Shown here in pieces: positions 1-64,000 of a stretch of 64,000 nt of DNA (the stretch's first letter is position 1; the number at the start of each line of letters is the position of its first letter). Position numbers and translations under genes: made by a program. Origin of the DNA: Symbiodinium sp. CCMP2592 (Eukaryota > Sar > Dinophyceae > Suessiales > Symbiodiniaceae); the NCBI GenBank assembly GCA_905221615.1, contig CAJNDT010003057.1:580093-644092 (forward strand), read 5' to 3'. Below the pieces are notes generated by a model, which worked only from the letters and a program-made list of their open reading frames with translations, searched no databases and was not told the origin of the DNA.

Positions 1-49
1 TGTGTCCCTTCGACTGTCGGTTCTTCACTAGTGACGCCAGTCGCACGGG

Positions 50-1106
50 ATGTGGTGGAGCCCGATGATAGTGCCCACGCCGCCCGCTGCGCCTCGCACG
101 CTTCGCTCGCTCACTCTGCTTCTGTGCTTGCTTCGCCTGCTGAGGACGATCAGAGAGCTCAGCATCATGTGCCGCTTTTGCCATGCTCTGCTGCTTTCGC
201 AACGCCCAGCACGATACTCGCTGGCACGCTTCCTGCTGCTACCGATGCTCGTGTTCTGCCTGCCTGCTTCTGCTCTTTCGCACCCTTCTTTTCCGGCCGA
301 CTTCTCCTCTTGCCCTCTGTCCCTTCGCGGGGATCCAGAGGGCGCTCGGGCCCTCTTTGGGTCCGGGCCGGACGACCGCCCACCACGCCCTGCTTATTAT
401 GGGCCGGCTGTGGGCCGTGGAGGGGCTCTGCCTCCCAGATGGCAACGAGCGAGCATGGCTCGCACCCCACGATTCCGGTGCAACGATTACGCATCGGTTC
501 GTGGTGGTGGTGCCCCCGCACACGATAATGGCAGGAGGCTTCACGGCTATCGCCCCGACGAGGCGATGACCCTCGGTCCTGATGCATCCGCGCGTTTCGC
601 CGCCAATGTTCTGGCGATCGGCGTGGCCAACACTAAGGCCGACCTCGAGATCCTGAGGAGCGGCGTTTCGGATGTCACCGAAGTCCTGGAAAACAAGATC
701 CGCGATACATGGGAACTTCTCCAGGCTGAGGTGAGAAGTGAGCGTGAGTATCAGACTCACGCCGCCGATGCTGCACGAGAGCGACGGATCTCTGATCACG
801 AAACGCTCGAGAACACTTTCGCGAGACTCAATTCGATGATCAATGATCGATTCGAGTTTGATGAACGAATGGATCCATCGTCTAAACGAGAAACGCGCTG
901 GTTCGATATCCATGCAGCTTCAGGAGACGATTTGCTCGATACAGCGATACCCTGACGCGCTACAGCAGATTCAGATCAATATTTCGCATGTCGAGGCGCG
1001 AGTTGGCGAAATTGAGCAAAATACCACCAACCGTATCGAAGTCATCAGTACCGAGATGAGCCGGGCTCTCTACGATCACATAATAAGGAGAGTACCCGGT
1101 GTCTAA
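50..1106 (+). pseudogene. Broken gag-like gene, coiled-coil part
   Basis: An open frame runs from 50 to 955. Its first half is low-complexity and probably not coding. From about 565 it becomes charged and helical: heptad-like stretches around residues 180-280 (TKADLEILRSGVSDV, ENKIRDTWELLQAEV) look like a coiled coil. The theme continues in another frame at 843-1106 (DALQQIQINISHVEARVGEI), so a frameshift lies near 900. Further gag-like pieces follow on the same strand up to 3212. I infer the N-terminal part of a dinoflagellate retrotransposon gag rather than a host gene, because the block at 2640-3110 resembles known gag cores. The true start cannot be fixed; it may lie before this window. 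Confidence 0.35.
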
Positions 1107-1860
1107 TTGATCATCTCTCTGCCCGAGTCAACCGGAGAACGGCAGCGTTTTCAGGGCCGCATCCGATCGTTCGGCTCCTTCGAGGCAGGAACGAACACAG
1201 TTCTTCGATATCAGCGATCACGATGGTGACGTTCCCCGGCCCGTGGACTTGCCCCCAGTTCCAGGAGCATTATATTCCCTGGCGGGCACGGAACTACCAT
1301 CCCGAGATCTTCACTCCTTGGTCCGATCGAACACGGCTGCACAGCTGCGCCGGCGGAAAAGGCCTCAACTGTGCAGTCCCAAGCGAGCTGCCAGAGTCTT
1401 GATGAGATTTGAGGCGAGCACGTCAGCGTGTTGGTGAAGTGCAGGCTCCGAGCGAAAGTCGTGAGCACGCTACTCCTGTCGGACCGAATCGTGAGAATTT
1501 TGCTGAAATGTCGGCATGTTTTTCGGCCAGATCTCCGGACGCCGCTCCTTCCGCAAATGCCGCCGGAGTGGCATCCGGCGTTCCGCCGAACTTGATGCCG
1601 ATGTCATCGGCGTCATCGGCTAGCGGCTAGCGATCACCGTCCTGCTATTCAGCCTGTCTCCGAGCTCCGATCCTTTGCTCCAGAGCCAAGGTCTAGCCCG
1701 ACTTTCCCATGCCAGATCTCTTACGATACTCGTACCGTGCCGTCTGGCAAGGGTCCTTCAAGATGGTCTAATGCTATGCTTGGACGATCTAGCTTTGTCA
1801 GTGGCGAAGTCGGCGTGCCAGCTCTGCACAGTAGTGTAGGCACTTACACTCTGGCACCGA
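1107..1860. other. No gene recognised
   Basis: Only short overlapping frames are present. The sequence shares the CGAT/GATC-rich flavour of its neighbours and is probably decayed interior of the same gag-like gene. Confidence 0.4.
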
Positions 1861-2465
1861 ATGCGACACTTACTGCCACGCTGCGGCCCACAAGCGCGGG
1901 CGATGTGCATCCACAGATGCCTACTGTCAGCTGTAGGACGTCTGCCCCTGCGCCCCCTGCCCCCTCTGCGCCCGCTGCGCACACAGCGCCGTCGCATGTT
2001 CCTTCTGGGGATGATCATCCGCCTGGCGGTGACGGTCCCAACGATGGCGGAGGTGCATATGGTGGTGGATTCGGCGGTGGCGGTCAACCTCCATCCGGAT
2101 TTGGGTCAGGAGGTGGCGGTGGCCGGCCGAGTTGCCGCCCGGAGGCGATGGTCCTCCCGAAGACAGTGGCCCGCCCGATGGCGGACTCACTGCGACCCAG
2201 TGGCAGACCGAATGGGAACGATGCGTTCCAGTGCGAGCGTTGCACTGGCATGTTGGCGACAACTCTTGCATTTCATGCCGATTCTCATGTTGCAATGATT
2301 GCTGTCCCGACCCTTCGAGGATTTGTCGCGTGTGCCTCGAAAGGCAAACGGGCAACCCATCAGGTCCCAACGATTCGGGATCCGGCGCGCCCAAGGGCGA
2401 TGGGTCGCTCAGTGATGCGAAAAAGGCGAAATGCAAGTCCTTCCGGCTCGAACCGGAGCCTTAGC
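1861..2465 (+). pseudogene. Gly-rich linker and Cys-rich zinc-finger-like segment
   Basis: Frames at 1737-2498 and 2132-2464 each carry part of the signal. The first holds a glycine-rich low-complexity stretch near 2035-2125 (GGGAYGGGFGGGG). The second holds a compact cysteine cluster near 2260-2335, with two CxxC pairs and a double CC pair between (CISCRFSCCNDCC, then CRVC), the spacing of a small zinc-binding domain. The reading frame changes between the two. In dinoflagellate gag-like proteins a disordered linker and a Cys-rich knob often precede the helical core, which is found just downstream at 2640-3110. Function as a nucleic-acid-binding module is inference. Confidence 0.35.
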
Positions 2466-3212
2466 CCGCTCAGCTGCGACGCTGGGTTGTCGACATGAAG
2501 GAGCGAGTTGCCAATGCGTCCGCATACGACTACGACCCTGCCTACGCCGTCTACGCCCTGTCATGGGTTGAGATTCCTGATGGCACTCGATACGAGGATC
2601 TTGTTGATGAGTGCAAGTACGGAATGCTGGAAAATGAGTGCAATTCTCGCTTTCCATGAGTGCATCAAGTCGATTGCGCTCAGGAACAAGCTTCAGACCG
2701 AAACCGAGCGAATGCACACGATTAGCAGACGTCTCGGGAGTAGGCAGATTCTTTGGCTGCTGTATGATTTCTTGCGACCACATGTCACAGGCGATTCATT
2801 TTTCAATTTCATTGACCTTGTGAAGACTACGATTGCGCACTTCACACACGGTTCCGAGCAAGAAAGACTCGAGGCCTTCTTCACCAACCGGTGGGACCAT
2901 GTCCTTGCAGGAATTTCGGTTGATCGACCTGACGGCAACATGCTATGTGCATTGTTCTATGAGCAAGTGCGTGAGTTTCGCTGTCTCGAGCTTGATATGC
3001 AGCTCTGGGATAGAGATGACTCTGTTCGAAACTACGCATACTTGCGCACAATTTGCGTCAACTACTTGGCACAGACGTCGCAATCAAGAAAAGATGTATT
3101 CGGCGACCTGATCTTCCTCTGCACAGCGGAGATACGCTGCACCTGCACACGGCGGTCCCCATCGATCCATCTCGCGATCAAAGAGAGGATCTCGATCGCC
3201 CGGGCGCCGTGA
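2466..3212 (+). pseudogene. Gag core of a dinoflagellate retrotransposon, 3' end lost
   Basis: Frame 2508-3212 encodes an all-helical domain (RQILWLLYDFLRPHV, DGNMLCALFYEQVREF, RNYAYLRTICVNYL) that I recognise as the helical core of a gag family common in dinoflagellate genomes. The segment before it (MKERVANASAYDYDPAYAV, from about 2493) is open in a different frame, so a frameshift falls near 2620-2660. After about 3110 the frame shifts again into an Arg/Ser/Gly-rich tail typical of gag C-termini. The gene stops at 3215, where the copia element starts with TGTTAAAC, so that insertion appears to have cut it. No protease, integrase or RT of this family follows. Identification rests on resemblance, not alignment. 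Confidence 0.5.
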
Positions 3213-3215
3213 CTC

Positions 3216-3392
3216 TGTTAAACATTCTGCCAGGAACAGTAACACGGCTAGTGCAGTGTAGATAATGTGTAGGAACAGCCAGTCACGCACTCGCGACGTA
3301 CAGGCTCGAGACTACCAGGACACACTCCGCAGACAGGAAAGTGTCCGCCGTTGAGAGTGAGTAGGAAAGCTTAGTGAAGCCCGTTCTTTAAC
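3216..3392 (+). repeat. Probable 5' LTR/leader remnant
   Basis: This stretch is shared with the right arm (complement of about 14868-15042) and contains no ORF. It starts with TG and precedes the first ORF. With no 3' LTR in the window its end cannot be set. Confidence 0.4.
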
Positions 3393-3782
3393 ATGGTAGC
3401 GGAGCTGCCTCCAGGAACCGTGGCAGCGATGATGCTACTAGTCCTAGGAACGACCGTGGCTGCACTCATGGCTTGCGCAGCTCGTGCCCTGTGGACTCTT
3501 TGGACACAGGAAGAACAGGAACACAATGTGCGAGGGATCAACCACTTGCCGGACTTGATGATCGCTCCGAAGAGAGGAAGGAAGTATCACAGGAACACCT
3601 GCCCTCACGTGGCAGCGAACAACGACACCCGACAGTACGATGCGTGTGGTGTTTGTTTCCCGGAGAAGTACGCCTACAAGGAAACCGTGGTCAGGAAAAC
3701 GAAGTGTCCCTTCACAGCAGCGTTCGTGACCTTGCTGTGTGGAGTGATTCTGGGAAGCCTCGCAGTGTTTTTTGCGGGATGA
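3393..3782 (+). CDS. Two-TM, Cys-rich 5' ORF of the copia element
   Basis: This 129-residue protein starts MVAELPPGTVAAMMLLV and has a hydrophobic segment at about residues 8-33, a basic Cys/His stretch (TCPHV, then YDACGVCF) at about 70-90, and a second hydrophobic segment near the C-terminus (AAFVTLLCGVILGSLAVFF). The right arm encodes the same protein, broken, at 14546-14865 on -. Standard copia elements do not begin with a membrane protein, so this may be a lineage-specific accessory ORF or the start of an unusual gag. The start codon is the first ATG after the leader in both arms. Two TM segments and a possible zinc ribbon are visible; any role (membrane anchoring of particles, for example) is inference. 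Confidence 0.6.
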   Translation: MVAELPPGTVAAMMLLVLGTTVAALMACAARALWTLWTQEEQEHNVRGINHLPDLMIAPKRGRKYHRNTCPHVAANNDTRQYDACGVCFPEKYAYKETVVRKTKCPFTAAFVTLLCGVILGSLAVFFAG

Positions 3783-4189
3783 TGATGATCCCAGGAACAG
3801 TGGAAGAGCGACAGGCCCTCGGCGACGACAGGAACTACAAGGTCGAGGAGGAACTTGCCCTTGGAGAAGAAGAAGCCTCTAAGGATGCGACCCGGAGAAA
3901 GAGTACAAGAAGTACAAAGAGAGCGACGAGACCGAGCTGATGGCAACCTGGGTGAGCAGGTCGAGAAAGCCCAAGACGCACCGGAACCGCTATAGGAACT
4001 ACGACGTGTGCGGCGAGTTCTACCAGGAAGGCTACAACGTGTGCAGCGTGAACCCCGACGGCACCAGCGTGAACACGATCAGGAACACGAACACGTGCAC
4101 GATCAAGGACTACGTGGAGATAGGAAAAGTCATGGTACCGTACGCTTTGTTGTGCGCGAACCAAGTGATGAACGAGCTCTACAGCGTCT
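3783..4189 (+). pseudogene. Basic spacer region of the 5' ORF, frameshifted
   Basis: The right arm has a continuous 233-residue frame here (13887-14588 on -) rich in Glu, Arg and Lys, with tyrosine/asparagine-rich repeats (YRNYDVYGEYYQEGY). The left arm carries the same residues in pieces: 3940-4209 and 4190 onward are in different frames, and the first is stopped just after GVPGE. This shows decay of the left copy. Function unknown. Confidence 0.5.
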
Positions 4190-5121
4190 TTGGCGTGCCC
4201 GGCGAGTAATTACTACACGAAAGAGCACAAGGACGGCAACCGGAACAGCGAGAACCAGGAGAGTGAGAGCCTTGAGTCAGGCTACGCCCCTAGGTACCTA
4301 GTAAAACAACAAGGAGAAGTACTGAGAAAGCTTGTACAGGAACATGTTCAGAGTTTCGTAGAAAAGCTAGCAAATGTAGGAAAGAAGTTTCACGACGTCG
4401 TGCATGTGATAGTTCAGGAAGTCATTTCCAACAGAGTTGTATTTCAAGGAATTCGCATAGCAGTGTTCTTAGGAACCCCAATCGGACTGATTACTTGGAT
4501 CACCCTGTCGTACTATTCTAGTGTGTTTTGTTTTTCGCAGAAGCCAGCAGATGCTCAAAGCATCAAAGGAAAACAAGAGGAGAAAGGAGAGCCCAAGCAG
4601 TGAGCAGGAAGCAGTGCAAGTCACTACTTTTAGCAGCACTAGTGTACAGCAACCTTGAAGCAGCAAAAGGAATGGAGGATGCATTGAAAGCACTTGCAGA
4701 GATCAATGCACAGACATTACAAGGAATACAGACACTAGCAGAGGAAACCAGGAGCTCAGCAGCTTAGGAAGCCAAAGAGAAGCAGGACTTACTCAGGCGT
4801 TTAACACTTACAGCAGTACAGGAACAACAGAAAGCAGCACAGACCGCGTTAGCAGACGCTCACACCAACGCAGCGACAACACTGGAGGAGATAGGAGCAT
4901 CGTTGGAGAAAGCAGTAAAGGAACAAAGAAAGCCTGGAGAAGTGGAGTTGCACAAGTTGATTAAGAGCCCTGAAGCATTTTCCCGAGGAACATGGCAAGA
5001 AGAGAAGAGTGGCTGGACAGAGTTCAGGAACAGGATGCGGATCTGGCTTGGAGCAGTGGATTCCAATATGGTCAAGATTATGGACATCGTTGAAAGGAAC
5101 TTGAAGGATGACAAGATATAA
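4190..5121 (+). pseudogene. TM plus coiled-coil ORF of copia element
   Basis: Fragments 4190-4603, 4528-4767 and 4903-5121 together match the single 189-residue frame of the right arm (13297-13866 on -). Visible features are a helical segment (EHVQSFVEKLANVGKKF), a hydrophobic stretch (IRIAVFLGTPIGLITWITL) likely to span a membrane, then a long Ala/Gln/Glu-rich coiled coil (LAEINAQTLQGIQTLAEE; QQKAAQTALADAHTNA). At least two frameshifts or stops separate the left-arm pieces. The block sits immediately upstream of gag and seems to be the N-terminal module of the element's structural protein; membrane association is inferred. Confidence 0.55.
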
Positions 5122-5123
5122 AG

Positions 5124-5999
5124 ATGAGCGAGATGTCTGGAGAAGCAACGGAAGCTAGCCGCCGCCTGTACAGTGTTCTCTGTTCATATACCAAAGGAAG
5201 GCCTTATCGTGTTGTAAAGCACGTAGGAGAGGAAAACGGTATGGAAGCCTACCGTATGTTGATGAAGGAATACCAACCAACGAATCGTGCAAGATCGTTG
5301 GAACTGTTTCACAACATCCTCAACTACAGGTTTGCTCACAACAAAGGAATTGCTGAGAACATCCTCGAATACGAGGAACACATAGAGAAGTACGAGAAGG
5401 CGACAGGAGAAAAGGTACAAGAGAACTTGAAAGTGTCTACTCTTATCCAAGGTATGAAACCTGATGTAAAAAGGCACCTGTTGCTTAACCTTGACGAGAA
5501 GACCCAGTACACAGCTCTTCGCCAGTATCTTGTGAACTACGAGTCAACCGAACGTTGGACCAACTCTTTGTCAGCTCAGCAAGGAACACCTCACCGAACA
5601 ACTACAGACTTGATTGACAAAGGTGATGATCATGGTGGTCTTGCAGCAATGGACATCAACCAAGCACGGTACAAAGGTAGGAAAGGACACGGCAAAGGCT
5701 ATGTGCACCACAAAGCTAAAGGCAAAGGAGAAGGCAAGAAAGGTGGAAAGGACTTCGGAAAAGGTTTCGGCTTTGACGGTAAAGGCCAAGGTAAAGGAAA
5801 AGGTTTTGGAGGTTTTGGCAAAGGTAGAGGTCGAGGCAACTGGAAAGGTCGAGGTCGAGGTTTCAGAGGTTCCAAAGGCAAAGGCAAAGGTAGAGGAAGA
5901 GGATTCTTCAGGTCAGGTCTAAAGGAAAAGGTAAAGGAAAAGCCCAAGCAGCTACAGGAGTTTGTCACTACTCTCACAAGATTTGAAGCGCAGTGTTGA
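5124..5999 (+). pseudogene. gag: Copia gag (left arm), zinc knuckle destroyed
   Basis: The 291-residue frame starts MSEMSGEATEASRRLY. Residues 1-150 are the UBN2/gag-like helical domain of copia gag (EYQPTNRARSLELFHNILN; LKVSTLIQGMKPDVKRHLLL). Residues 185-270 are a Gly/Lys/Arg-rich repeat region (GKGKG, RGRG) suited to RNA binding. In the right arm this is followed by a CCHC zinc knuckle (CHYCHKYGHFEAQC). Here a frameshift near 5915 and a deletion remove it; only the last residues (FEAQC) return before a stop at 5997-5999. The start is supported by conservation of the same ATG in both arms. The two gag domains differ at only about four residues in 275. Confidence 0.75.
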
Positions 6000-6014
6000 C
6001 AGAAGCAACGTGAC

Positions 6015-6749
6015 ATGGGTTACCAAGCTAGGAACGTAGACCTGGAAAGCCAAAGCGAACAAGCTAGTACTACTGCTATCTCTACTCAGGCCCCGTCTTC
6101 AGCGAACAAGACCTCAACAAGCCAAAGCCAAGCAAGCCAAGGAACACAAAGACCAGTGATTAGGATGGTCTCCATGTATCACATGGGAGACGAGCCCACA
6201 AGCTTTCCGGAGGAATTCGAGTTGAGTGAAAATTCAGAGGAAATTGAGATTGAGTACTTCGGAAGAGTCTTGCGGGTTGTTGGTGAAGAAGTTCAGGAAG
6301 AGAGGAGTGAGACAGAAGAGTTTTGGATTGGTGATGAAGATGATGAGTTTCAGGACTGTGATGAGGTGAGTGATGACACATGGTGGCAATGGCACTTAGA
6401 AGGAACTCCACTAGGAACTCAAGATCGTGGATACTACTATGAGTGCCCTAACAGTTGTCATGAGACACCTTGGCATCCGAACATGCAGGAATGCGAATAT
6501 GGATGTCACCATCCTCCCAGGAAGAACCGGGTTGAAGGAACAGCACCTTCAAGAGCAAGCACCAGGTTTGTGCGTGCAGCAAGACGCTCAGGAACTCGTG
6601 AGATCGAAGTTGTGCTGGATTCAGGAGCCGACACTTCGTTGGCACCGATGTGGATGAAGAAGTACGGAAGGGAAGCACCCAACACTACTAAGGTGGTTTT
6701 GCGAGGCGCAAGGAACCCGAATCAAAGTTTCAGATCAGAGGATCATTGA
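6015..6749 (+). pseudogene. Gag-protease junction of copia element (left arm)
   Basis: The frame resumes after the broken zinc knuckle (GYQARNVDLESQSEQAS). It is acidic in the middle (residues 60-120), then has a Cys/His cluster (YYECPNSCHETPWHPNMQEC, near 140-160) and an aspartic protease motif, LDSGAD, with catalytic Asp at about residue 202. The frame is lost near 6715 (ARNPNQSF), where the right arm continues. The protease then carries on in the frame at 6781. Left copy keeps the catalytic DSGA; the right copy has ESGA at this place. Confidence 0.65.
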
Positions 6750-6780
6750 GGTTGAGTTTCAGGACAGTCAAGGAAACATT

Positions 6781-7605
6781 GTGAAGGTTGAAGAAGTGTT
6801 CTTGATTTCATTGGTTGTGCACCCTCTTTTGGCAGTAGGTAAACTGTTGAAGAAAGGTTGGGAGTTTAGAGATGGAACAGCTACAGGCACTTTCCTCACA
6901 GAAGGAACAACCAAGATCGCAGTGAACTACAACAACAACTCACTTACGACAAAAGCCTTTGTGAGAGCAGTCAACTGGGAAGCAGAAGCAAAACCTGTTC
7001 CCATATACTTGAGTGAGAACCTGAAGGAACTCATTGAAGAACAGCGTGTTGGTTGGACCAACTGGAGAGACCCTTACCAAGTCCACTACAGCTTAGGAAC
7101 TTCAGAGCACGTTGACACCTACTTGATGTTTCCACCAGGGAAGTTTGCTTACAGAGCAGTACTTATTGAGGACGATGATCAGTGGTATCTGCTGCACCAC
7201 AGTGTCATGTTCGAAGAACTTGAGGAACCATTCGGAACAATCTTTGATGGCAGTAAAGAGTACCGAACACTGACGCTAGTTTCTCTCAAAGAGTTTCCAC
7301 TGAACCTCATAGGTACACCCAAGGAAGACAGTGATCGTGATCGGCGCATGTTTGAAGATTACACTGAGGATACATGGTCTATCAGCATGGATGGCAAGGA
7401 ACTCATTAGGTACCACAATTCCCTGAGGAAGACTTTGTTCAATCCTAGAGATACCAATGACATTCCAGTGGATATCACCAACCTGAAGCCTATCAGGTGC
7501 ACCCAAGGTGAAGAACCGATCAACAAGGATTTCTTTGAGGATGATACGTTTTGGACTTTGGATGAGCCTCACAGAGACCCAGAATCACTAGGAGGTTTGT
7601 CTTGA
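6781..7605 (+). pseudogene. Protease C-terminus and linker of copia polyprotein (left arm)
   Basis: The 274-residue frame begins inside the protease domain (VEEVFLISLVVHPLLAVGKLLKKGW matches the flap/second half of copia proteases). It continues through about 200 residues without recognised domain (YQVHYSLGTSEHVDTYLMF; LTLVSLKEFPLNLIGTP). The right arm has the same residues inside its 911-residue frame. The stop at 7603-7605 (SLGGLS then TGA) replaces the Trp found in the right arm, so a point nonsense mutation separates this from the integrase frame that restarts at 7639. Confidence 0.6.
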
Positions 7606-7638
7606 ACAGGACACAGTAGATTTGAACTTATTGAACCA

Positions 7639-8755
7639 GTGAACCCCAAGGCCAGGAAACCAAAACAGAAGGTTCACCAACTGGACACAATCCCTGAACA
7701 GGAAGAAGAACAGGAAGAGACCTCAGAGGCCCAAGCACCAGAGCATCGGCATGAACTTGCAGGAGAACTGTCATTCACATTCAATGGTCATGAGTACAAC
7801 CAGCAGAACAGCCTCAAGACCCTCAGAGAACTTTGCAAGGAACTTGGAGTTTCAAAGTTTGGTTCTAAGCAAGAGATCCTCAGAAGGCTCAGTAGATCGA
7901 TTATGGAAGCAGAAAGGCACATGGAGCTCAGCACAGCTCAGAAGAAGTACAAGAAGTACATTGAAGCAGAACAATTGAAGGTACAAAAGCAGCCCAAACC
8001 AGAAGAAGTTGCAGTGCACAATCTTACACACTTGCCCTATGCATCGTGGTGTCCTACATGTGTAGCATGCAAAGGAAAAGAGTCTCCACATCCTCGTGAG
8101 AACCCTGAGAAGGAAAGATCTTCGAGACCAACTTTCTGTATGGATTTCTGTTTCACAGGAACAAGTCATGATGAGGCACCAGCGGCAGTAAGTCTTGTGT
8201 GTGTTGATTCTTGGAGTAGGAACATGGTCTGTATCCCTACGGCATCTAAAGGAAAAGACCTTGTGGAACACCTTTGTGAAGGAGTCACGTACCTGAGCAC
8301 TCAACTGCAGTATGGAACAATCAACTTAAAGGCTGACAACGAAGGAACAATGATGAAGCTGAAGCAGGTGATTCAGAAACAACGCGCAGCGTTAGGCCTA
8401 GGAATAGTTTTACAGGATGTCATAAGTGGGCAGAAGGAAACCAAGGGCATGGCAGAGAGAGCAATACAAACCATCACGCGACAAGGAACAACCTTGATTG
8501 GGCACCTGGAACACAGAGCAGGAACATATATCATATATTGCTCATCCCCATCTAATCTTCAGTTGGGCTTTCAGGCACTCGGCATGGACCTTGAATAGTT
8601 ACCATCGCCACACAGGTACAGGAATGACGCCCTACGAGTGGATCGCCGGGCGCCCTTACGAGGGCCAACTCGCCGAATTTGGCGAATCACTTTTGGTTTT
8701 GACCAATCGTTCAGGAGCAAGAGGCAATAGGAAAGGCGACCCTATTTGGCTGCAC
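7639..8755 (+). pseudogene. Copia integrase (left arm), SAP-like domain, truncated C-terminus
   Basis: The frame to 8598 shows, in order: a Gln/Glu-rich linker; a SAP-like helix-turn-helix at about residues 58-90 (LKTLRELCKELGVSKFGSK); an HHCC zinc-binding motif (H127, H131, C138, C141); and the integrase core with D169 (CMDFCF), D243 (KADNEG) and E283 (GMAERAIQ). This is the DDE set for strand transfer. Near 8525 a small frameshift leaves the C-terminal GTGMTPYEW and AEFGE segment in the frame at 8498-8761. The element ends at about 8750 within the sequence DPIWL, where the right arm joins in inverted orientation. The SAP assignment is by pattern only. Confidence 0.75.
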
Positions 8756-8978
8756 TCTTGAAGAGATCTTGCTCCTCATCTGAATCACCAATATCTGAGT
8801 ATGAATCTTCCCAGAAAATGTCCTCTGTACCTGGTTCGGCTTCAGGTAGTTCTTCATCGTTGTGTTCAAAACACTCTTCCTACGTTGAACGGAGGGTACC
8901 TTTTTTAGGAGAATCAATCTTCGGGATCTTGGAACCTGTTCCTACATCTTCAAACTCGAGTTTCCTTAAAGGTGCTGG
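8751..8978 (-). pseudogene. Integrase-RT linker remnant (right arm)
   Basis: After the stop of the integrase frame at 8979 the coding sense continues on - in another frame: EFEDVGTGSKIPKIDSPKK, a stop, then an acidic run (EECFEHNDEELPEAEPG; EDSYSDIGDSDEEQDLF). It is the acidic linker that normally leads to RT. It has one internal stop and ends at the junction at about 8750. Confidence 0.55.
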
Positions 8979-10511
8979 TCATCTAGCTGAAAGAAGCTCA
9001 CTGGCCATTGCACTGTCAGGGATAAGTTCTGGTTCCGATGCTTCGTCCATGTCCTTGTTGCTGGTGCTGGAAGACGTTGGGTCTGATGCTGCTTCGTCCT
9101 GGTTCTCCTCAGGATATTCCTGTTCAAGTTCTTCTTCTGCTTTCCTTTTGCTCTGTGCTTGCTTGGCTTTGTTCTCTAAGTACGTTGACCTGGTAGGTCC
9201 TGATTTTCCTGCAGAGTCCCCGCCTTGGATGACAATCGGTCCTGAAGGTGCCGAAGGTGCCGAGTCCTGTCCCGACTGTTCCTGAGTTCCGGCTCCATCC
9301 ATGACAGGTGGTGCCTCTGCAACTGGTCCTGGGATGTTCTTCCTTGGGATATTCCTTGTTGTAAGTGTGGTATGCTTCACTTCCCAAGTGTGTATTCCTA
9401 CACTACTTATTCCTTTCACATCGAAGTGTTCCGTACAGCGTTTCGCGCTGCGGCTTGTTTTGATACCGTCCATGTGCCATGTAATGAAGAGGTTGTTGTC
9501 TGTTTTTCCTAAGAACACTCCTCTCAACCAAATAGGGTCACCTTTCCTATTGCCACGTGTTCCTGAACGATTGGTCAAAACCAAGGGTGGTTCGCCAAAC
9601 TCGGCGAGTTGGCCCTCGTAAGGGCGCCCGGCGATCCACTCGTAGGGCGTCACTCCTGTACCTGTGTGGCGATGGTAACTATTCAAGGTCCATGCCGAGT
9701 GCCTGAAAGCCCAACTGAAGATTGGATGGGAATGAGCAATATATGTTCCTGTTCTGTGTTCCAGGTGCCCAATCAAGGTTGTTCCTTGTCGCGTGATGGT
9801 TTGTATTGCTCTCTCTGCCATGCCCTTGGTTTCCTTCTGCCCACTGATGGCATCCTGTAAAACTGTTCCTAGGCCTAACGCTGCGCGTTGTTTCTGAATC
9901 ACCTGCTTCAGCTTCATCATTGTTCCTTCGTTGTCGGCCTTTAAGTTGATTGCTCCGTACTGCAGTTGGGTGCTCAAGTATGCGACTCCTTCACAAAGGT
10001 GTTCCACAAGGTCTTTTCCTCTAGATGCCGTAGGGATACAGATCATGTTCCTACTCCAAGAATCAACGCACACAAGACTTACTGCCGCTGGTGCCTCATC
10101 ATGACTTGTTCCTGTGAAACAGAAATCCATACAGAAAGTTGGTCTCGAAGATCTTTCCTTCTCAGGGTTCTCACGAAGATGTGGAGACTCTTTTCCTTTG
10201 CATGCTACACATGTAGGACACCACGATGCATAGGGCAAGTGTGTAAGATTGTGCACTGCAACTTCTTCTGGTTTGGGCTGCTTCTGTACCTTCAAGGGTT
10301 CTGCTTCAATGTATTCCTTGTACTTCTTCTGAGCTGTGCTGAGCTCCATGTGCCTTTCTGCTTCCATAATCGACCTACTGAGCCTTCTGAGGATCTCTTG
10401 CTTAGAACCAAACTTTGAAACTCCAAGGTCCTTGCAAAGTTCTCTGAGAGTCTTGAGGCTGTTCTGCTGGTTGGCCGTTGAATGTGAATGACAGTTCTCC
10501 TGCAAGTTCAT
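8979..10511 (-). pseudogene. Copia integrase (right arm) with extended C-terminus
   Basis: This 510-residue frame carries the SAP-like segment (LKTLRELCKDLGVSKF), HHCC zinc motif, D-D-E integrase core and an integrase C-terminal region with GTGVTPYEWI and NLFITWHMDGI. A low-complexity acidic tail follows. The start codon is artificial: an 8-nt deletion near 10475, relative to the left arm, throws the upstream 911-residue gag-protease frame out of phase, so in an intact element the two would be one polyprotein. About 250 residues more of the integrase side survive here than in the left arm. RT does not follow. Confidence 0.75.
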
Positions 10512-13137
10512 GTCGATGCTCTGGTGCTTGGGCCTCTGAGGTCTCTTCCTGTTCTTCTTCCTGTTCCGGGATTGTGTCCAGTTGATGAACCTTCTGTTCT
10601 GGTATTCTGGCCTTGGGGTTCACTGGTTCAATGAGTTCGAATACACTGCGTCCTGTCCATGACAAACCTCCTAGTGGTTCTGGGTTTCTGTGAGGCTCAT
10701 CCAAAGTCCAAAACTTATCATCCTCAAAGAAATCCTTGTTGATTGGTTCCTCACCATGAGCGTACCTATCTGGTTTGAGGTTCGTAATCTCCACTGGGAT
10801 GTCGTTGGTATCTCGAGGATTGAACAAGGTCTTTCTCAGTGAATTGTGGTACCTCGTGAGTGTCGTACCATCCATACTAATTGACCATGCATCTTCAGTG
10901 TACTCTTCAAACATTTTCCTGTCATCATCTTCCTTGGGTGTACCTATGAAGTTCAGTGGAAACTCTTTGAGAGAAACTAGCGTCAGTGTCCGGTACTCTT
11001 TACTGCCATCAAAGATTGTTCCGAATGGTTCCTCAAGTTCTTCGAACATTACACTATGGTGCAACAGATACCACTGGTCATCGTCCTCAATGAGTACTGC
11101 TCTATAAGCAAACTTCCCTGGTGGAAACATCAAGTAGGTTTCAACGTGCTCTGAAGTTCCTAAGCTGTAGTGGACTTGGTAAGGGTCTCTCCAGTTGGTC
11201 CAACCAACACGCTGTTCTTCAATGAGTTCCTTCAGGTTCTCACACAAGTATATGGGAATAGGTTTTGCTTCTGCTTCCCAGTTGACTGCTCTCACAAAGG
11301 CTTTTGTCGTAAGTGAGTTGTTGTTGTAGTTCACTGCGATCTTGGTTTTTCCTTCTGTGAGGAAAGTGCCTGTAGTTGTTCCATCTCTGAACTCCCAACC
11401 TTTCTTCAACAGTTTACCTACTGCCAAAAGAGGGTGCACAACCGATGAAATCAAGAACACTTCTTCAACCTTCACAATGTTTCCTTGAACATCCTGAAAC
11501 TCAACCTCAATGATCCTTTGATCTGAAACCTTGATTCGTGTTCCTTGTGCGTCTCGCAAAACCACCTTGGTAGTGTTAGGTGACTTTCTTCCATACTTCT
11601 TCATCCACATCAGTGCCAACGAAATGTCGGCTCCTGACTCCAGCACAACTTCGATCTCGCGAGTTCCTGAGCGTCTTGCTGCACGCACAAACCTGGTGCT
11701 TGTTCTTGAAGGTGCTGTTCCTTCAACACGGTTTCTCCTGGGAGGATGGTGACATCCATATTCGCATTCCTGCATGTTCGGATGCCAGGGTGTCTCATGA
11801 CAACCGTTGGGGCATTCATAGTAGTATCCACGATCTTGAGTTCCTACTGGGTTGATTCCTATGTGCCATTGCCACCATGCGTCATCACTCGCCTCATCGC
11901 AGTCCTGAAACTCATCATCTTCATCACCAATCCCAAACTCTTCTGTCTCACTCCTCTCTTCCTGAACTTCTTCACTAACAGCCCGCAAGACTCTTCCGAA
12001 GTACTCAATCTCGATCTCCTCTGAATTTTCACTCAACTCGAATTCCTCCGGAAAGCTTGTGGGCTCGTCTCCTATGTGGTACATGGAGACCATCCTAATC
12101 ACTGGTCTTTGAGTTCCTTGACTTGCTTGGCTTTGGCTTGTTGTGGTCTTGTTCGCTGAAGACGGGGCCTGATTAGAGGTAGCAGTAGCACTCGCTTGCT
12201 CACTTTGGCTTTCCAGGTCTACGTTCCTAGCTTGGTAACCCATGTCACGTTGCTTCTGTCTACACTGTGCCTCAAAGTGTCCGTACTTGTGACAGTAGTG
12301 ACAAACTCCTGTAGCTGCTTGTGCTTTTCCTTTACCTTTTCCTTTAGACCTGAAGAATCCTCTTCCTCGACCTTTGCCTTTGCCTTTGGAACCTCTGAAA
12401 CCTCGACCTCGACCTTTCCAGTTGCCTCGACCTCTACCTTTGCCAAAACCTCCAAAACCTTTTCCTTTCCCTTGGCCTTTACCGTCAAAGCCGAAACCTT
12501 TTCCGAAGTCCTTTCCACCTTTCTTGCCTTTTCCTTTGCCTTTACCTTTATGATGCACATAGCCTTTGCCGTGTCCTTTCCTACCTTTGTACCATGCTTG
12601 GTTGATGTCCATTGCTGCAAGACCACCATGATCGTCACCTTTGTCAATCAAGTCTGTAGTTGTTCGGTGAGGTGTTCCTTGCTGAGCTGACAAAGAGTTG
12701 GTCCAACGTTCGGTTGACTCGTAGTTCACAAGATACTGGCGAAGAGCTGTGTACTGGGTCTTCTCGTCAAGGTTAAGCAACAGGTGCCTTTTTACATCAG
12801 GTTTCATACCTTGGATAAGAGTAGACACTTTCAAGTTTTCTTGTACCTTTTCTCCTGTCGCCTTCTCGTACTTCTCTATGTGTTCCTCGTATTCGAGGAT
12901 GTTCTCAGCAATTCCTTTGTTGTGAGCAAACCTGTAGTTGAGGATGTTGTGAAACAGTTCCAGCGATCTTGCACGATTCGTTGGTTGGTATTCCTTCATC
13001 AACATACGGTAGGCTTCCATACCGTTTTCCTCTCCTACGTGCTTTACAACACGGTAAGGCCTTCCTTTGGTATATGAACAGAGAACACTGTACAGGCGGC
13101 GGCTAGCTTCCTTTGCTTCTCCAGACATCTCGCTCAT
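10402..13137 (-). CDS. gag: Copia gag-protease polyprotein (right arm), 911 residues
   Basis: This is the longest convincing coding frame in the window. It begins MSEMSGEAKEASRRLY, with the gag helical domain at 1-150, a GKGKG/RGRG RNA-binding stretch at 185-270, and a complete CCHC knuckle (CHYCHKYGHFEAQC) at about 280-295. An acidic region, a Cys/His cluster and the protease follow. The protease motif reads LESGAD instead of LDSGAD, so the catalytic Asp is Glu and the enzyme is probably dead. The last about 25 residues are out of frame after an 8-nt deletion; the original protein would run on into the integrase. Only a few residues in gag differ from the left arm. Confidence 0.8.
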   Translation of the reverse strand: MSEMSGEAKEASRRLYSVLCSYTKGRPYRVVKHVGEENGMEAYRMLMKEYQPTNRARSLELFHNILNYRFAHNKGIAENILEYEEHIEKYEKATGEKVQENLKVSTLIQGMKPDVKRHLLLNLDEKTQYTALRQYLVNYESTERWTNSLSAQQGTPHRTTTDLIDKGDDHGGLAAMDINQAWYKGRKGHGKGYVHHKGKGKGKGKKGGKDFGKGFGFDGKGQGKGKGFGGFGKGRGRGNWKGRGRGFRGSKGKGKGRGRGFFRSKGKGKGKAQAATGVCHYCHKYGHFEAQCRQKQRDMGYQARNVDLESQSEQASATATSNQAPSSANKTTTSQSQASQGTQRPVIRMVSMYHIGDEPTSFPEEFELSENSEEIEIEYFGRVLRAVSEEVQEERSETEEFGIGDEDDEFQDCDEASDDAWWQWHIGINPVGTQDRGYYYECPNGCHETPWHPNMQECEYGCHHPPRRNRVEGTAPSRTSTRFVRAARRSGTREIEVVLESGADISLALMWMKKYGRKSPNTTKVVLRDAQGTRIKVSDQRIIEVEFQDVQGNIVKVEEVFLISSVVHPLLAVGKLLKKGWEFRDGTTTGTFLTEGKTKIAVNYNNNSLTTKAFVRAVNWEAEAKPIPIYLCENLKELIEEQRVGWTNWRDPYQVHYSLGTSEHVETYLMFPPGKFAYRAVLIEDDDQWYLLHHSVMFEELEEPFGTIFDGSKEYRTLTLVSLKEFPLNFIGTPKEDDDRKMFEEYTEDAWSISMDGTTLTRYHNSLRKTLFNPRDTNDIPVEITNLKPDRYAHGEEPINKDFFEDDKFWTLDEPHRNPEPLGGLSWTGRSVFELIEPVNPKARIPEQKVHQLDTIPEQEEEQEETSEAQAPEHRHELAGELSFTFNGQPAEQPQDSQRTLQGPWSFKVWF

Positions 13138-13296
13138 CTTTATATCTTGTCATCCTTCAAGTTCCTTTCAACGATGTCCATAATCTTGACCATATTGGAA
13201 TCCACTGCTCCAAGCCAGATCCGCATCCTGTTCCTGAACTCTGTCCAGCCACTCTTCTCTTCTTGCCATGTTCCTGGTGAAAATGCTTCAGGGCTC

Positions 13297-13866
13297 TTAA
13301 TCAACTTGTTTGTGCAACTCCACTTCTCCCGGCTTTCTTTGTTCCTTTACTGCTTTCTCCAACGATGCTCCTATCTCCTCAAGTGTTGTTGCTGCGTTGG
13401 TGTGAGCGTCTGCTAACGCTGTCTGTGCTGCTTTCTGTTGTTCCTGTACTGCTGTAAGTGTTTCCTGAAACGCCTGTGTAAGTCCTGCTTCTCTTTGGCT
13501 TCCTGAAGCTGCTGAGCTCCTGATTTCCTCTGCTAGTGTTTGTATTCCTTGTAGTGTCTGTGCATTGATCTCTGCAAGTGCTTTCATTGCGTCCTCCATT
13601 GCTTTTGCTGCTTCAAGGTTGCTGTACACTAGTGCTGCTAAAAGTAGTGACTTGCACTGCTTCCTGCTCACTGCTTGGGCTCTCCTTTCTCCTCTTGTTT
13701 TCCTTTGATGCTTTGAGCATCTGCTGGCTTCTGCGAAAAACACACTAGAATAGTACGACAGGGTGATCCAAGTAATCAGTCCGATTGGGGTTCCTAAGAA
13801 CACTGCTATGCGAATTCCTTGAAATACAACTCTGTTGGAAATGACTTCCTGAACTATCACATGCAC
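13297..13866 (-). CDS. TM plus coiled-coil ORF of copia element (right arm)
   Basis: This 189-residue frame contains a likely membrane segment (IRIAVFLGTPIGLITWITL) near its start and a long coiled coil rich in Ala, Gln and Glu (AMKALAEINAQTLQGIQ; QEQQKAAQTALADAH). It lies between the basic ORF at 13887-14588 and gag. The frame is open here but broken in three in the left arm. It ends shortly after KPGEVELHK through a frameshift; the left arm continues to MDIVERNLKDDKI just before gag, so this too is slightly damaged. Function unknown. Confidence 0.6.
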   Translation of the reverse strand: MHVIVQEVISNRVVFQGIRIAVFLGTPIGLITWITLSYYSSVFFAEASRCSKHQRKTRGERRAQAVSRKQCKSLLLAALVYSNLEAAKAMEDAMKALAEINAQTLQGIQTLAEEIRSSAASGSQREAGLTQAFQETLTAVQEQQKAAQTALADAHTNAATTLEEIGASLEKAVKEQRKPGEVELHKQVD

Positions 13867-13886
13867 GACGTCGTGAAACTTCTTTC

Positions 13887-14588
13887 CTACATTGCTAGCT
13901 TTTCTACGAAACTCTGAACATGTTCCTGCACAAGCTTTCTCAGTACTTCTCCTTGTTGTTTTACTAGGTACCTAGGGGCGTAGCCTGACTCAAGGCTCTC
14001 ACTCTCCTGGTTCTCGCTGTTCCGGTTGCCGTCCTTGTGCTCTTTCGTGTAGTACTCGCCGGTCACGCTAAAGACGTTGTAGAGCTCGTTCAGCACTTGG
14101 TTCGCGCGCAGAAAAGCATACGGTACCATGACTTTTCCTATCTCCACGTAGTCCTTGATCGTGTACGCGTTCTCGTTCCTGATCGTGTTCACGTTGGCGT
14201 CGTCGGGGTTCACGATGCACGCGTTGTAGCCTTCCTGGTAGTACTCGCCGTACACGTCGTAGTTCCTGTAGCGGTTCCGGTGCGTATTGGGCTTTCTCGA
14301 CCTGCTCACCCAGGTTGCCATCAGCTCGGTCTCGTCGCTCTCTTCTTGTACTTTTCGCCTTGTGCTTCTTTTGCTCTTTCTCCGGGTCGTATCCTTGGAG
14401 GCTTCATCCTCTCCAAGGGCAAGTTCCTCCTCGACCTTGTAGTGCCTATTGTCGCCGAGGGCCTGTCGCTCTTCCACTGTTCCTGGGATCATCATCATCC
14501 CGCGAAACGTTGCGAGGCTTCCCAGAATCACTCCACACAGCAAGGTCACAAACGCTGCTGTGAAGCGACACTTCGTTTTCCTGACCAC
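13887..14588 (-). CDS. Basic/acidic ORF preceding the coiled coil (right arm)
   Basis: This 233-residue frame starts inside the second hydrophobic segment of the two-TM ORF (RFTAAFVTLLCGVILGS). It then has a highly charged stretch (TTRRKSKRSTRRKVQEESDE), an Asn/Tyr-rich segment and a C-terminal helix (QQGEVLRKLVQEHVQSFVE). It looks like the continuation of the two-TM protein with a frameshift between. No known domain seen. Confidence 0.5.
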   Translation of the reverse strand: MVRKTKCRFTAAFVTLLCGVILGSLATFRGMMMIPGTVEERQALGDNRHYKVEEELALGEDEASKDTTRRKSKRSTRRKVQEESDETELMATWVSRSRKPNTHRNRYRNYDVYGEYYQEGYNACIVNPDDANVNTIRNENAYTIKDYVEIGKVMVPYAFLRANQVLNELYNVFSVTGEYYTKEHKDGNRNSENQESESLESGYAPRYLVKQQGEVLRKLVQEHVQSFVEKLAM

Positions 14589-14865
14589 GGTTTCCTTGTA
14601 GGCGTACTTCTCCGGGAAACATACACCGCAAGCTCCGTACTCTCCGGTGTCTGTGTTAGGTGTTCCTGTGGTACTTTCTTCCTCTCTTCGGGGCGATCAT
14701 CAACTCCGGCATGTGGTTGATGCCTTGCACATTCTGTTCCTGTTCTTCCTGTGTCCAAAGAGTCCACAGGGCACGAGCTGCGCAAGCCACGAGTGCAGCC
14801 ACGGTCGTTCCTAGGACTAGTAGCATCATCGCTGCCAAGGTTCCTGGAGGCAGCTCCGCTACCAT
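14546..14865 (-). pseudogene. Two-TM 5' ORF (right arm), frameshifted
   Basis: Frames 14656-14865 and 14546-14785 together repeat the left-arm protein at 3393-3782: MVAELPPGTLAAMMLLV with the first hydrophobic segment, then the RGRKYHRNT stretch. A frameshift after RNT splits the right copy before the Cys cluster. Confidence 0.55.
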
Positions 14866-15042
14866 GTTAAAGAACGGGCTTCACTACGGTTCCTACTCTC
14901 AAACTGAAGCGGTCACTTTTCCTTGTGGGTCGCTGTGTCCGCTGGGTCTCGAGCCTGCGCGTCACGGGCGTGAGTCCGGCTGTTCCTGTACATTAACTAC
15001 ACTGCGCTAGCTGTGTTACTGTTCCTGGCAGAATGTTTAACA

Positions 15043-15801
15043 CCTTCCCCTTAGGAACCTTAGCGGGACGCTCTTCCGGCGTGCAAGGCGAGCGGCGTGG
15101 TGAAGTGCCGCTCCTTGACACTAGCGTCGGAGGCGTGGACTAGCGCGGCTCCGAAGGTGTAGCCCGCTGTGGCCATCACTTTGTAAGCATGTTTGCGAAT
15201 AGCGTGCTCGTAGCTGAGCACAAGGTGCCACGGCGGGACTAGCGAGCCTGAGTCCGCACTGGACCGCAGGCCATAGCAGAAGTCTCCGAGGAGATACTCC
15301 TTGTAGCACTCGAAGAGGGCCATGGTGATGTCCTGTAGCTCTTCTCTGCCGGGGTGCCTTATAGCTGGATCATAATAGCGCGTTCTGCAGAACCGTTAGC
15401 CGCAGCTGCTCTGGCCCCTTGTTTTCTTCAGATCCCCGAACTTAGCGGTGAAGGCTTGGCGCGTGGCCATATAGTCCGTAGCGGGGATGGGCTTCGCCCA
15501 GTCCCGGACTTCATTGGTAGCTTCCGCTTCGGCGGGAGTTAGCGGTACCCCCGCCGCCTGAGCACGGCTGGCTAGCGACGTGCTAGGCTCAATAGCGAAG
15601 CTGTCTTTTAGCATCTTCTTGAGGTCGCTTTCGTCCGTAGCAGAGGCTGCGAACTGCGAACTTAGCGACGGTATCGATACCATTCGAAAATAGCTCGGAC
15701 TGGATAGCATCCGAGACTTTGTGTTGCACTAGCAGGAACCGCAGCTCGCTGGATCCGAGGGCTAGCTTCTTGGCTAGCTCCTCTCCCATGGTAGCAGGCA
15801 C
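15043..15801 (-). pseudogene. Gag fragment of GCTA-rich retroelement family
   Basis: Three frames on - give one protein in pieces. 15589-15801 starts MPATMGEELAKKLALG. 15396-15710 carries ASRAQAAGVPLTPAEAEA and VRDWAKPIPATDYMATRQAF. 15060-15323 carries WHLVLSYEHAIRKHAYKVM and KERHFTTPLAL. The second piece is homologous to 33369-33590 on + (REWAKPIAQTDYMA) and the third to 29192-29380 on + (WTLVISYEKAIRKFAYKQM). This is the gag of a dinoflagellate RT/RNase H retroelement. The MPATMGEE start is plausible but unproven. Frameshifts lie near 15640 and 15340. It abuts the outer end of the copia right arm, which may have truncated it before the zinc finger. Confidence 0.6.
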
Positions 15802-16980
15802 GGCCGGGCCTACGCCACCAAATGTTGAAATTGAGCATAAAGGAAAAAGCGGTGCCTGCTAGCAACTTAGGAGAACTATGTAGCTAGAGAGTGTGTCCTA
15901 GCGTGGAGGCGGTAGCACAATGTGACAAGCTGAAACCACACTGCAGTAGGGGACGGCGCTAGCCCCGCGAACCAGCCCCCCCGGCCCCACACTCTCTCTC
16001 TAGCTCTCCTCTTCTGTCTGGCTGCCGAGATGTGTGTAGCGTGCAACTGCTCCCTTGCACATGTAGCCGGCTGCAGGGATGCTTTTCCTGCTAGCGGTCG
16101 GCAGCAGAGGGCGCTGCAAAGGTAGCTCCACGGCTCCTTAGCGAGACCCAGTCTGTCGTGGGGGGATCTGTAGTTTCTCCTTTGGAGAACTTCTTGCAGC
16201 CATCGCAGCAGTGCGTGACCTTCCACCACATTCTGCGGTTGCAGGCCCGTAGCCCACAGACCTCACATGTGGTAGCACAGCGGAAAATAGCGGCATTGGA
16301 GTCCCAATGCCCTAGCGACCAGGTGCAGCGGTCTGGATACCACTGCGTGTAGCAGCTCGGCACAAACATAGCGAGCAACTGGTCTGCTCTCATTCAGCAG
16401 GGCCCTCACTCTGGTGCGAGCAGCGGCACATGAGGAGCGCGTCCTCGCGGGTTAGCTGGTGCAGCTGCTCCCCGTTGTAGATAGCTTCTTTGGTTAGCCC
16501 CTTCCCCTTGCCCTTCTCGGAGCGCTGGTCCCAGGATCCTATAGCGGCCAGAGACCTCGGTCGATCCTGGACCAAGACAGCTCCAAGTAGTAGCAGGACT
16601 TGCCTTTGGGCAAGCTGTTAGCCGTTAGCGGGCCGCCCCATCCCCTTTAGCGCACAGGAAATCGGGGTGCCCTTGGCGTAGCGGATGGCGTTCGGCATGC
16701 CACCCGCGGAGCATCTCCATGTAGCGGTCCGATTCGTCGAAGAGCAGCGTCCACGTCCAGGCGAACACGTCTGGAGCTTTGTTATAGGGGATTCAGGGAG
16801 GCGCCGGAGCGCTTGTCGCGCCCCCCTTCTCTCTCCCTTTCCTCTCTGTGACCGTATAGGCCAGGAGGGGGTAGCGGCCGGTGGCGTCCTGCTGGCGTGA
16901 TTGGAGGAAGCCATAGCGGCCTCCGCCGGCTCTGTGCTGGAGGTAGCGGTGGGATCCCTCTCCGACGCGGCAGTAGTGGC
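15802..16980 (-). other. GCTA-rich 5' region of the retroelement, Cys-rich ORF remnant
   Basis: No intact gene. The word TAGC on + (GCTA on -) is very frequent, matching the family at 29-32 kb, so this is probably the 5' untranslated or promoter part of the element whose gag starts at 15801. One - frame (16091-16393) has a cysteine cluster (CEVCGLRACNRRMWW then CCDGCKKF) that could be a decayed zinc finger. Another (16390-16575) is basic. They do not join cleanly. Confidence 0.35.
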
Positions 16981-17045
16981 AGCCAGGCTGGCTTTGCTAC
17001 CACGGCTGCTTGGAACTCCCTCTCCGCAGCCTCTGTCTCCATACC

Positions 17046-17275
17046 TGATAGATCCAATGGGTGTAAATTTACACTTTACTCCTCCCTAAGAATTTACACC
17101 CTTTTGGGGTGTAAATTTACTCCCCCAGGGGGCGGATTTGGGGGTTTAAATTTATGTAAAGCAAGCCAAAAGGTTGGCCGACCCAAAAGGGCATATTTGT
17201 ACTTTTGGATCTGCTTTATCGTATGCTCCACATTTAGACACCCGTGGGGTCTACATTGGTCCATTGGATCTATCA
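17046..17275. mobile_element. MITE-like element with 15-bp perfect terminal inverted repeats
   Basis: TGATAGATCCAATGG at 17046-17060 is exactly complementary to 17261-17275. The 230-bp interior is AT-rich and non-coding, and contains a self-complementary GTGTAAATTTACAC and an 11-bp-arm hairpin around TTTTG near 17100. No clear target-site duplication was found at the ends. Confidence 0.45.
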
Positions 17276-17449
17276 AGCAGAGGTTGAGCCAACAAAAACA
17301 AGCACTGTGTGTGAGGGAATCCTGTTCCCGTATAACAAATACATGTGTCTTATACACAATTTGTGGGACCCAACGGCACATCCCCCCCTCTCTATACCCT
17401 TTCCCATTCCTGTTCCATCCTCTCCCTTCCCCTTCCCCTTTTGTGAAAA
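17276..17449. other. Pyrimidine-rich non-coding DNA
   Basis: A C/T-rich run at about 17385-17440 leads into the tandem repeat. No gene seen. Confidence 0.5.
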
Positions 17450-17960
17450 GGGCCATCCAGCCCTTTCACCTGCAAAGCCACACAAAACACGTGCACAAAT
17501 TCTCTTATCTTCTCCTGTGCTATTCCAGATACATATCCACAATGGGCCATCCAGCCCTTTCACACTTTTGCAAAAGGGCCATCCAGCCGTTTCATTTGCA
17601 AAGCCTCACACAAAACACGTGCGCAAATTCTCTTATCTTCCTGTGCTATTCCAGATGCATATCCACAATGGGCCATCCAGCCCTTTCACCTGCAAAGCCA
17701 CACAAAACACGTGCACAAATTCTCTTATCTTCTCCTGTGCTATTCCAGATACATATCCACAATGGGCCATCCAGCCCTTTCACACTTTTGCAAAAGGGCC
17801 ATCCAGCCGTTTCATTTGCAAAGCCTCACACAAAACACGTGCGCAAATTCTCTTATCTTCCTGTGCTATTCCAGATGCATATCCACAATGGGCCATCCAG
17901 CCCTTTCACACTTGCAAGGGCCATCCAGCCCTTTCACTTGCAAAGCCTCACTCTTTTTCC
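17450..17960. repeat. 220-bp nested tandem repeat, about 2.3 copies
   Basis: Units begin GGGCCATCCAGCCCTTTCA at 17450, 17670 and 17890, an exact 220-bp period. Each unit holds three subunits starting GGGCCATCCAGCC: a 94-bp form, a short 31-32-bp form ending CTTTTGCAAAA, and a second about 94-bp form with GCCGTTTCATTTG. The frames across it are by-products of the repeat. Confidence 0.9.
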
Positions 17961-18166
17961 AACGGCTGCGATCTGTCGTCGCTTTCTCTAGAGCCAGGAC
18001 GTTGGCTTTACCAGCCCTGCAATATGTACAAAATGAAATTACATGTGTGATGTATACATCCGGGGCCCTCCAGCCCTCCTTGTGCTGTCCTGAAATATAT
18101 ACACAATGAAATTCTACATGTGTGATATATACATAGGGGGCCCTCCAGCCCCCCTTGTGCACGTCG

Positions 18167-18205
18167 TGCAGCCCAGAAGCGACCTCTGGTCGCTTCTGGG
18201 CTGCA
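18167..18205. repeat. Palindrome 1
   Basis: 18-nt arms, perfect, loop TCT. Outer stem TGCAGCCCAGAA shared with palindrome 4. Confidence 0.9.
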
Positions 18206-18219
18206 GAAAACACAACATC

Positions 18220-18266
18220 CCCAGAAGAAACAAGAGATCGAGGCTCGATCCCTTGTTGCTTCTGGG
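18220..18266. repeat. Palindrome 2
   Basis: 23-nt arms, 21 paired, 1-nt loop. Related to palindrome 5. Confidence 0.85.
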
Positions 18267-18284
18267 CAGACGGGCAAGCCAGAA

Positions 18285-18334
18285 CCCCAGCAGCAAGAGA
18301 AGCATTCATTGGAATGTTTCCCTTGCTGCTGGGG
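18285..18334. repeat. Palindrome 3
   Basis: 23-nt arms starting CCCCAGCAGCAAG, 21 paired, 4-nt loop. Confidence 0.85.
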
Positions 18335-18431
18335 CCTCCTTGTGCTGTCCTGAAATATATACACAATGAAATTCTACATGTGTGTGTGTGATGTATACAT
18401 AGGAGGCCCTCCAGCCCCCCTTGTGCACATC

Positions 18432-18490
18432 GTGCAGCCCAGAAAAGACGAGAGATCGAGCCTCGATCTCTCGTCTTTTCTGGGCTGCAC
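18432..18490. repeat. Palindrome 4
   Basis: 29-nt arms, perfectly complementary, single C at the centre. Starts GTGCAGCCCAGAAAAGACG. Confidence 0.95.
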
Positions 18491-18503
18491 AAGACACAAC
18501 ATC

Positions 18504-18550
18504 CTCAGAAGAGACAAGACACCGAGGCTCGGTCTCTTGTCTCTTCTGAG
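18504..18550. repeat. Palindrome 5
   Basis: 23-nt arms starting CTCAGAAGAGACAAG, 22 paired, 1-nt loop. Confidence 0.9.
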
Positions 18551-18570
18551 CTGCTCCTGCTTCGACAGCA

Positions 18571-18618
18571 GGTTCAATGTGCGGGACGAGGTAGGTACCT
18601 CGTCCTGCGCATTGAACC
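18571..18618. repeat. Palindrome 6
   Basis: 23-nt arms starting GGTTCAATG, 21 Watson-Crick pairs; the two exceptions would be G-U pairs in RNA from +. 2-nt loop. Confidence 0.85.
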
Positions 18619-18630
18619 TTTGGGGATGTT

Positions 18631-18677
18631 GTCGCCACCTTCAAGGCCTTCTGCAGGAAGGCTTTGAAGGTGGCTAC
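18631..18677. repeat. Palindrome 7
   Basis: 21-nt arms with two mismatches (GCCACCTTCAAGGCC core), 5-nt loop. Outer stem shared with palindrome 9. Confidence 0.85.
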
Positions 18678-18692
18678 AATATCCACCATGGT

Positions 18693-18749
18693 GCAGGTCG
18701 GAAGCGACAGAAGCTCGAGTCGCTCCAGCTCCTGTCGCTTCCGACCTGC
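18693..18749. repeat. Palindrome 8
   Basis: 18 perfect pairs (GCAGGTCGGAAGCGACAG), then a less perfect inner stem of 9 with two mismatches, loop TCG. Confidence 0.85.
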
Positions 18750-18759
18750 GCCAGACAGT

Positions 18760-18817
18760 GATGTAGCCACCTTCAAGGCGTTTTTGCACTGCAAAAAGCC
18801 TTGAAGGTGGCTACATC
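18760..18817. repeat. Palindrome 9
   Basis: 27 pairs with a single bulged G at 18780 and a 3-nt loop. Starts GATGTAGCCACC. Confidence 0.9.
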
Positions 18818-18856
18818 ATCCGTTCCTGCTCCTGCTGCGGTCGCTTCGGAGCTGCA

Positions 18857-18944
18857 GGTCATCTGCACATGGTGCAAGGGCGGAAAAGCAAAAAGAAGAG
18901 CTTCTTCTTTTTGCTTTTCCGTCCTGCACCATGTGCAGATGACC
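18857..18944. repeat. Palindrome 10
   Basis: Arms of 42 and 41 nt with one bulge and one mismatch, 5-nt centre AGCTT. Starts GGTCATCTGCACATGG. Confidence 0.95.
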
Positions 18945-18984
18945 AGCATCCGTTCCTGCTCCTGTGCTGCGGTCGCTTCGGAGC

Positions 18985-19080
18985 TGCAGGTCGTCTGCAC
19001 ATTGTGCAAGGGTGGAAAAGCGCCAAGAAGAGCTTCTTCTTGTCGCTTTTCCGCCCTGCACAATGTGCAGACGACCTGCA
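18985..19080. repeat. Palindrome 11
   Basis: Arms of 46 and 45 nt with one bulge and two mismatches, 5-nt centre AGCTT. Closely related to palindrome 10, with paired substitutions. Confidence 0.95.
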
Positions 19081-19229
19081 TCCGTTCCTGCTCCTGCTGC
19101 GGTTCCTGTTCCTGCTCCTCGGGCTGGGCCTTCACACCTTGATCCATTCCGAATGCATAGCCAATCGGTTCTTCATGTTCAGCTTGAAAGATGCTTCTTT
19201 GCGGCTCACTCCTTTCACTCAAGAAGCCA

Positions 19230-20040
19230 TCATCTTGCCCAGCTTCCCCATATAATCCTTCCCCCTCCAACAACTTGTACTGGGTGCATCTCTCCACTCC
19301 TCTCCACTGTATGTTGTGTAGCATGCACCTTCGAGGTCACGTTGAACACTCGAATGTTTTTTCCTTGTAATAATCCGACAAATGAACATAAAGTGCACCG
19401 AAATTCCTGAAGTTCTGCACCAGCTGTCGTGCTGCATCCGCCGGCAATGCAAAATGTCCTTCCGACACAGGGTACCGGCTCAGGATTTGTTCGAAGTCCT
19501 TGTTCAGTTCCGGCAACACTGCTACTTTCTTGTACTCCTCCGTGGCCGGTGCAAAATTGTTCCACATGTCCACGAATGTAGCACACAACCCTTTGATCTC
19601 ACGGGCCTTGCCCTTCAGCTTCGGGAAGTCTGGAACATGGACAGCTTGCACAGCCGCTGCTGGTACCTGTTTCCGATCCTGTTACTCTTCTGATGCAGTT
19701 TTATGTACTTCCACAAATCCTTGAGGTTATCCAATGGTTCCTTGTCCATGATGTGTCGACACAGCAGTTCCAGTACTGATCCGAATACATGCTGGCAGTA
19801 GCCCAAGTACTTCGTATGCATGAGATCGTAGTGCACGTGACAGGCCGTCAATCCTCCCTTGAATAATTTGCATTTTGTACGTTTGCCCCATTGCATCCAG
19901 GATTCCGGTTCCCACTGTGTATCCCTCCAAGGGGCAGTCTCCGAAAAGTCCTGCCACGTCGTAGGTCCGGTCCTGCTGCGCCTGCACACAGGGCGGTGTG
20001 TACAGTATACATATACGGCCCACACATACTCGTGCAATCC
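19230..20040 (-). pseudogene. Fragment of repeated dinoflagellate protein family
   Basis: Frame 19615-20037 encodes GLTACHVHYDLMHTKYLG, FGSVLELLCRHIM and DNLKDLWKYIKLH. The next frame, 19337-19651, continues with FPKLKGKAREIKGL, GHFALPADAARQLVQNF and FGALYVHLSDYYKE. They join with a small frame change near 19640. I recognise a multicopy family in dinoflagellate genomes with a D-x2-H-x4-G motif followed by a G-S-x-L helix; a second member lies at 34.7-37.3 kb on +. Biochemical function is unknown to me and I propose none. The N-terminal half (including the expected RLHGDEG region) is not visible upstream, so the copy is incomplete. The palindrome array lies about 150 bp past its 3' end. Confidence 0.45.
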
Positions 20041-20580
20041 TCCCTCTAGACTGATATAACTCTCGAGAATTTCAGTCGAATCATTCAGAGGTGTAGGACT
20101 CTAAGAGGATTTAGGCTTTACTTCTGGCCTTAACAGAAATCACATGTGGGGTTTGTGGCTTGGCCCCAATGCCACGCAGTAAACTCACAGCAACATATTG
20201 TGGCCACCAGCTGGATTCGCTATCCCCAGGTGCACCACTGCAGGTACGTTTGCACTGCAAGCACAGAAGCGTCTTCGTTGGCTGGAGACTTCTGTGTTGC
20301 ACTCCAGCCCCCTGCAAAACGGATTGATTGAATGGCAGTAAACCTTGGCAAACAGGTGTTCCACACACACACACACACACACACCCCGCGAACGGGGTAG
20401 CCACTTGTGGCGGAAACAATGCTTGAAATATGTGCACATTTTCTGCACTCAGCACCTAAGCTCGATCAAATAGTGAAAAGAAGCATTGCTTAGCATCCCA
20501 ATAATTGGGTATGCACCTTACATGCTATTAATGAAAACGGCCAGTGAAAAGACTGGCAAGACTAATTACATGCAGAAACT
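20041..20580. other. Non-coding, with a CA microsatellite
   Basis: No supported gene. A short (CA)n run lies at about 20362-20385. A weak inverted repeat (CACAGAAG with CTTCTGTG) sits near 20258-20295. Confidence 0.5.
20362..20385. repeat. (CA)n microsatellite
   Basis: About twelve uninterrupted CA dinucleotides. Confidence 0.95.
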
Positions 20581-20586
20581 TAGCTT

Positions 20587-20901
20587 TCATGGAGAGACAT
20601 CTCGCCGTCTTTTACGAGGCGACTGGGAACACGAAGTCTTGCTCTCAGAAATGGTAGTCGTCTCGGTCGATTCTGGGTTTTGGTCCCAAAGTTTATCCGC
20701 AGCAAGGCGATTCTGGATCCACTGTTGTGTGGCAGGGAACCACGTTTTCCACCAGCGGTCTTGACCATCGGTTGTCGTGCTTTTGGACCAGTAAAAACGC
20801 CACGAAATCTGCGGGGACCGAGATCTGCTGCGTTCCGACATGCTGGACAGACTAAACTCCACTGCAAGCCGCAAACTAGGAAACACTTCAAGAACTTGCA
20901 A
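20587..20901 (-). pseudogene. Arg/Ser-rich ORF fragment, end of retroelement
   Basis: The 104-residue frame contains MSERSRSRSPQISW and a Trp-rich segment (DRWWKTWFPATQQW), ending SPRKRRRDVSP. It may be the last piece of the element extending from 29.1 kb on -, or the start of another copy. Function unknown; weak call. Confidence 0.25.
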
Positions 20902-20974
20902 CGCACCGGAGCAAAAAGCATTTAAAGACTGCAGAGTTATTTTGGCTTAGCCTTGCAACTGCTGAGAAGCTGCT

Positions 20975-21496
20975 TCACTGCTTGGTGGGCCCAAACTCAT
21001 CCTGGATGAGTTTAACAGGGCACAAATGCTTCAAAACATAGTGGCAGGTGCACCTGTAGCCACTGCGAGCCTGCATTTTAGCGGCTGCTTTGCCACGAAA
21101 CTGATATGGTTGTGGCACATTGGCAGGCGGCTTGACAACCCCCGGTAGGGGGTATGTAACTTCCAAAATGGGATCAAAGAATTTCGGAGCATCGGAAGCT
21201 GTTGGTTGAATCTCCGCAGAGGTTTTAGAAGTCTTCTTGGACTTCTTTTTCTTTTTCTTCTTCTTCTTCTTTGTACCATCATCGTCCTTAGGACGTTTCT
21301 TGCGCCTTTTGGAAACTGGCTCAGATGTCACATCAAAAGCAGAATGCCACGAAGAAGTCGACGAAACAGGTGAAGGATCACGAGGGCCAATGGGTTGGTC
21401 CATGGCCACCGCAAAAGAGGCATCGCAAGAGCCACAAACTCCTACGGCAAAGGACTTTTCCTGACATAGCTTTGCATGTGCAGGTTGTTGCAGCAA
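20975..21496 (-). pseudogene. Lys-rich C-terminal segment of retroelement ORF B
   Basis: The frame contains MDQPIGPRDPSPVSSTSSW, a run of ten lysines (a bipartite-like basic tract) and YRCTCHYVLKHLCPVKL near the end. It follows the 281-residue segment in the same direction with about 130 bp between. It is probably part of the same protein or an adjacent exon; the poly-Lys comes from a CTT/TTC repeat on +. Function unknown. Confidence 0.35.
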
Positions 21497-21623
21497 TCAG
21501 AAAAGCACATAAACACGTAGCGAAATGTTTTCCTGCTGCACGAATTGATTCAGCTTGCGGCTGCGAAAGCAGCGGCTGCTGCCATGAGGTCTTCTTCCTC
21601 AGGTTCCTCTACATCTGGCAGCT

Positions 21624-22618
21624 CTATCTTAGGGGTTGCAGGATTACCCCATGGGCCCCAGCTGTCGTCAGGAGGGGCATCTGCCAGAGCCAAAGTAGGC
21701 TCGTTACCGACAGCTCGGGGCCTAGTTCTACGGCGTTGTCGGCTCTCTTGCTGAGGATAGTCAGCTTTGCTTCGTTCTGAAAGAACAAAGACAAAATCAA
21801 TGCGAGCCGCCGCGAACCTAATTGCCCACCGTCTGTCCGAAGAGCAGCTGTGGACCAAGGCATGAAATCTCGCCAGATTGTTCTCATATCTGGTGCATGC
21901 GTTCTTGCCCCTGATATGGTTGCTCGGCAATAAGCCTGCAAAAACCACTCAAGAACAGTTCTTGGTTGAGTGGTAACACTTGCAGGCGAGCTGTACAACT
22001 CCTGCGCCCCAATTGGGGTTTGTTGTACTTCTGCCGTAGAAGGAAAACGTATCCAAGTAGGTAGGATCTTGCCCGTAGCCAAAATTCCTGTGACCCCTTC
22101 TCTGGTAGTGGCATGTGCCCAGAGATGCCAGTTTTGCTGGGCCAGGGGTGGGCCCGGGAAACCTGTACATCTGAAACGGTAGCCAACTACGTTTTCTTCT
22201 ACATCATGAAACATAGAGGCACCTTCTTCGAAGTGCCTCTCATAATGAAGTCTGGACTGCAAAATGCAGTCCACGAAGCCGAAGAATTCCTCCCGGCCTA
22301 TGGTGTTCGGTGGCACCGGCTCTGGAAACAAACTGAGCAAAAACCGAGCACATCTTTGTCTCTCAGGGTATTTGAGGGACGCGAAAGGGCGTTGGTACTT
22401 GCGAACAAGTGCCGCCTTGGCTGCATTGCTTCGCAGTCTCGCAGTGCTTGCCACGGTGCCATGACCCACTGATCCGGAAACGGCGACGTCAGAAGTTGCT
22501 GACGATAAAAGAGGTACTGGCTCAGGGTGGTCATCCCTCCCGGAATATGATCCACTGCCGAAAATCCTGACAGCTGGATTTCCAGCTGATCCTCCACATC
22601 ATTGATATTGGCAGACAT
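21624..22618 (-). pseudogene. Retroelement ORF B, globular part with ART-like segment
   Basis: Frame 22298-22618 (MSANINDVEDQLEIQLSGF; GGMTTLSQYLFYRQQLL) runs by frame change into 21624-22469, whose 281 residues include RSNAAKAALVRKYQRPFAS and LKYPERQRCARFLLSLFPE. Near 22120 comes WHLWAHATTREGVTGILATG. The last motif resembles a segment (W-x-HATT-x2-G-x2-GIL) that I recall from proteins linked to dinoflagellate retroelements and that weakly resembles the start of ADP-ribosyltransferase-like folds. It lies downstream of the RT gene on the same strand. Function is unknown; the ART comparison is a guess from pattern. Confidence 0.4.
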
Positions 22619-23285
22619 AAGGCCACGAAAAATTGATCATCAATCTGTTGTTGGCTTTGCGATGGAGCCAACTGATTGGAGGCCGATGACCCTGTCTTAG
22701 CCGGCTTTGCCGGTTTGCCCGGACCTGGGAGATCCGCTGCTGGGGCTCTTGCCTGCGGCACCCCCGGTTCCGGTGCCTTGTTGGACTTTGCCAGCCTCGG
22801 CGGTCTAAGAGGTACAGCTGGCCGCCTTAAATCTGGAGTTCCAGGAGGTGGAAAAGAAGGAGGCGGCAGTGGCGGAGGTGGTGGAAACCAGTAGGCAGAA
22901 ACATTTCCAGGGGAGGATGATGCGGAGCCGGCGGTGCTGAAGGTGGCGGCAAAACTGGCCTTGGTGGGGGAACCCAGGGCGCCGGTGCTCGCCAATTGCC
23001 CGGTGGATACATTGGCTCCTCCCTTCTTGATCTGCCCCGCATGGGTGTTCGGCTTCGCCGATGTCTCCTTGATCTCCCTCGGGATCTTTCATCACGAAAA
23101 CGGGAGGGTGATCGAGAGCTATATCGTCCACGATGTGACCGGGTCGCTGGTCTGGGCCGTGGATGAGGACGGGGCTCTTCCGCAGGAGCCGGCAGTGATA
23201 ATATAGGTGCCGAAGGGCTTGATCCTTTGGATCCTCCCTTACTCAATGTTTCACCACAGAAAAATTGAAACACATAGGAAGCCAT
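22531..23285 (-). pseudogene. Retroelement ORF B, Ser/Arg- and Pro-rich N-terminus
   Basis: Frame 22827-23285 starts MASYVFQFFCGETLSKGG and contains RSHRGRYSSRSPSRFRDE, RGRSRRHRRSRTP and a proline run. Frame 22531-22995 covers the next part (PPPPPLPPPSFPPPG; QLAPSQSQQQIDDQF). A frame change lies near 22870-22990. SR-rich, proline-rich tracts are expected of an RNA-binding ORF of a retroelement. It starts about 160 bp after the RT stop at 23443, so the order is RT first, nucleic-acid-binding ORF second, the reverse of ordinary LINEs. Confidence 0.4.
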
Positions 23286-24082
23286 GGGTGAGGCACAAAG
23301 GATGCCGAACTATTGAAGCTGCCACGGGCCAAGCTTTCAGTGGTGGGAACTGGTTCAAATGCGAAAAGGCACTGAAACTTCACAGTAGGCAACAAAGTCC
23401 GAATTTTGAAGCTTTCAGATCAACATCTCAGCAGGGAAACCCCTAGCTATATACAGATCGCGGAGTTCCTGCAATTGATGTTTGCGACTACTCGGAGGCC
23501 ATGCATACTGTACAATCAAGGCTTTCCGAGATAAGTAACTTGAAACTCGAATGGACCAACTCCCTGCTGATCGTGGATTCCTGATAGACCAGGCTTTGTC
23601 TGGTTGCAGGTAAGTCACAGTCCTGTTGGCCATGTTGAGCCGGAAGCCCAGAAATTGATGATTCGTAACTTCTTCCAGCTGGATGGTCCCTCCATAGAAA
23701 GAGAGGTGTTGAAAATCTTTCATGCATTGATGCGACAGAAAGGTCTCGTCGCATACAACGAGTCGATTGTCAACATACCTACAGACAAACAGTTCCGAAG
23801 CTTGGTTGTCGAAAAACCTAGCTGAACTCAGGAACTGATGCCATTCTCTTTGCCAACAAGATTCTCTTTGAATCACTGGAAGGCTGCTGAGTACCGGGCT
23901 GATTTGATTGCCTATACACGTGCCCCGGTGTTGCCTGAACAACAGGCCAAGAGTGGTGAACACTCCTGCTTCAAAGGAAGTCTGTACAATGGCAGTCAAG
24001 TCGGAGACATGAAGAAATCGGGGTACCGTATTTTTGTTGTCAATTTGTTCTGGTTTTTTCTGTCTATTTTTATGGTTTTAGG

Positions 24083-24480
24083 TTGAACGCAAACGAAAGA
24101 AAGAAGGAGAGAAACGGACGCCGGAAAGAAAGAAAGGAGCAAAGAAACAAACAAAGAAAGCTAGAAAGGAAGACACCAGGAAGAGGAGAAAGAAAGAAAG
24201 GACGAAGGACAGAAAGACAGGAAGGAAGGAACGAAGGACGACAGAAAGAAAGAAAGAACGAGGACGGGAACAAAGGAAGAAAGCAAGAAAGCAACACACC
24301 AGAATGGGGAGAAAGAAAGGAAGGAAGGACAGAAGGACAGACAGAAGCAAGGAAATAAGAACGCAGGAATGACAGAGAGACAGAACAGAAGAAATGAATA
24401 TCGAAAGACAGAAAGCTAGCAAGGACGACCAGAAGGAGTGATAGAAAGAACGGAGCAAAGAAAGAACCCAAGAACGAAGG
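24083..24480. repeat. Purine-rich GAAAGAAGG-type tract
   Basis: About 400 bp of nearly pure A/G on + with loose GAAAGAAAG and AGGAAGGA repeats. A long purine strand of this kind can form triplex DNA. Confidence 0.85.
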
Positions 24481-24529
24481 CAGGATATTTAGACAGCAAG
24501 AAGCAAAGACCAGAGACCCCGCTGTTTTG

Positions 24530-25325
24530 AGCTGTGTGCAAGCTAGCTTGCTTGACAGCATAGACGGCATTGTTGAAACCCACCCTGCGTAAAATATAAG
24601 TCTTTTTGAAACAATGCCATTCACCATGCAAAGAGTCTCTTTGCAAATGCAAAGCCTGCCCCGGGCGTGCGAGAGTGCCGAGCTTGCTTGACAGCATATA
24701 TGCGTTTTGTTGAAAACCCCACCATGCGTGCAAATGGGGGGGCTGCGCCCCCCCCCCCCCAACCCCCCCCTGCTGTGTCAGCCTTGTGCCGTGCCAGGTT
24801 GCATGACAGCATAGGAGTCGCGACAGCACATACGCATGTTTTAACCAGCCACGCGAGCATCATGCTTGCAAATCGGGGGGGCTGCGCCACCCCAACCCCC
24901 CCACTGCTTTAAACCATGTGCAAGCTTGCGTGACCGCAGCTTTGCTTGACAGCATATATTTTTGTTTAAAACCAACCATGCGAGCATCTTGATTGCCGCC
25001 CTTAAATCCCCCGGCCGCATGTGATTTGTGGTAAACCAGCCATACGAGGATCGTGATTGCAACTGGAAGGGGTTGCGCCCCCCCCCCCCCCAACCCCCCC
25101 CCGCTGCTGTAAGCCGTGATTGCATGACAGCATAGGAGTCGTTTTTGAAACCCGCGATGCCTAGGATATCCTAGGATGAATCTTTGAATTAGAAACAACA
25201 CCCTTCACCTTGTGAAAAGTGTGCTTGCAATCGGGAAGCATGCGGGCGTGCGAGAGTGGCATGCTTGCTTGACAGCACATACGCGTTTTTTGACCAACCA
25301 TGCGAGCATCATGCTTGCTAATTGG
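24530..25325. repeat. Degenerate interspersed repeat with TTGACAGCATA and C-tract hairpins
   Basis: TGACAGCATA or TGACAGCACATA occurs at about 24553, 24688, 24814, 24946, 25125 and 25268, usually followed by GTTTTNAAACC-like sequence and CATGCGAGCAT. Three copies are followed by a G-run, CTGCGCC or TTGCGCC, then long C-runs near 24730, 24880 and 25075. No gene. Confidence 0.75.
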
Positions 25326-25343
25326 GGAGGCCGCGAGCCGGAA

Positions 25344-25510
25344 TTCCCCAAGAGCTTGACGCAGGAACAAGCCCCGAACACTGGAATCTCCCAATAGCTT
25401 GACGCTCAAGCAAACCCTGAACAAACTACACTCCCCCGACAGCTTGACGCACAAACAAACCCTGAAAACTAGAATGCCCCCAATAGCTTGACGCACAAAC
25501 GAACCCATAT
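25344..25510. repeat. About 55-bp tandem repeat
   Basis: Four diverged copies each contain AGCTTGACGC, then CAAACCCTGAA or similar, then CCCC (A/G) AC/AT. Confidence 0.8.
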
Positions 25511-25754
25511 CCCGCCAAACCTTTCAAACATAACCTGGCCGCCGAACCTTAAAGAACAAGACTCCACCCAGCAGCAACAACAACATGAACACCAAGAGCA
25601 GCAGCAACACCAGTAACAAATAACAGCAAAAGGCATGCAACCACAACGAGAAAAACAGGAAGAACAGCAACAACAATGACACCAGCAGCAGCAAAATGCA
25701 AAAACAGCACCAACACCAGCACCAGCGCCAACACCACCACCAACAACCACAACA

Positions 25755-25833
25755 ACTATTATTATTACTACTACTACTACTATTACTACTACTACTACTA
25801 CTACTACTAGTACTACTATCACTACTACTATCC

Positions 25834-25887
<54 letters not shown>

Positions 25888-26690
25888 TTACCATTGCTAT
25901 TGCTATTGTTATTGCTATTGCTATTGCTATTGCTATTACTATTGCTATTGCTATTACTATGACCATTACTATTAGTATTACTCTTACTCTTACTCTTACT
26001 CTTACTTTTTCTCTTACTATTACTATTACTATTACTATTACTATTACTATTACTATTACTATTACTATTACTATTACTATTACTATTACTATTATTATTA
26101 CTATTACTATTGCTATTGCTAATACTATTACTATTACTATTACTATTACTATTAGTATTATTATTACTATTACTATTACTATTACTACTACTATTGCTAT
26201 TGCTATTGCTATTGCTATTGCTATTACTATTACTAGTACTAGTACTAGTACTAGTACTAGTACTAGTACTATTACTATTACTATTACTTTTATTATTTCT
26301 GTTACTGTTACTGTTACTGTTACTATTACTATTACGACTACTACTACTACTACTACTATTACTATCACTGTTATTATTATTATTACTATTACTATTACTA
26401 TTATTATTACTATCACTATTACTATTACTATTACTATTACTATTACTATTACTATTACTATTACTATGGCTATGACTATGAGTATGACTATGACTATGAC
26501 TATTGCTATTGCTATTGCTATTGCTATTACTATGACTATGACTATGACTCTGACTATTACTATGACTCTGACTATGACTATGACTATTACTATTACTATT
26601 ACTATTACTACAACTACCACTACCACGACTACTACAACTACAACTACAACTACAACGACAACAACAACATCAACAACATCATCAACACCA
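25755..26690. repeat. 0.9-kb compound triplet/hexamer microsatellite
   Basis: The block is built from ACT and ATT triplets, mostly ACTATT, with zones of GCTATT, ACTCTT, ACTAGT, ACTGTT and ACTATG. Every variant keeps the 3-bp register, so long frames (TITITI on +, VIVIVI on -) stay open throughout. These are not genes. Confidence 0.95.
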
Positions 26691-26774
26691 GCAACAACAG
26701 CAACACCACGAAATCCGTACAAAATGCGAAAATGTACGGTAAAGCCGATTTCCCCGAGGAATAACCAAGGTAAC

Positions 26775-26965
26775 GTATGTTTTCCTGCTGAAAACCTAAG
26801 GAAACGACACGGAAGCCGTAGGAAAACAGGTGTTTTCCCTACGAAAAACCAAGGAAAACCTGAGGAAATCACACGGGATCCGTCGGAAAATAGCGTTTTC
26901 CCGAGGAAAAGCCAAGCAAAACCCAAGGAAATAATATAGAATCCGTAGGAACATAGTGTTTTGCG
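26775..26965. repeat. About 63-bp tandem repeat
   Basis: About three copies of a unit with GAAAA(A/G)CCAAGGAAAAC, then GGAAATCACACGG-like sequence and ATCCGTAGGAAAA. Confidence 0.8.
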
Positions 26966-27360
26966 AAGAGAACGGACCAACAAAAAATACCACCGCCCCC
27001 CCCCGCCACCAAAAAAAAATGACCAGAAAAACACAAAATCCTCCAGGTCGTTGATCTCTCAGCATTAGGGCAAAGGTGCAGGAATCAGTGCAGATTAAGG
27101 TTCAGCAGACATGGGCCATACAATCTATTTCTACAGTCCCAGGCGCCTCTCCACCCAGACCGCAGCCGCAGAGTCTTAGAGTTTCAATCCAGAAGCTTCG
27201 CGGATGCTATACGCGCGCGGGACAAAAAAGAAGTGTGAGAGACACGGCAGCATTGTGGCAGGAGCTTCTGACAGTCCAGCAGCTGCCGCGAGACGAGCGA
27301 AGAAGTTTGGGAAGCTTTGAAACCGAAAAATCCACAAAAATCCAGAAAGCATACGCAAGG
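26966..27360. other. Non-coding interior of the insertion
   Basis: No repeat or gene recognised; C-rich and A-rich runs near 26990-27020. Confidence 0.5.
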
Positions 27361-27594
27361 AAGAATTCCAGTCAGAGGTGGAGAACGGTCACGGCCACCA
27401 GGCTAGATTCCGAAAGCCAAGGAAAGCATAACTAAAACCAGGAAAATATACAAAAAAAAACAGAAAAATACACAAAAAAGAATTCCAGTCAGAGGTGGAG
27501 AACGGTCACGGCCACCAGGCTAGATTCCGAAAACCAAGGAAAACAGAACAGCAACCAGGAAAATATACAAAAAAACAGAAAAATAGTCAAAATA
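27361..27594. repeat. 118-bp tandem duplication at the right end of the insertion
   Basis: Two copies, each starting AAGAATTCCAGTCAGAGGTG, at about 27361 and 27479, differing at a few sites. Confidence 0.9.
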
Positions 27595-29191
27595 AATATT
27601 CGCTCCCTAAGAAATCGTATATGTTTGGCGCCCTTTGCCAGGGGTTTACCTGGCCAAGCAGACTCACAGTTGGGCTGCTTTTTCAGGGATACCGTAATAT
27701 GTGGAGGGTATTCCTGGTCCGTATAAAGCTGTACAAGCATTGACAAGGAATCCAAGATTTGCTGTCTAGGTACAGAGTTGAAAAATCCCACTAGATCATC
27801 GTTGACCTCAGCAAGATGCACCACTGGAGGGGTGCGACGGAGAAACTGATGCAGTCTCTTCTAAAGTTGAGGGGTGGTGGCTAGGCCCATGGCCTGAGGC
27901 CACACCAGGCGGACCATCAAAAGAATTGCTTGCGCAGCTGCAATCAACAACTTCTTGATGCAGCTGTTGGAGTACGATATTATCGTCCTCCCCTTCAAAA
28001 ATTCTTTCTTCCTTTTGAGAAACACGAACCCAACCGGTAGGGTGCCCGATGCATTGATTCCCCAGCGATATCGTCTCTTCAATGTGCCGGGAATCTGTTG
28101 GAAAACTTGTTGGTTCCAGAGTTCTTTTGAACCTTCCACAGGTTCAAAAACATCCGGATCCTGCCAGGTCTTCATGGCAGATTGAAGGTAGAACTTGGGA
28201 CAGAAGACCATAAGATGATTCGGTTCATGGTCCTCACAATGCACAATAAAGTGTCGATGCAATAAGTTACGAGCAGCGGAAACATCCTTCCACGTGAGCC
28301 GACTTTCTTGGCTCAGGTGATCCAGGTGCTTGCTCCATTGCTGCTCGAGAAACTGCTGAAAAGTTCGATCTACACCCTTGGGAAGACAATGTTCGCGCCT
28401 CCAAGATGCAAACATACGGGTGTTATGGTTGAAAAATTCTCGTTTAGACGGAAAAAACGCTGAGGATGCACTGCCACTCCCTAATTTTTCAAAGGAGTGG
28501 TGTAAGCTACCCAGCTGCTCAATGCCTGCTACAACATGGCCCCTGGTGAGGCACTGTTCTGGCAGTTGTTTGGTGTAATAACTGCAAGGACACGGTGCAT
28601 CAGCAACACAATGAGTCTGCAACCACTGATCCCAGTCTTTGAAATTGTGCAGAAAGTCTTTGAGAGACTGATGGGGTTGCTCCCTAACTTTGCACACCGG
28701 CAAATGAAAAGGTATAAGAATCGGCTTGTGTGCCAACACAAGCTTTCGGATCCATCTAGACACATCTGACCCGAAGCTTGAGGATGCAGTGAATTTCAAG
28801 TGCAAGCCTAAGGACATATTGCGATACTGACAAACACTCCGGAGTACTTTCCTGGCTTTGCTTTTGCCAGGCTCTTCCAAACAGTTGCTCAACCGAATCA
28901 GAGAGTAAATCTCATCAGGAAGGTATCGGTCGCTTCGCAGCTTTCTTGCCTCTTCAAAGGTGGCACGGCTAAGATTGAACAATATCTCCCATGCCGACCT
29001 TCTTTTTAGCTGAAACGGAACGGGCTGAAGTTGCCTGTGGAGCTTCTTTCTCAGTTTTCTCCACAGACTTAGCCCAAACCTGGAGGATACGCTGTGTCGA
29101 ACTCTCTTGTTGGGTCTAAAGAGAAATATAAAGATTATACCTTCTCGGCGACTTCTGCTATGGGCTAAGATCCAATGAGGCTAGCGGCTCC

Positions 29192-29728
29192 TTGGCGCCT
29201 CCTTGGACCCTGGTTATCTCGTATGAGAAGGCTATCCGGAAGTTCGCCTACAAGCAGATGGCTAGCCTCTCCATGAGCTTCGCGGATGCCTTGGCCCTTG
29301 CCTGGAGAGATGCGGCTACGAAGGAGAGGTACTTCACAACTCCCCTCTCGCTATGCACCAAGAGACCGCAGCCCTGGCACACCGATACGCCCCAGGCTAC
29401 GGATGGCAAGGGGCGAGGCAAGGGCAAGGATAAGGGCAATAAGAAGCTCAAGACGGGCAAGGAGAGAGAAGGCTACAACCGCACAGCGGATGGCAAACCC
29501 ATCTGCTATCGGTTCAATGCTAAAACGGGATGCAAGAAAGGCGAGAAGTGCCACTTCGTGCATGTTTGCACGAAGTGCCTTGGCGACCACCCGGCTACAA
29601 AGTGCCCGCGAAGCAGGCCGCCGGCTACGAAACAGCCAACCCCGGTTCTGGGCTACGCTCTCCCAGGCTACGAGCACTTTTCCTTTTTTCTGGGAAGGAT
29701 ACGGTTGGAGGCCTCGCGGCATTCCTGA
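29192..29728 (+). pseudogene. gag: Gag of GCTA-rich retroelement with CCCH zinc finger
   Basis: The 178-residue frame has WTLVISYEKAIRKFAYKQM at residues 5-25, homologous to 15060-15323 on -. It has a Lys/Gly-rich linker (GKGRGKGKDKGNKKLK), then a CCCH finger (C-x8-C-x5-C-x3-H in CYRFNAKTGCKKGEKCHFVH) and a second CxxC pair (CTKCLGDHPATKCPR) like a retroviral knuckle. Pairing of zinc modules at the gag C-terminus suggests RNA binding and packaging, by analogy. The N-terminal half of the full gag, seen at 15400-15800 (-) and 33330-33730 (+), is absent here, so the element is 5'-truncated or starts within gag. Confidence 0.65.
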
Positions 29729-30369
29729 GGCGACTGGCGGCTACCTTCTCCCGCGAGGTGGTCGTCGACCTTGTGGATAGCTCCCGTGGGCGCCGCTACG
29801 ACCTCACTCTGTCTATAAGGTCCGGCGACGATATCTCGACTTGGTCGAGCAGGGCTACTATGACATGATTTTCCTCAAACCGCCCTGTGCTACCTTCTCT
29901 CGGGCGACTTGGGCTAACTTCTCGGGCCCACGGCCCGTTCGAAGCTTCGCCAGACCCTGCGGCGAGGATACTCTCACTCGTCCTGGCTAAACTCGGCTCC
30001 GAAGATGAGCTGGAGAAGGAGGCCTTCCGGATGGCGGAGCTGGGCGAGTCCGGATGCAACTTGGTGAGAGACGAGGCTATCCATCAGGAGATCCTCCAGC
30101 TGCTCCAGAAGTGGATAGAAGGACAGGATAGGAGCGAGGCCGGCCTCTTGGATATTGCGGAGGGCCAGCCACTTCGTCTTCGGCTACTTCGTGTCCTCCT
30201 CGGGATCGTGGGGGATCCGGATAGAGAGTTCCTGCGCCGGCCCGAGACCGGGCCACCCCTTGATATCCTCGAAGGGCTACCCAGGACTCCTCATGTGTCT
30301 GAGGAGCAGACTTCCTGGAGGCTAGAGGACCTACCTTGGGAGCCGGGGCTAGCGTGGGTTTTCGGTTAA
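29729..30369 (+). pseudogene. Linker between gag and RT
   Basis: Overlapping frames 29530-29868 and 29887-30369 carry VVDLVDSSRGRRYDLTLS, DEAIHQEILQLLQKWIEG, LRLLRVLLGIVGDPDREF and EGLPRTPHVSEEQTSW. This region precedes RT in the family. At least one frameshift lies near 29870. A segment FEASPDPAARILSLVLAK is also visible. No catalytic motif. Confidence 0.45.
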
Positions 30370-31018
30370 GGACCACCGCGATTTCGTTCGGGATAAGTTC
30401 AGGAGGGGCTCATGGAGAAGATGACCCTCGGCGAGTTCAAGGCTAGGTTCGGCGAGAACCGGGCGATCGCGGCCTTGGCGGTGATAGTCGAGGACGAGGA
30501 GAAGGATAAGAAGAGGATAATCCATGATGCCACCCACGGCGTCAAGGTTCACAACCGGATAAAATGCCGGGATAAGCTTCGCGCACCTGGGGCTAGGGAG
30601 AAGAAGCAGCTTCTCAGGGAGCTTGAGTCGGAGGGCGAGGTGGCCTACTCGGTCGTCGGCGACATCTCGAAGGCCCACAGACGATACAAGCACTAGCGAG
30701 CATGGCTACATGGGTTGTCAGATAGACGAGGAGGAGACGGTTCCGGGCGATCCGGATAGTTAGATCGTCTACATCAACGGTGGGCACGTTTGGGCTATGC
30801 CCGGTGGGCTATTGGTGGACGCGGATAGCGGCCTGCGGAAGCGGGCCGGCTGGCTAGCTCGATGGCTAGGAGAGGTCCCGTACGGGCAGGGTCTCGGCCA
30901 AGGAGGGCCTGGCCCGGCTAGGTTTCGCAGCAATCGCACTCGACTGGGAGAGGCCCTTTCTGGGCCCCTTTCCATGCCTGGTCGGCGGCTATCGAAGGAC
31001 GTGATGGGCTACTTGTGA
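30370..31018 (+). pseudogene. Reverse transcriptase remnant lacking the catalytic block
   Basis: Frame 30412-30696 reads KKRIIHDATHGVKVHNRIK, the fingers, then LRAPGAREKKQLLREL and VVGDISKAHRR (motif A). After a frame change near 30780 come TVGTFGLCPVGYWW (motif B) and, almost at once, WLARWLGE and EGLARLGFAAIALDWERPF (thumb). The about 100 residues with YADD and FKWAKTRGG that lie between these in the related fragment at 38.4-38.7 kb are missing. Stops and frameshifts confirm decay. Confidence 0.6.
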
Positions 31019-31680
31019 TACCCACCATGCTCCGGGTGCTCATGACCTGACTAGAAGAGAAGCTGAATACAGGAGACCGCCTGTACGGCTACTCCGCGGG
31101 CTGCCTCCTCTGAGCTTCTACACCGATGCTAAGGCCGAGTCCACGAGGGCATGGATAGGGTTTTTTGGAGCTAGACTCGGGGAAGCCGGGACCCTGGTTC
31201 TCCCTCAAAGGAGATAGGTCTTGGGCACCTTGGGCTTTCTCCAAAAGAGATCCGAAAATCACCCTCGTCATTATACGCCTCTAGGTCCTCGCGAGTTGCC
31301 ATTAGGGGCTATACGGAGAACAAGTCCAACGAGTCCCTTTTGAAGAAGGCTATGACGACAAAGTATCCTTCCATGCTAATCCTGATGAAGACGGCCGAAG
31401 AGCTATCCCACAGGAACTGTGAGCGACAGCTAGAGTGGATACGGAAAGATCTCAACCAGCTAGCTGACGACCTCACCAACGAGGAGTTCGGGGCCTTTGA
31501 CACCGGCTTGAGGATAGACCTCAACAGGGATGAACTCCGTTGGAGGATGTTGGACCGGCTACTCGCGCACTCCGATAGCTTCTACCGGGAGCTAGGGGTG
31601 CGAAAGCGAGAGGCACCGGCGAGGGTGTCGCGTTTTGGCCGGAAGGTCCGTAGGCTAGATCCCTGGTAGCCTGAGTGGCT
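31019..31680 (+). pseudogene. RNase H-like domain of GCTA-rich element
   Basis: Around 31030-31150 the frames give LRVLMT and LPPLSFYTDAKAESTRAWIG, the RNase H start with the first catalytic Asp. After frame changes the frame at 31310-31669 gives NKSNESLLKKAMTTKYPS, RQLEWIRKDLNQLADDLTN and LAHSDSFYRELGVRK. The homologous start occurs on - at 38.2-38.35 kb. The DLNQLADDLTN motif is the C-terminal acidic site of this RNase H type. The frame closes at 31669 at the end of the element's coding part. Confidence 0.55.
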
Positions 31681-31687
31681 GCGCGTG

Positions 31688-31868
31688 GGGAGGGCTAGCC
31701 AGAGGCTAGCGACAATCTCCAGGCTAACTGGGATTTATGCGACATCCATGAAAAAGGAGAGTTGTCGCGCGCTACTGCTTGTTAGCTCGCTGTCGTCTCT
31801 CGGCTAGTACGACTACTCTAGCTAGTTCCTACACGGAGGATGTAGGGGATGGTGGTGGGCTAGATGGG
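31688..31868 (+). repeat. 180-bp direct repeat, copy 1
   Basis: Starts GGGGAGGGCTAGCCAGAGG and ends GATGGTGGTGGGCTAGATG. The second copy lies 443 bp downstream, with about three differences. It follows directly on the RNase H frame, so it may be the element's 3' untranslated or terminal repeat. Confidence 0.9.
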
Positions 31869-32130
31869 CTAGTGCACGTACCTCGTGACGAGGAACGAGT
31901 TACGACTATGTGTGCTAGCCCGATAATCTTCCCACCGAAACCATCGTAGGTGTTTCGGCTAGAACCGAAGTTTCTACTGCTATCTATTGCTCTTGCTATG
32001 TGTGCCAGCTTGCAAGACCTGGATAGCAGGACTTGGAATGGCGAGGAACCTTGTACACATCCGTGGCCATTCTGGATAAAGTCCGCCATGGGGGGGGGGG
32101 GTAATTTTGAAGTACCCACCCAACCCACCC
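31869..32130. other. Spacer between direct repeats
   Basis: GCTA-rich at first, then plain; a G-run lies at 32092-32101. No gene. Confidence 0.6.
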
Positions 32131-32310
32131 TGGGGAGGGCTAGCCAGAGGCTAGCGACAATCTCCAGGCTAACTGGGATTTATGCCACATCCATGAAAAA
32201 GGAGAGTTGTCGCGCGCTACTGCTTGTTAGCTCGCTGTCGTCTCTCGGCAAGTACGACTACTCTAGCTAGTTCCTACACGGAGGATGTAGGGGATGGTGG
32301 TGAGCTAGAT
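32131..32310 (+). repeat. 180-bp direct repeat, copy 2
   Basis: Near-identical to 31688-31868. The GCTA lexicon stops at its right edge, marking the likely end of the retroelement. Confidence 0.9.
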
Positions 32311-32311
32311 G

Positions 32312-32998
32312 CACATGAAGGGAGCCCAATAAAGCCCAGGTGCTTTGCCGCGTCCAACCCCGCCCAGAAAGGAAACATCCCCCCTTGGACGGGTGGGCCG
32401 CGGTGAAGGACCTGGGTCCACGGCAAAGGATGGGCTTCATTGGGCTCCCTGAGCTCCTGGGTTGGACGGGTGGGCCGCGGCAAAGGACCTGGGCTTTATT
32501 GGGCTCCCTTCATGTTTCCTTTCTGGGCTCCTGGGTTGGACGGGTGGGCGGCGGCGCAGGACCTGGGCTCTCCTTCCCTTCGTGTTTCCTTTCTGGGCTC
32601 CTGGGCCGCGGCAAACTGGCTGGGCTTCCATTGGGCTCCCTTCATGTTTCCTTTCTGAACTGCTGGGTTGGACGGGCGGGCCGCGGCGAAGGGTTGGACG
32701 GTTGGGCCACGGCAAAAGGACGTGGGCTTTATTGGGCTCCCTTCATGTTTCCTTTTTGGGGTCCTGGGTTGGACCGGTGGGCGCGGCGCAGGACCTACTT
32801 CCCTGCATGTTTCCTTTCTGGGCTCCTGGGTTGGACGGCTGGGCCCAAACTGGCTGGGCTCCCATTAACCTCCCTTCATGTTTCCTTTCCGGGTGGGCCG
32901 CGGCGAAGGTCCAACCCAGGAGCCCAGAAAGGAAACATGAAGGGCCAATGGGAGCCCAGCCAGTTTGCCGCGGCCCAGCCATCCAACCCACCGCGGCC
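32312..32998. repeat. About 70-80-bp GC-rich array with inverted copies at both ends
   Basis: The unit contains TGGGCTCCTGGGTTGGACGG, GTGGGCCGCGGC(A/G)AAGG, and GGGCTCCCTTCATGTTTCC. About eight variable units run on + from 32440 to 32905. The first (32312-32400) and last (about 32905-32985) are in the opposite orientation, so the array can fold back on itself. Frames here are by-products. Confidence 0.85.
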
Positions 32999-33329
32999 CA
33001 CCTTTTTTCTGAGGAGAGAACCCCAAACAGTACTTGTTTGGGGAAATATAATTTTTTCTTATAGTCGGTCCGGGAGGGGTTGGCTATTCCACTCGACACC
33101 CTCTCGATTCTTGGATAGAGCCGTCGGATTCCTGTCAAACTCCCTTACTTGATTTTGGGTGGAGCCCTCATGGGCACCCTAGGGGCTCCGTCGGAGTCCG
33201 AACTGGCTACCAATCTGGCTAAAGGCTCAGCCGATCTGCGATACTGCTAACCCAGAATCGGGTAGAGGAGAAAGCCCGGTCTATTCTTTTCAAGGCCGGA
33301 GTGATACTGTCGCGAAGTTTTCGGCGAGC
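32999..33329. other. No gene recognised
   Basis: Non-repetitive sequence with a short A/T-rich tract near 33040. Some GCTA words reappear from 33200, suggesting the next element starts there. Confidence 0.4.
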
Positions 33330-33735
33330 TTCACAAGTGAGGGGTCCTCAAGAACGATTTTTCGACAGATGTGGATACCGGACTGGCAAGCTTCGTGGTG
33401 GCATGGCAAGCCGCTCAGGCGAGAATCAAGGGCGGAGCTAGAAGCCGCAGCCCAGCTCCGAGAATGGGCAAAGCCGATAGCCCAAACGGATTACATGGCT
33501 AGGGGCAGACTTTCGCCCTTGAGTTCGGAAAGTCAGAGGATAAGCATGTGCCGGCTAAGGAGTACATCGAGAAGAAACTCCATGAGCTAGAGACCGGCGA
33601 GTTCAGGGCAGAGCCCTTGACCGAGGTTCTCACGGGACGAGATAGATCCGGAGACTCTCGTTCCGCAGTGGGACAGCAAGGGCGCGATCGTGCTAAAGAA
33701 GGCTAGCTCCAGAGGAGCCTGCCTTGCCGTCTAGT
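33330..33735 (+). pseudogene. N-terminal gag fragment of GCTA-rich retroelement
   Basis: Read with two frame changes this gives DVDTGLASFVVAWQAA, ELEAAAQLREWAKPIAQTDYM, PAKEYIEKKLHELETGEF and DPETLVPQWDSKGAIVLKK. The middle part is homologous to 15396-15710 on -. In an intact element this would precede the segment found at 29192. It is therefore an independent, 3'-truncated insertion ending near 33735. No start codon can be assigned. Confidence 0.5.
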
Positions 33736-34239
33736 GCTGCCCGGGAGCTTTGTGCACGCACTCCGTTTTTGATGGTGCTGGCTGCAGCAGTCAACATCCA
33801 GCTAGCTTAGGCCAATGCTCTGATCTTTCTGCTGAACTAGCACGTACTTCGTGGTTTTAATCATGCAAGCTGGGTGAGGCTGGGCTTCGAGGCACTTGCG
33901 CAACATTACCGGCTCTAATCTGCAATGCGGCCCCTTATATGTCTAAGTACGCTTGTTCCGTCTACTTGTACAATATCATGTTGCCCACCAGTTTTATCCA
34001 AGCTAGCTCGAGTTTGTTTTTGAAAACAGCGGTGTGAACCGGGAAGAGGCACAGGCTGCTAGGAGCTAGGACACACTATCATAGTCGCAACAACTGTGCT
34101 CAGCCTGCTGCCCACCGGCCACCACGCTGCAACCTCCGTCGAATTGAGACGAACAAAATCACTCGGAATCTGTGCCGGCACAAGCTCATTGTCCTCTCTC
34201 TGTTCGGAGGAACCCTAGCACTCGCTGGTTCTCGCCCTT
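33736..34239. other. No gene recognised
   Basis: Unique-looking sequence with scattered stops in all frames. Confidence 0.5.
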
Positions 34240-34470
<231 letters not shown>

Positions 34471-34677
34471 GCAAGCTTGGAAGTTCTGGGTATACCAGCT
34501 GGCCCCACGCAGGCCTCGATGCTGCACCCGAGCCGAAGAGGAGCCCGCCCAGCCTGCAGTAAGCTTGACGTCAAGCCGTAAATCCTATGAACTTGCGCCC
34601 CAAAGTATGCCGTGGCACTGAACCCTAAATTCTCGCTAGCTATGTGAATGTATGAATGATGCAGTGTCCTATCGCAG

Positions 34678-37330
34678 GAGTACAGCTCCGAGGCGGCTAA
34701 AGTTGAGACGACGGGTGCTGCTGCATCGAGCTCTGTGTCCTTCGAAAACCTCCATGTGCCCGAGCAAGATTCACTTACCGTACAGATTGCAGAGCTCAGT
34801 AAATGAATCTCTTTCGAGCACGGCTGTATCTGCCCTCCAAAAGAAGGGTGCTGACGTGAATCGGATATCCGATTTGAATGCTGTCGCAGAGAATGAATCC
34901 ACTGGCAAGATGCATTGGGTAACCAAGAAAAGCTGGCTGGGAGGAAGACCGAGAGGCGATTCCACCAGGTTTTTTGCACGATCACTGCCGAAGGTCTCGA
35001 CAGTCCCTTTGCCTCTCGTTCTGTCGAAGAAACGAAAACTTGTAGCCGAGAGACAATGCAGCGACTTGTCGAAGCTTCCATCGTCCAAATTTGTAAGTTG
35101 AAAGTTGAAACTATTAGCCGCGCAACCCACACAACTCTACGTGTTGCCAAATTAAGGTATTGTCCTTCCGAGCTCTTACATATCGTGGTTGGAGAAACGG
35201 CCTTGGCTATTGCAAGCAATCTGCTTTGGCTCCTCGACACCACACGGTCGAGAGCTGCTGCTTGGCTATGAAATCAGGACAAAGTTAGTTTGCTCAGTAC
35301 CATACGAGCAGCCCAGCCTAGGTTGAGCACCACTTTGCAGAATGCTGATATTGGCTACGCTGGAGGTCTTGTACCTTCACCCCCCCAAATATCTGTTCCC
35401 CAGCCCTTAACTCTATATTAATTGGGGTCCTTATCTCGACAGGGCCTCATGATCTTCCCATTCGTCTTCACGGAGACGAAGGTCCTGGCCAGAAATTCAA
35501 GAATGTGCTGGTTATCAATATGTCATTCCCTTATTCTCGCTCGGGTGAGCCTTGCTTGCAAATCAGGTTGGGTCCGCATAATTTTTGGACATGCTAGACC
35601 CTCGTGCTCACCTGGGATACTTTGAAGACTCGCCTTTGCCTCGCATGTCTTACTGGCCAGACGCTCCTGACACGGGCGATGCAAAAGAACAAGAGGATCG
35701 GCACGCAACACGCGGCGACCTTGGATGCTCTTATGGGCTACATCAAAGATGATCTGAAGAAAGTGTGCCTAGACGGAGTTCTTTGATTGCCTGAGCTGAA
35801 TTTCTTGTTTGGGCCCCATAAGACCATTTGGATTTCGAGTCTCCAGGAGATTTTCACTGGATGGCATATCTGGCAGAAAGCTATGCTTCATGGGATTGGC
35901 TGGCGATCAGAAATGGTTCCAACAAATCCTGCATTTGCCTGTGCCTCAGACCGGATCATCGCTGGCAAACCTTTCGAAATGCTGGTTCATCCCTGGCTCA
36001 GTCCGCGACACTGGAAAGGAAATGGCGAGGCCAATGGCCGCAGGCAGGATTTGGTACTTATAAGTGTCAACTACTATTTGGAGTCTTTGGTGTTATCTTG
36101 TGTTTAGGGTTTAGGATTTTCGGTGATACTTTGATGGTCAAGTCTACACATTATCCTCAGCAGGCCTAAACCCCAAACTCCCAAAACCCTTTTATCGTAA
36201 ACTGTTTGGAAGCACCTAGCTCCAACAATCTATTTTGTGGTGTCATCTCGATCAAGCTGTGTGCAGGATGTGCATGCAGTGCCAGCAGCTAGGAAAGCGT
36301 CTGGATCCAAATAGCCGGTTCCGATGCGACCCAAAGTCATCCCAGGCTTTCTTCCACGATTGATCCGATGGATGGTCAGACTTTCTTATCTATGGGGTCC
36401 GGGCACTACTTGAATTTCTTCGGGGATTCGCCCTGGGAGCCTTGCGGTCGCGAAAGATATGCCGAGCCTTGCCTACAAGAGAGAAAGGTTTATTGAGGTC
36501 ACAGCAAGCCGTAGAAGCCCAGCTGAGGACTTCTTGCAAGAGCTTCAGAAGGCCAACTCAGGCCGCACACTGCCTGCAATCTGCGACTTCGATGGATTCC
36601 ACAGCAAACTGATTCATTTCGACACGTTGCACGTTTGTTACCGTGGATTTGGGCCTGATTTGGCTGCATCAATTCTGCTGGACTTGTTCTACCAAAAAGG
36701 CGGGTTGACGGAAGCCCACACTCTTGCATCTGCCTGGGCAGCGGCCCAGGGCCTGGAGTTATCCTGCGATGACTTCGCCTTGAGCTCAGACGAAAAATAC
36801 GCATTCCTCCAGGCTAAGGGGGCAGACACAAAGATCATTTGTCTGTGGTTGGTTCTTGAGACGAATTGCTAGCAAATTTTTTGTCTTTGAACTGTTTTGG
36901 TCTAAGGCCCTCAACTCTGGATCCTGTAAATCCTAAACCCCCAACCCTAAGCTGAAAAAAGTAGAGACTGTAATTTCCGCGTCCCTAAACCCCAAAGCCC
37001 AGGCAGAGTTGGTTCCGGCGGCGACGAAAACCTGGACAGACAAAGAAAAAGCTGCAGTGATGATTATGAGGCCTGACTTCACAGTTTCCGCAAACCAATG
37101 AAAGGCAAGTGCTCTGGTTTCAAGCTTCCAAGGACCGTGCGGTCATTGGCTCGGCTGATCAAGCTCATGGATGAATATCTCTACATATTCCCTCCGTCTG
37201 CTGTTGCAAAATTGAAGAAGCTGGTTCGACGTTTTTTGCTGGGCTACTTGTACCTGGCATATGATGCATTTTGTGCCGACAAACACCGGTACAAGTTGAG
37301 ACCGAAGACCCTAGCACTGCATTACGTGTA
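34678..37330 (+). pseudogene. Exon-like pieces of repeated dinoflagellate protein family
   Basis: Successive + segments match one protein order: VETTGAAASSSVSFENLHV (34690-34797); DLPIRLHGDEGPGQKFKNV and VINMSFPYSRS (35449-35544, followed by GGTGAGC); TLDALMGYIKDDLKKV (about 35720); GLAGDQKWFQQILHL (about 35895); FDGFHSKLIHFDTLHVCY and GFGPDLAASILLDLFY (frame 36459-36872); FLLGYLYLAYDAFCADKHRY and LRPKTLALHY (frame 37098-37388). RLHGDEG, GDQKW, LHxxxxG and RPKxxxLHY are landmarks of a multicopy family whose function I do not know. A smaller member lies at 19.2-20.0 kb on -. Spacing and an apparent GT donor fit a split gene, but in-frame stops between pieces also allow a decayed copy. Confidence 0.45.
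36100..36180. repeat. Short telomere-like motifs in both orientations
   Basis: TTTAGGGTTTAGG at about 36102 and CCTAAACCCCAAA at about 36165 lie within a presumed intron. Related CCTAAACCCC and CCCTAACC pieces occur at about 36935-36995 and 37866-37935. TTTAGGG is the plant-type telomere unit, also reported in dinoflagellates. Confidence 0.5.
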
Positions 37331-37388
37331 TACTGTATACATTTTTGTTATACAAATCGAATGCAATATGATTAACATATCTGTGTGA

Positions 37389-37884
37389 TTTGCAGAGAAA
37401 ACGCGCCGCAGATCAGGCTGCACACATGGTATCATGTGTCGGGTTATGTCGTGCTTTGGTGATGAAGACTTTGTCCGCCGGCTCTGCTCGATAGTTGCTT
37501 GGCTGAAGCTGGCAGGCTACGTATGGAGCACGATAACAACTTGAAAAACAGCGGGAGCCGATCTGAGGCCAGTGGGCGCCATGCCGCAGCTGTACATAAA
37601 ACAGCGATCAAAAGATATTTGGCAGCTGCAGTGCAGCACTGGTCGGAGAAGTTCGGAAACCGGTGAGAAATCGTCGGGGAGGGGCGGGAGGGACATCGGG
37701 AACATTCGGTAGCCACACCTTAAGCCGAGCCAAGAAGCCAAATTTGGAACCCAGATGAATCCCAGGCTCAAACCCCCAAATATATCGGCCTACAGGGCGC
37801 TTTCACTCAATCAAACAATCAATATACAGTCTCATTTGTTTAGAAAGGGAATGGACTCGTCTGTACCCTAACCCGGCCCTAACC
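37389..37884. other. No gene recognised
   Basis: Contains degenerate CCCTAA-like repeats at its right end (37866 onward). Confidence 0.45.
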
Positions 37885-38710
37885 TTACGAGCTTAAAGCC
37901 TTGCACCCTAACTCAAAGCCTTCAACCTTAACTTTGTGGTTCAAACCGTACTGGCTCAAACCGGCCCAAGCAAGTGATTTGAAAATGCTTTCACCCTTTG
38001 TCTGGAATATCTTGAGATGTGAACGAGCGAGAGCGCTTTCTGTTTCGAGGATTCGCTTGGCGAAGATATCAGACAAGTTTGTGCAATAAAACATCCGATT
38101 GTTGTCAAATGGCCTCCAAGTGGCTTTCCCAGAAAAAGGCCTTGTAACCAAAATGATGCAAGTCACCTGTTTATTTTGCTGATCTAGCTGCAGGAAGCCC
38201 CCTATCCATGCTCTCGTGGACTCCGCCTTAGCATCAGTGTAATAGAAACTCAGTGGCGGTAGCCCTCGCAGTCGCCGAACTGGACGTTGGAGGCGGTCGC
38301 CCGAGGTGAGCTTCTCGGCTAGCCAGGTCATGAGGACACGCAGCATCGTGGGTTCACGAGTCGCCCCTCACGAACGTGGGTAGCCGCGGACCCAGCATGG
38401 AGGGGGCCCAGGAAGGGTCTCTCCCAGTCGACGGGCGCTATCGCTGCAAAGCCTTGCCGGCCCAAACCTTGCTGCATCTCCTTCGCCACGACCTTCCCGG
38501 AGCTCGACTCCCAAGCCAGTTAGCTAGCCAATGTAGTTCGCGTAGTCCGTCTCCATCCCCAGCCACTCCACACAATGGCCACCTCGAGTCTTCGCCCACT
38601 TGAAGGGATCGCCCAGGACGTAAAGGAAGAGATAGCTCAAAGGTATCCCCTGTCTCCCCTTGGCCCCTATCCCGAGGGACTCGAGGTCGTCGGCATAGAC
38701 TGGGGAAATT
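37885..38710 (-). pseudogene. RT palm/thumb and RNase H remnant with YADD motif
   Basis: Read on - from 38703: VYADDLESLGIGAKGRQG, PFKWAKTRGGHCVEWLGME (near 38600), a frame change, a broken thumb (WLANWLG; about 38400-38530), then the frame 37885-38346: MLRVLMTWLAEKLTSGDRL and TDAKAESTRAWIGGFLQL. YADD is the RT catalytic pair and TDAKAES the RNase H start. After about 38165 the frame no longer resembles the family, so the element ends there. It is the same family as 29.2-31.7 kb but retains exactly the block deleted in that copy. Confidence 0.6.
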
Positions 38711-38860
38711 ATAATAATTTGGCATATGGAAATAAGCCCAGGTCAGGTCGGGTCGCATCCTATTTCCGTTAATTTCAGAGGTCGGGTCGGGTCGTTAATT
38801 TGGCTTAATTCTGGTCAGCTTCGGGCCAGTAACTAAGCCGGAGAGGTCACGGGAGGAAAA
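38711..38860. repeat. Short GGTCGGGTC repeats
   Basis: GTCAGGTCGGGTCGCATC and GGTCGGGTCGGGTCGTTAAT occur in an AT-rich setting. No gene. Confidence 0.6.
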
Positions 38861-38945
38861 GCCGGCACCCTGGTTCTGATTATCGACCAAGCACAGAGAA
38901 TCCCATCGATGACTGATCAATCTCTTTCGCGGGCTGCTGTTCAGG

Positions 38946-40879
38946 GTGGTCACGCAAGCGAAGGAATACCCTCCTCTGCCTGAAGGGCGTGCACCCACGA
39001 CCCAGCAGAAGAATGATCATGGGAGGGGCGTGCCTGTGTACTACACGTACGATAAGAGCGGTGTTGTCGCTTTTGACATCATTCCGATATACATGGAGCG
39101 TGAGAGGCAGTACATGAAGGTCAACTCAGGTGATGGCGGTCGGATTCTGCTCCAAACCCACATCACTGATGATGACGATAAACCGACAGCGTTGGCTCTT
39201 CGATGTATTATTGGGTTTGCCCGCACCGACAACAACCGGATGTTTGAGTTCTTCTACTCTACGATAAACGAGGACGGAACTCCACAGCTTGTTGGAATCC
39301 GGGCCATGTGCGGCTTCGGTCCCGGTAGCTTCCACCGATTCCGTGCAATGATCAACTCTCCTCTTGGGCCATTCATGCAGCTCGCCAAGGAAGAGTGCAA
39401 CAATGGCCAACGAGTGAGGACAGCACCCGCAGTACGGCTGGGGCTGCGCTACGATTCGAGTGTTCTTCCGATATATGAGCGACAAGCAGCTCAATCCTCC
39501 GAAGGGGCAACTATTCATCACTCTGCTGCCGATTGCGTCCGGGACAGGCAACAACAGCGAGTGGGAGGAAGTGTTCATGAACGAATCCAGGCCGAGAGAC
39601 GCTTCCGAACGCGGCTATGAGTGCGAGCCTGTTACCCGAGGGCGTTGGGCCGAACAGAATGATTGTGTTTGCTATCGACCTGCATATGTATGCCGCGGGT
39701 ATCAATCCGGTGTCCTATCACCCGAGAGGCTACTTACTATGCTCTCAAAGATACGACTCCCCTCGCATGTATGCCGATCGCATACTTCATGGATACTGGG
39801 GCGACTATCTTCGACACAGCTTTCAAGTTAGTATCTTGGTGGGCCGAAGTACGGCGTGGGTCCCGAGCGTAGCAAGCAGCGCGAGAGATGGCCACTTGCC
39901 AGCTTCACCTGCCCGATGTGTACGGAGAAGTTGAGAAGTTCCCTGCGGGTCTTCACAAGTGCCATTCGTGCACAAAGCCGATAAACTACCCGGATGGGAT
40001 CTACTACGCCGATCAACAGAACAGGTTCAACTGGAGTATTAAAATGCCGCCGCCGAGGAACCCGCCTAAGCGCAGGACTACGAAGAGAGAGTCATATGCA
40101 CTCCCCCATGTCGATGGGGAACCTCTGCGTGTGACCGGGAGATCCAAGTACGCCAACGAGCACGCGATGCCCGATGTGTTGAGGATGACGGCCAAAGTTC
40201 CGGATGAGGATATGGGAATGAGCATCTCATCCGACTGTATCATCAGCATGATCAGCTGCCGGTCATCAAGAAGCGTTCCGCAGAGCCTTTATTGCCATGC
40301 ACGCACATCCTGATGATCCTATCAATGTAGCGGCTGCTGGAGTGGCCATTGCCGATAATCCGAATCCCACTCCAAGAGCTCCGGCTCCAGGGAGCACCTC
40401 TGCTGCTCCGACTGAACAAATCACAACCCTGGTTACGGAGGCACGGGACCAAGGAATGCTCCACGTCCTCCCCTCAAAGCTGCCCGTGATGAAGCTTGGC
40501 AGCTTGGGCTCCATCCATGCCGGAAGCCGGACCGATGAGCGCGGCTAAGGCTAAGGCAACAAAGCTTCGTGCTGATGCCTCGCGCGGACGCCAAGCTCAA
40601 AGCTCTATGGCATCTCGTCCCAGTGCAATGGGTGCCGCCAAGGATGCAACTGAGAAGGGCAAATCCCGATCTACCTCCGGCGCTGGCGGTCTGATTCAGG
40701 AGCACGATGATTTCATCAGGACCGAGCGCGGGGGCAAGGCCCAAGGAAAAGGAAAGAACGACAAGGGCAAAGGCAAACAGGACAAAGGTCGAGGAAAGGG
40801 CGATAAAGGTGGAAGAGGAAAGACTGGCGGTGGACGATCAAAGCAAGACCGCACACGTAGCCCCACCAATCGTAGGTAG
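38946..40879 (+). pseudogene. Gag-like polyprotein remnant, Lys/Gly-rich C-terminus
   Basis: Frames in order: 38946-39620 (EYPPLPEGRAPTTQQKN; LALRCIIGFARTDNNRMFE), 39460-39831 (DKQLNPPKGQLFITLLPI), 39888-40313 with a CxxC pair (KCHSCTKPINYPDGIYY), 40297-40548 (Pro/Ala-rich) and 40496-40879 ending in GKGKNDKGKGKQDKGRGKG and GGRSKQDRTRSP. Frame shifts every 300-500 bp show decay. A Lys/Gly-rich tail after a small zinc motif resembles gag RNA-binding ends in this genome, and the CGAT-rich composition resembles 0.05-3.2 kb. I do not recognise the N-terminal domain; a host gene in exons is possible but less likely. Confidence 0.35.
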
Positions 40880-41330
40880 CCGACCGATGATGGATGTGAC
40901 GACGTACCGTGTCACGGTGGAGCGGATCCGATTGATTCTTTTGGACCCCCTTGACGAAACAGTACCGTCGGTGTTCAGATCGAATCTGATGGTGGATCTT
41001 AGCTTTGATACGATTTCCGTCACTTCCTCAGCATTCCTTGCCCTTGCCGAAGCTGAGAAGACCCGCAGGGGTACAATGGCTAGCCATGGAAGTTTCCTCG
41101 TGTCTCTCTCTCTTTTCTCTGACACTCGATGCTGCCGAGCTGCTGTTCTGAGCGCGTTGAGTCTGTTGCGTTACACCCGCTACGGCTACGATCAAAGGGT
41201 ACATCCTGATTGCATACGATGAATGGCAATTCGCTATGCGCCTGACGATCAAAGGTTGCGTTGTGCAGAGTGAAACATGGGTACGATCCAGATGCAGAAC
41301 TCGACCCACATCTAATGGCTTAAGTATGTT
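40880..41330 (+). other. Possible continuation of the gag-like remnant
   Basis: Frame 40707-41222 stays open for 171 residues (MMDVTTYRVTVERIRLI; VFRSNLMVDLSFDTISVT) but overlaps the better-supported Lys/Gly-rich frame at its start. No domain recognised. Confidence 0.25.
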
Positions 41331-44159
41331 TCAAGCTTTGCTGTCCGGAAGAGGTGTGGCTCGATGCACAATCAGTGTATGTGGTACTCTTTAACTCCGC
41401 TCTTCTCACGCGTGAGCTCGCATCGAGGGGGTGTGATTTACCAGGTACATGCGTACATGTGCCTGTGCTATTATGCTGGTTAGGTCTCTTGCCAACTTCG
41501 TTTGACATTCGCAGCTTGACTGCTCAAGTACCGCTTCCGCGAGTACCCGCAAAAGGCAATGAGGTTTACGTGCTCTTATGCTCGGCTTCTGATCAGGGCT
41601 GTAAAATTTTTTCGTAATAAGTGTGACCACTAAGCAAGCGAGTCCTACGCTGCAGAGGCATTTGTGGGAGCAGCCGTGCAGTGCTTGCTGGTTGCTGCGA
41701 GCCCAAGCACCCTGTCATGGAATGCACACGGCGATCCACTGGTCTCGCGACGTGTTGCATCGTTGCACCACCCCGCATGTTCTCGAACGGCTGGTTGTGC
41801 AAGAGTTTCTGGCAGAAAAGTCCAGGCATGCCCTGGATCTATGCCTTGGGTGCAGCAGCTGTTGGTTTCTTTGTCGCAAATGAAGTCATCCCAGTACCGT
41901 GCAGCCGTGCCCATGATTTGATTTCCAACAAGAGACAACTTGCCGATTGCGTGTCAGTCACAAAACTCTGTCACGCGATTCCAGGCGCGGTCGATAGCCT
42001 CGCCTTCCTTCCGAACTTGGCCATTTGCGCACAATGCGCACCCAAGGAGATGGGCCGCATTGCAATTCGGTTCCTGGTAGGATTGTGGGCAAGGTTGAGC
42101 GGGGCTTCACTAGTGAGAGGTCTTAGTCTTGGCACCAGCCGATTCACAGCCAAGATGCTGAAATGAACCAATCCCATACTCGACGGAAAGGTGTTCCTCT
42201 TTGCGAAGATTGCACATTTGCACCTGCCCGGATCTGTTGCCCAGAACTTGATGGTGCAGGGCATTTTGTGGGTTTGGAGCATGCAGGCTTTTGGTGAAGT
42301 TTCGGCCAGTTTCCCACTTAGCCCCAATTGCTTGTTCTATCGGACACAAGCGGTTGGCCACCACGGCATGCTCTCGAATAATCTGGTGATGCTCAGATAT
42401 AAGCTCTCAAGCTCTGAACGCCCCAGCAAACCTGCAAACTTGCAAGCACCCGCAGCCGTCGCGTCAACCAAAGCCTGCACAGCTCCACAAAGCCACGGGG
42501 GGCAAATCAAACAAGGACGATGGGAAAGCCAGGTACAAAAGCAGCAATGAGAAAGTCGGTTCCAAGAAGGTGGGGGCTGGGACGGATGAGGTAGGATTCA
42601 CAGACACGTTCATAATCATGCGTTCTCCGCTTCGGCACATCGCCAGTGGCTTGTGCACTGAGAACTGATGGTATAGTCCCTCTCACGCCCGCACCTTTTC
42701 CAAAACATCGCAAGAATATCCGCAGAAGGATGTCGAAACTTCTTGCTCCGGTCCGTTCACCTTTGCTCCGGACATTTTGCTTCCAAATCCACAATGTACC
42801 CCTGCAAAGGTGCGTTCGGCGAGTTTGATGCGTATCTGCCAGTAGCGGCACCTGCATGGACTCGGCTGCAGGACTTCGAGGCTGCTGGCTTTGCCGTGCT
42901 GAGCCTTATTCTGGATCTCGGTGATCAGGCTCTCGGTGACCCGACAAAACAAGCTCGAAGCAAGTTCCCGGTCTCCCCACGTTCCAGCTTGAATCGCTTG
43001 CATAACTTGCTCTCTTGATCTCAAGTCTCTGTCTTGCTCACCACGCCTAGCCGTGAGGGATCTCAGTGCTCAGCCAGGCCTCGGCTCGCATGGCGTCCTT
43101 CATCGTCCAGGCCCGCAGATTCAAAAGCGTCAGCTCCGACATAAGAAGAATTGTTTTGACAGTGCGCGAGATGGCACGACCCTGCCCTCAGTCGTTGAGC
43201 CGTGCTGACTTAAGCCAACTTCCCAAGATGCCGGGAAAGCATTGACTTTGGAGACGGCAGAGCCTGGTAGGCCTTCGACCTCGGCTCCGGGGAGGCGACC
43301 GTTGGAGTCTTCGGTTTCTCTTTTCGCATTGGGCATTCTTGCCGAGTCCTCGAACCGCGAACCCCAGACAAGGCCTCAAGCTCGCACAGCGGCATAGCAT
43401 GTGAGCATCATCCGGTCCAGGACCGCTCCTGGGCACAGCTTCCTCTCTTTGTTGCACTATGTCGCTGTGCCATACTGCTGCCGCTTCCGCTCTGTGCACT
43501 TCTCCGAGGCGCCGTGAGTCTTTTTGATCCTTTGTCTCCGAGCAAAAACTTCAAGCATTAGAGGGTTGAGTTCAGGCTCGAGAGTATACTTCGCTTGAGA
43601 GGTTTGGGTTCCAGCAATGGTCTTTTCAGACTCATACCCTCAAGCAGAAGGCGTTCAGGCGTTCATAGCTTCTCATTCCAGGGTGAGGTGAGGGCGGACC
43701 ACGGTGGGCGGTACTGCGAGGCATCCAGCCAATGGATGATGCGCAGGCAGAAAGCATCTGCTCATGATGCCTGCAAGTCTGCATGTGCCAGATGTGCCAG
43801 TTTTGCAGTTTAGTCGGAGTCTTGCGAGTTCTGCAAAACTTTGCCAGGCTGAGCAGAACTGCCAGCTGGAAGAAACCCTCATGGTTTCAGGCAACCTCGA
43901 CCGAGACCCTGCTCGATAAAAGGAAAACAAGACAACGTGTCAGAACTGCGGGCAAGCAGTCGCAGGGACAAACATAGCCGCAGTTGCCTTTCCAGCTTGG
44001 TGTCCTTTGCTTGTTGCAATGGAGCGATTGAGAGCACTCGGACCAAGATGGGTCCGCGTGCTTCCATTCCTATAGCAGCCCAGGCCTCAAGAGGAAAGGC
44101 AGCCTGACAGGTACTTGTCCGCGTGCACCTCGTATTGCCTGCCAAGGCTCTTCCGCCAT
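41331..44159. other. 2.8 kb without a recognised gene
   Basis: Several frames of 60-160 residues occur on both strands (41681-42166 on +, 42507-42857 and 43188-43499 on -). None shows a known motif, consistent composition or a homologous partner in the window. A perfect GGCGGGC/GCCCGCC hairpin lies at about 44190, just right of this stretch. Confidence 0.4.
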
Positions 44160-44259
44160 GCCCTAACGAACGGCTAAGTCTTACTCTTAGGCGGGCAATG
44201 CGCCCGCCTGACGGGGAGGATGGCTGCTGAGGGGTTTTGGGACGTTCTATTCCAGTGCT

Positions 44260-44950
44260 GTGACCGGCTTGGGCAATGTATTGGGTAGGCAATGCTCGGC
44301 GAGCCCGTTGGCAGATGAAGTCCGTCACTTTTGTGGGTTTTTAAAGAAAGTCAAATACCAAAAGGGGGAAGGCGTGAGGCATCCTCAAGCGCATGTTTTT
44401 CCTTTGCCACCGTTTAGTTGTGGCGGTCGTGTGGTTGCGGATGCAAAGGCTGGGTCCCCCGAGCCGTGTACAGGCTTGGTGGAGGGGGCAAACTTGGTGC
44501 TGGCTATTCTCAACATGCTGCATGGGGGGCAGGGGGGCAGGCATACAGTTCCGGCTCTTTCTGCGGCCCACCGACGGGTAGATGCTCGGATAGCGTGTGC
44601 CTTGGAGGCATTGGTGTTGGCCGATGAGCCCGTTTTGTCGAGAGAAGGTCTTGACACTTGTTTAAAGCAGTCTGAGCACTATTCTGGTAACGGGGTAGTG
44701 TTGGCTCTGGGTGTTAGAGGAGGTGTACCTGCTAAAGCAGCCGACGTGCCGTTGGACCAACATTTGCAGTGTACATTCCCAGAGATGGCAGAACAGGTCA
44801 TTCGTCCGAAGGCCCTCATGTTGCCATCCAAGCGGAGGCCGAAGCGTGTAAAGCATGGTTACACGTGGGTGTCATCTTCATATCCAGAGTTGGTTAAGCG
44901 TAACATTAAGGCAGGCTTGCAGTCCTGGAAGAAACCATCCCAAGTGGCAA
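44260..44950 (+). pseudogene. N-terminal part of DIRS polyprotein
   Basis: The frame from 44260 (to 45291, of which the part after about 44950 is out of phase) carries RRVDARIACALEALVLADE, KRVKHGYTWVSSSYPEL and KAGLQSWKKPSQVARHRGV. The last is the conserved lead-in to RT in this family. No zinc finger seen. Confidence 0.5.
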
Positions 44951-45330
44951 GGCATAGAGGGGTTTATTGTTTGGCCGGAGCGTTCGCAGTGGGAAGACCG
45001 GGTGATCAGGGATCCCAGGCGGTCAATCAATTTCTTGATCCTGACAGGCCTCGCCAAGATTTGCATCCCGAAACTACGGACTGTTACAGTGCCTCCAGGG
45101 GGTTTCGTTCTGGTATCGAGAGATGCAAGACACTACTTCCATCGCTTGCGTGTTGGGAGGTGCTGGTGTCGTTGGCTATGTGGGCCTCCCGTACGGGTTC
45201 GCGGCAAAACAGGCACTGTCTCTCACATGTTTCCAGCGTCATGTGCAGCGCCTATGCCGCAGTCGCTGCCGTTGTGGGGGTCAATTGTTGATGATATCTG
45301 GTCCTTGGAGCACGCCCAAAACTAGCAGGA
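44951..45330 (+). pseudogene. Reverse transcriptase of DIRS element
   Basis: In the frame 44855-45325 the order is IPKLRTVTVPPGGFVLVSR, DARHYFHRLRVGRCW (motif A Asp), a compressed palm, then SIVDDIWSLEHA (YxDD site as IVDD). The frame enters from the upstream ORF by a shift near 44950-45000. The distance between motifs A and C (about 60 residues) is shorter than in functional RTs, so an internal deletion or frame change removed motif B. The catalytic aspartates themselves remain. Confidence 0.6.
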
Positions 45331-45352
45331 GGCTTGTATTGGCGCGTCGTGG

Positions 45353-46029
45353 ATGGATGCCGCAGAGGCGTCCTGGATTGAGCATGGTGTGGAACCTAAT
45401 GTCAAGAAGATTGTAGACAATGCATTGGGCGAGGAGATACAAGGCTACTATGTACATCCTCAAGGTCACTGGGTAGGCGTTTCGTTGGAGAAACGACGCC
45501 ATTTATTCCAGTCTACAATCCATGTGTTGCAGTTGAAGACAGTCCTGGTAGGGGTCATTGACAGGCTGATTGGAAAGCACGGGCTTGTTCATTCAGCTCG
45601 GCCGTGCTTGAGGTCTATCTTCGAGTACAGCTACGTTTGGCTGGCTTCAATCCGTGGGTGCAGGCGGGACAAAGTGCAGATTCCCGATAAAGTTGGGTTG
45701 GAGCTAGCGGTCTCAGACATGGTTTTGCCCTTCAGTAGTTTCGACTCTGCTGATTGGAGCTGCCGGTTGGAGTGTACTGATGCTTCGATGTCTGGTATTG
45801 GTCGTGCCTGGGGAGTCGTGCCTAAACACGTGGTGCAAACTATTGCAAGGTATTCTGATCACGGTCGCACATACACCAACTTGTCACTTCGACGGGGCAT
45901 TGGCCTCACGGTAGAGCACAAGTGCCCGCTGAGACGAGTCAGGATTCCGGTTGAGCGCATAAAGTGGCATCGCATTCGGGCGCCCTGACAACCAACTCAT
46001 ATCACATTGGGGGAGGCTGATGCGGTGGC
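45353..46029 (+). pseudogene. RNase H of DIRS element, first part
   Basis: The 211-residue frame covers the RT connection (EEIQGYYVHPQGHWVGVSL; HLFQSTIHVLQLKTVLV) and the RNase H start with LECTDASMSGIGRAWG, where Asp of TDAS is the first catalytic residue. It ends with ITLGEADAVA (frame-shifted near 45985). The expected next residues, WAAE, are found at 46364 after an insertion. Confidence 0.6.
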
Positions 46030-46359
46030 TTCCAGAGGATGTGGGACCACCCCGACATGAATGCTTTGGTGGAAATTGATGACAAATTTGAAATCGTGGC
46101 GTCCACTGTCAAGTGCATCTATGACCAGACCAGCCGCAAGAGCGGTGGCATGAACAGGGTCATCTTCTATCAGCCCAAGCACGGCCAAGTGCAGCGGAAG
46201 CTGCGAATCGAGCACAACAAAGGCGACACCTCCATCTTCCTGTGGCATCGTCAAAAAGAACAACGGGACAAACGATTGGGCGAGGAGCCGTCTACTCACA
46301 CGGACAAGCGCCACAGAGATGGCGAATCATGGCCGGGATCAGACTGGTCTGGCAGCGGC
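46030..46359. mobile_element. 330-bp insertion inside the RNase H gene
   Basis: RNase H sequence stops at 46029 and resumes at 46360-46364. TGGC occurs at 46026-46029 and 46360-46363 and may be a 4-bp target-site duplication. The insert keeps an open frame (FEIVASTVKCIYDQTSRK; VIFYQPKHGQVQRKLRIE) that resembles no part of the host element, so it could be a captured piece of another gene. Confidence 0.5.
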
Positions 46360-46620
46360 TGGCGTGGGCTGCAGAAGAGAAGATCCTCCGCAGGCCAGCC
46401 GATGATGGCTGCAGGTTTGTACATGCTGTAGATTCGGCGGCATGCGCAGGCAGTTTGACAAAGGGTAGGTCCAGTTCTCGGCAGCTAAACCGTCGCTGCC
46501 GCAAAGTTTGCGCAATCAATGTGGCAGGAGGCCATGATGTGTTCTATCCTTGGGTGCCCTCAAAAGAAAACCCTGCCGATACCCCTTCGCGGCTATGGGA
46601 ATCTGGAGCCCAGCTATGAA
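46360..46620 (+). pseudogene. RNase H of DIRS element, second part
   Basis: The frame 46242-46619 enters at WAAEEKILRRPADDGCRFV and carries HAVDSAACAGSLTKGRSSS, RQLNRRCRKVCAINVAGG and PWVPSKENPADTPSRLWE. D-x-A-x2-x-G-x3-KGRSSS and the ENPADxPSR ending are characteristic of DIRS RNase H. Confidence 0.65.
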
Positions 46621-46649
46621 CCAGATCTGAGGGAGCTTAGCCCTGGCCG

Positions 46650-47400
46650 GAGGATGGGTTATTCTTTATTCATGTGTGTGCGGGGCCGGCTCGGGATGAT
46701 GACTTGTGCAGTTTCATTGAGCAGATCGGTGCACTTCAGGAATGCAACATCATAACTTTGCGGATCGACCCTTTGGCCAGTCACAAACATTTTCCACATT
46801 TCTCCAATGACCTGCTGAAGCCGCGTGATGCTTTGCAAGTGTTAGACCTGATACACAGCAAGAAAGTTGTCGGCGGCTTTGCGTCACCGCCTTGCAGCAC
46901 AGCGTCTCGGGCAAGACATGCGTCACTCAAAGGTAATCGTCATGGGCCACGGCCGCTCAGAAACAGGTCCGCGGTCTGGGATGCTTTGGAGTGCTGCACT
47001 GCCAAAGAGATGCATTCTGTGACTGTAGGTTCAGTGCTTTTCCTCGTGTGGCTTGGTCTGTTGGGTGAAATTCGAATCAATGGAGGTTGGATTGGACTGG
47101 AGCACCCCGCTGATCCGGGCGAGCCTTTCCCGTCCTTTTTGGTTCAGCTGAAGTGCGGGAGATCTGTGAAGGTTTTGGGTTACTTTATAGCGAGGTGCAT
47201 CAGTGCAGGTATGGAGCAGCAACCAAGAAACCCACTGGATTGTTGTTGCCACAAAACTCGGCAGCAGTACATGCCAGGTGCAATCATTGTCATAAACACC
47301 TCCATCTGATAGGGCTCTCGGAGGCAGGTGAGTTCAAGACGACTCCGGCAGCGAAGTATCCTTCGGCCTTTTGTCTGGTTTTAGCTGAGAACTTTCTGGA
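46650..47400 (+). pseudogene. SAM-dependent methyltransferase-like domain of DIRS element
   Basis: Frame 46674-47309 with its lead-in (FIHVCAGPARDDDLCSFIE) shows a Rossmann-like order: a GxG-like first loop, an acidic residue after strand 2 (ITLRIDPLA), and VGGFASPPCSTASRARH, a PPC motif of the kind that holds the catalytic Cys in cytosine-C5 methyltransferases. GGWIGLEHPADPGEPFPSF follows. DIRS elements are known to carry a methyltransferase, usually described as Dam-like with a DPPY motif; here it is SPPC. A frame change near 47320 leads to FKTTPAAKYPSAFCLVLAE, probably the last strand. Target base and activity cannot be inferred. Confidence 0.55.
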
Positions 47401-47430
47401 TCGTTTCGTTAAAGTCAGAGCCAAAGGCTA

Positions 47431-48535
47431 TTGCATGCCCTACAAACCGCAACCGTTGGATCTCCAATGCAGTTTCAGAGATCCTTTGGGGGGGGCATCG
47501 TCATGTCAAATGGTCCTGGATTGAGCCATGTCCAGGCTTTCTTGCTAAAAGCATTGAGGCCTGCCACTCAGGAGAAGTACACGCGAGCGCTTCATCATCA
47601 CTTCAGCAATGAACTGAAAGGAACAGGGTTAGTATGGGGGATGATGAGTGAAGGCGAGCAGGATGCTTTTCTAGCAGAGTGGGTTCTCGATGGTTATGGT
47701 TATGAGGCTGGCCGTGGACGTCATGAGTATGGCTGGGCATTATCTGCAATGCAAAAGGTGAACCCTCGTTCATCATTCCGTACTGCGGGTCTATGACGCA
47801 TGGGGGGTGGAGCAGCCCCCGCGGCAAGTGCCGGCCGCGCCGCCTGAGCTGATCAGATCCATGGTTGTTGTGGCTTTGATGCTCAATCGGCCACAACTTA
47901 GTCTGGTCATGCTGCTATGTTATACAGGCCTATTGCGAGTGCGCGAGTGTTTACAGCTGGTCTACGGTGATATCTTCGTCATGCCTGACAGTGTGATCTT
48001 CAAACGCGGCCTAGAACAAAAAGTCGTGCTCCGTGATGGCGGGATCATTGGTTGGGTGTGCAACTACTGTAGACGCTTTGGGCGAGGGACCAATGCTTCC
48101 TGCGTTTTGTCAGTCTCCTACGCCTCCGTTCTCCGTTGGGTCAAAAAGTTGTCCAGCTTGCTGGGTTCGCCTGAGCTGAGTCTGACAACACACAGTTTTG
48201 GGAGATCAGGGGCCACGAAGCTGGCGCGGCAGGGTATGGCCCTAGCTGACATCCTCCTCTTCGGTCGCTGGCTGCGCGAGCGGTCGGCTCGCGAGTATAT
48301 ACGTCAAGGGCAGGTCGGAGTCTTGCGCGCTAAGCGGTTGTTTGATCTGAAGCAGTTGTCCCGCCAACAGCGGTGGTGTGCCCTCTCCCAGCATGCGTGG
48401 CAGTTGCACGACGCACCCTACCAGCAGACTAATTTTTTGCCGGTCTTCTCCCGTATTGACCGGGTGAAGTTCGACCTTTTCGGGCAACCTGTCGTGTGGT
48501 CTGTCATGAGAGTGAAAATGGACTCCGCAGTATGA
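47431..48535 (+). pseudogene. Tyrosine recombinase of DIRS element, one frameshift
   Basis: Frame 47431-47796 holds the N-terminal helical DNA-binding domain (LLKALRPATQEKYTRALHH). A one-base shift near 47775 leads to 47807-48535, the catalytic domain: YTGLLRVRECLQL (Arg I), LTTHSFGRSGATKLARQG (the H-x-x-R box), LADILLFGRWLRE (Trp) and SAREYIRQG (nucleophilic Tyr). The box reads HSFG where HxxR is expected, so the second catalytic Arg appears to be Gly, although the next residue is Arg. The protein ends with KMDSAV at 48535. It would join circular cDNA to the genome without target-site duplication. Confidence 0.8.
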
Positions 48536-48543
48536 TGGGGAGA

Positions 48544-48690
48544 TGGGAGAGTTCGACAGAGGTGTCGAGCAAAGCGCGCACTTTTTGAAGGCGTTCCTGA
48601 CTTATCAGGCTGCGCCTGACTGCGATCACGGATCATGCTCAGTGTTGTGCCTCGCTCTTAGCATCCAGTTGCATTGACCATGTGAAAGAA
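48544..48690 (+). repeat. 3' direct repeat, copy 1 of DIRS element
   Basis: Starts TGGGAGAGTTCGACAGAGG and ends CATGTGAAAGAATGA. Same order as copy 2 but with internal deletions. It lies directly after the recombinase stop. Confidence 0.9.
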
Positions 48691-48769
48691 TGAGATGTGT
48701 TTCAACTAGGCGTTTTCTTTCAAGCTTGCAACGAGCTACCTGACCGCCACGATCCTTTAATGCTCCCCG

Positions 48770-48963
48770 TGGGAGAGTTCGACAGAGGTGTCGAGCAAAG
48801 CGCACACTTTTTGAAGGCGTTCCCGACTTATCAGGCTGCGCCTGACTTTGCGATCACGGATCATGCTCTGAGCATCGATCGAAGAGAACACCGATTAAAA
48901 GTGTTGTGCCTCACTGTTCCTGCCAAGGTCTTAGCATCCAATTGCATTGGCCATGTGAAACAA
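48770..48963 (+). repeat. 3' direct repeat, copy 2 of DIRS element
   Basis: Same start as copy 1, offset 226 bp, longer by about 47 bp. The 80-bp spacer between copies (48691-48769) would be the A2 segment in a B1-A2-B2 split-repeat arrangement; its A1 partner was not found upstream. Confidence 0.85.
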
Positions 48964-48975
48964 CGCATTGATTCT

Positions 48976-50339
48976 TGCAGAACTTCAGTCTCATTGAGCC
49001 GAGCTCACATAGCCACTGTTTGGTGCAAGCATGATTCTGACACACAAGGCAACTGGCGGACTCCAATCCAATGATTTCCGAAGATTCTGGATTGAGCGAA
49101 GCCATACCGAAGCATCAGCGTCATCAAGCGGCAGCTCTCCTTTCGACGCCGCACCCAGGCTACGTTCTGGGGCTTGCCCGGATTGAAGGGCCTCCGTGCG
49201 ACTCCAGAGTTCCAGCAAAGGCATCAAGACGCCCTGGAGTTCCATCAATTTCCATCAATTTCGATCAGATGATTAGCTGCTGAAGCATGCTGAAGCATTG
49301 CCTTCAAAGACGCAAACTACTTGATGCCGCAGCTTGCTTGCAAGTAACAGCAATTTCAAGGGTGAGCAATTGACTTCTGAAAAGATGGCAGTGAAGGGCG
49401 ACACCCTCAGCTCGGAATGCTCAGGCACGACGATGTGGACCGAATGAAGCGGCCTCCAAGGCAGCGATTTTCGCCTCGTAGCCGTCTCAGATTCGCAAAG
49501 TGCTCCGCTTATGTCTGTTTCGAGAACGATCCGAAAGCCTCGATTCGAAGAGTTTCCGAGGCAGAGACGCAGGCGACAGCAATCTTCAAAGATCCACCTT
49601 CAGGCAGCAACATCTTGACGACAGCACTTGGAGCAGTGGTCAGTCCACGACGCCGGTGCCTTCCATGGAGAAAAAGATTTCTGAACGACAGCTACTTTAC
49701 TTGTAAATATGCCGCGGGGTCAAAATGTTGAAGACTGCATCCACTAGTTCACTAGTTCATCTTTTCCGACCGATTTGCAGCCCTGCCGCTCACTAGGCTG
49801 CACTCTGACTGCATAGAGGCACAGAGCTGCATCATTCGCTTCTTGTCGACCCCGACCTCACAGTCCCCCGATCTGTTCGCAATGGATGGCACGGGCTTCG
49901 TTGGCCCTCGAATCGAAATCTCGGAGCGGTTGCCGGACCTTGGTGCTGAGATCCACCTGGACTTGGATCAGAAGGCCTCAGGCTGAGCACGATGTGCATG
50001 CCGCAAAGCAAAGCGTTGCTCCTCATGGCCGTTGTGGCTCTGATGCAGAGGCCAAGCTGCCAGCATCGGCTGCTGTCGTGCGGGCACTTTGGCTCGCAGA
50101 GTCTTTTCCCTGCCAGTGTTCAATTCTCGTGCCGTCCGGGGAGTCCTGCTGGCCTAGCTGGGCCTGAGTAGGTTTCGACGGGCGAGCGATGCTAACGAAA
50201 GGCAGTCTTGGGGCTTGTGATCCGAAAGAATTGGTTTCGCAGCGCCCCAAACAACTAACAACTGGCACAAATTGACAACAAACAACTGCACGAAACTCCT
50301 CGATTTCTATTTCCAAGTCTACGTCAGTGATGATTCTCG
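48976..50339. other. No gene recognised
   Basis: About 1.4 kb of unique-looking sequence. It may hold 5' exons or promoter of the channel gene that follows; nothing specific supports this. Confidence 0.4.
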
Positions 50340-53300
50340 CCCATCCCACAATTTCGGAGACTCAACATCGTGACAGTGAAGTTGCAGAGAGCACCTGCCT
50401 GTCATGAGGAGCTTCTCCAGCAGCAGGAAGTGAAGCTGGCAGCAACTATTGAAGAAGCTTGTCTTCAGTCAGAATGCACGAGTACCACTCATCAAGAGTA
50501 GCGTTTTCTTTCTGAAGTGGTAAGCACAGTACGAGCTTGCGTAGCAGGTTGGTTTCAAGCAGCTGCAGGCCTGGTGGACGTCTGCAGACCTTGTAAGTGA
50601 GCAAGGGCCTTGTCAGTACCTGTGCTGTTGCTACGGGCCCTCACCGATGGTGTGGCGCTTGTCTTTGTGCTGTCTCCGTTAATGGCCAGGACCTTCTCGC
50701 AGAGAGCAAATCCCTCAACGTTGGGCTGCAAGCCCTGCAGCCAACTGCGAAGAAGAAAAAACGTCACCGGGCGGCTTGGCAGAAGGCTCGTGCAGGCAGT
50801 CTGATTTTTTCAGATGAATCAGCGTCGCCAGCATCGTAAACCAGTAAGACCGCTTCGATACCTACTCGTGTCAGTATCATGCTCGGGAGTCTAAACAGGA
50901 TTGCCCGCGCCCATCCGGTCCGGCCGGAAGCGACTGTTGTTTAGAGGAAGAAAGCAAACGCTTGAACGTACACCAAGACTCCCTGCTCATGAAGTCGCAT
51001 CCCAGGCATCTGGCGAATCCACGGTTTCGAAATCTGACTCGGGCAGCAACCGCTCTGAGGCTGCAGCCGTCGCGGTTGCATGGTTTGTACTTGAAGATGA
51101 AACGTCGTTTTGGCAGGCTTCCGCCGCCTTTGCTGAAAACCCGAACAAAGGGCGCACTAGCCTCCTCAACCTGGAGAGCTTCGAGGCGAGGCAAGAGACT
51201 AAAGTCGCTCTTAACTGCCGAAAGCGTGGAGAATGGAGCAAGGCGCCTGGACGTTCAATCTGGTCCGTGGATTGCTGCTCATGGCTCCCTTCCGAGGTGA
51301 AATCCCAGCATGCGGATGGTTCATTCAAACGGATCTTGCGCAGTGACCAGGAGAATCCGCCCAAGAATCTTCTGAGCCGCCTCGCGCGGAAGATGGTGAG
51401 CTCGTGGATGCAGCTTTGCCGCACATGCGCCTATAGTTCTATGTTCTATCTTTCACTGCCACTGGTAGGCAACTATGTAAGCTGAAAGGCTACGGTTCAG
51501 GGTTATGCAGGTAGAGCTCTCGTTTAAGCTTACCTGTGGTGCCAAGGTTCGAAACGTTCTTTGCTGGCGTGTCAGAGGCTCAGTCGATCAGCAGGCCGCA
51601 AGAATATGTTGCAAGAATGCATCGCAAACATGGCTATGCTCCTGGACAGCAAAGTCCTGCAATCACTGAACGACAGAGCGTAAGCTGCGCGCGCAAGGAT
51701 CATGACCAACTCAATCTTCATCGCTGTTCAAGTAGAACTCTCTGCCCAGCAACCAGGCAGATTCGATCAGATTCGACTCCACTTGCCGGACCCAGTCTGT
51801 CATGCATTCCAGCTACTCGTATTCTGGGCAGGAAGATCTCCGAATAGGGGAATGTTCATCGTCTCCACATTCTATAGCTTGCTGCAACTTCGTTTGCAAT
51901 TACTGTGTGCGGTTCTTGGGATGCATGGGGGATGCCCGTAAGAGGGGTCAGCATATTTTGGGCTGCCAGGTTCACAATAGAGCTTCTGATACGACTGGTG
52001 GCTGTGGGTCCTCGACTCTACTGTGGCCAGGACGAGCATGGACCCAGTAGCTTTCAAGAGGGCTGTAAATTGACAGTGCAAGACTGTTGGTCTTAACTGT
52101 CACCACTGCAAGCGCATGCACTGCTAGGACTGGGCCTGGACCTTGCTGGACACACTCGTCGCAGCCTGGCAGAAATCATCTCGTAGCGATGCGACCAGAT
52201 GCGACCACGCATGACGGTTAACCCCCGGGCCGGGTGGCCGGGCCCTGGCCGACAGGTCGCTACGAGCGTCTTCGAATTCATTGTGGAACTACCGGTTCAA
52301 CACGACGCTTTGCTCATCCCGCCTCACACTCTCACACTTGTGCTTGTTGCGCCGATGCTTCGCTCAGGATGAAGGGCAGGAAGAGCAAAGCCTATTTGGC
52401 AATATGCGCCTGCTGCGCATTCTGCGAATCGCGAAGATCACCCGAGCGGTGCGCATCATTAGGCTGGGCAGAGTTATCGTTTCGTGAAGTCTATGTCAAT
52501 GTGACCTTAGCCGGCTCCAATCGTCCTGATCAGGCTGGTGAAGTTCGTGAGGGCTCTCAGGTCGCTGCTCTTCTGCATCGGAAAAACCCTCAAGGCCATG
52601 GAGCCTTGGATTAAATTGGAAGCGATTATTTCTGTCATCCAATAATATATCCAATGCGGAGCTGTCGCTGTGCAGCTTCCGACATCATGAACAAGCTAAG
52701 GCATGGTCGGCAGCTCTTCTCGTGCTAATCATCTTCTTGCCGCTTGGCTTGCAAGCGTCGGGACCGCTCAGCAGATGTGTTTCCTCAGAGCAGATCGTGA
52801 GCCTTTCGTGTTTCGGCGGTGATAGTGCATGGGTTCGTCATGTAATGCTCGCCGTGCTGAGGTTCGGTCTGGTCTTCACAGACATCACCACAGAGTACTT
52901 CGCAAATCCTGAGCAGCATTGGAACCCGGTGACTACAGGTGGATTGCAATCACGCTTTACCATGAACCGTGGAACATGTTTGCGCATCGCGCTATGTCTG
53001 GCACCTGTGCTTCCACTGGCTTCTCTGACAAGTCCGACAGCCCTGGCCCAGACTTTCTTCGTCTTCGCTTTAGCTCGCTGGAGCTCTCCATGCACACCCT
53101 CTTCGCCTCCATTACAGGAGGCAGATTCACATGAAGCACTGCTGTAGACCAGGCTGCAGGGAAATCACGCTCAAAGCATGCACCGTGCAGCATGAGGGAT
53201 GCAAGACACCTAAGGTTAGAGGAACCGTCAGAATCCGCAGAGAAGATTGGGGCAGGATTCTTAAGGCTACCATTTGCACGACATGTCACTTCAGTACCTG

Positions 53301-55325
53301 GAAGGCTTCACCTGGGTGGAAGCTCGCGATGCCTTTGCTGAGCTTAGTTTCGTTTGGGGCACCCCGGCGCATATTGACCGAGAAATGCCAAGTGCAGCAG
53401 TCATCAACTGCCCTTGTGCCAATCTGATACCATGCCCACAAGGTTCGGGTGCCTTGCATGTTGGGGGTAGGCTGGCCTGGTCGCAGACCACAGCTTGCGA
53501 CCGTTGTGAAACAACCTAGGTTTGATGTTCGAGGCCTTCATCTCGTTCTGTTTGTTCGCCGCTGCTCGGTCAACCAAAGCCCGTTTCAACTTTACTGCAA
53601 AGGATTTGATGGACAAACAGAAGCTGTGCAAGCCACTGTTGTTTATACGCTTGACTTGAGGACTGCAGGTTTTTCGCTCCTTTGCTGTGTAGGCCAAGCT
53701 TCACTCACTTATCCTGGCAATGCGTCAGTTCCTTTGTATAACTCTCAGGTTTTGAACGTGATGACTGGCGTGTGGCTCGCCTGCGGAAGAGTGCTTTATT
53801 GAACTCTCTTGCCGTCACTTGCAGCATGCACTCTGTAAACATTCCTCCTACCTGTTGCGTGGCTGGGCTTCCGGGCAGTTAGCACTCCATCAATTACCTT
53901 CCCTTATTTTGCTGGATCGCTGCATACCCTCTTCAAGATAGGTTCTGCCAATCCGCCATTGAAAGCCAGATCCTGAGCCAATGCTGTGTGCAGTGTAGTG
54001 TGGGGCTGTGGCCAGTTGATTCCGCTTTGAAAAATACTCCAGGGCACCAGCCAGACATAGGGTGGCTGTTGCCTCCACTTTCAAGATGCCACTGCAGGTG
54101 CGGAAAAGGACCACGAGTTGAATTTGCAGATGTTGGCCCATGAAAGGGCAAAATATTTCCGAGCCGTGAAGCGGCTGTTCCAGCAGCCGCGCACCCAGGG
54201 GAACTCTCGTACTTCTGCAGGCTCCCGGATTGCAGTCTGCACATCAACTCCAACCAGATGTTTAGCTTTGGCCAGCGCCCTCCCCCCATGCTGTCCAAGC
54301 AAGTTCAAGGTGCCCTTTGCCGGACTCTAGAGTCCAACATGTTTTCTGCGGTCACATCACACCATGGGAGCGAAACCACCGAGAGATGACGAATGCGAAT
54401 ATTAAAGTGAATCACCACCCAGGCTGGACAAGAATGGCGACGGTGGCATAACTGTCGTTGAATTTGAGGCAGAGCTGGTCAAGAGCAACTGACTCTGTGA
54501 ATTTGGTTTCGTGTGGGGCCGGATCAGCTACCTTGATGCAGGTTGCGCTGCAAGATCCGACGCTGCTGCAAGTGTTCAACGCATTGGAGATCAGTGCGGA
54601 TGATGCATGGGCTTTGTTTACGCAACTAGATTCGGAGTCTTGACAGCAGTAGTCAAGCGAGTGAAGTCATCAGTGCCTCATGCTCGGGTGCTTATGGTGC
54701 TTGGTGCTTCAGGCTCGGGTCGTCTGGGGACTAGGGACTCTTCTTCTTATCTGTTCTGCGTGAGCCAACGCCACCATAGCGATCGGAATCGTTGGAGTCT
54801 CTAGCTCGGCGCAGGCCCTTGCTGAGAGACTCGCATTTTGCAGAGGACGGCGATGCCCACGTCGATGCGGACGAGTTTCTCGAAGGCGTTTTGCTTGAAA
54901 TGAGCATGAGTATCCATTGTTGGTTAAGGCGGTAGACGATCGCAACATGCCGCAACTTGAATTGTGGCCTTGAGGGAAAGTGCCCTGCCCAGAAGCTAGA
55001 CCAACCCCAAATCTCAGAAGTTGCAAGGGCGCGAGTGTGATTTCTTCACAAAGTCGTGGACACTTTGGAGTGAGGGGGACAGGGGCAGGTTTCTTTCCCG
55101 GACAGAGTCCACAGTCGGCACTCGCTTCTCGAAAGTCTGGCAGGCTGCATGCTTCTAAAGGGGCCGGCGAGGTCCGTAGATGCCACTTGGCAGCACATTT
55201 ATTCTGCAGTATTGCAGCAGCCTCAGCCCTCCCAGGTCATGGGCATCAAGAGGGACCTCGCTGTTGTGAAACAGCGCTTGGACCAGCAGGCACCTGTTGA
55301 TGGCAAGAAAATGGCAGTGCTTTCG
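50340..55325 (+). CDS. Voltage-gated cation channel, single domain, with EF-hand (split gene)
   Basis: Exon pieces on + occur in the exact order of a six-TM ion transport domain: S1 (51696), S2 (51970), S3 (52256), S4 with regularly spaced basic residues (52368), S4-S5 linker (52533), S5 (52701, 52862), pore loop ending SITGG (53051), S6 (53534, 53749), an EF-hand split over two exons (54542, 54846) and a C-terminal helix (about 55195). An upstream helical segment (HEELLQQQEVKLAATIEEA, about 50400) may be the N-terminus. Single-domain EF-hand channels of the Na/Ca type are common in dinoflagellates. It would pass cations across a membrane in response to voltage, with calcium feedback. Five introns have exact ends: donors GC four times and GA once, always AG before G. 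The outer limits and the region 53770-54540 are uncertain; selectivity cannot be read. Confidence 0.75.
50400..51395 (+). CDS. Channel gene, putative N-terminal exons
   Basis: Candidate coding pieces are a coiled coil near 50403-50480 and the segment SFKRILRSDQENPPKNLLSRL to ARKM at 51320-51394, followed by GTGAGC. The latter joins well to FETFFAGV at 51546-51570 (exon ends GGCGT before GTCAG), which leads to S1. Between them, frames are open but unassigned. Confidence 0.4.
51696..51820 (+). CDS. Channel exon: S1 segment
   Basis: After CAAG the exon reads IMTNSIFIAVQVELSAQQ and CHAFQLLV. N-S-I-F-I-A-V-Q-V-E is the S1 pattern of dinoflagellate and other single-domain cation channels. Confidence 0.65.
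51970..52006 (+). CDS. Channel exon: S2 segment
   Basis: After GCCAG the exon reads FTIELLIRLVAV, the conserved S2 FTxELxxRL pattern, whose Glu pairs with S4 arginines in such channels. Confidence 0.65.
52256..52310 (+). CDS. Channel exon: probable S3 segment
   Basis: After GACAG the exon reads VATSVFEFIVELPVQ, resembling the WNxFDFxIV start of S3, with Glu in place of the usual Asp. Weaker than its neighbours. Confidence 0.4.
52368..52472 (+). CDS. Channel exon: S4 voltage sensor
   Basis: After CTCAG the exon reads DEGQEEQSLFGN, then MRLLRILRIAKITRAVRIIR and LGR. Basic residues at every third position are diagnostic of a voltage sensor; eight are visible. Confidence 0.85.
52533..52594 (+). 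CDS. Channel exon: S4-S5 linker
   Basis: RLVKFVRALRSLLFCIGKTLK, typical of the helix between S4 and S5. Ends at AAG before an intron that starts GC (52595-52700, 106 bp, ends CTAAG). Confidence 0.8.
52701..52741 (+). CDS. Channel exon: S5, first half
   Basis: AWSAALLVLIIFLP, in phase with the previous exon. The next intron 52742-52861 begins GC and ends CTGAG (120 bp). Confidence 0.75.
52862..52928 (+). CDS. Channel exon: S5, end and turret
   Basis: FGLVFTDITTEYFANPEQHW; F-x-x-x-F-T-D-x-x-T is the usual end of S5 in this channel class. The 3' end is approximate. Confidence 0.7.
53051..53120 (+). CDS. Channel exon: pore loop
   Basis: FSSLELSMHTLFASITG. The SxxTLFxxITGG pattern is the pore helix and selectivity-filter entry of dinoflagellate channels. 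The intron 53121-53304 begins GC and ends GGAAG (184 bp); splicing gives SITGGFTWVEARDAF. Confidence 0.8.
53305..53350 (+). CDS. Channel exon: after the pore
   Basis: FTWVEARDAFAEL, equivalent to the G-x-x-W-x-x-A-x-x-P/F region after the filter. The 3' end is not defined; AGCTTAG follows. Confidence 0.6.
53534..53560 (+). CDS. Channel micro-exon: S6, first half
   Basis: AFISFCLFA, 27 bp between TTCGAG and a GC-starting intron (53561-53748, 188 bp, ending CTCAG). Splicing gives FCLFAVLNVMTGV, the standard S6 sequence, which is strong support for so short an exon. Confidence 0.7.
53749..53770 (+). CDS. Channel exon: S6, second half
   Basis: VLNVMTGV, the S6 end with its conserved Asn. The exon end is near GGC before GTGTGG. 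Confidence 0.75.
54542..54634 (+). CDS. Channel exon: EF-hand entering helix
   Basis: VALQDPTLLQVFNALEISAD then DAWALFTQLDS. The next intron 54635-54845 begins GA and ends CAGAG (211 bp). Confidence 0.8.
54846..54893 (+). CDS. Channel exon: EF-hand loop and exiting helix
   Basis: DGDAHVDADEFLEGVLL. Spliced to the previous exon it completes a 12-residue calcium loop, D-S-D-G-D-A-H-V-D-A-D-E, with acidic residues at 1, 3, 5, 9, 11 and 12. Confidence 0.8.
55195..55325 (+). CDS. Channel gene, probable last exon
   Basis: VMGIKRDLAVVKQRLDQQ, a short coiled coil, then PVDGKKMAV and a stop. Coiled-coil tails after the EF-hand are usual in this protein class. The link to the channel is by position only. 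Confidence 0.4.
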
Positions 55326-56380
55326 TAGATGCGACGTGTGGTCAAGTTGAAGGTGTCTGCACTGCTGGGGATGAAAAGCAGCGGCTAAGGTGTCTCAGCC
55401 TCAGATTTTGCAATCTACTGTAGTCATGAGTCATGCGTGGTTAGAAAGGCATTGCTGAAAGAGCAAAGTGCTACAATGCACGACACCATGGGAATGGCAG
55501 GAAAGTCTCCTGAGCAGCTCCTTAGAGCTGCGAGTTGTCGCAGATGAAGCCCTTCCTCGGCTGGGGCATTCGAGCCCTGCCGCTCCCGATCTCGTAGCGG
55601 CTTCTTCCTGCTTGTCAATAGAATTGAGTTTGAAGCCAAATTAAACGCGGCTTTACACGCAAATCCTCAACACTGGGCGGTCTTTGATGAGGCCTCTGAG
55701 GTAGCAGTTTGATGCCGGGTTCAGAGAGGCTTCATTCAAATCAAGAAGATCCCTACACTGCGGGCGTCCCCTCCAAGTTTAAGGAAAGGCTCCGTAATGA
55801 CTGGCAACTACTAGTTCATGCTTGCTTGTGCCGTCTCTGTAGTTGCCGATCTTGTACGTGTGAAATCCCGGCCGCCATTGGAGGTGTTAGCAACTGCTCC
55901 CTTGCTGAGGTGATGCAGAGTGTATAAGAGGTACTCTTTGCACCTTTGGCCTTGAGTTGTCTGACTCCCTGAGCTCACACTGTAAGGCTACTCACCTCCA
56001 TCAGGCCGCTGTCACGGCAAGAATATTTTCGGACGATGTGTGATGAAGCCTGGTAACTCAGTTGTTGTCTTAAAATACAATACTACCAAGACAGAGAAGC
56101 CGAGCTACTTCTTAATCGAAGAGTAAGCTGATGTCGTTGTGGGTCAGTGTCACTTGGAATTGATTCAGCAAGATGTCACAAAAGCATCTCACGGAGCATC
56201 GGATGCCTAAGGCACCAGAATGCGAGGACCCAAGTCAAGCCTAAGAACTGGGCCGGTCTTTTACCTTCAACCTCTGCACAGAAGCTCAAGGTTGTCATCT
56301 TTATCAAAGCACCCGAAAAGACGAAGGCTGCCTGTGCAGCTTTCGGAAGTCTGCAGAGTCGCAGATTGGCAAAGCTTCTG
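55326..56380 (+). other. Possible exons of an unidentified gene
   Basis: Short coding-like pieces bounded by AG and GT/G are seen: KALLKEQSATMHDTMGMA (about 55443-55497), IEFEAKLNAALHANPQHW then AVFDEASE (about 55622-55700, followed by GTAGCAG) and EDPYTAGVPSKFKERL (about 55747-55795). No protein family recognised. They may be 3' exons of the channel gene or a separate gene. Confidence 0.3.
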
Positions 56381-56382
56381 AA

Positions 56383-56826
56383 GTGACCCATTGCTTCCGA
56401 CTCCCCGTCAATGTCTATAGAGCATGTGGTGAGCGTTGGCCTGGAGAGAAATGCAGAGGCCGTGATGAAGTAGATTTGCATGTACTGCTATGCAAACATG
56501 GGGAGAGATATCTCACCAGTGACGAGCGCATTCCCTGCAGCTTCAGTCTTATGATACAGGACTTGGCTTCGTTTGGCTTGCGGCAGCATGTCAGTTTGAC
56601 GCAAGCCATTCAAAAAAGAAAGTTGGAGCAAGCCTATGAGTCCATTTCCTGTGCAGGAATGACCCAAACCGAACTAGAGAAACATCTATCAATGACTCAT
56701 GTTCAACTTAGCGGGTGGGCCACCAAAACAATAAAAAAATGTGCGCTGCCATCTGGTCGCCTCAACCAAGGGAAATCGTTTCTAAATCAAAGGACAAGAG
56801 ACTCCACAGCACAGCAGAGATCCTGA
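56383..56826 (+). CDS. Hypothetical protein segment, 147 residues
   Basis: The open frame MTHCFRLPVNVYRACGERW to STAQQRS is mixed-composition and globular-looking, with helices such as LTQAIQKRKLEQAYESI and MTQTELEKHLSMTHVQLSG. No motif known to me. It could be one exon of the gene begun at 55.4 kb. The ATG is the first in frame but has no other support. Confidence 0.3.
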   Translation: MTHCFRLPVNVYRACGERWPGEKCRGRDEVDLHVLLCKHGERYLTSDERIPCSFSLMIQDLASFGLRQHVSLTQAIQKRKLEQAYESISCAGMTQTELEKHLSMTHVQLSGWATKTIKKCALPSGRLNQGKSFLNQRTRDSTAQQRS

Positions 56827-59354
56827 CGCTGTGCCGCTGTGCTATGTTCCACGATGGTCGCAGCCGACTCGCCGCTGCAGCGACAATGTGCAAACAGACC
56901 GCCAGTGCCGGCGGAGGAGGATCGCGGGCCGCGGGTCGGTTTCTCCACTTCTGTTGAAACCGCTGCCTCTCAGGAGTCTGACTGCACGAGGCCGGCGATC
57001 GGGACTTCAGATGCCGTTCACTTGGATGCCGGGAGAGGCCTCTGGGCTCCTGGAAGGAAGAGCCCGAGAACCAGACAGCTATCAGCTTCCTAGGTCCAAC
57101 TGCGAGACGATATGCTCTTCAAACGCTTGGAGGAGTGGGAGAAGCTATTCGATTCCCGAACGGCTCAAGCATTGTACATTTGCTGCTTCCCACATTAGCA
57201 GGGTCATGTGATGCCCAGTGATTATAAGGACTTGTTTTTTTTAGTTCGATCTTTGCAGGATTGGCTATCGCGAATGGAGGCGTGGGAGTACGGATTCGCT
57301 TTCGGGCCCGGCGTGCTGCAATCGCGGCAGGATAAACTGCAAAGCTCCTGAACCGCAATAAAATCAATTTCGAGAATAGCTCTGTGTGCAGGCGGTTATC
57401 GACAATGCCCTCAGCACATCACGGCAGGCATCGTGACAGGAACAAGTGCAGTTACAAGTCTCATGCATCATTTGCGCTCCAGAATCAGACTGTGTTTCGT
57501 TCAGTTTAGCCGCTGTGTCTTGTGTTGTGGACAAGAAGAACGAAGATGCACTCGGAGTTCCGTTGCACTTGGGCAAATTGTGTTCTCTCAATGAGTTGCA
57601 TCGATGGCCTGTTCGCAGTAGTCGGGTTTTAACATACCTGAACTCTCAACGGCCGGGATGACGAGTTGATGGTTTGCGTTGCCATGGGGCAGGGATTAGA
57701 CTTCCGAGAATAGCAAAGGAGGAGTGTTAGCAATCCGGAACATATTAACGTAATGTGCCAAACTTCTTTAATGAAGCGACAAGATATGGAAAATCTGCGA
57801 CACACGTCTCAGGTCATCTCAGGTCCTAGGTTCTGCATCCTTCGCAGGTCAGGCCGGTCACTCCACGATCTTTCTGCTCGTCGGGCGGGGAGGTTTCACT
57901 GGACGATGCCCCCATCACAAAGGCCTAGTCAGAGTTGTTACTATTGCAGTTTCAATATGGTTTTCCGTCGTATCTTGATTTACGTAGACTCCATGGGCTT
58001 CCTTCTGGAGTCCAGGACGCTTTGTCCTTGCACTTGCCTTTGATTGGTTCCAAGATGCAAGAGATCCGAGATCCCTTGGACAGCGTGTTAGGGCTCCGGA
58101 CCATCCTAGGTCCTACCAGAATGCATCCTCAGAAGGTCCGCCGTCGATGAGTGTGGCCTGCACCGTAATTGCTACCGTAGCCAAATGTTCTTCTATCATT
58201 TGCAAGCTGAACTCATTGCATCAGTACTCTCGGAAAGTCAACGCAGGGCTTTGCGGTGCGGCGTAAGATTTCACAAACACAGCAGCAGACGGTGTGTGAG
58301 GTGCGACGTAAAACCCGTATGGCCACCCGGGACTCCTGGGACAAGGACTTGGAGGACTGTGCAAACTGAAGGTGTCTTCGTCTTGCCGTGTTGCTGCGCA
58401 GCAATCATGAGCTACTAAGCTATTAAATTCTCAGCACTGGAGGGCAATTTTCCGAGCCTACGGTGGCAAAGCAGGAACTGGGTTGCTAGCTCTCGGCTCA
58501 GGACAAGAGACCAGCGCGTCAGGTCTCGCCGGCCGTGGATTCATCTTTCTCGAAGCTTGGAAGTCACAGATATCCGGGCACCTTGACGTCGGCCTAGCAG
58601 ATTTCGGTATCAACAGCAGCACCAGCAGCTGAAGTTGCAAGACTGCAGATCTTACATCTTTACCTGTCCATGGCCCCGCTGTCGTGCCCCATCGCAGACC
58701 CTGTCCCAGGCCCTGTCCGCCCCTGTCGTAGCCCCTGTCCGGGCCTGTCCACCCCCAGCAAAGCTGCAATCTTGGCTGACTTGTCCCATGCTGTGCTGTT
58801 GTACTTGTATTGGATTGGCTGCTGAGCAGTTACCAAACCTACACAGGTATGCTTACCCCTATTTGTCAGTAGTTATACTTTCATCCTTATGGCGAATGCT
58901 ACTACACTGGAGGTAGCGGTTTTCCTTGTTCTCCCTTGCCCATGGTGCCTCTGTCGCTGTGGTATAGCCGTCGCTCTGGTGCACTCGCGGAGCATTGCAT
59001 TATTAACACCCGATGCCTCCTCCCCCTTGTTTTTTGTGGTGGGTTCTGTTCCGGTGAACCGTTTTTTGCAACCTGCCCCCGCAAAAACAAGGACAATCAT
59101 GCAAAACACTATATCGTGCTCGCTACTTGTGAGTTTTTTGAAATAGGAAGTTGTCGCGCATGTCGAAAACTTGCGAGAGTCAGGAAATCCCAACTGCAAC
59201 GACAACTGGCGGTTTGACATCGCGATGTCGCTCCCATGTTCCGAATACGAGGATTGTCACGAGAATCGTGGCCCCAACCAACCCGGTCCCTGTGACTGTT
59301 GTCGCAGACAGTTTTGGGAGGGGGGGAGGATACCATGGTGGGGTGAAACACTGA
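56827..59354. other. 2.5 kb without a recognised gene
   Basis: Frames of 60-130 residues occur on both strands (for example 56831-57211 and 57935-58150 on +), without recognisable motifs. A run of CCCTGTCC-type repeats lies at about 58675-58755. Two Cys-rich short frames lie near 59170-59400. Confidence 0.4.
58675..58755. repeat. CCCTGTCC(C/G) short tandem repeat
   Basis: Seven or eight imperfect CCCTGTC units, about 10-13 bp apart. Confidence 0.7.
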
Positions 59355-60460
59355 ATGTTACGGGTGCCTGTTTGTTTCACGTATCACTTGCATGTATCCA
59401 TGCCTAGCGAGGGGATACGCGCCCATGTTACATCTCAACGTGGTCGCGGAGCTCCCGGGAAACGGGAAGCTTCACACCTGTGGAGGTACCCTGTTGGTAC
59501 GCTCCGCACAGGTGGAGGCAATCGGATCCCCAGTGTGGTTCACACAGGTGAAGGTGACCGGAGTCTCTCCGGCAAACTTCGCTCAGGTGAAGATCAACCG
59601 GAAGAGTATTCTCCCGGGGCTCGATGCGTGGACACCGCAATAGCTAGCCACTGTGTGACGACTTTTGAGCATGGCGAAGGAGATGATGAGTACCTCCTTC
59701 ATGAAAGTGAATCTTCTGCGACGAATGATTCCGAATGATCGTTATCTCAATGAACTACAGCGTCTCTCAGCTTCCCAGCACGTGACCACAAAAGTGCCGA
59801 CATCTTATGATGGACGAAGTAGTTGGCTCGCCTACGAGGATGCGATCGATGACTGGTGTGACATCATTGAGCTAGATGACGACAAGCGTGGACCAGCATT
59901 GAGAAATCGTTTGGAAGGTGAAGCAGCAATCCACAAAAGGCTTCTAGACAGGGACCGCCTGAAGGACCCAACCAACGAAGTGAAGTACTTCAAGAGCTTC
60001 CTGCAGCCGGTCTTCGTGAAGGGAGCCGCCAACGTTTTTTTTTACCGCTTCCAGCACTTCATGGTCTTGCACCGCGGGAATGGAGATAGGCTTCGTTGGA
60101 TTACCAGGTTTCAACCCTCTGTCCAGAGAATGCAAGAAGCGTGGAACGATACCTACCTGCCAATCTTCGACCCGAACAACGCAGAGGTCAGAGCATTCAT
60201 AGCAGGACTTCCCGCAGAAGAACACGAAGGTCTTACACCTGAGAAGGCGATGGAAAGAGCCAATGGCTGGCTTAGAGATCAGCATGCACGGACGATTCCG
60301 ATTTCACGCATGATCAGCATGGATCAGCGACAGGTGCTGACATCATTGATATGATGGCACATCGGAACCGTGTGCTGGCAGGTAACCGCCTTGCCGAGCT
60401 GCGCGAAGTCTACTTTGAGATTTTCTGCACGACCAAGACTTTTTTTTGGGCGCAGGGTCC
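59355..60460 (+). pseudogene. gag: Copia-type gag, second family, 3'-truncated
   Basis: The upstream frame 59355-59738 ends EHGEGDDEYLLHESESSA, the acidic lead-in of this gag. After a frame change near 59745 the frame 59665-60354 gives VTTKVPTSYDGRSSWLAYE, DAIDDWCDIIELDDDKRGP, LRNRLEGEAAIHKRLLDRD and KAMERANGWLRDQHARTIP. This is a very common dinoflagellate copia gag; some elements of this lineage are reported to carry cytosine methyltransferases. A one-base shift at about 60352 leads to MMAHRNRVLAGNRLAELRE to FEIFCTTK at 60440, after which homology ends at a run of T. Zinc knuckle, protease and pol are missing. Confidence 0.7.
59460..59615. repeat. About 45-bp imperfect tandem repeat upstream of gag
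   Basis: (C/T)CACAGGTG(A/G)AGGT-like sequence ending CCGGA or TCGGA recurs about three times (near 59507, 59543 and 59585). Confidence 0.5.
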
Positions 60461-60487
60461 ATTGAGGTCCCGTCTGCACCGACCGTG

Positions 60488-60952
60488 TCAAGTGCGCTTG
60501 TGGGGTTTACGGCTTGGCTTGTGAACTACAGAAACCCAAAGTGCTCTATTTCTGGCAACGCTCGAGACTTGGCGATACGGGGGAGTGTTGTCCATCCATA
60601 CCAGAGAGTGAGAGGAATGTTCTTGCCGAATGTCGGCTGCCGTCAAGATGGCGAAAAAACCATGTTCTATAAGGGAGTGTGGTGGGGCTGCATCGGACTG
60701 TAGATATGAAACACGGCAGGAGGCTTCTACCAAGCATGATTCGGCCCAGTGGGTTTTGGGCCTCCCTACCCCATTAGGGCCTCTTGTGTGGCGATAGGCT
60801 GCTGAAGGCATAAATGTAGACTGGAATTCAAGTGAGTCTGGGTGCCGATATAGATGTCCTAAAAGATTCAGGCGGCTTTGCGAATACTGTTGAGAAGGAG
60901 TAATAACACGTCTAGAGGAAAGGCCAGCTCTGCAAGATACTGGTTGGAACAT
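60488..60952 (-). pseudogene. C-terminal fragment of LINE-type reverse transcriptase
   Basis: The frame reads LNLLGHLYRHPDSLEFQS, TFMPSAAYRHTRGPNGVGRP, KTHWAESCLVEASCRV and YRQVSSVARNRALWVSV. LLGHxxRHPxxxEYxxTFxP, GRPxxHWAExxxxEA and YRRVxxxAxxRxxW are the post-RT C-terminal landmarks of dinoflagellate LINE ORF2. It is 5'-truncated, as LINE copies usually are, and ends in WVSVVHKPSRKP. No endonuclease or catalytic RT is present. Confidence 0.6.
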
Positions 60953-61424
60953 GGAGCCGAGGACGGGTTAATAACCCTATGGTAATAGGAAGATTTGGCC
61001 CAAACTCTAGAGGAGATTGGAGTATACACCTCGTACTCGGTAATATTGCCATTAAGAGCATGCATTAACCTATTCCGAACCTTAGCCGTAAACCCTCTGG
61101 TGCGCACCTTCATTTGGCCGTTCGCAGAACGAGAAGTCTTGGGCGCGCGCTTGGTGGAAAAAACTGAGGCAGTGAATCGATTGTTCTGCTCTAGGCTAGA
61201 AAAGCCTCTGACATTCCACTCTAGCGGCAAAACGATTGACTGGCTACTCTCGGACTTTGGCCTCGCGGAGTAAGCTAACTGGAGAAGGGCTGCCGCTGGA
61301 ACCAGTGCGCAGCGACGCGCGTGCAAAACTGTGCCCACTGTTGGGGACACCGAAGCTGCGAAAGAAGGACCTACAAAAAGGACTGCTCCGCTTTATACAA
61401 GGAAATGCTCGCGGCGATTCCAAC
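60953..61424 (-). other. No gene recognised, possible LINE continuation
   Basis: Frame 60868-61350 on - stays open for 160 residues (TKRAPKTSRSANGQMKVR; SRVWAKSSYYHRVINPSS) but shows no LINE landmark. Confidence 0.25.
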
Positions 61425-61555
61425 CATTGGTAAATCGGTTCCACTGGTAAATCAGACCACTGGTGAATCGGCTGTCTTGGAAAGGAGTGTTCCCGAAAGG
61501 GAAAGGAGAGCTCCAAAAGTACGACCATTGGTAAATGTGACCATTGGTAAATAAG
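61425..61555. repeat. CCATTGGTAAAT short interspersed repeats
   Basis: CCATTGGTAAAT or CCACTGGT(A/G)AAT occurs about five times (near 61427, 61442, 61459, 61524 and 61540), in two clusters. Confidence 0.75.
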
Positions 61556-61665
61556 ATCGCGCTGGGACTGCAGTCCGACGCGCAAGCTGTCTGATTCCAA
61601 GAAGCAGGAGGACAACCCTCGTCTGCGAAGCGCGCCGCAATAGGGACTAGCGGTATCCACCTGAG

Positions 61666-64000
61666 TCAGTGGGAGCTAATGTAGGGTTCTAGCCAACGTG
61701 GCTTTTGCTTGCGAAATTGCATGTTCATGATGAGATACGCTACCGACCATACCAGGTCGTGGGCACCGGTTTCTGCGATTAAAAGAAGGAAAGACTCCAG
61801 ACTGTTTCCTTTATTGTTGTAGTGTCTACTGAGCAAGTGAGCCTTGTCTGAAACGAGAGGGTGGTCCCTGTGAATGCGATCTACCATAGTATCGTAAATG
61901 TCTACGAATTGGTCGTTGGGAGCGGGAAGGTCCTGTTTCTTAGTGGTTTGACACTTGTGGAGGGCTGTGACCTGATAGTACACAATGTCGAAGTAACAGG
62001 AGCCTGAGCTAGCCAACTGTTTGAGTAACTCATTGTTCCATGGTGCACACCCTGCAAAAGCAGTCCACAAATCTTCATCGTCAAAAACTATAGCGTTGAG
62101 TTGGTCCACTGCCCTATGTACCAAATTATATACACAACCAGTGTCCCACTTCTTGGGAATTCCATGCTTTTCCAGAGCAAGGCTATACGACTGGCGAATC
62201 ATTTCCCTCCACGGAACCAATTCCTGAACTATCAAAGAGGAGTCCGTCCAGCCCACATGATTGAACTCCGGGACCTCTGAGGGGACGAAGTTGTCTTCCA
62301 CTGCGGGGGCGAGGGCAGCTTCGAAGAGGTGCATCATGACACTACAATGGTTCGGGCTGGCGTTGTCTAAGGAACGGTGGAGGTGACTCCATTCGGGCCA
62401 GGGCCTGGAGAGAAACGAAGGCTTATGCGAGACAGACACCGGGTCAACATAGGGGCGAGGGAGGTCTTCGAGGCCTTCTTCGGGGAAAGCAATGGCGTAA
62501 AACCCGTCTTTTATCGGATCGGATTGCTTATCGGCGAGGTCATCATAGGTGAGATCCATCAGGGCCTGTTGGAGCTTGTGCGTGGTGTCTTCTAGATACT
62601 CTAAGATAGAGCGCTCGTAACCTACGACCAGCACATGATAGTAGGGACTAGAGGGCTCTGCTGTGTCTCCACCGTAAAGGCGAACAAAGTACTGTCGCTG
62701 AACCTTGCATGCTGGGCATTTGCCTAGGCCTGGGTAGCAATCGTTCTCTGCAGCATCACAGAGGGCACCATTATCGTCCATTGGGAAGGGACACGGGAAG
62801 CTGGGGAGTTTGTTGACCGGTGCTTTCTGGAGGTCTGGGAGCAGATCTAGCCGAAGGAGCTTATCATAGTGCATTGCATATTTGTGGCGACAGGTATTGC
62901 AATTGGTGTTGGTACCTGCAAGAGCCATACAATCCTCACAAGGAAACATGAGGGAGGGGTCGTCCAAGGCGCGGCCACGGGGCCGGGTTTGCCTGCCATC
63001 CCCTTTTTGGCGATCGTCCTCTCGGCGTCTGCGAGTGGAGTCTTTGGAGGGATCGTAGTTCTCAAGGTCCTTCACATTCCACCAACAATCCGGTCGGGAG
63101 TGAGGACCTACCTCTTCTACTGGCTCCCATTGGCGATTCTTAGCGGGCCTGGAGTAATCGGACCAATCTTGCTTGGAGCCTTTGCCTGTGTCAGTGGAGG
63201 AACGTGCTCTGTCACCAAAGGAGGATTGCGTCTCACGGTGGGAGCCTTTTCCGCTACGGTGGTAATCCTGGTCGGAGTCTTCATAGTCTTCATCCTGCTG
63301 GCGTTGCCGAAGTTTGGTGTTCTCAGAGCGCTTTGCCCTTGTTGCGGGAGCCCTTGTTTCCTGAACCTTTGCCTTTGCGACCATAATCTTCCAAGTTGAG
63401 ACCTGCATCCGAAACTGCCCTGCATTCTTAGAAAACCCTGGAGCACAAAGTTGGGATTTTTGGTGAGCCGCGTGCAAAGTTCTTCGCCCATCTCAATGGG
63501 GTAAATGGCGTAGGGAAACGACTTAATAGCTTCCTCCCTAGAAGCATTGGAGACGTCCTTGGTGTGCGTGAAATCATACCTAAGTGCTGTGGTGGCGTGC
63601 CTGCTGGCTGAAGCGGAGGCTTGAAGGAACTGAATAGTGGACGCCATCTTATCCCCAAAGAACCTGGGAAATTCCGGTTTAACGGCTTCAAAGAGCTCCG
63701 AAATAGTCAGAATATGACACGCGTAGGAGAGGTGCTTGTCGGGGAGATAGATCACCTGAGCAAGGAGCTGCCTCCGGGTCCCAGATTTGGAGGGAGTTGA
63801 GGTCGCATGTCAAATATCCGGAAATGGAGGGATTCTGAGGTTTCGTGAGCGAATCCATCACGGCGTGGAGCGGAACCCGCTCCAGGCGCTCCAATACAGG
63901 GAGGTCTCTTTCTATGCGTAGGGGAGAGTCCTGGTGCTCTTGGGAATGATACCAATCGACACACTCGTTTTGAGGGTTGGATCCTTGGGGGCTGGATCAG
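61666..64000 (-). pseudogene. Gag-like or unknown protein with Cys-rich zinc-binding domain, two frameshifts
   Basis: Read on - from the right edge, one protein appears in three frames: 63688-63894 (LERVPLHAVMDSLTKPQN; CDLNSLQIWDPEA), 63430-63755 (YLPDKHLSYACHILTISEL; KMASTIQFLQASASASRHA) and the 603-residue frame 61666-63477. Shifts lie near 63775 and 63440. The long frame has a charged Arg/Gln/Ser region (residues 25-150), then a Cys-rich domain at about 185-285 (CEDCMALAGTNTNCNTC, later CDAAENDCYP and CPACK), then about 300 globular residues (FNHVGWTDSSLIVQELVPW; NNKGNSLESFLLLIAETGA). I do not recognise it; layout suggests a retroelement structural protein, but a host gene with introns is possible. 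The 5' part lies outside the window. Confidence 0.4.

Follow-up and report, generated by a model that had tools for sequence, protein, structure and literature searches.

Within the 64-kb stretch of DNA analysed here (the window), a segment of about 0.9 kb is filled by successive inverted repeats with long stems and very small loops. The question raised by this locus is how such a row of palindromes arose, and what has kept the two arms of each stem paired while the stems differ from one another in sequence. A first-pass annotation had described eleven different palindromes in a row, and had offered as explanations a source of small RNAs, the end of a cruciform-forming element, or repeated template switching at hairpins.

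An array of eleven palindromes

An inverted-repeat search of the region and of the whole window confirmed the eleven palindromes and their order. They occupy positions 18167–19080 without overlap; their arms are 18–46 nt long and their loops 1–5 nt, with the exception of the 8-nt loop of U9.

18167–18205: U1, perfect 18-bp stem, loop TCT
18220–18266: U2, 23-bp stem with 2 mismatches, 1-nt loop G
18285–18334: U3, 23-bp stem with 2 mismatches, loop ATTG
18432–18490: U4, perfect 29-bp stem, 1-nt loop C
18504–18550: U5, 23-bp stem with 1 mismatch, 1-nt loop G
18570–18619: U6, 24-bp stem with 2 mismatches, weakly linked to other units
18624–18684: U7, 28-bp stem with 3 mismatches, paralogue of U9
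18689–18753: U8, 31-bp stem with 3 mismatches, an arm motif in common with U1, U5 and U11
18759–18818: U9, 26-bp stem with 1 mismatch, 8-nt loop, paralogue of U7 with a different core
18853–18948: U10, 46 pairs (2 mismatched), one-base bulge, 3-nt loop GCT, in the first 132-bp tandem copy (18833–18964)
18985–19080: U11, 46 pairs (2 mismatched), one-base bulge, 3-nt loop, in the second 132-bp tandem copy (18965–19096)
18820–18858, plus strand: spacer CCGTTCCTGCTCCTG..., repeated at 18950–18990, its first 15 bases again at 19082–19096

U4 is the stem for which 29 perfect pairs around a single base had been reported. Hairpins were scored as the number of matches minus twice the number of mismatches, with a threshold of 14. 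All eleven hairpins of the array scored between 17 and 29, and the only other hairpin in the 64-kb window to reach the threshold, the twelfth, lies in a microsatellite (26234–26283, score 19). In 20 random sequences of 10 kb, simulated with a first-order Markov model of the window, none reached it and the best score was 12; nor did any occur in 27 viral loci totalling 229,455 bases, which served as a control of convenience and are not matched to this genome. The stems contain 18 mismatches in approximately 318 aligned pairs, not counting those columns at the ends of U10 and U11 that are unpaired and hold 6 more. The left arms together contain 100 A, 99 G, 73 C, and 45 T, a composition that we leave uninterpreted because the units are related.

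Among the search results from the open-licence literature, no title or opening of an abstract describes such an array, and the search yielded no paper joining dinoflagellate, template switching, and inverted repeats. The available text of a survey of inverted repeats across the whole tree of life (PMC13155455) does not contain the word dinoflagellate.

Kinship and duplication of the units

Similarity among the right arms of the eleven units and two pieces of the spacer was judged against shuffled arms (78 pairs, 400 mononucleotide shuffles each); the p values given below are uncorrected, come from the best 40 rows of the 78 pairs, and have a minimum possible value of 0.0025. A first family links U1, U2, U4, U5, U8, U10, U11, and the spacers, directly or through one another, by an arm motif written around GTCGCTTC and CTGCA. 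U10 enters this family through U11 and, more weakly, through U8 (p 0.01). U7 and U9 make up a second family, U3 is similar to U2 (p 0.005), and U6 is weakly linked to U11 in inverted orientation (p 0.02). The palindromes may be called different in that their sequences have diverged, but most of them fall into these two families of diverged copies.

Two tandem duplications take in parts of the array. The 132-bp copies carry U10 and U11, and the spacer noted in the first-pass annotation, CCGTTCCTGCTCCTG, is part of them. Exact copies of CCGTTCCTGCTCCTG are found three times in the window, twice inside the array and once at its right edge (19082–19096), just behind which lie two further copies with 2 mismatches. 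In its second half the spacer is similar to the motif found in the arms of several palindromes. The larger duplication is 80% identical between its copies:

18075–18267, plus strand: first copy, 75-bp repeat with U1 and U2
18335–18551, plus strand: second copy, 75-bp repeat with U4 and U5

U1 and U4 have 12 outer pairs in common. In a MAFFT alignment, 22 of 26 columns agree between U1 with its loop, starting at position 18180, and the right arm of U4. The folding axis of U1 is offset by 9 nt from the U4 axis, and the inner left arm of U1 pairs with the counterpart of the outer part of the U4 right arm. On its sequence, U1 looks like the U4 right arm folded anew about this shifted axis. The middle pairs of U7 and U9 are likewise in common and their cores are different. 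These two cases agree with the earlier proposal that cassettes had been copied with the inner stem replaced, but it does not extend to U2/U4/U5 or to U10/U11, which have their inner stems in common as well.

Paired arms change together

A permutation test for compensated changes was applied to four comparisons between paralogues, namely U10/U11 and the pairs U2/U4, U2/U5, and U4/U5, the last three overlapping as comparisons within one set of three units. All changes were read from paralogues at a single locus, and their direction is unpolarised by an outgroup. Among 45 counted pairs, U10 and U11 differ by 4 compensated double changes (p 2e-5, or approximately 2 in 100,000 trials), and 4 further pairs are altered on one side only. 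Among 23 pairs, we found 3 compensated double changes for U2/U4 (p 1.8e-4), 3 for U2/U5 (p 8e-4), and 4 for U4/U5 (p 1e-5). In all four comparisons, changes in one arm are mirrored in the other more often than under permutation, as in inverted repeats that evolve by template switching or arm conversion.

Two of the four double changes between U10 and U11 (G-C to T-A and A-T to C-G) are transversions on both sides and could not have been bridged by a G-T wobble pair. In U2, U5, and the core of U4, compensated changes fall at pair positions 2, 8, 10, 13, and 19 of 23, and at each of these one unit departs from the other two; uncompensated changes fall at positions 9, 16, and 17. The single loop base is C in U4 and G in U2 and U5, and is thus complemented. 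Inversion of the spacer would have this result, and a point change would look identical.

More change in stems than in flanks in two comparisons

The 132-bp copies also allow the stems to be compared with the sequence around them. These copies differ from each other at 12 places, every one of them inside the 90 paired columns that were counted. The remaining 42 columns are free of differences; two of them make up the 46th pair, itself unchanged. Counted by event, with events defined by the analyst and rates that rest on few substitutions, changes between U10 and U11 affected 8 of 45 pairs and 0 of 42 columns (p 0.006). The second comparison, of U2 and U5 with the flanks of their duplication, gave 6 of 23 pairs and 5 of 107 columns (p 0.004) on similarly few events, with U1, U4, gaps, and a 6-nt indel excluded from the count.

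Compensated changes in stems are commonly interpreted as a sign that selection acts on the structure of an RNA. In the present case they occur in a repeat without demonstrated function, and the stems are altered more than their flanks. A structure maintained by selection should evolve more slowly than the sequence around it. The faster change of the stems, together with the double changes that wobble pairing cannot bridge, therefore favours rewriting at the level of DNA. The array is, in our reading, a short and diverged tandem repeat of palindromic monomers whose stems are rewritten one arm from the other by template switching or hairpin conversion, a reading to which we assign a probability of roughly 0.55. 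Template switching at hairpins is the best supported of the three explanations in the first-pass annotation; compensated changes, replaced inner stems, a complemented 1-nt loop, a shifted axis, and the excess of stem over flank changes in two comparisons all speak for it. On these grounds we infer that the process is one of template switching or conversion and not of selection for a structure.

By this mechanism a few founder palindromes would have been multiplied by tandem duplication, and the 132-bp and approximately 260-bp copies of such duplications are present in the array. During replication or repair a strand would fold back, and one arm would serve as template for the other, either by template switching or by conversion within the hairpin. 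Rewriting of this kind would restore pairing after a mutation and convert single mutations into compensated double changes. It could also flip small loops, and an occasional shift of the folding axis would replace the inner stem. The array would require no function for any of these steps. In that case the array may preserve the natural history of arm-templated rewriting, with several paralogues acting as replicates.

Several observations sit less easily with arm-templated rewriting. Unbiased conversion of arms should merely match the rate of change of the flanks, such that the excess in the stems is not a simple prediction of it; the excess needs rewriting that is mutagenic, flanks that are homogenised between copies, or diversifying selection on the stems. 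Similar double changes would also result if selection favoured any hairpin, irrespective of sequence. The reading is also weakened by the poor ties of U3 and U6 to the remaining units, and it leaves unaccounted for why eleven palindromes are found here and none elsewhere in the 64 kb apart from the microsatellite.

Comparison with known palindromic systems

The mechanism has precedents for single inverted repeats. In yeast, the homogenisation of arms and the inversion of loops have been ascribed to template switching in the available part of the report (PMC8604942), and template switching has been proposed to create RNA stems and also, with less certainty on the authors' part, to maintain them (PMC8794818, also available in part). 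As in our array, the arms change together; loops may also flip, as the complemented loop base of U4 might reflect, and imperfect stems become perfect. Those studies deal with single inverted repeats or stems, whereas here eleven long stems stand in one array and change more than their flanks.

In the mitochondria of Nematomorpha, long and nearly perfect inverted repeats are abundant and their arms undergo concerted evolution; the accessible portion of the report (PMC6649704) names template switching as one possible mechanism. Many long near-perfect repeats whose arms evolve in concert are a feature of both systems. In contrast to these mitochondrial palindromes inside protein-coding genes, the array is probably nuclear, lies outside any recognised gene, and is a 0.9-kb cluster with 18 mismatches in approximately 318 pairs.

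Two further systems come from dinoflagellates or their parasites, each described here from the available text. Plastid minicircles of dinoflagellates have clusters of inverted repeats within their non-coding cores (PMC10781511, PMC10253752). These are small plastid circles, whereas our array lies in a 64-kb window with mobile-element-like genes; a minicircle core would belong to a small circle bearing a plastid gene, which does not fit this 64-kb window, whose longest ORF is a gag-pol-like gene. In the nuclear genome of the dinoflagellate parasite Amoebophrya, introners have inverted repeats of 8–20 nt at both intron ends, with direct repeats of 3–5 nt at the boundaries (PMC7789003). They resemble the array in forming hairpins and in lying in the nuclear DNA of a dinoflagellate, as the array probably does, but they are short terminal repeats of introns, in contrast to long stems with tiny loops set in a row. 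The inverted repeats of neither the minicircles nor the introners, as described in these sources, are closely like the array.

Small-RNA precursors as the main alternative

The main rival to arm-templated rewriting is a cluster of siRNA- or miRNA-like hairpin precursors, whose transcript would fold into a row of hairpins to be cut by Dicer. Selection would then keep the pairing while the sequence diverged fast, as might happen in an arms race against mobile elements. Homologues of Dicer, Argonaute, and HEN1 are reported for Symbiodinium microadriaticum in the available part of a study (PMC3853145) that describes 21 small RNAs from fold-backs of 84–90 nt with a mean energy of −68 kcal/mol, 13 of the 21 having a perfect guide/passenger duplex. 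These precursors, from a dinoflagellate, are hairpins similar to the units of the array, being nearly perfect fold-backs and about as stable. The array is known from its sequence, and the available main text of PMC3853145 does not contain the words palindrom, inverted repeat, or tandem. Folded as RNA with a few flanking bases, on either strand, the units gave energies of −28 to −89 kcal/mol, with values from −78 to −89 for U10 and U11 and from −28 to −58 for the remaining nine, against the published mean of −68. U1–U9 span only 39–65 nt, which argues against such precursors.

Sequence comparison with the published small RNAs was suggestive at most. The best match among the 21, that of smb295 to the left arm and loop of U5 (18508–18529), covers 17 of 22 positions with 5 mismatches. 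Dinucleotide shuffles of smb295 alone reached it in 9 of 2000 cases, which is not significant over 21 tests, and a match as good as that of smb295 to U5 was contained in 4 of 200 shuffled sets of 21 small RNAs. Rfam had no family at gathering score anywhere in the window, so that neither Rfam nor these 21 small RNAs of Symbiodinium placed the array in a described small-RNA family. Counterparts of the arms elsewhere in the window were no commoner than for shuffled arms, with 5 loose matches against 1–9 in ten shuffles. The stem mismatches comprise 8 of the G.T and 3 of the A.C type; this excess has the direction expected for a selected RNA transcribed from the plus strand, though it is not significant (one-sided p 0.11). 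That stems are altered more than flanks in two comparisons also counts against precursors held by selection. Taking this evidence together, we consider a precursor cluster unlikely.

A combination of the two readings also deserves mention. The array might be a working locus that keeps the hairpin and not its sequence, either a diversifying bank of small-RNA precursors or a set of structural sites of a mobile element, with new stems arising by template switching from arm to arm and by shifts of the axis. We regard this as a doubtful alternative. Should the hairpins be processed, they would show a protist making new small-RNA precursors serially.

Mobile-element-like sequence adjacent to the array

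The array lies between tandem repeats and the remains of a gene:

17438–18160, plus strand: tandem repeats adjoining the array on its left, with 126/220-bp units at 17438–17951 and 75-bp units at 18016–18160
19135–20127, minus strand: broken gene of a repeat-type protein family, with pieces in three frames

Minus-strand pieces of the gene in different frames (19821–19618, 19630–19358, and 19278–19135) have 85–92% identity to a related protein (P0001), and the piece in the third frame has 45% identity to it; a longer relative (P0007) extends the match to 20127 at 37%. The C-termini of P0001 and of another relative, P0002, coincide with position 19135, and a TGA stop codon follows at 19134–19132. 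The array starts approximately 50 nt past this stop, on the 3' non-coding side of the gene. The family may resemble DDE transposases.

This arrangement suggests that the array could be the functional non-coding end of a mobile element, with subterminal binding sites or folding signals that are palindromic by selection, and its position just 3' of the stop codon of a mobile-element-like gene and beside tandem repeats fits such a role. However, the gene is frame-broken, and membership of a transposon is unsupported: at cut-off, Pfam matched neither pieces of the window nor six relatives (P0001–P0006), and the AlphaFold model of another relative, P0008, made together with five relatives, was too poor for classification (mean pLDDT 48.7). 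DNA copies of the P0001 relatives were not found in the viral or genome contigs scanned. No 16-nt inverted repeat with up to 1 mismatch joins 15000–18166 with 20130–26000, a search that shorter or more diverged ends would escape. Binding sites would moreover be expected to have one common sequence, whereas the stems diverge. We consider an element end improbable.

A further alternative is an assembly or sequencing artefact, in which fold-back chimeric reads or amplification hairpins had entered the contig, and in its favour fold-back artefacts do generate perfect inverted repeats. The 18 mismatches in approximately 318 stem pairs and the compensated changes between tandem copies speak against it, since a single artefactual read should leave perfect arms and no families of paralogues; an artefact is unlikely on the sequence, and we give it only a very slim chance.

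Other searches around the array gave the following. ORF 18773–19324 matched Cupin_6 below threshold (E 6e-4, 20 bits against a cut-off of 27), which was taken as compositional, and relatives of this ORF were not found in viral contigs. DNA from 18000–20100 had no relative among plasmids, and a 22-nt piece had no match in genome contigs. Exact matches of motifs from the neighbouring repeat and the spacer in 20 + 7 viral contigs were taken as chance because none of the 27 loci shares more with the window (blastn, 1e-3). The tandem repeats at 17438–17951 include two near-identical 243-bp copies (99.6%) that hold GGGCCATCCAGCCC, which resembles a motif in the 75-bp repeats beside the array.

The longest ORF in the window (10402–13137) has 148 related proteins. 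Among the best 120 of the 148, two are Symbiodinium and three Amphidinium carterae by name, with low identity over short parts; the closest relatives among the matches listed have 73–76% identity. Some of the listed relatives bear PF00098, PF14223, or PF07727, which we take to be zinc-knuckle, gag, and reverse-transcriptase families, and the ORF was named gag-pol-like because of these domains. Judged by these relatives, the window is probably dinoflagellate nuclear DNA; the dinoflagellate spliced-leader pattern was absent from it with up to 3 mismatches allowed.

Further repeats were observed elsewhere in the window. Positions 3216–8752 and 9525–15042 form a 5.5-kb inverted repeat, 93% identical, around a 772-bp centre; both arms contain a gag-pol-like gene, which is open over 911 amino acids in the right arm and split into several ORFs in the left. 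A triplet-based microsatellite of approximately 0.9 kb (25755–26705), made up of ACT, ACTATT, and ACA units, has several frames open. Within 31686–33002, direct and inverted repeats are clustered at approximately 32.3–33.0 kb, and a 181-bp direct repeat, 98% identical, is found at 31686 and 32131.
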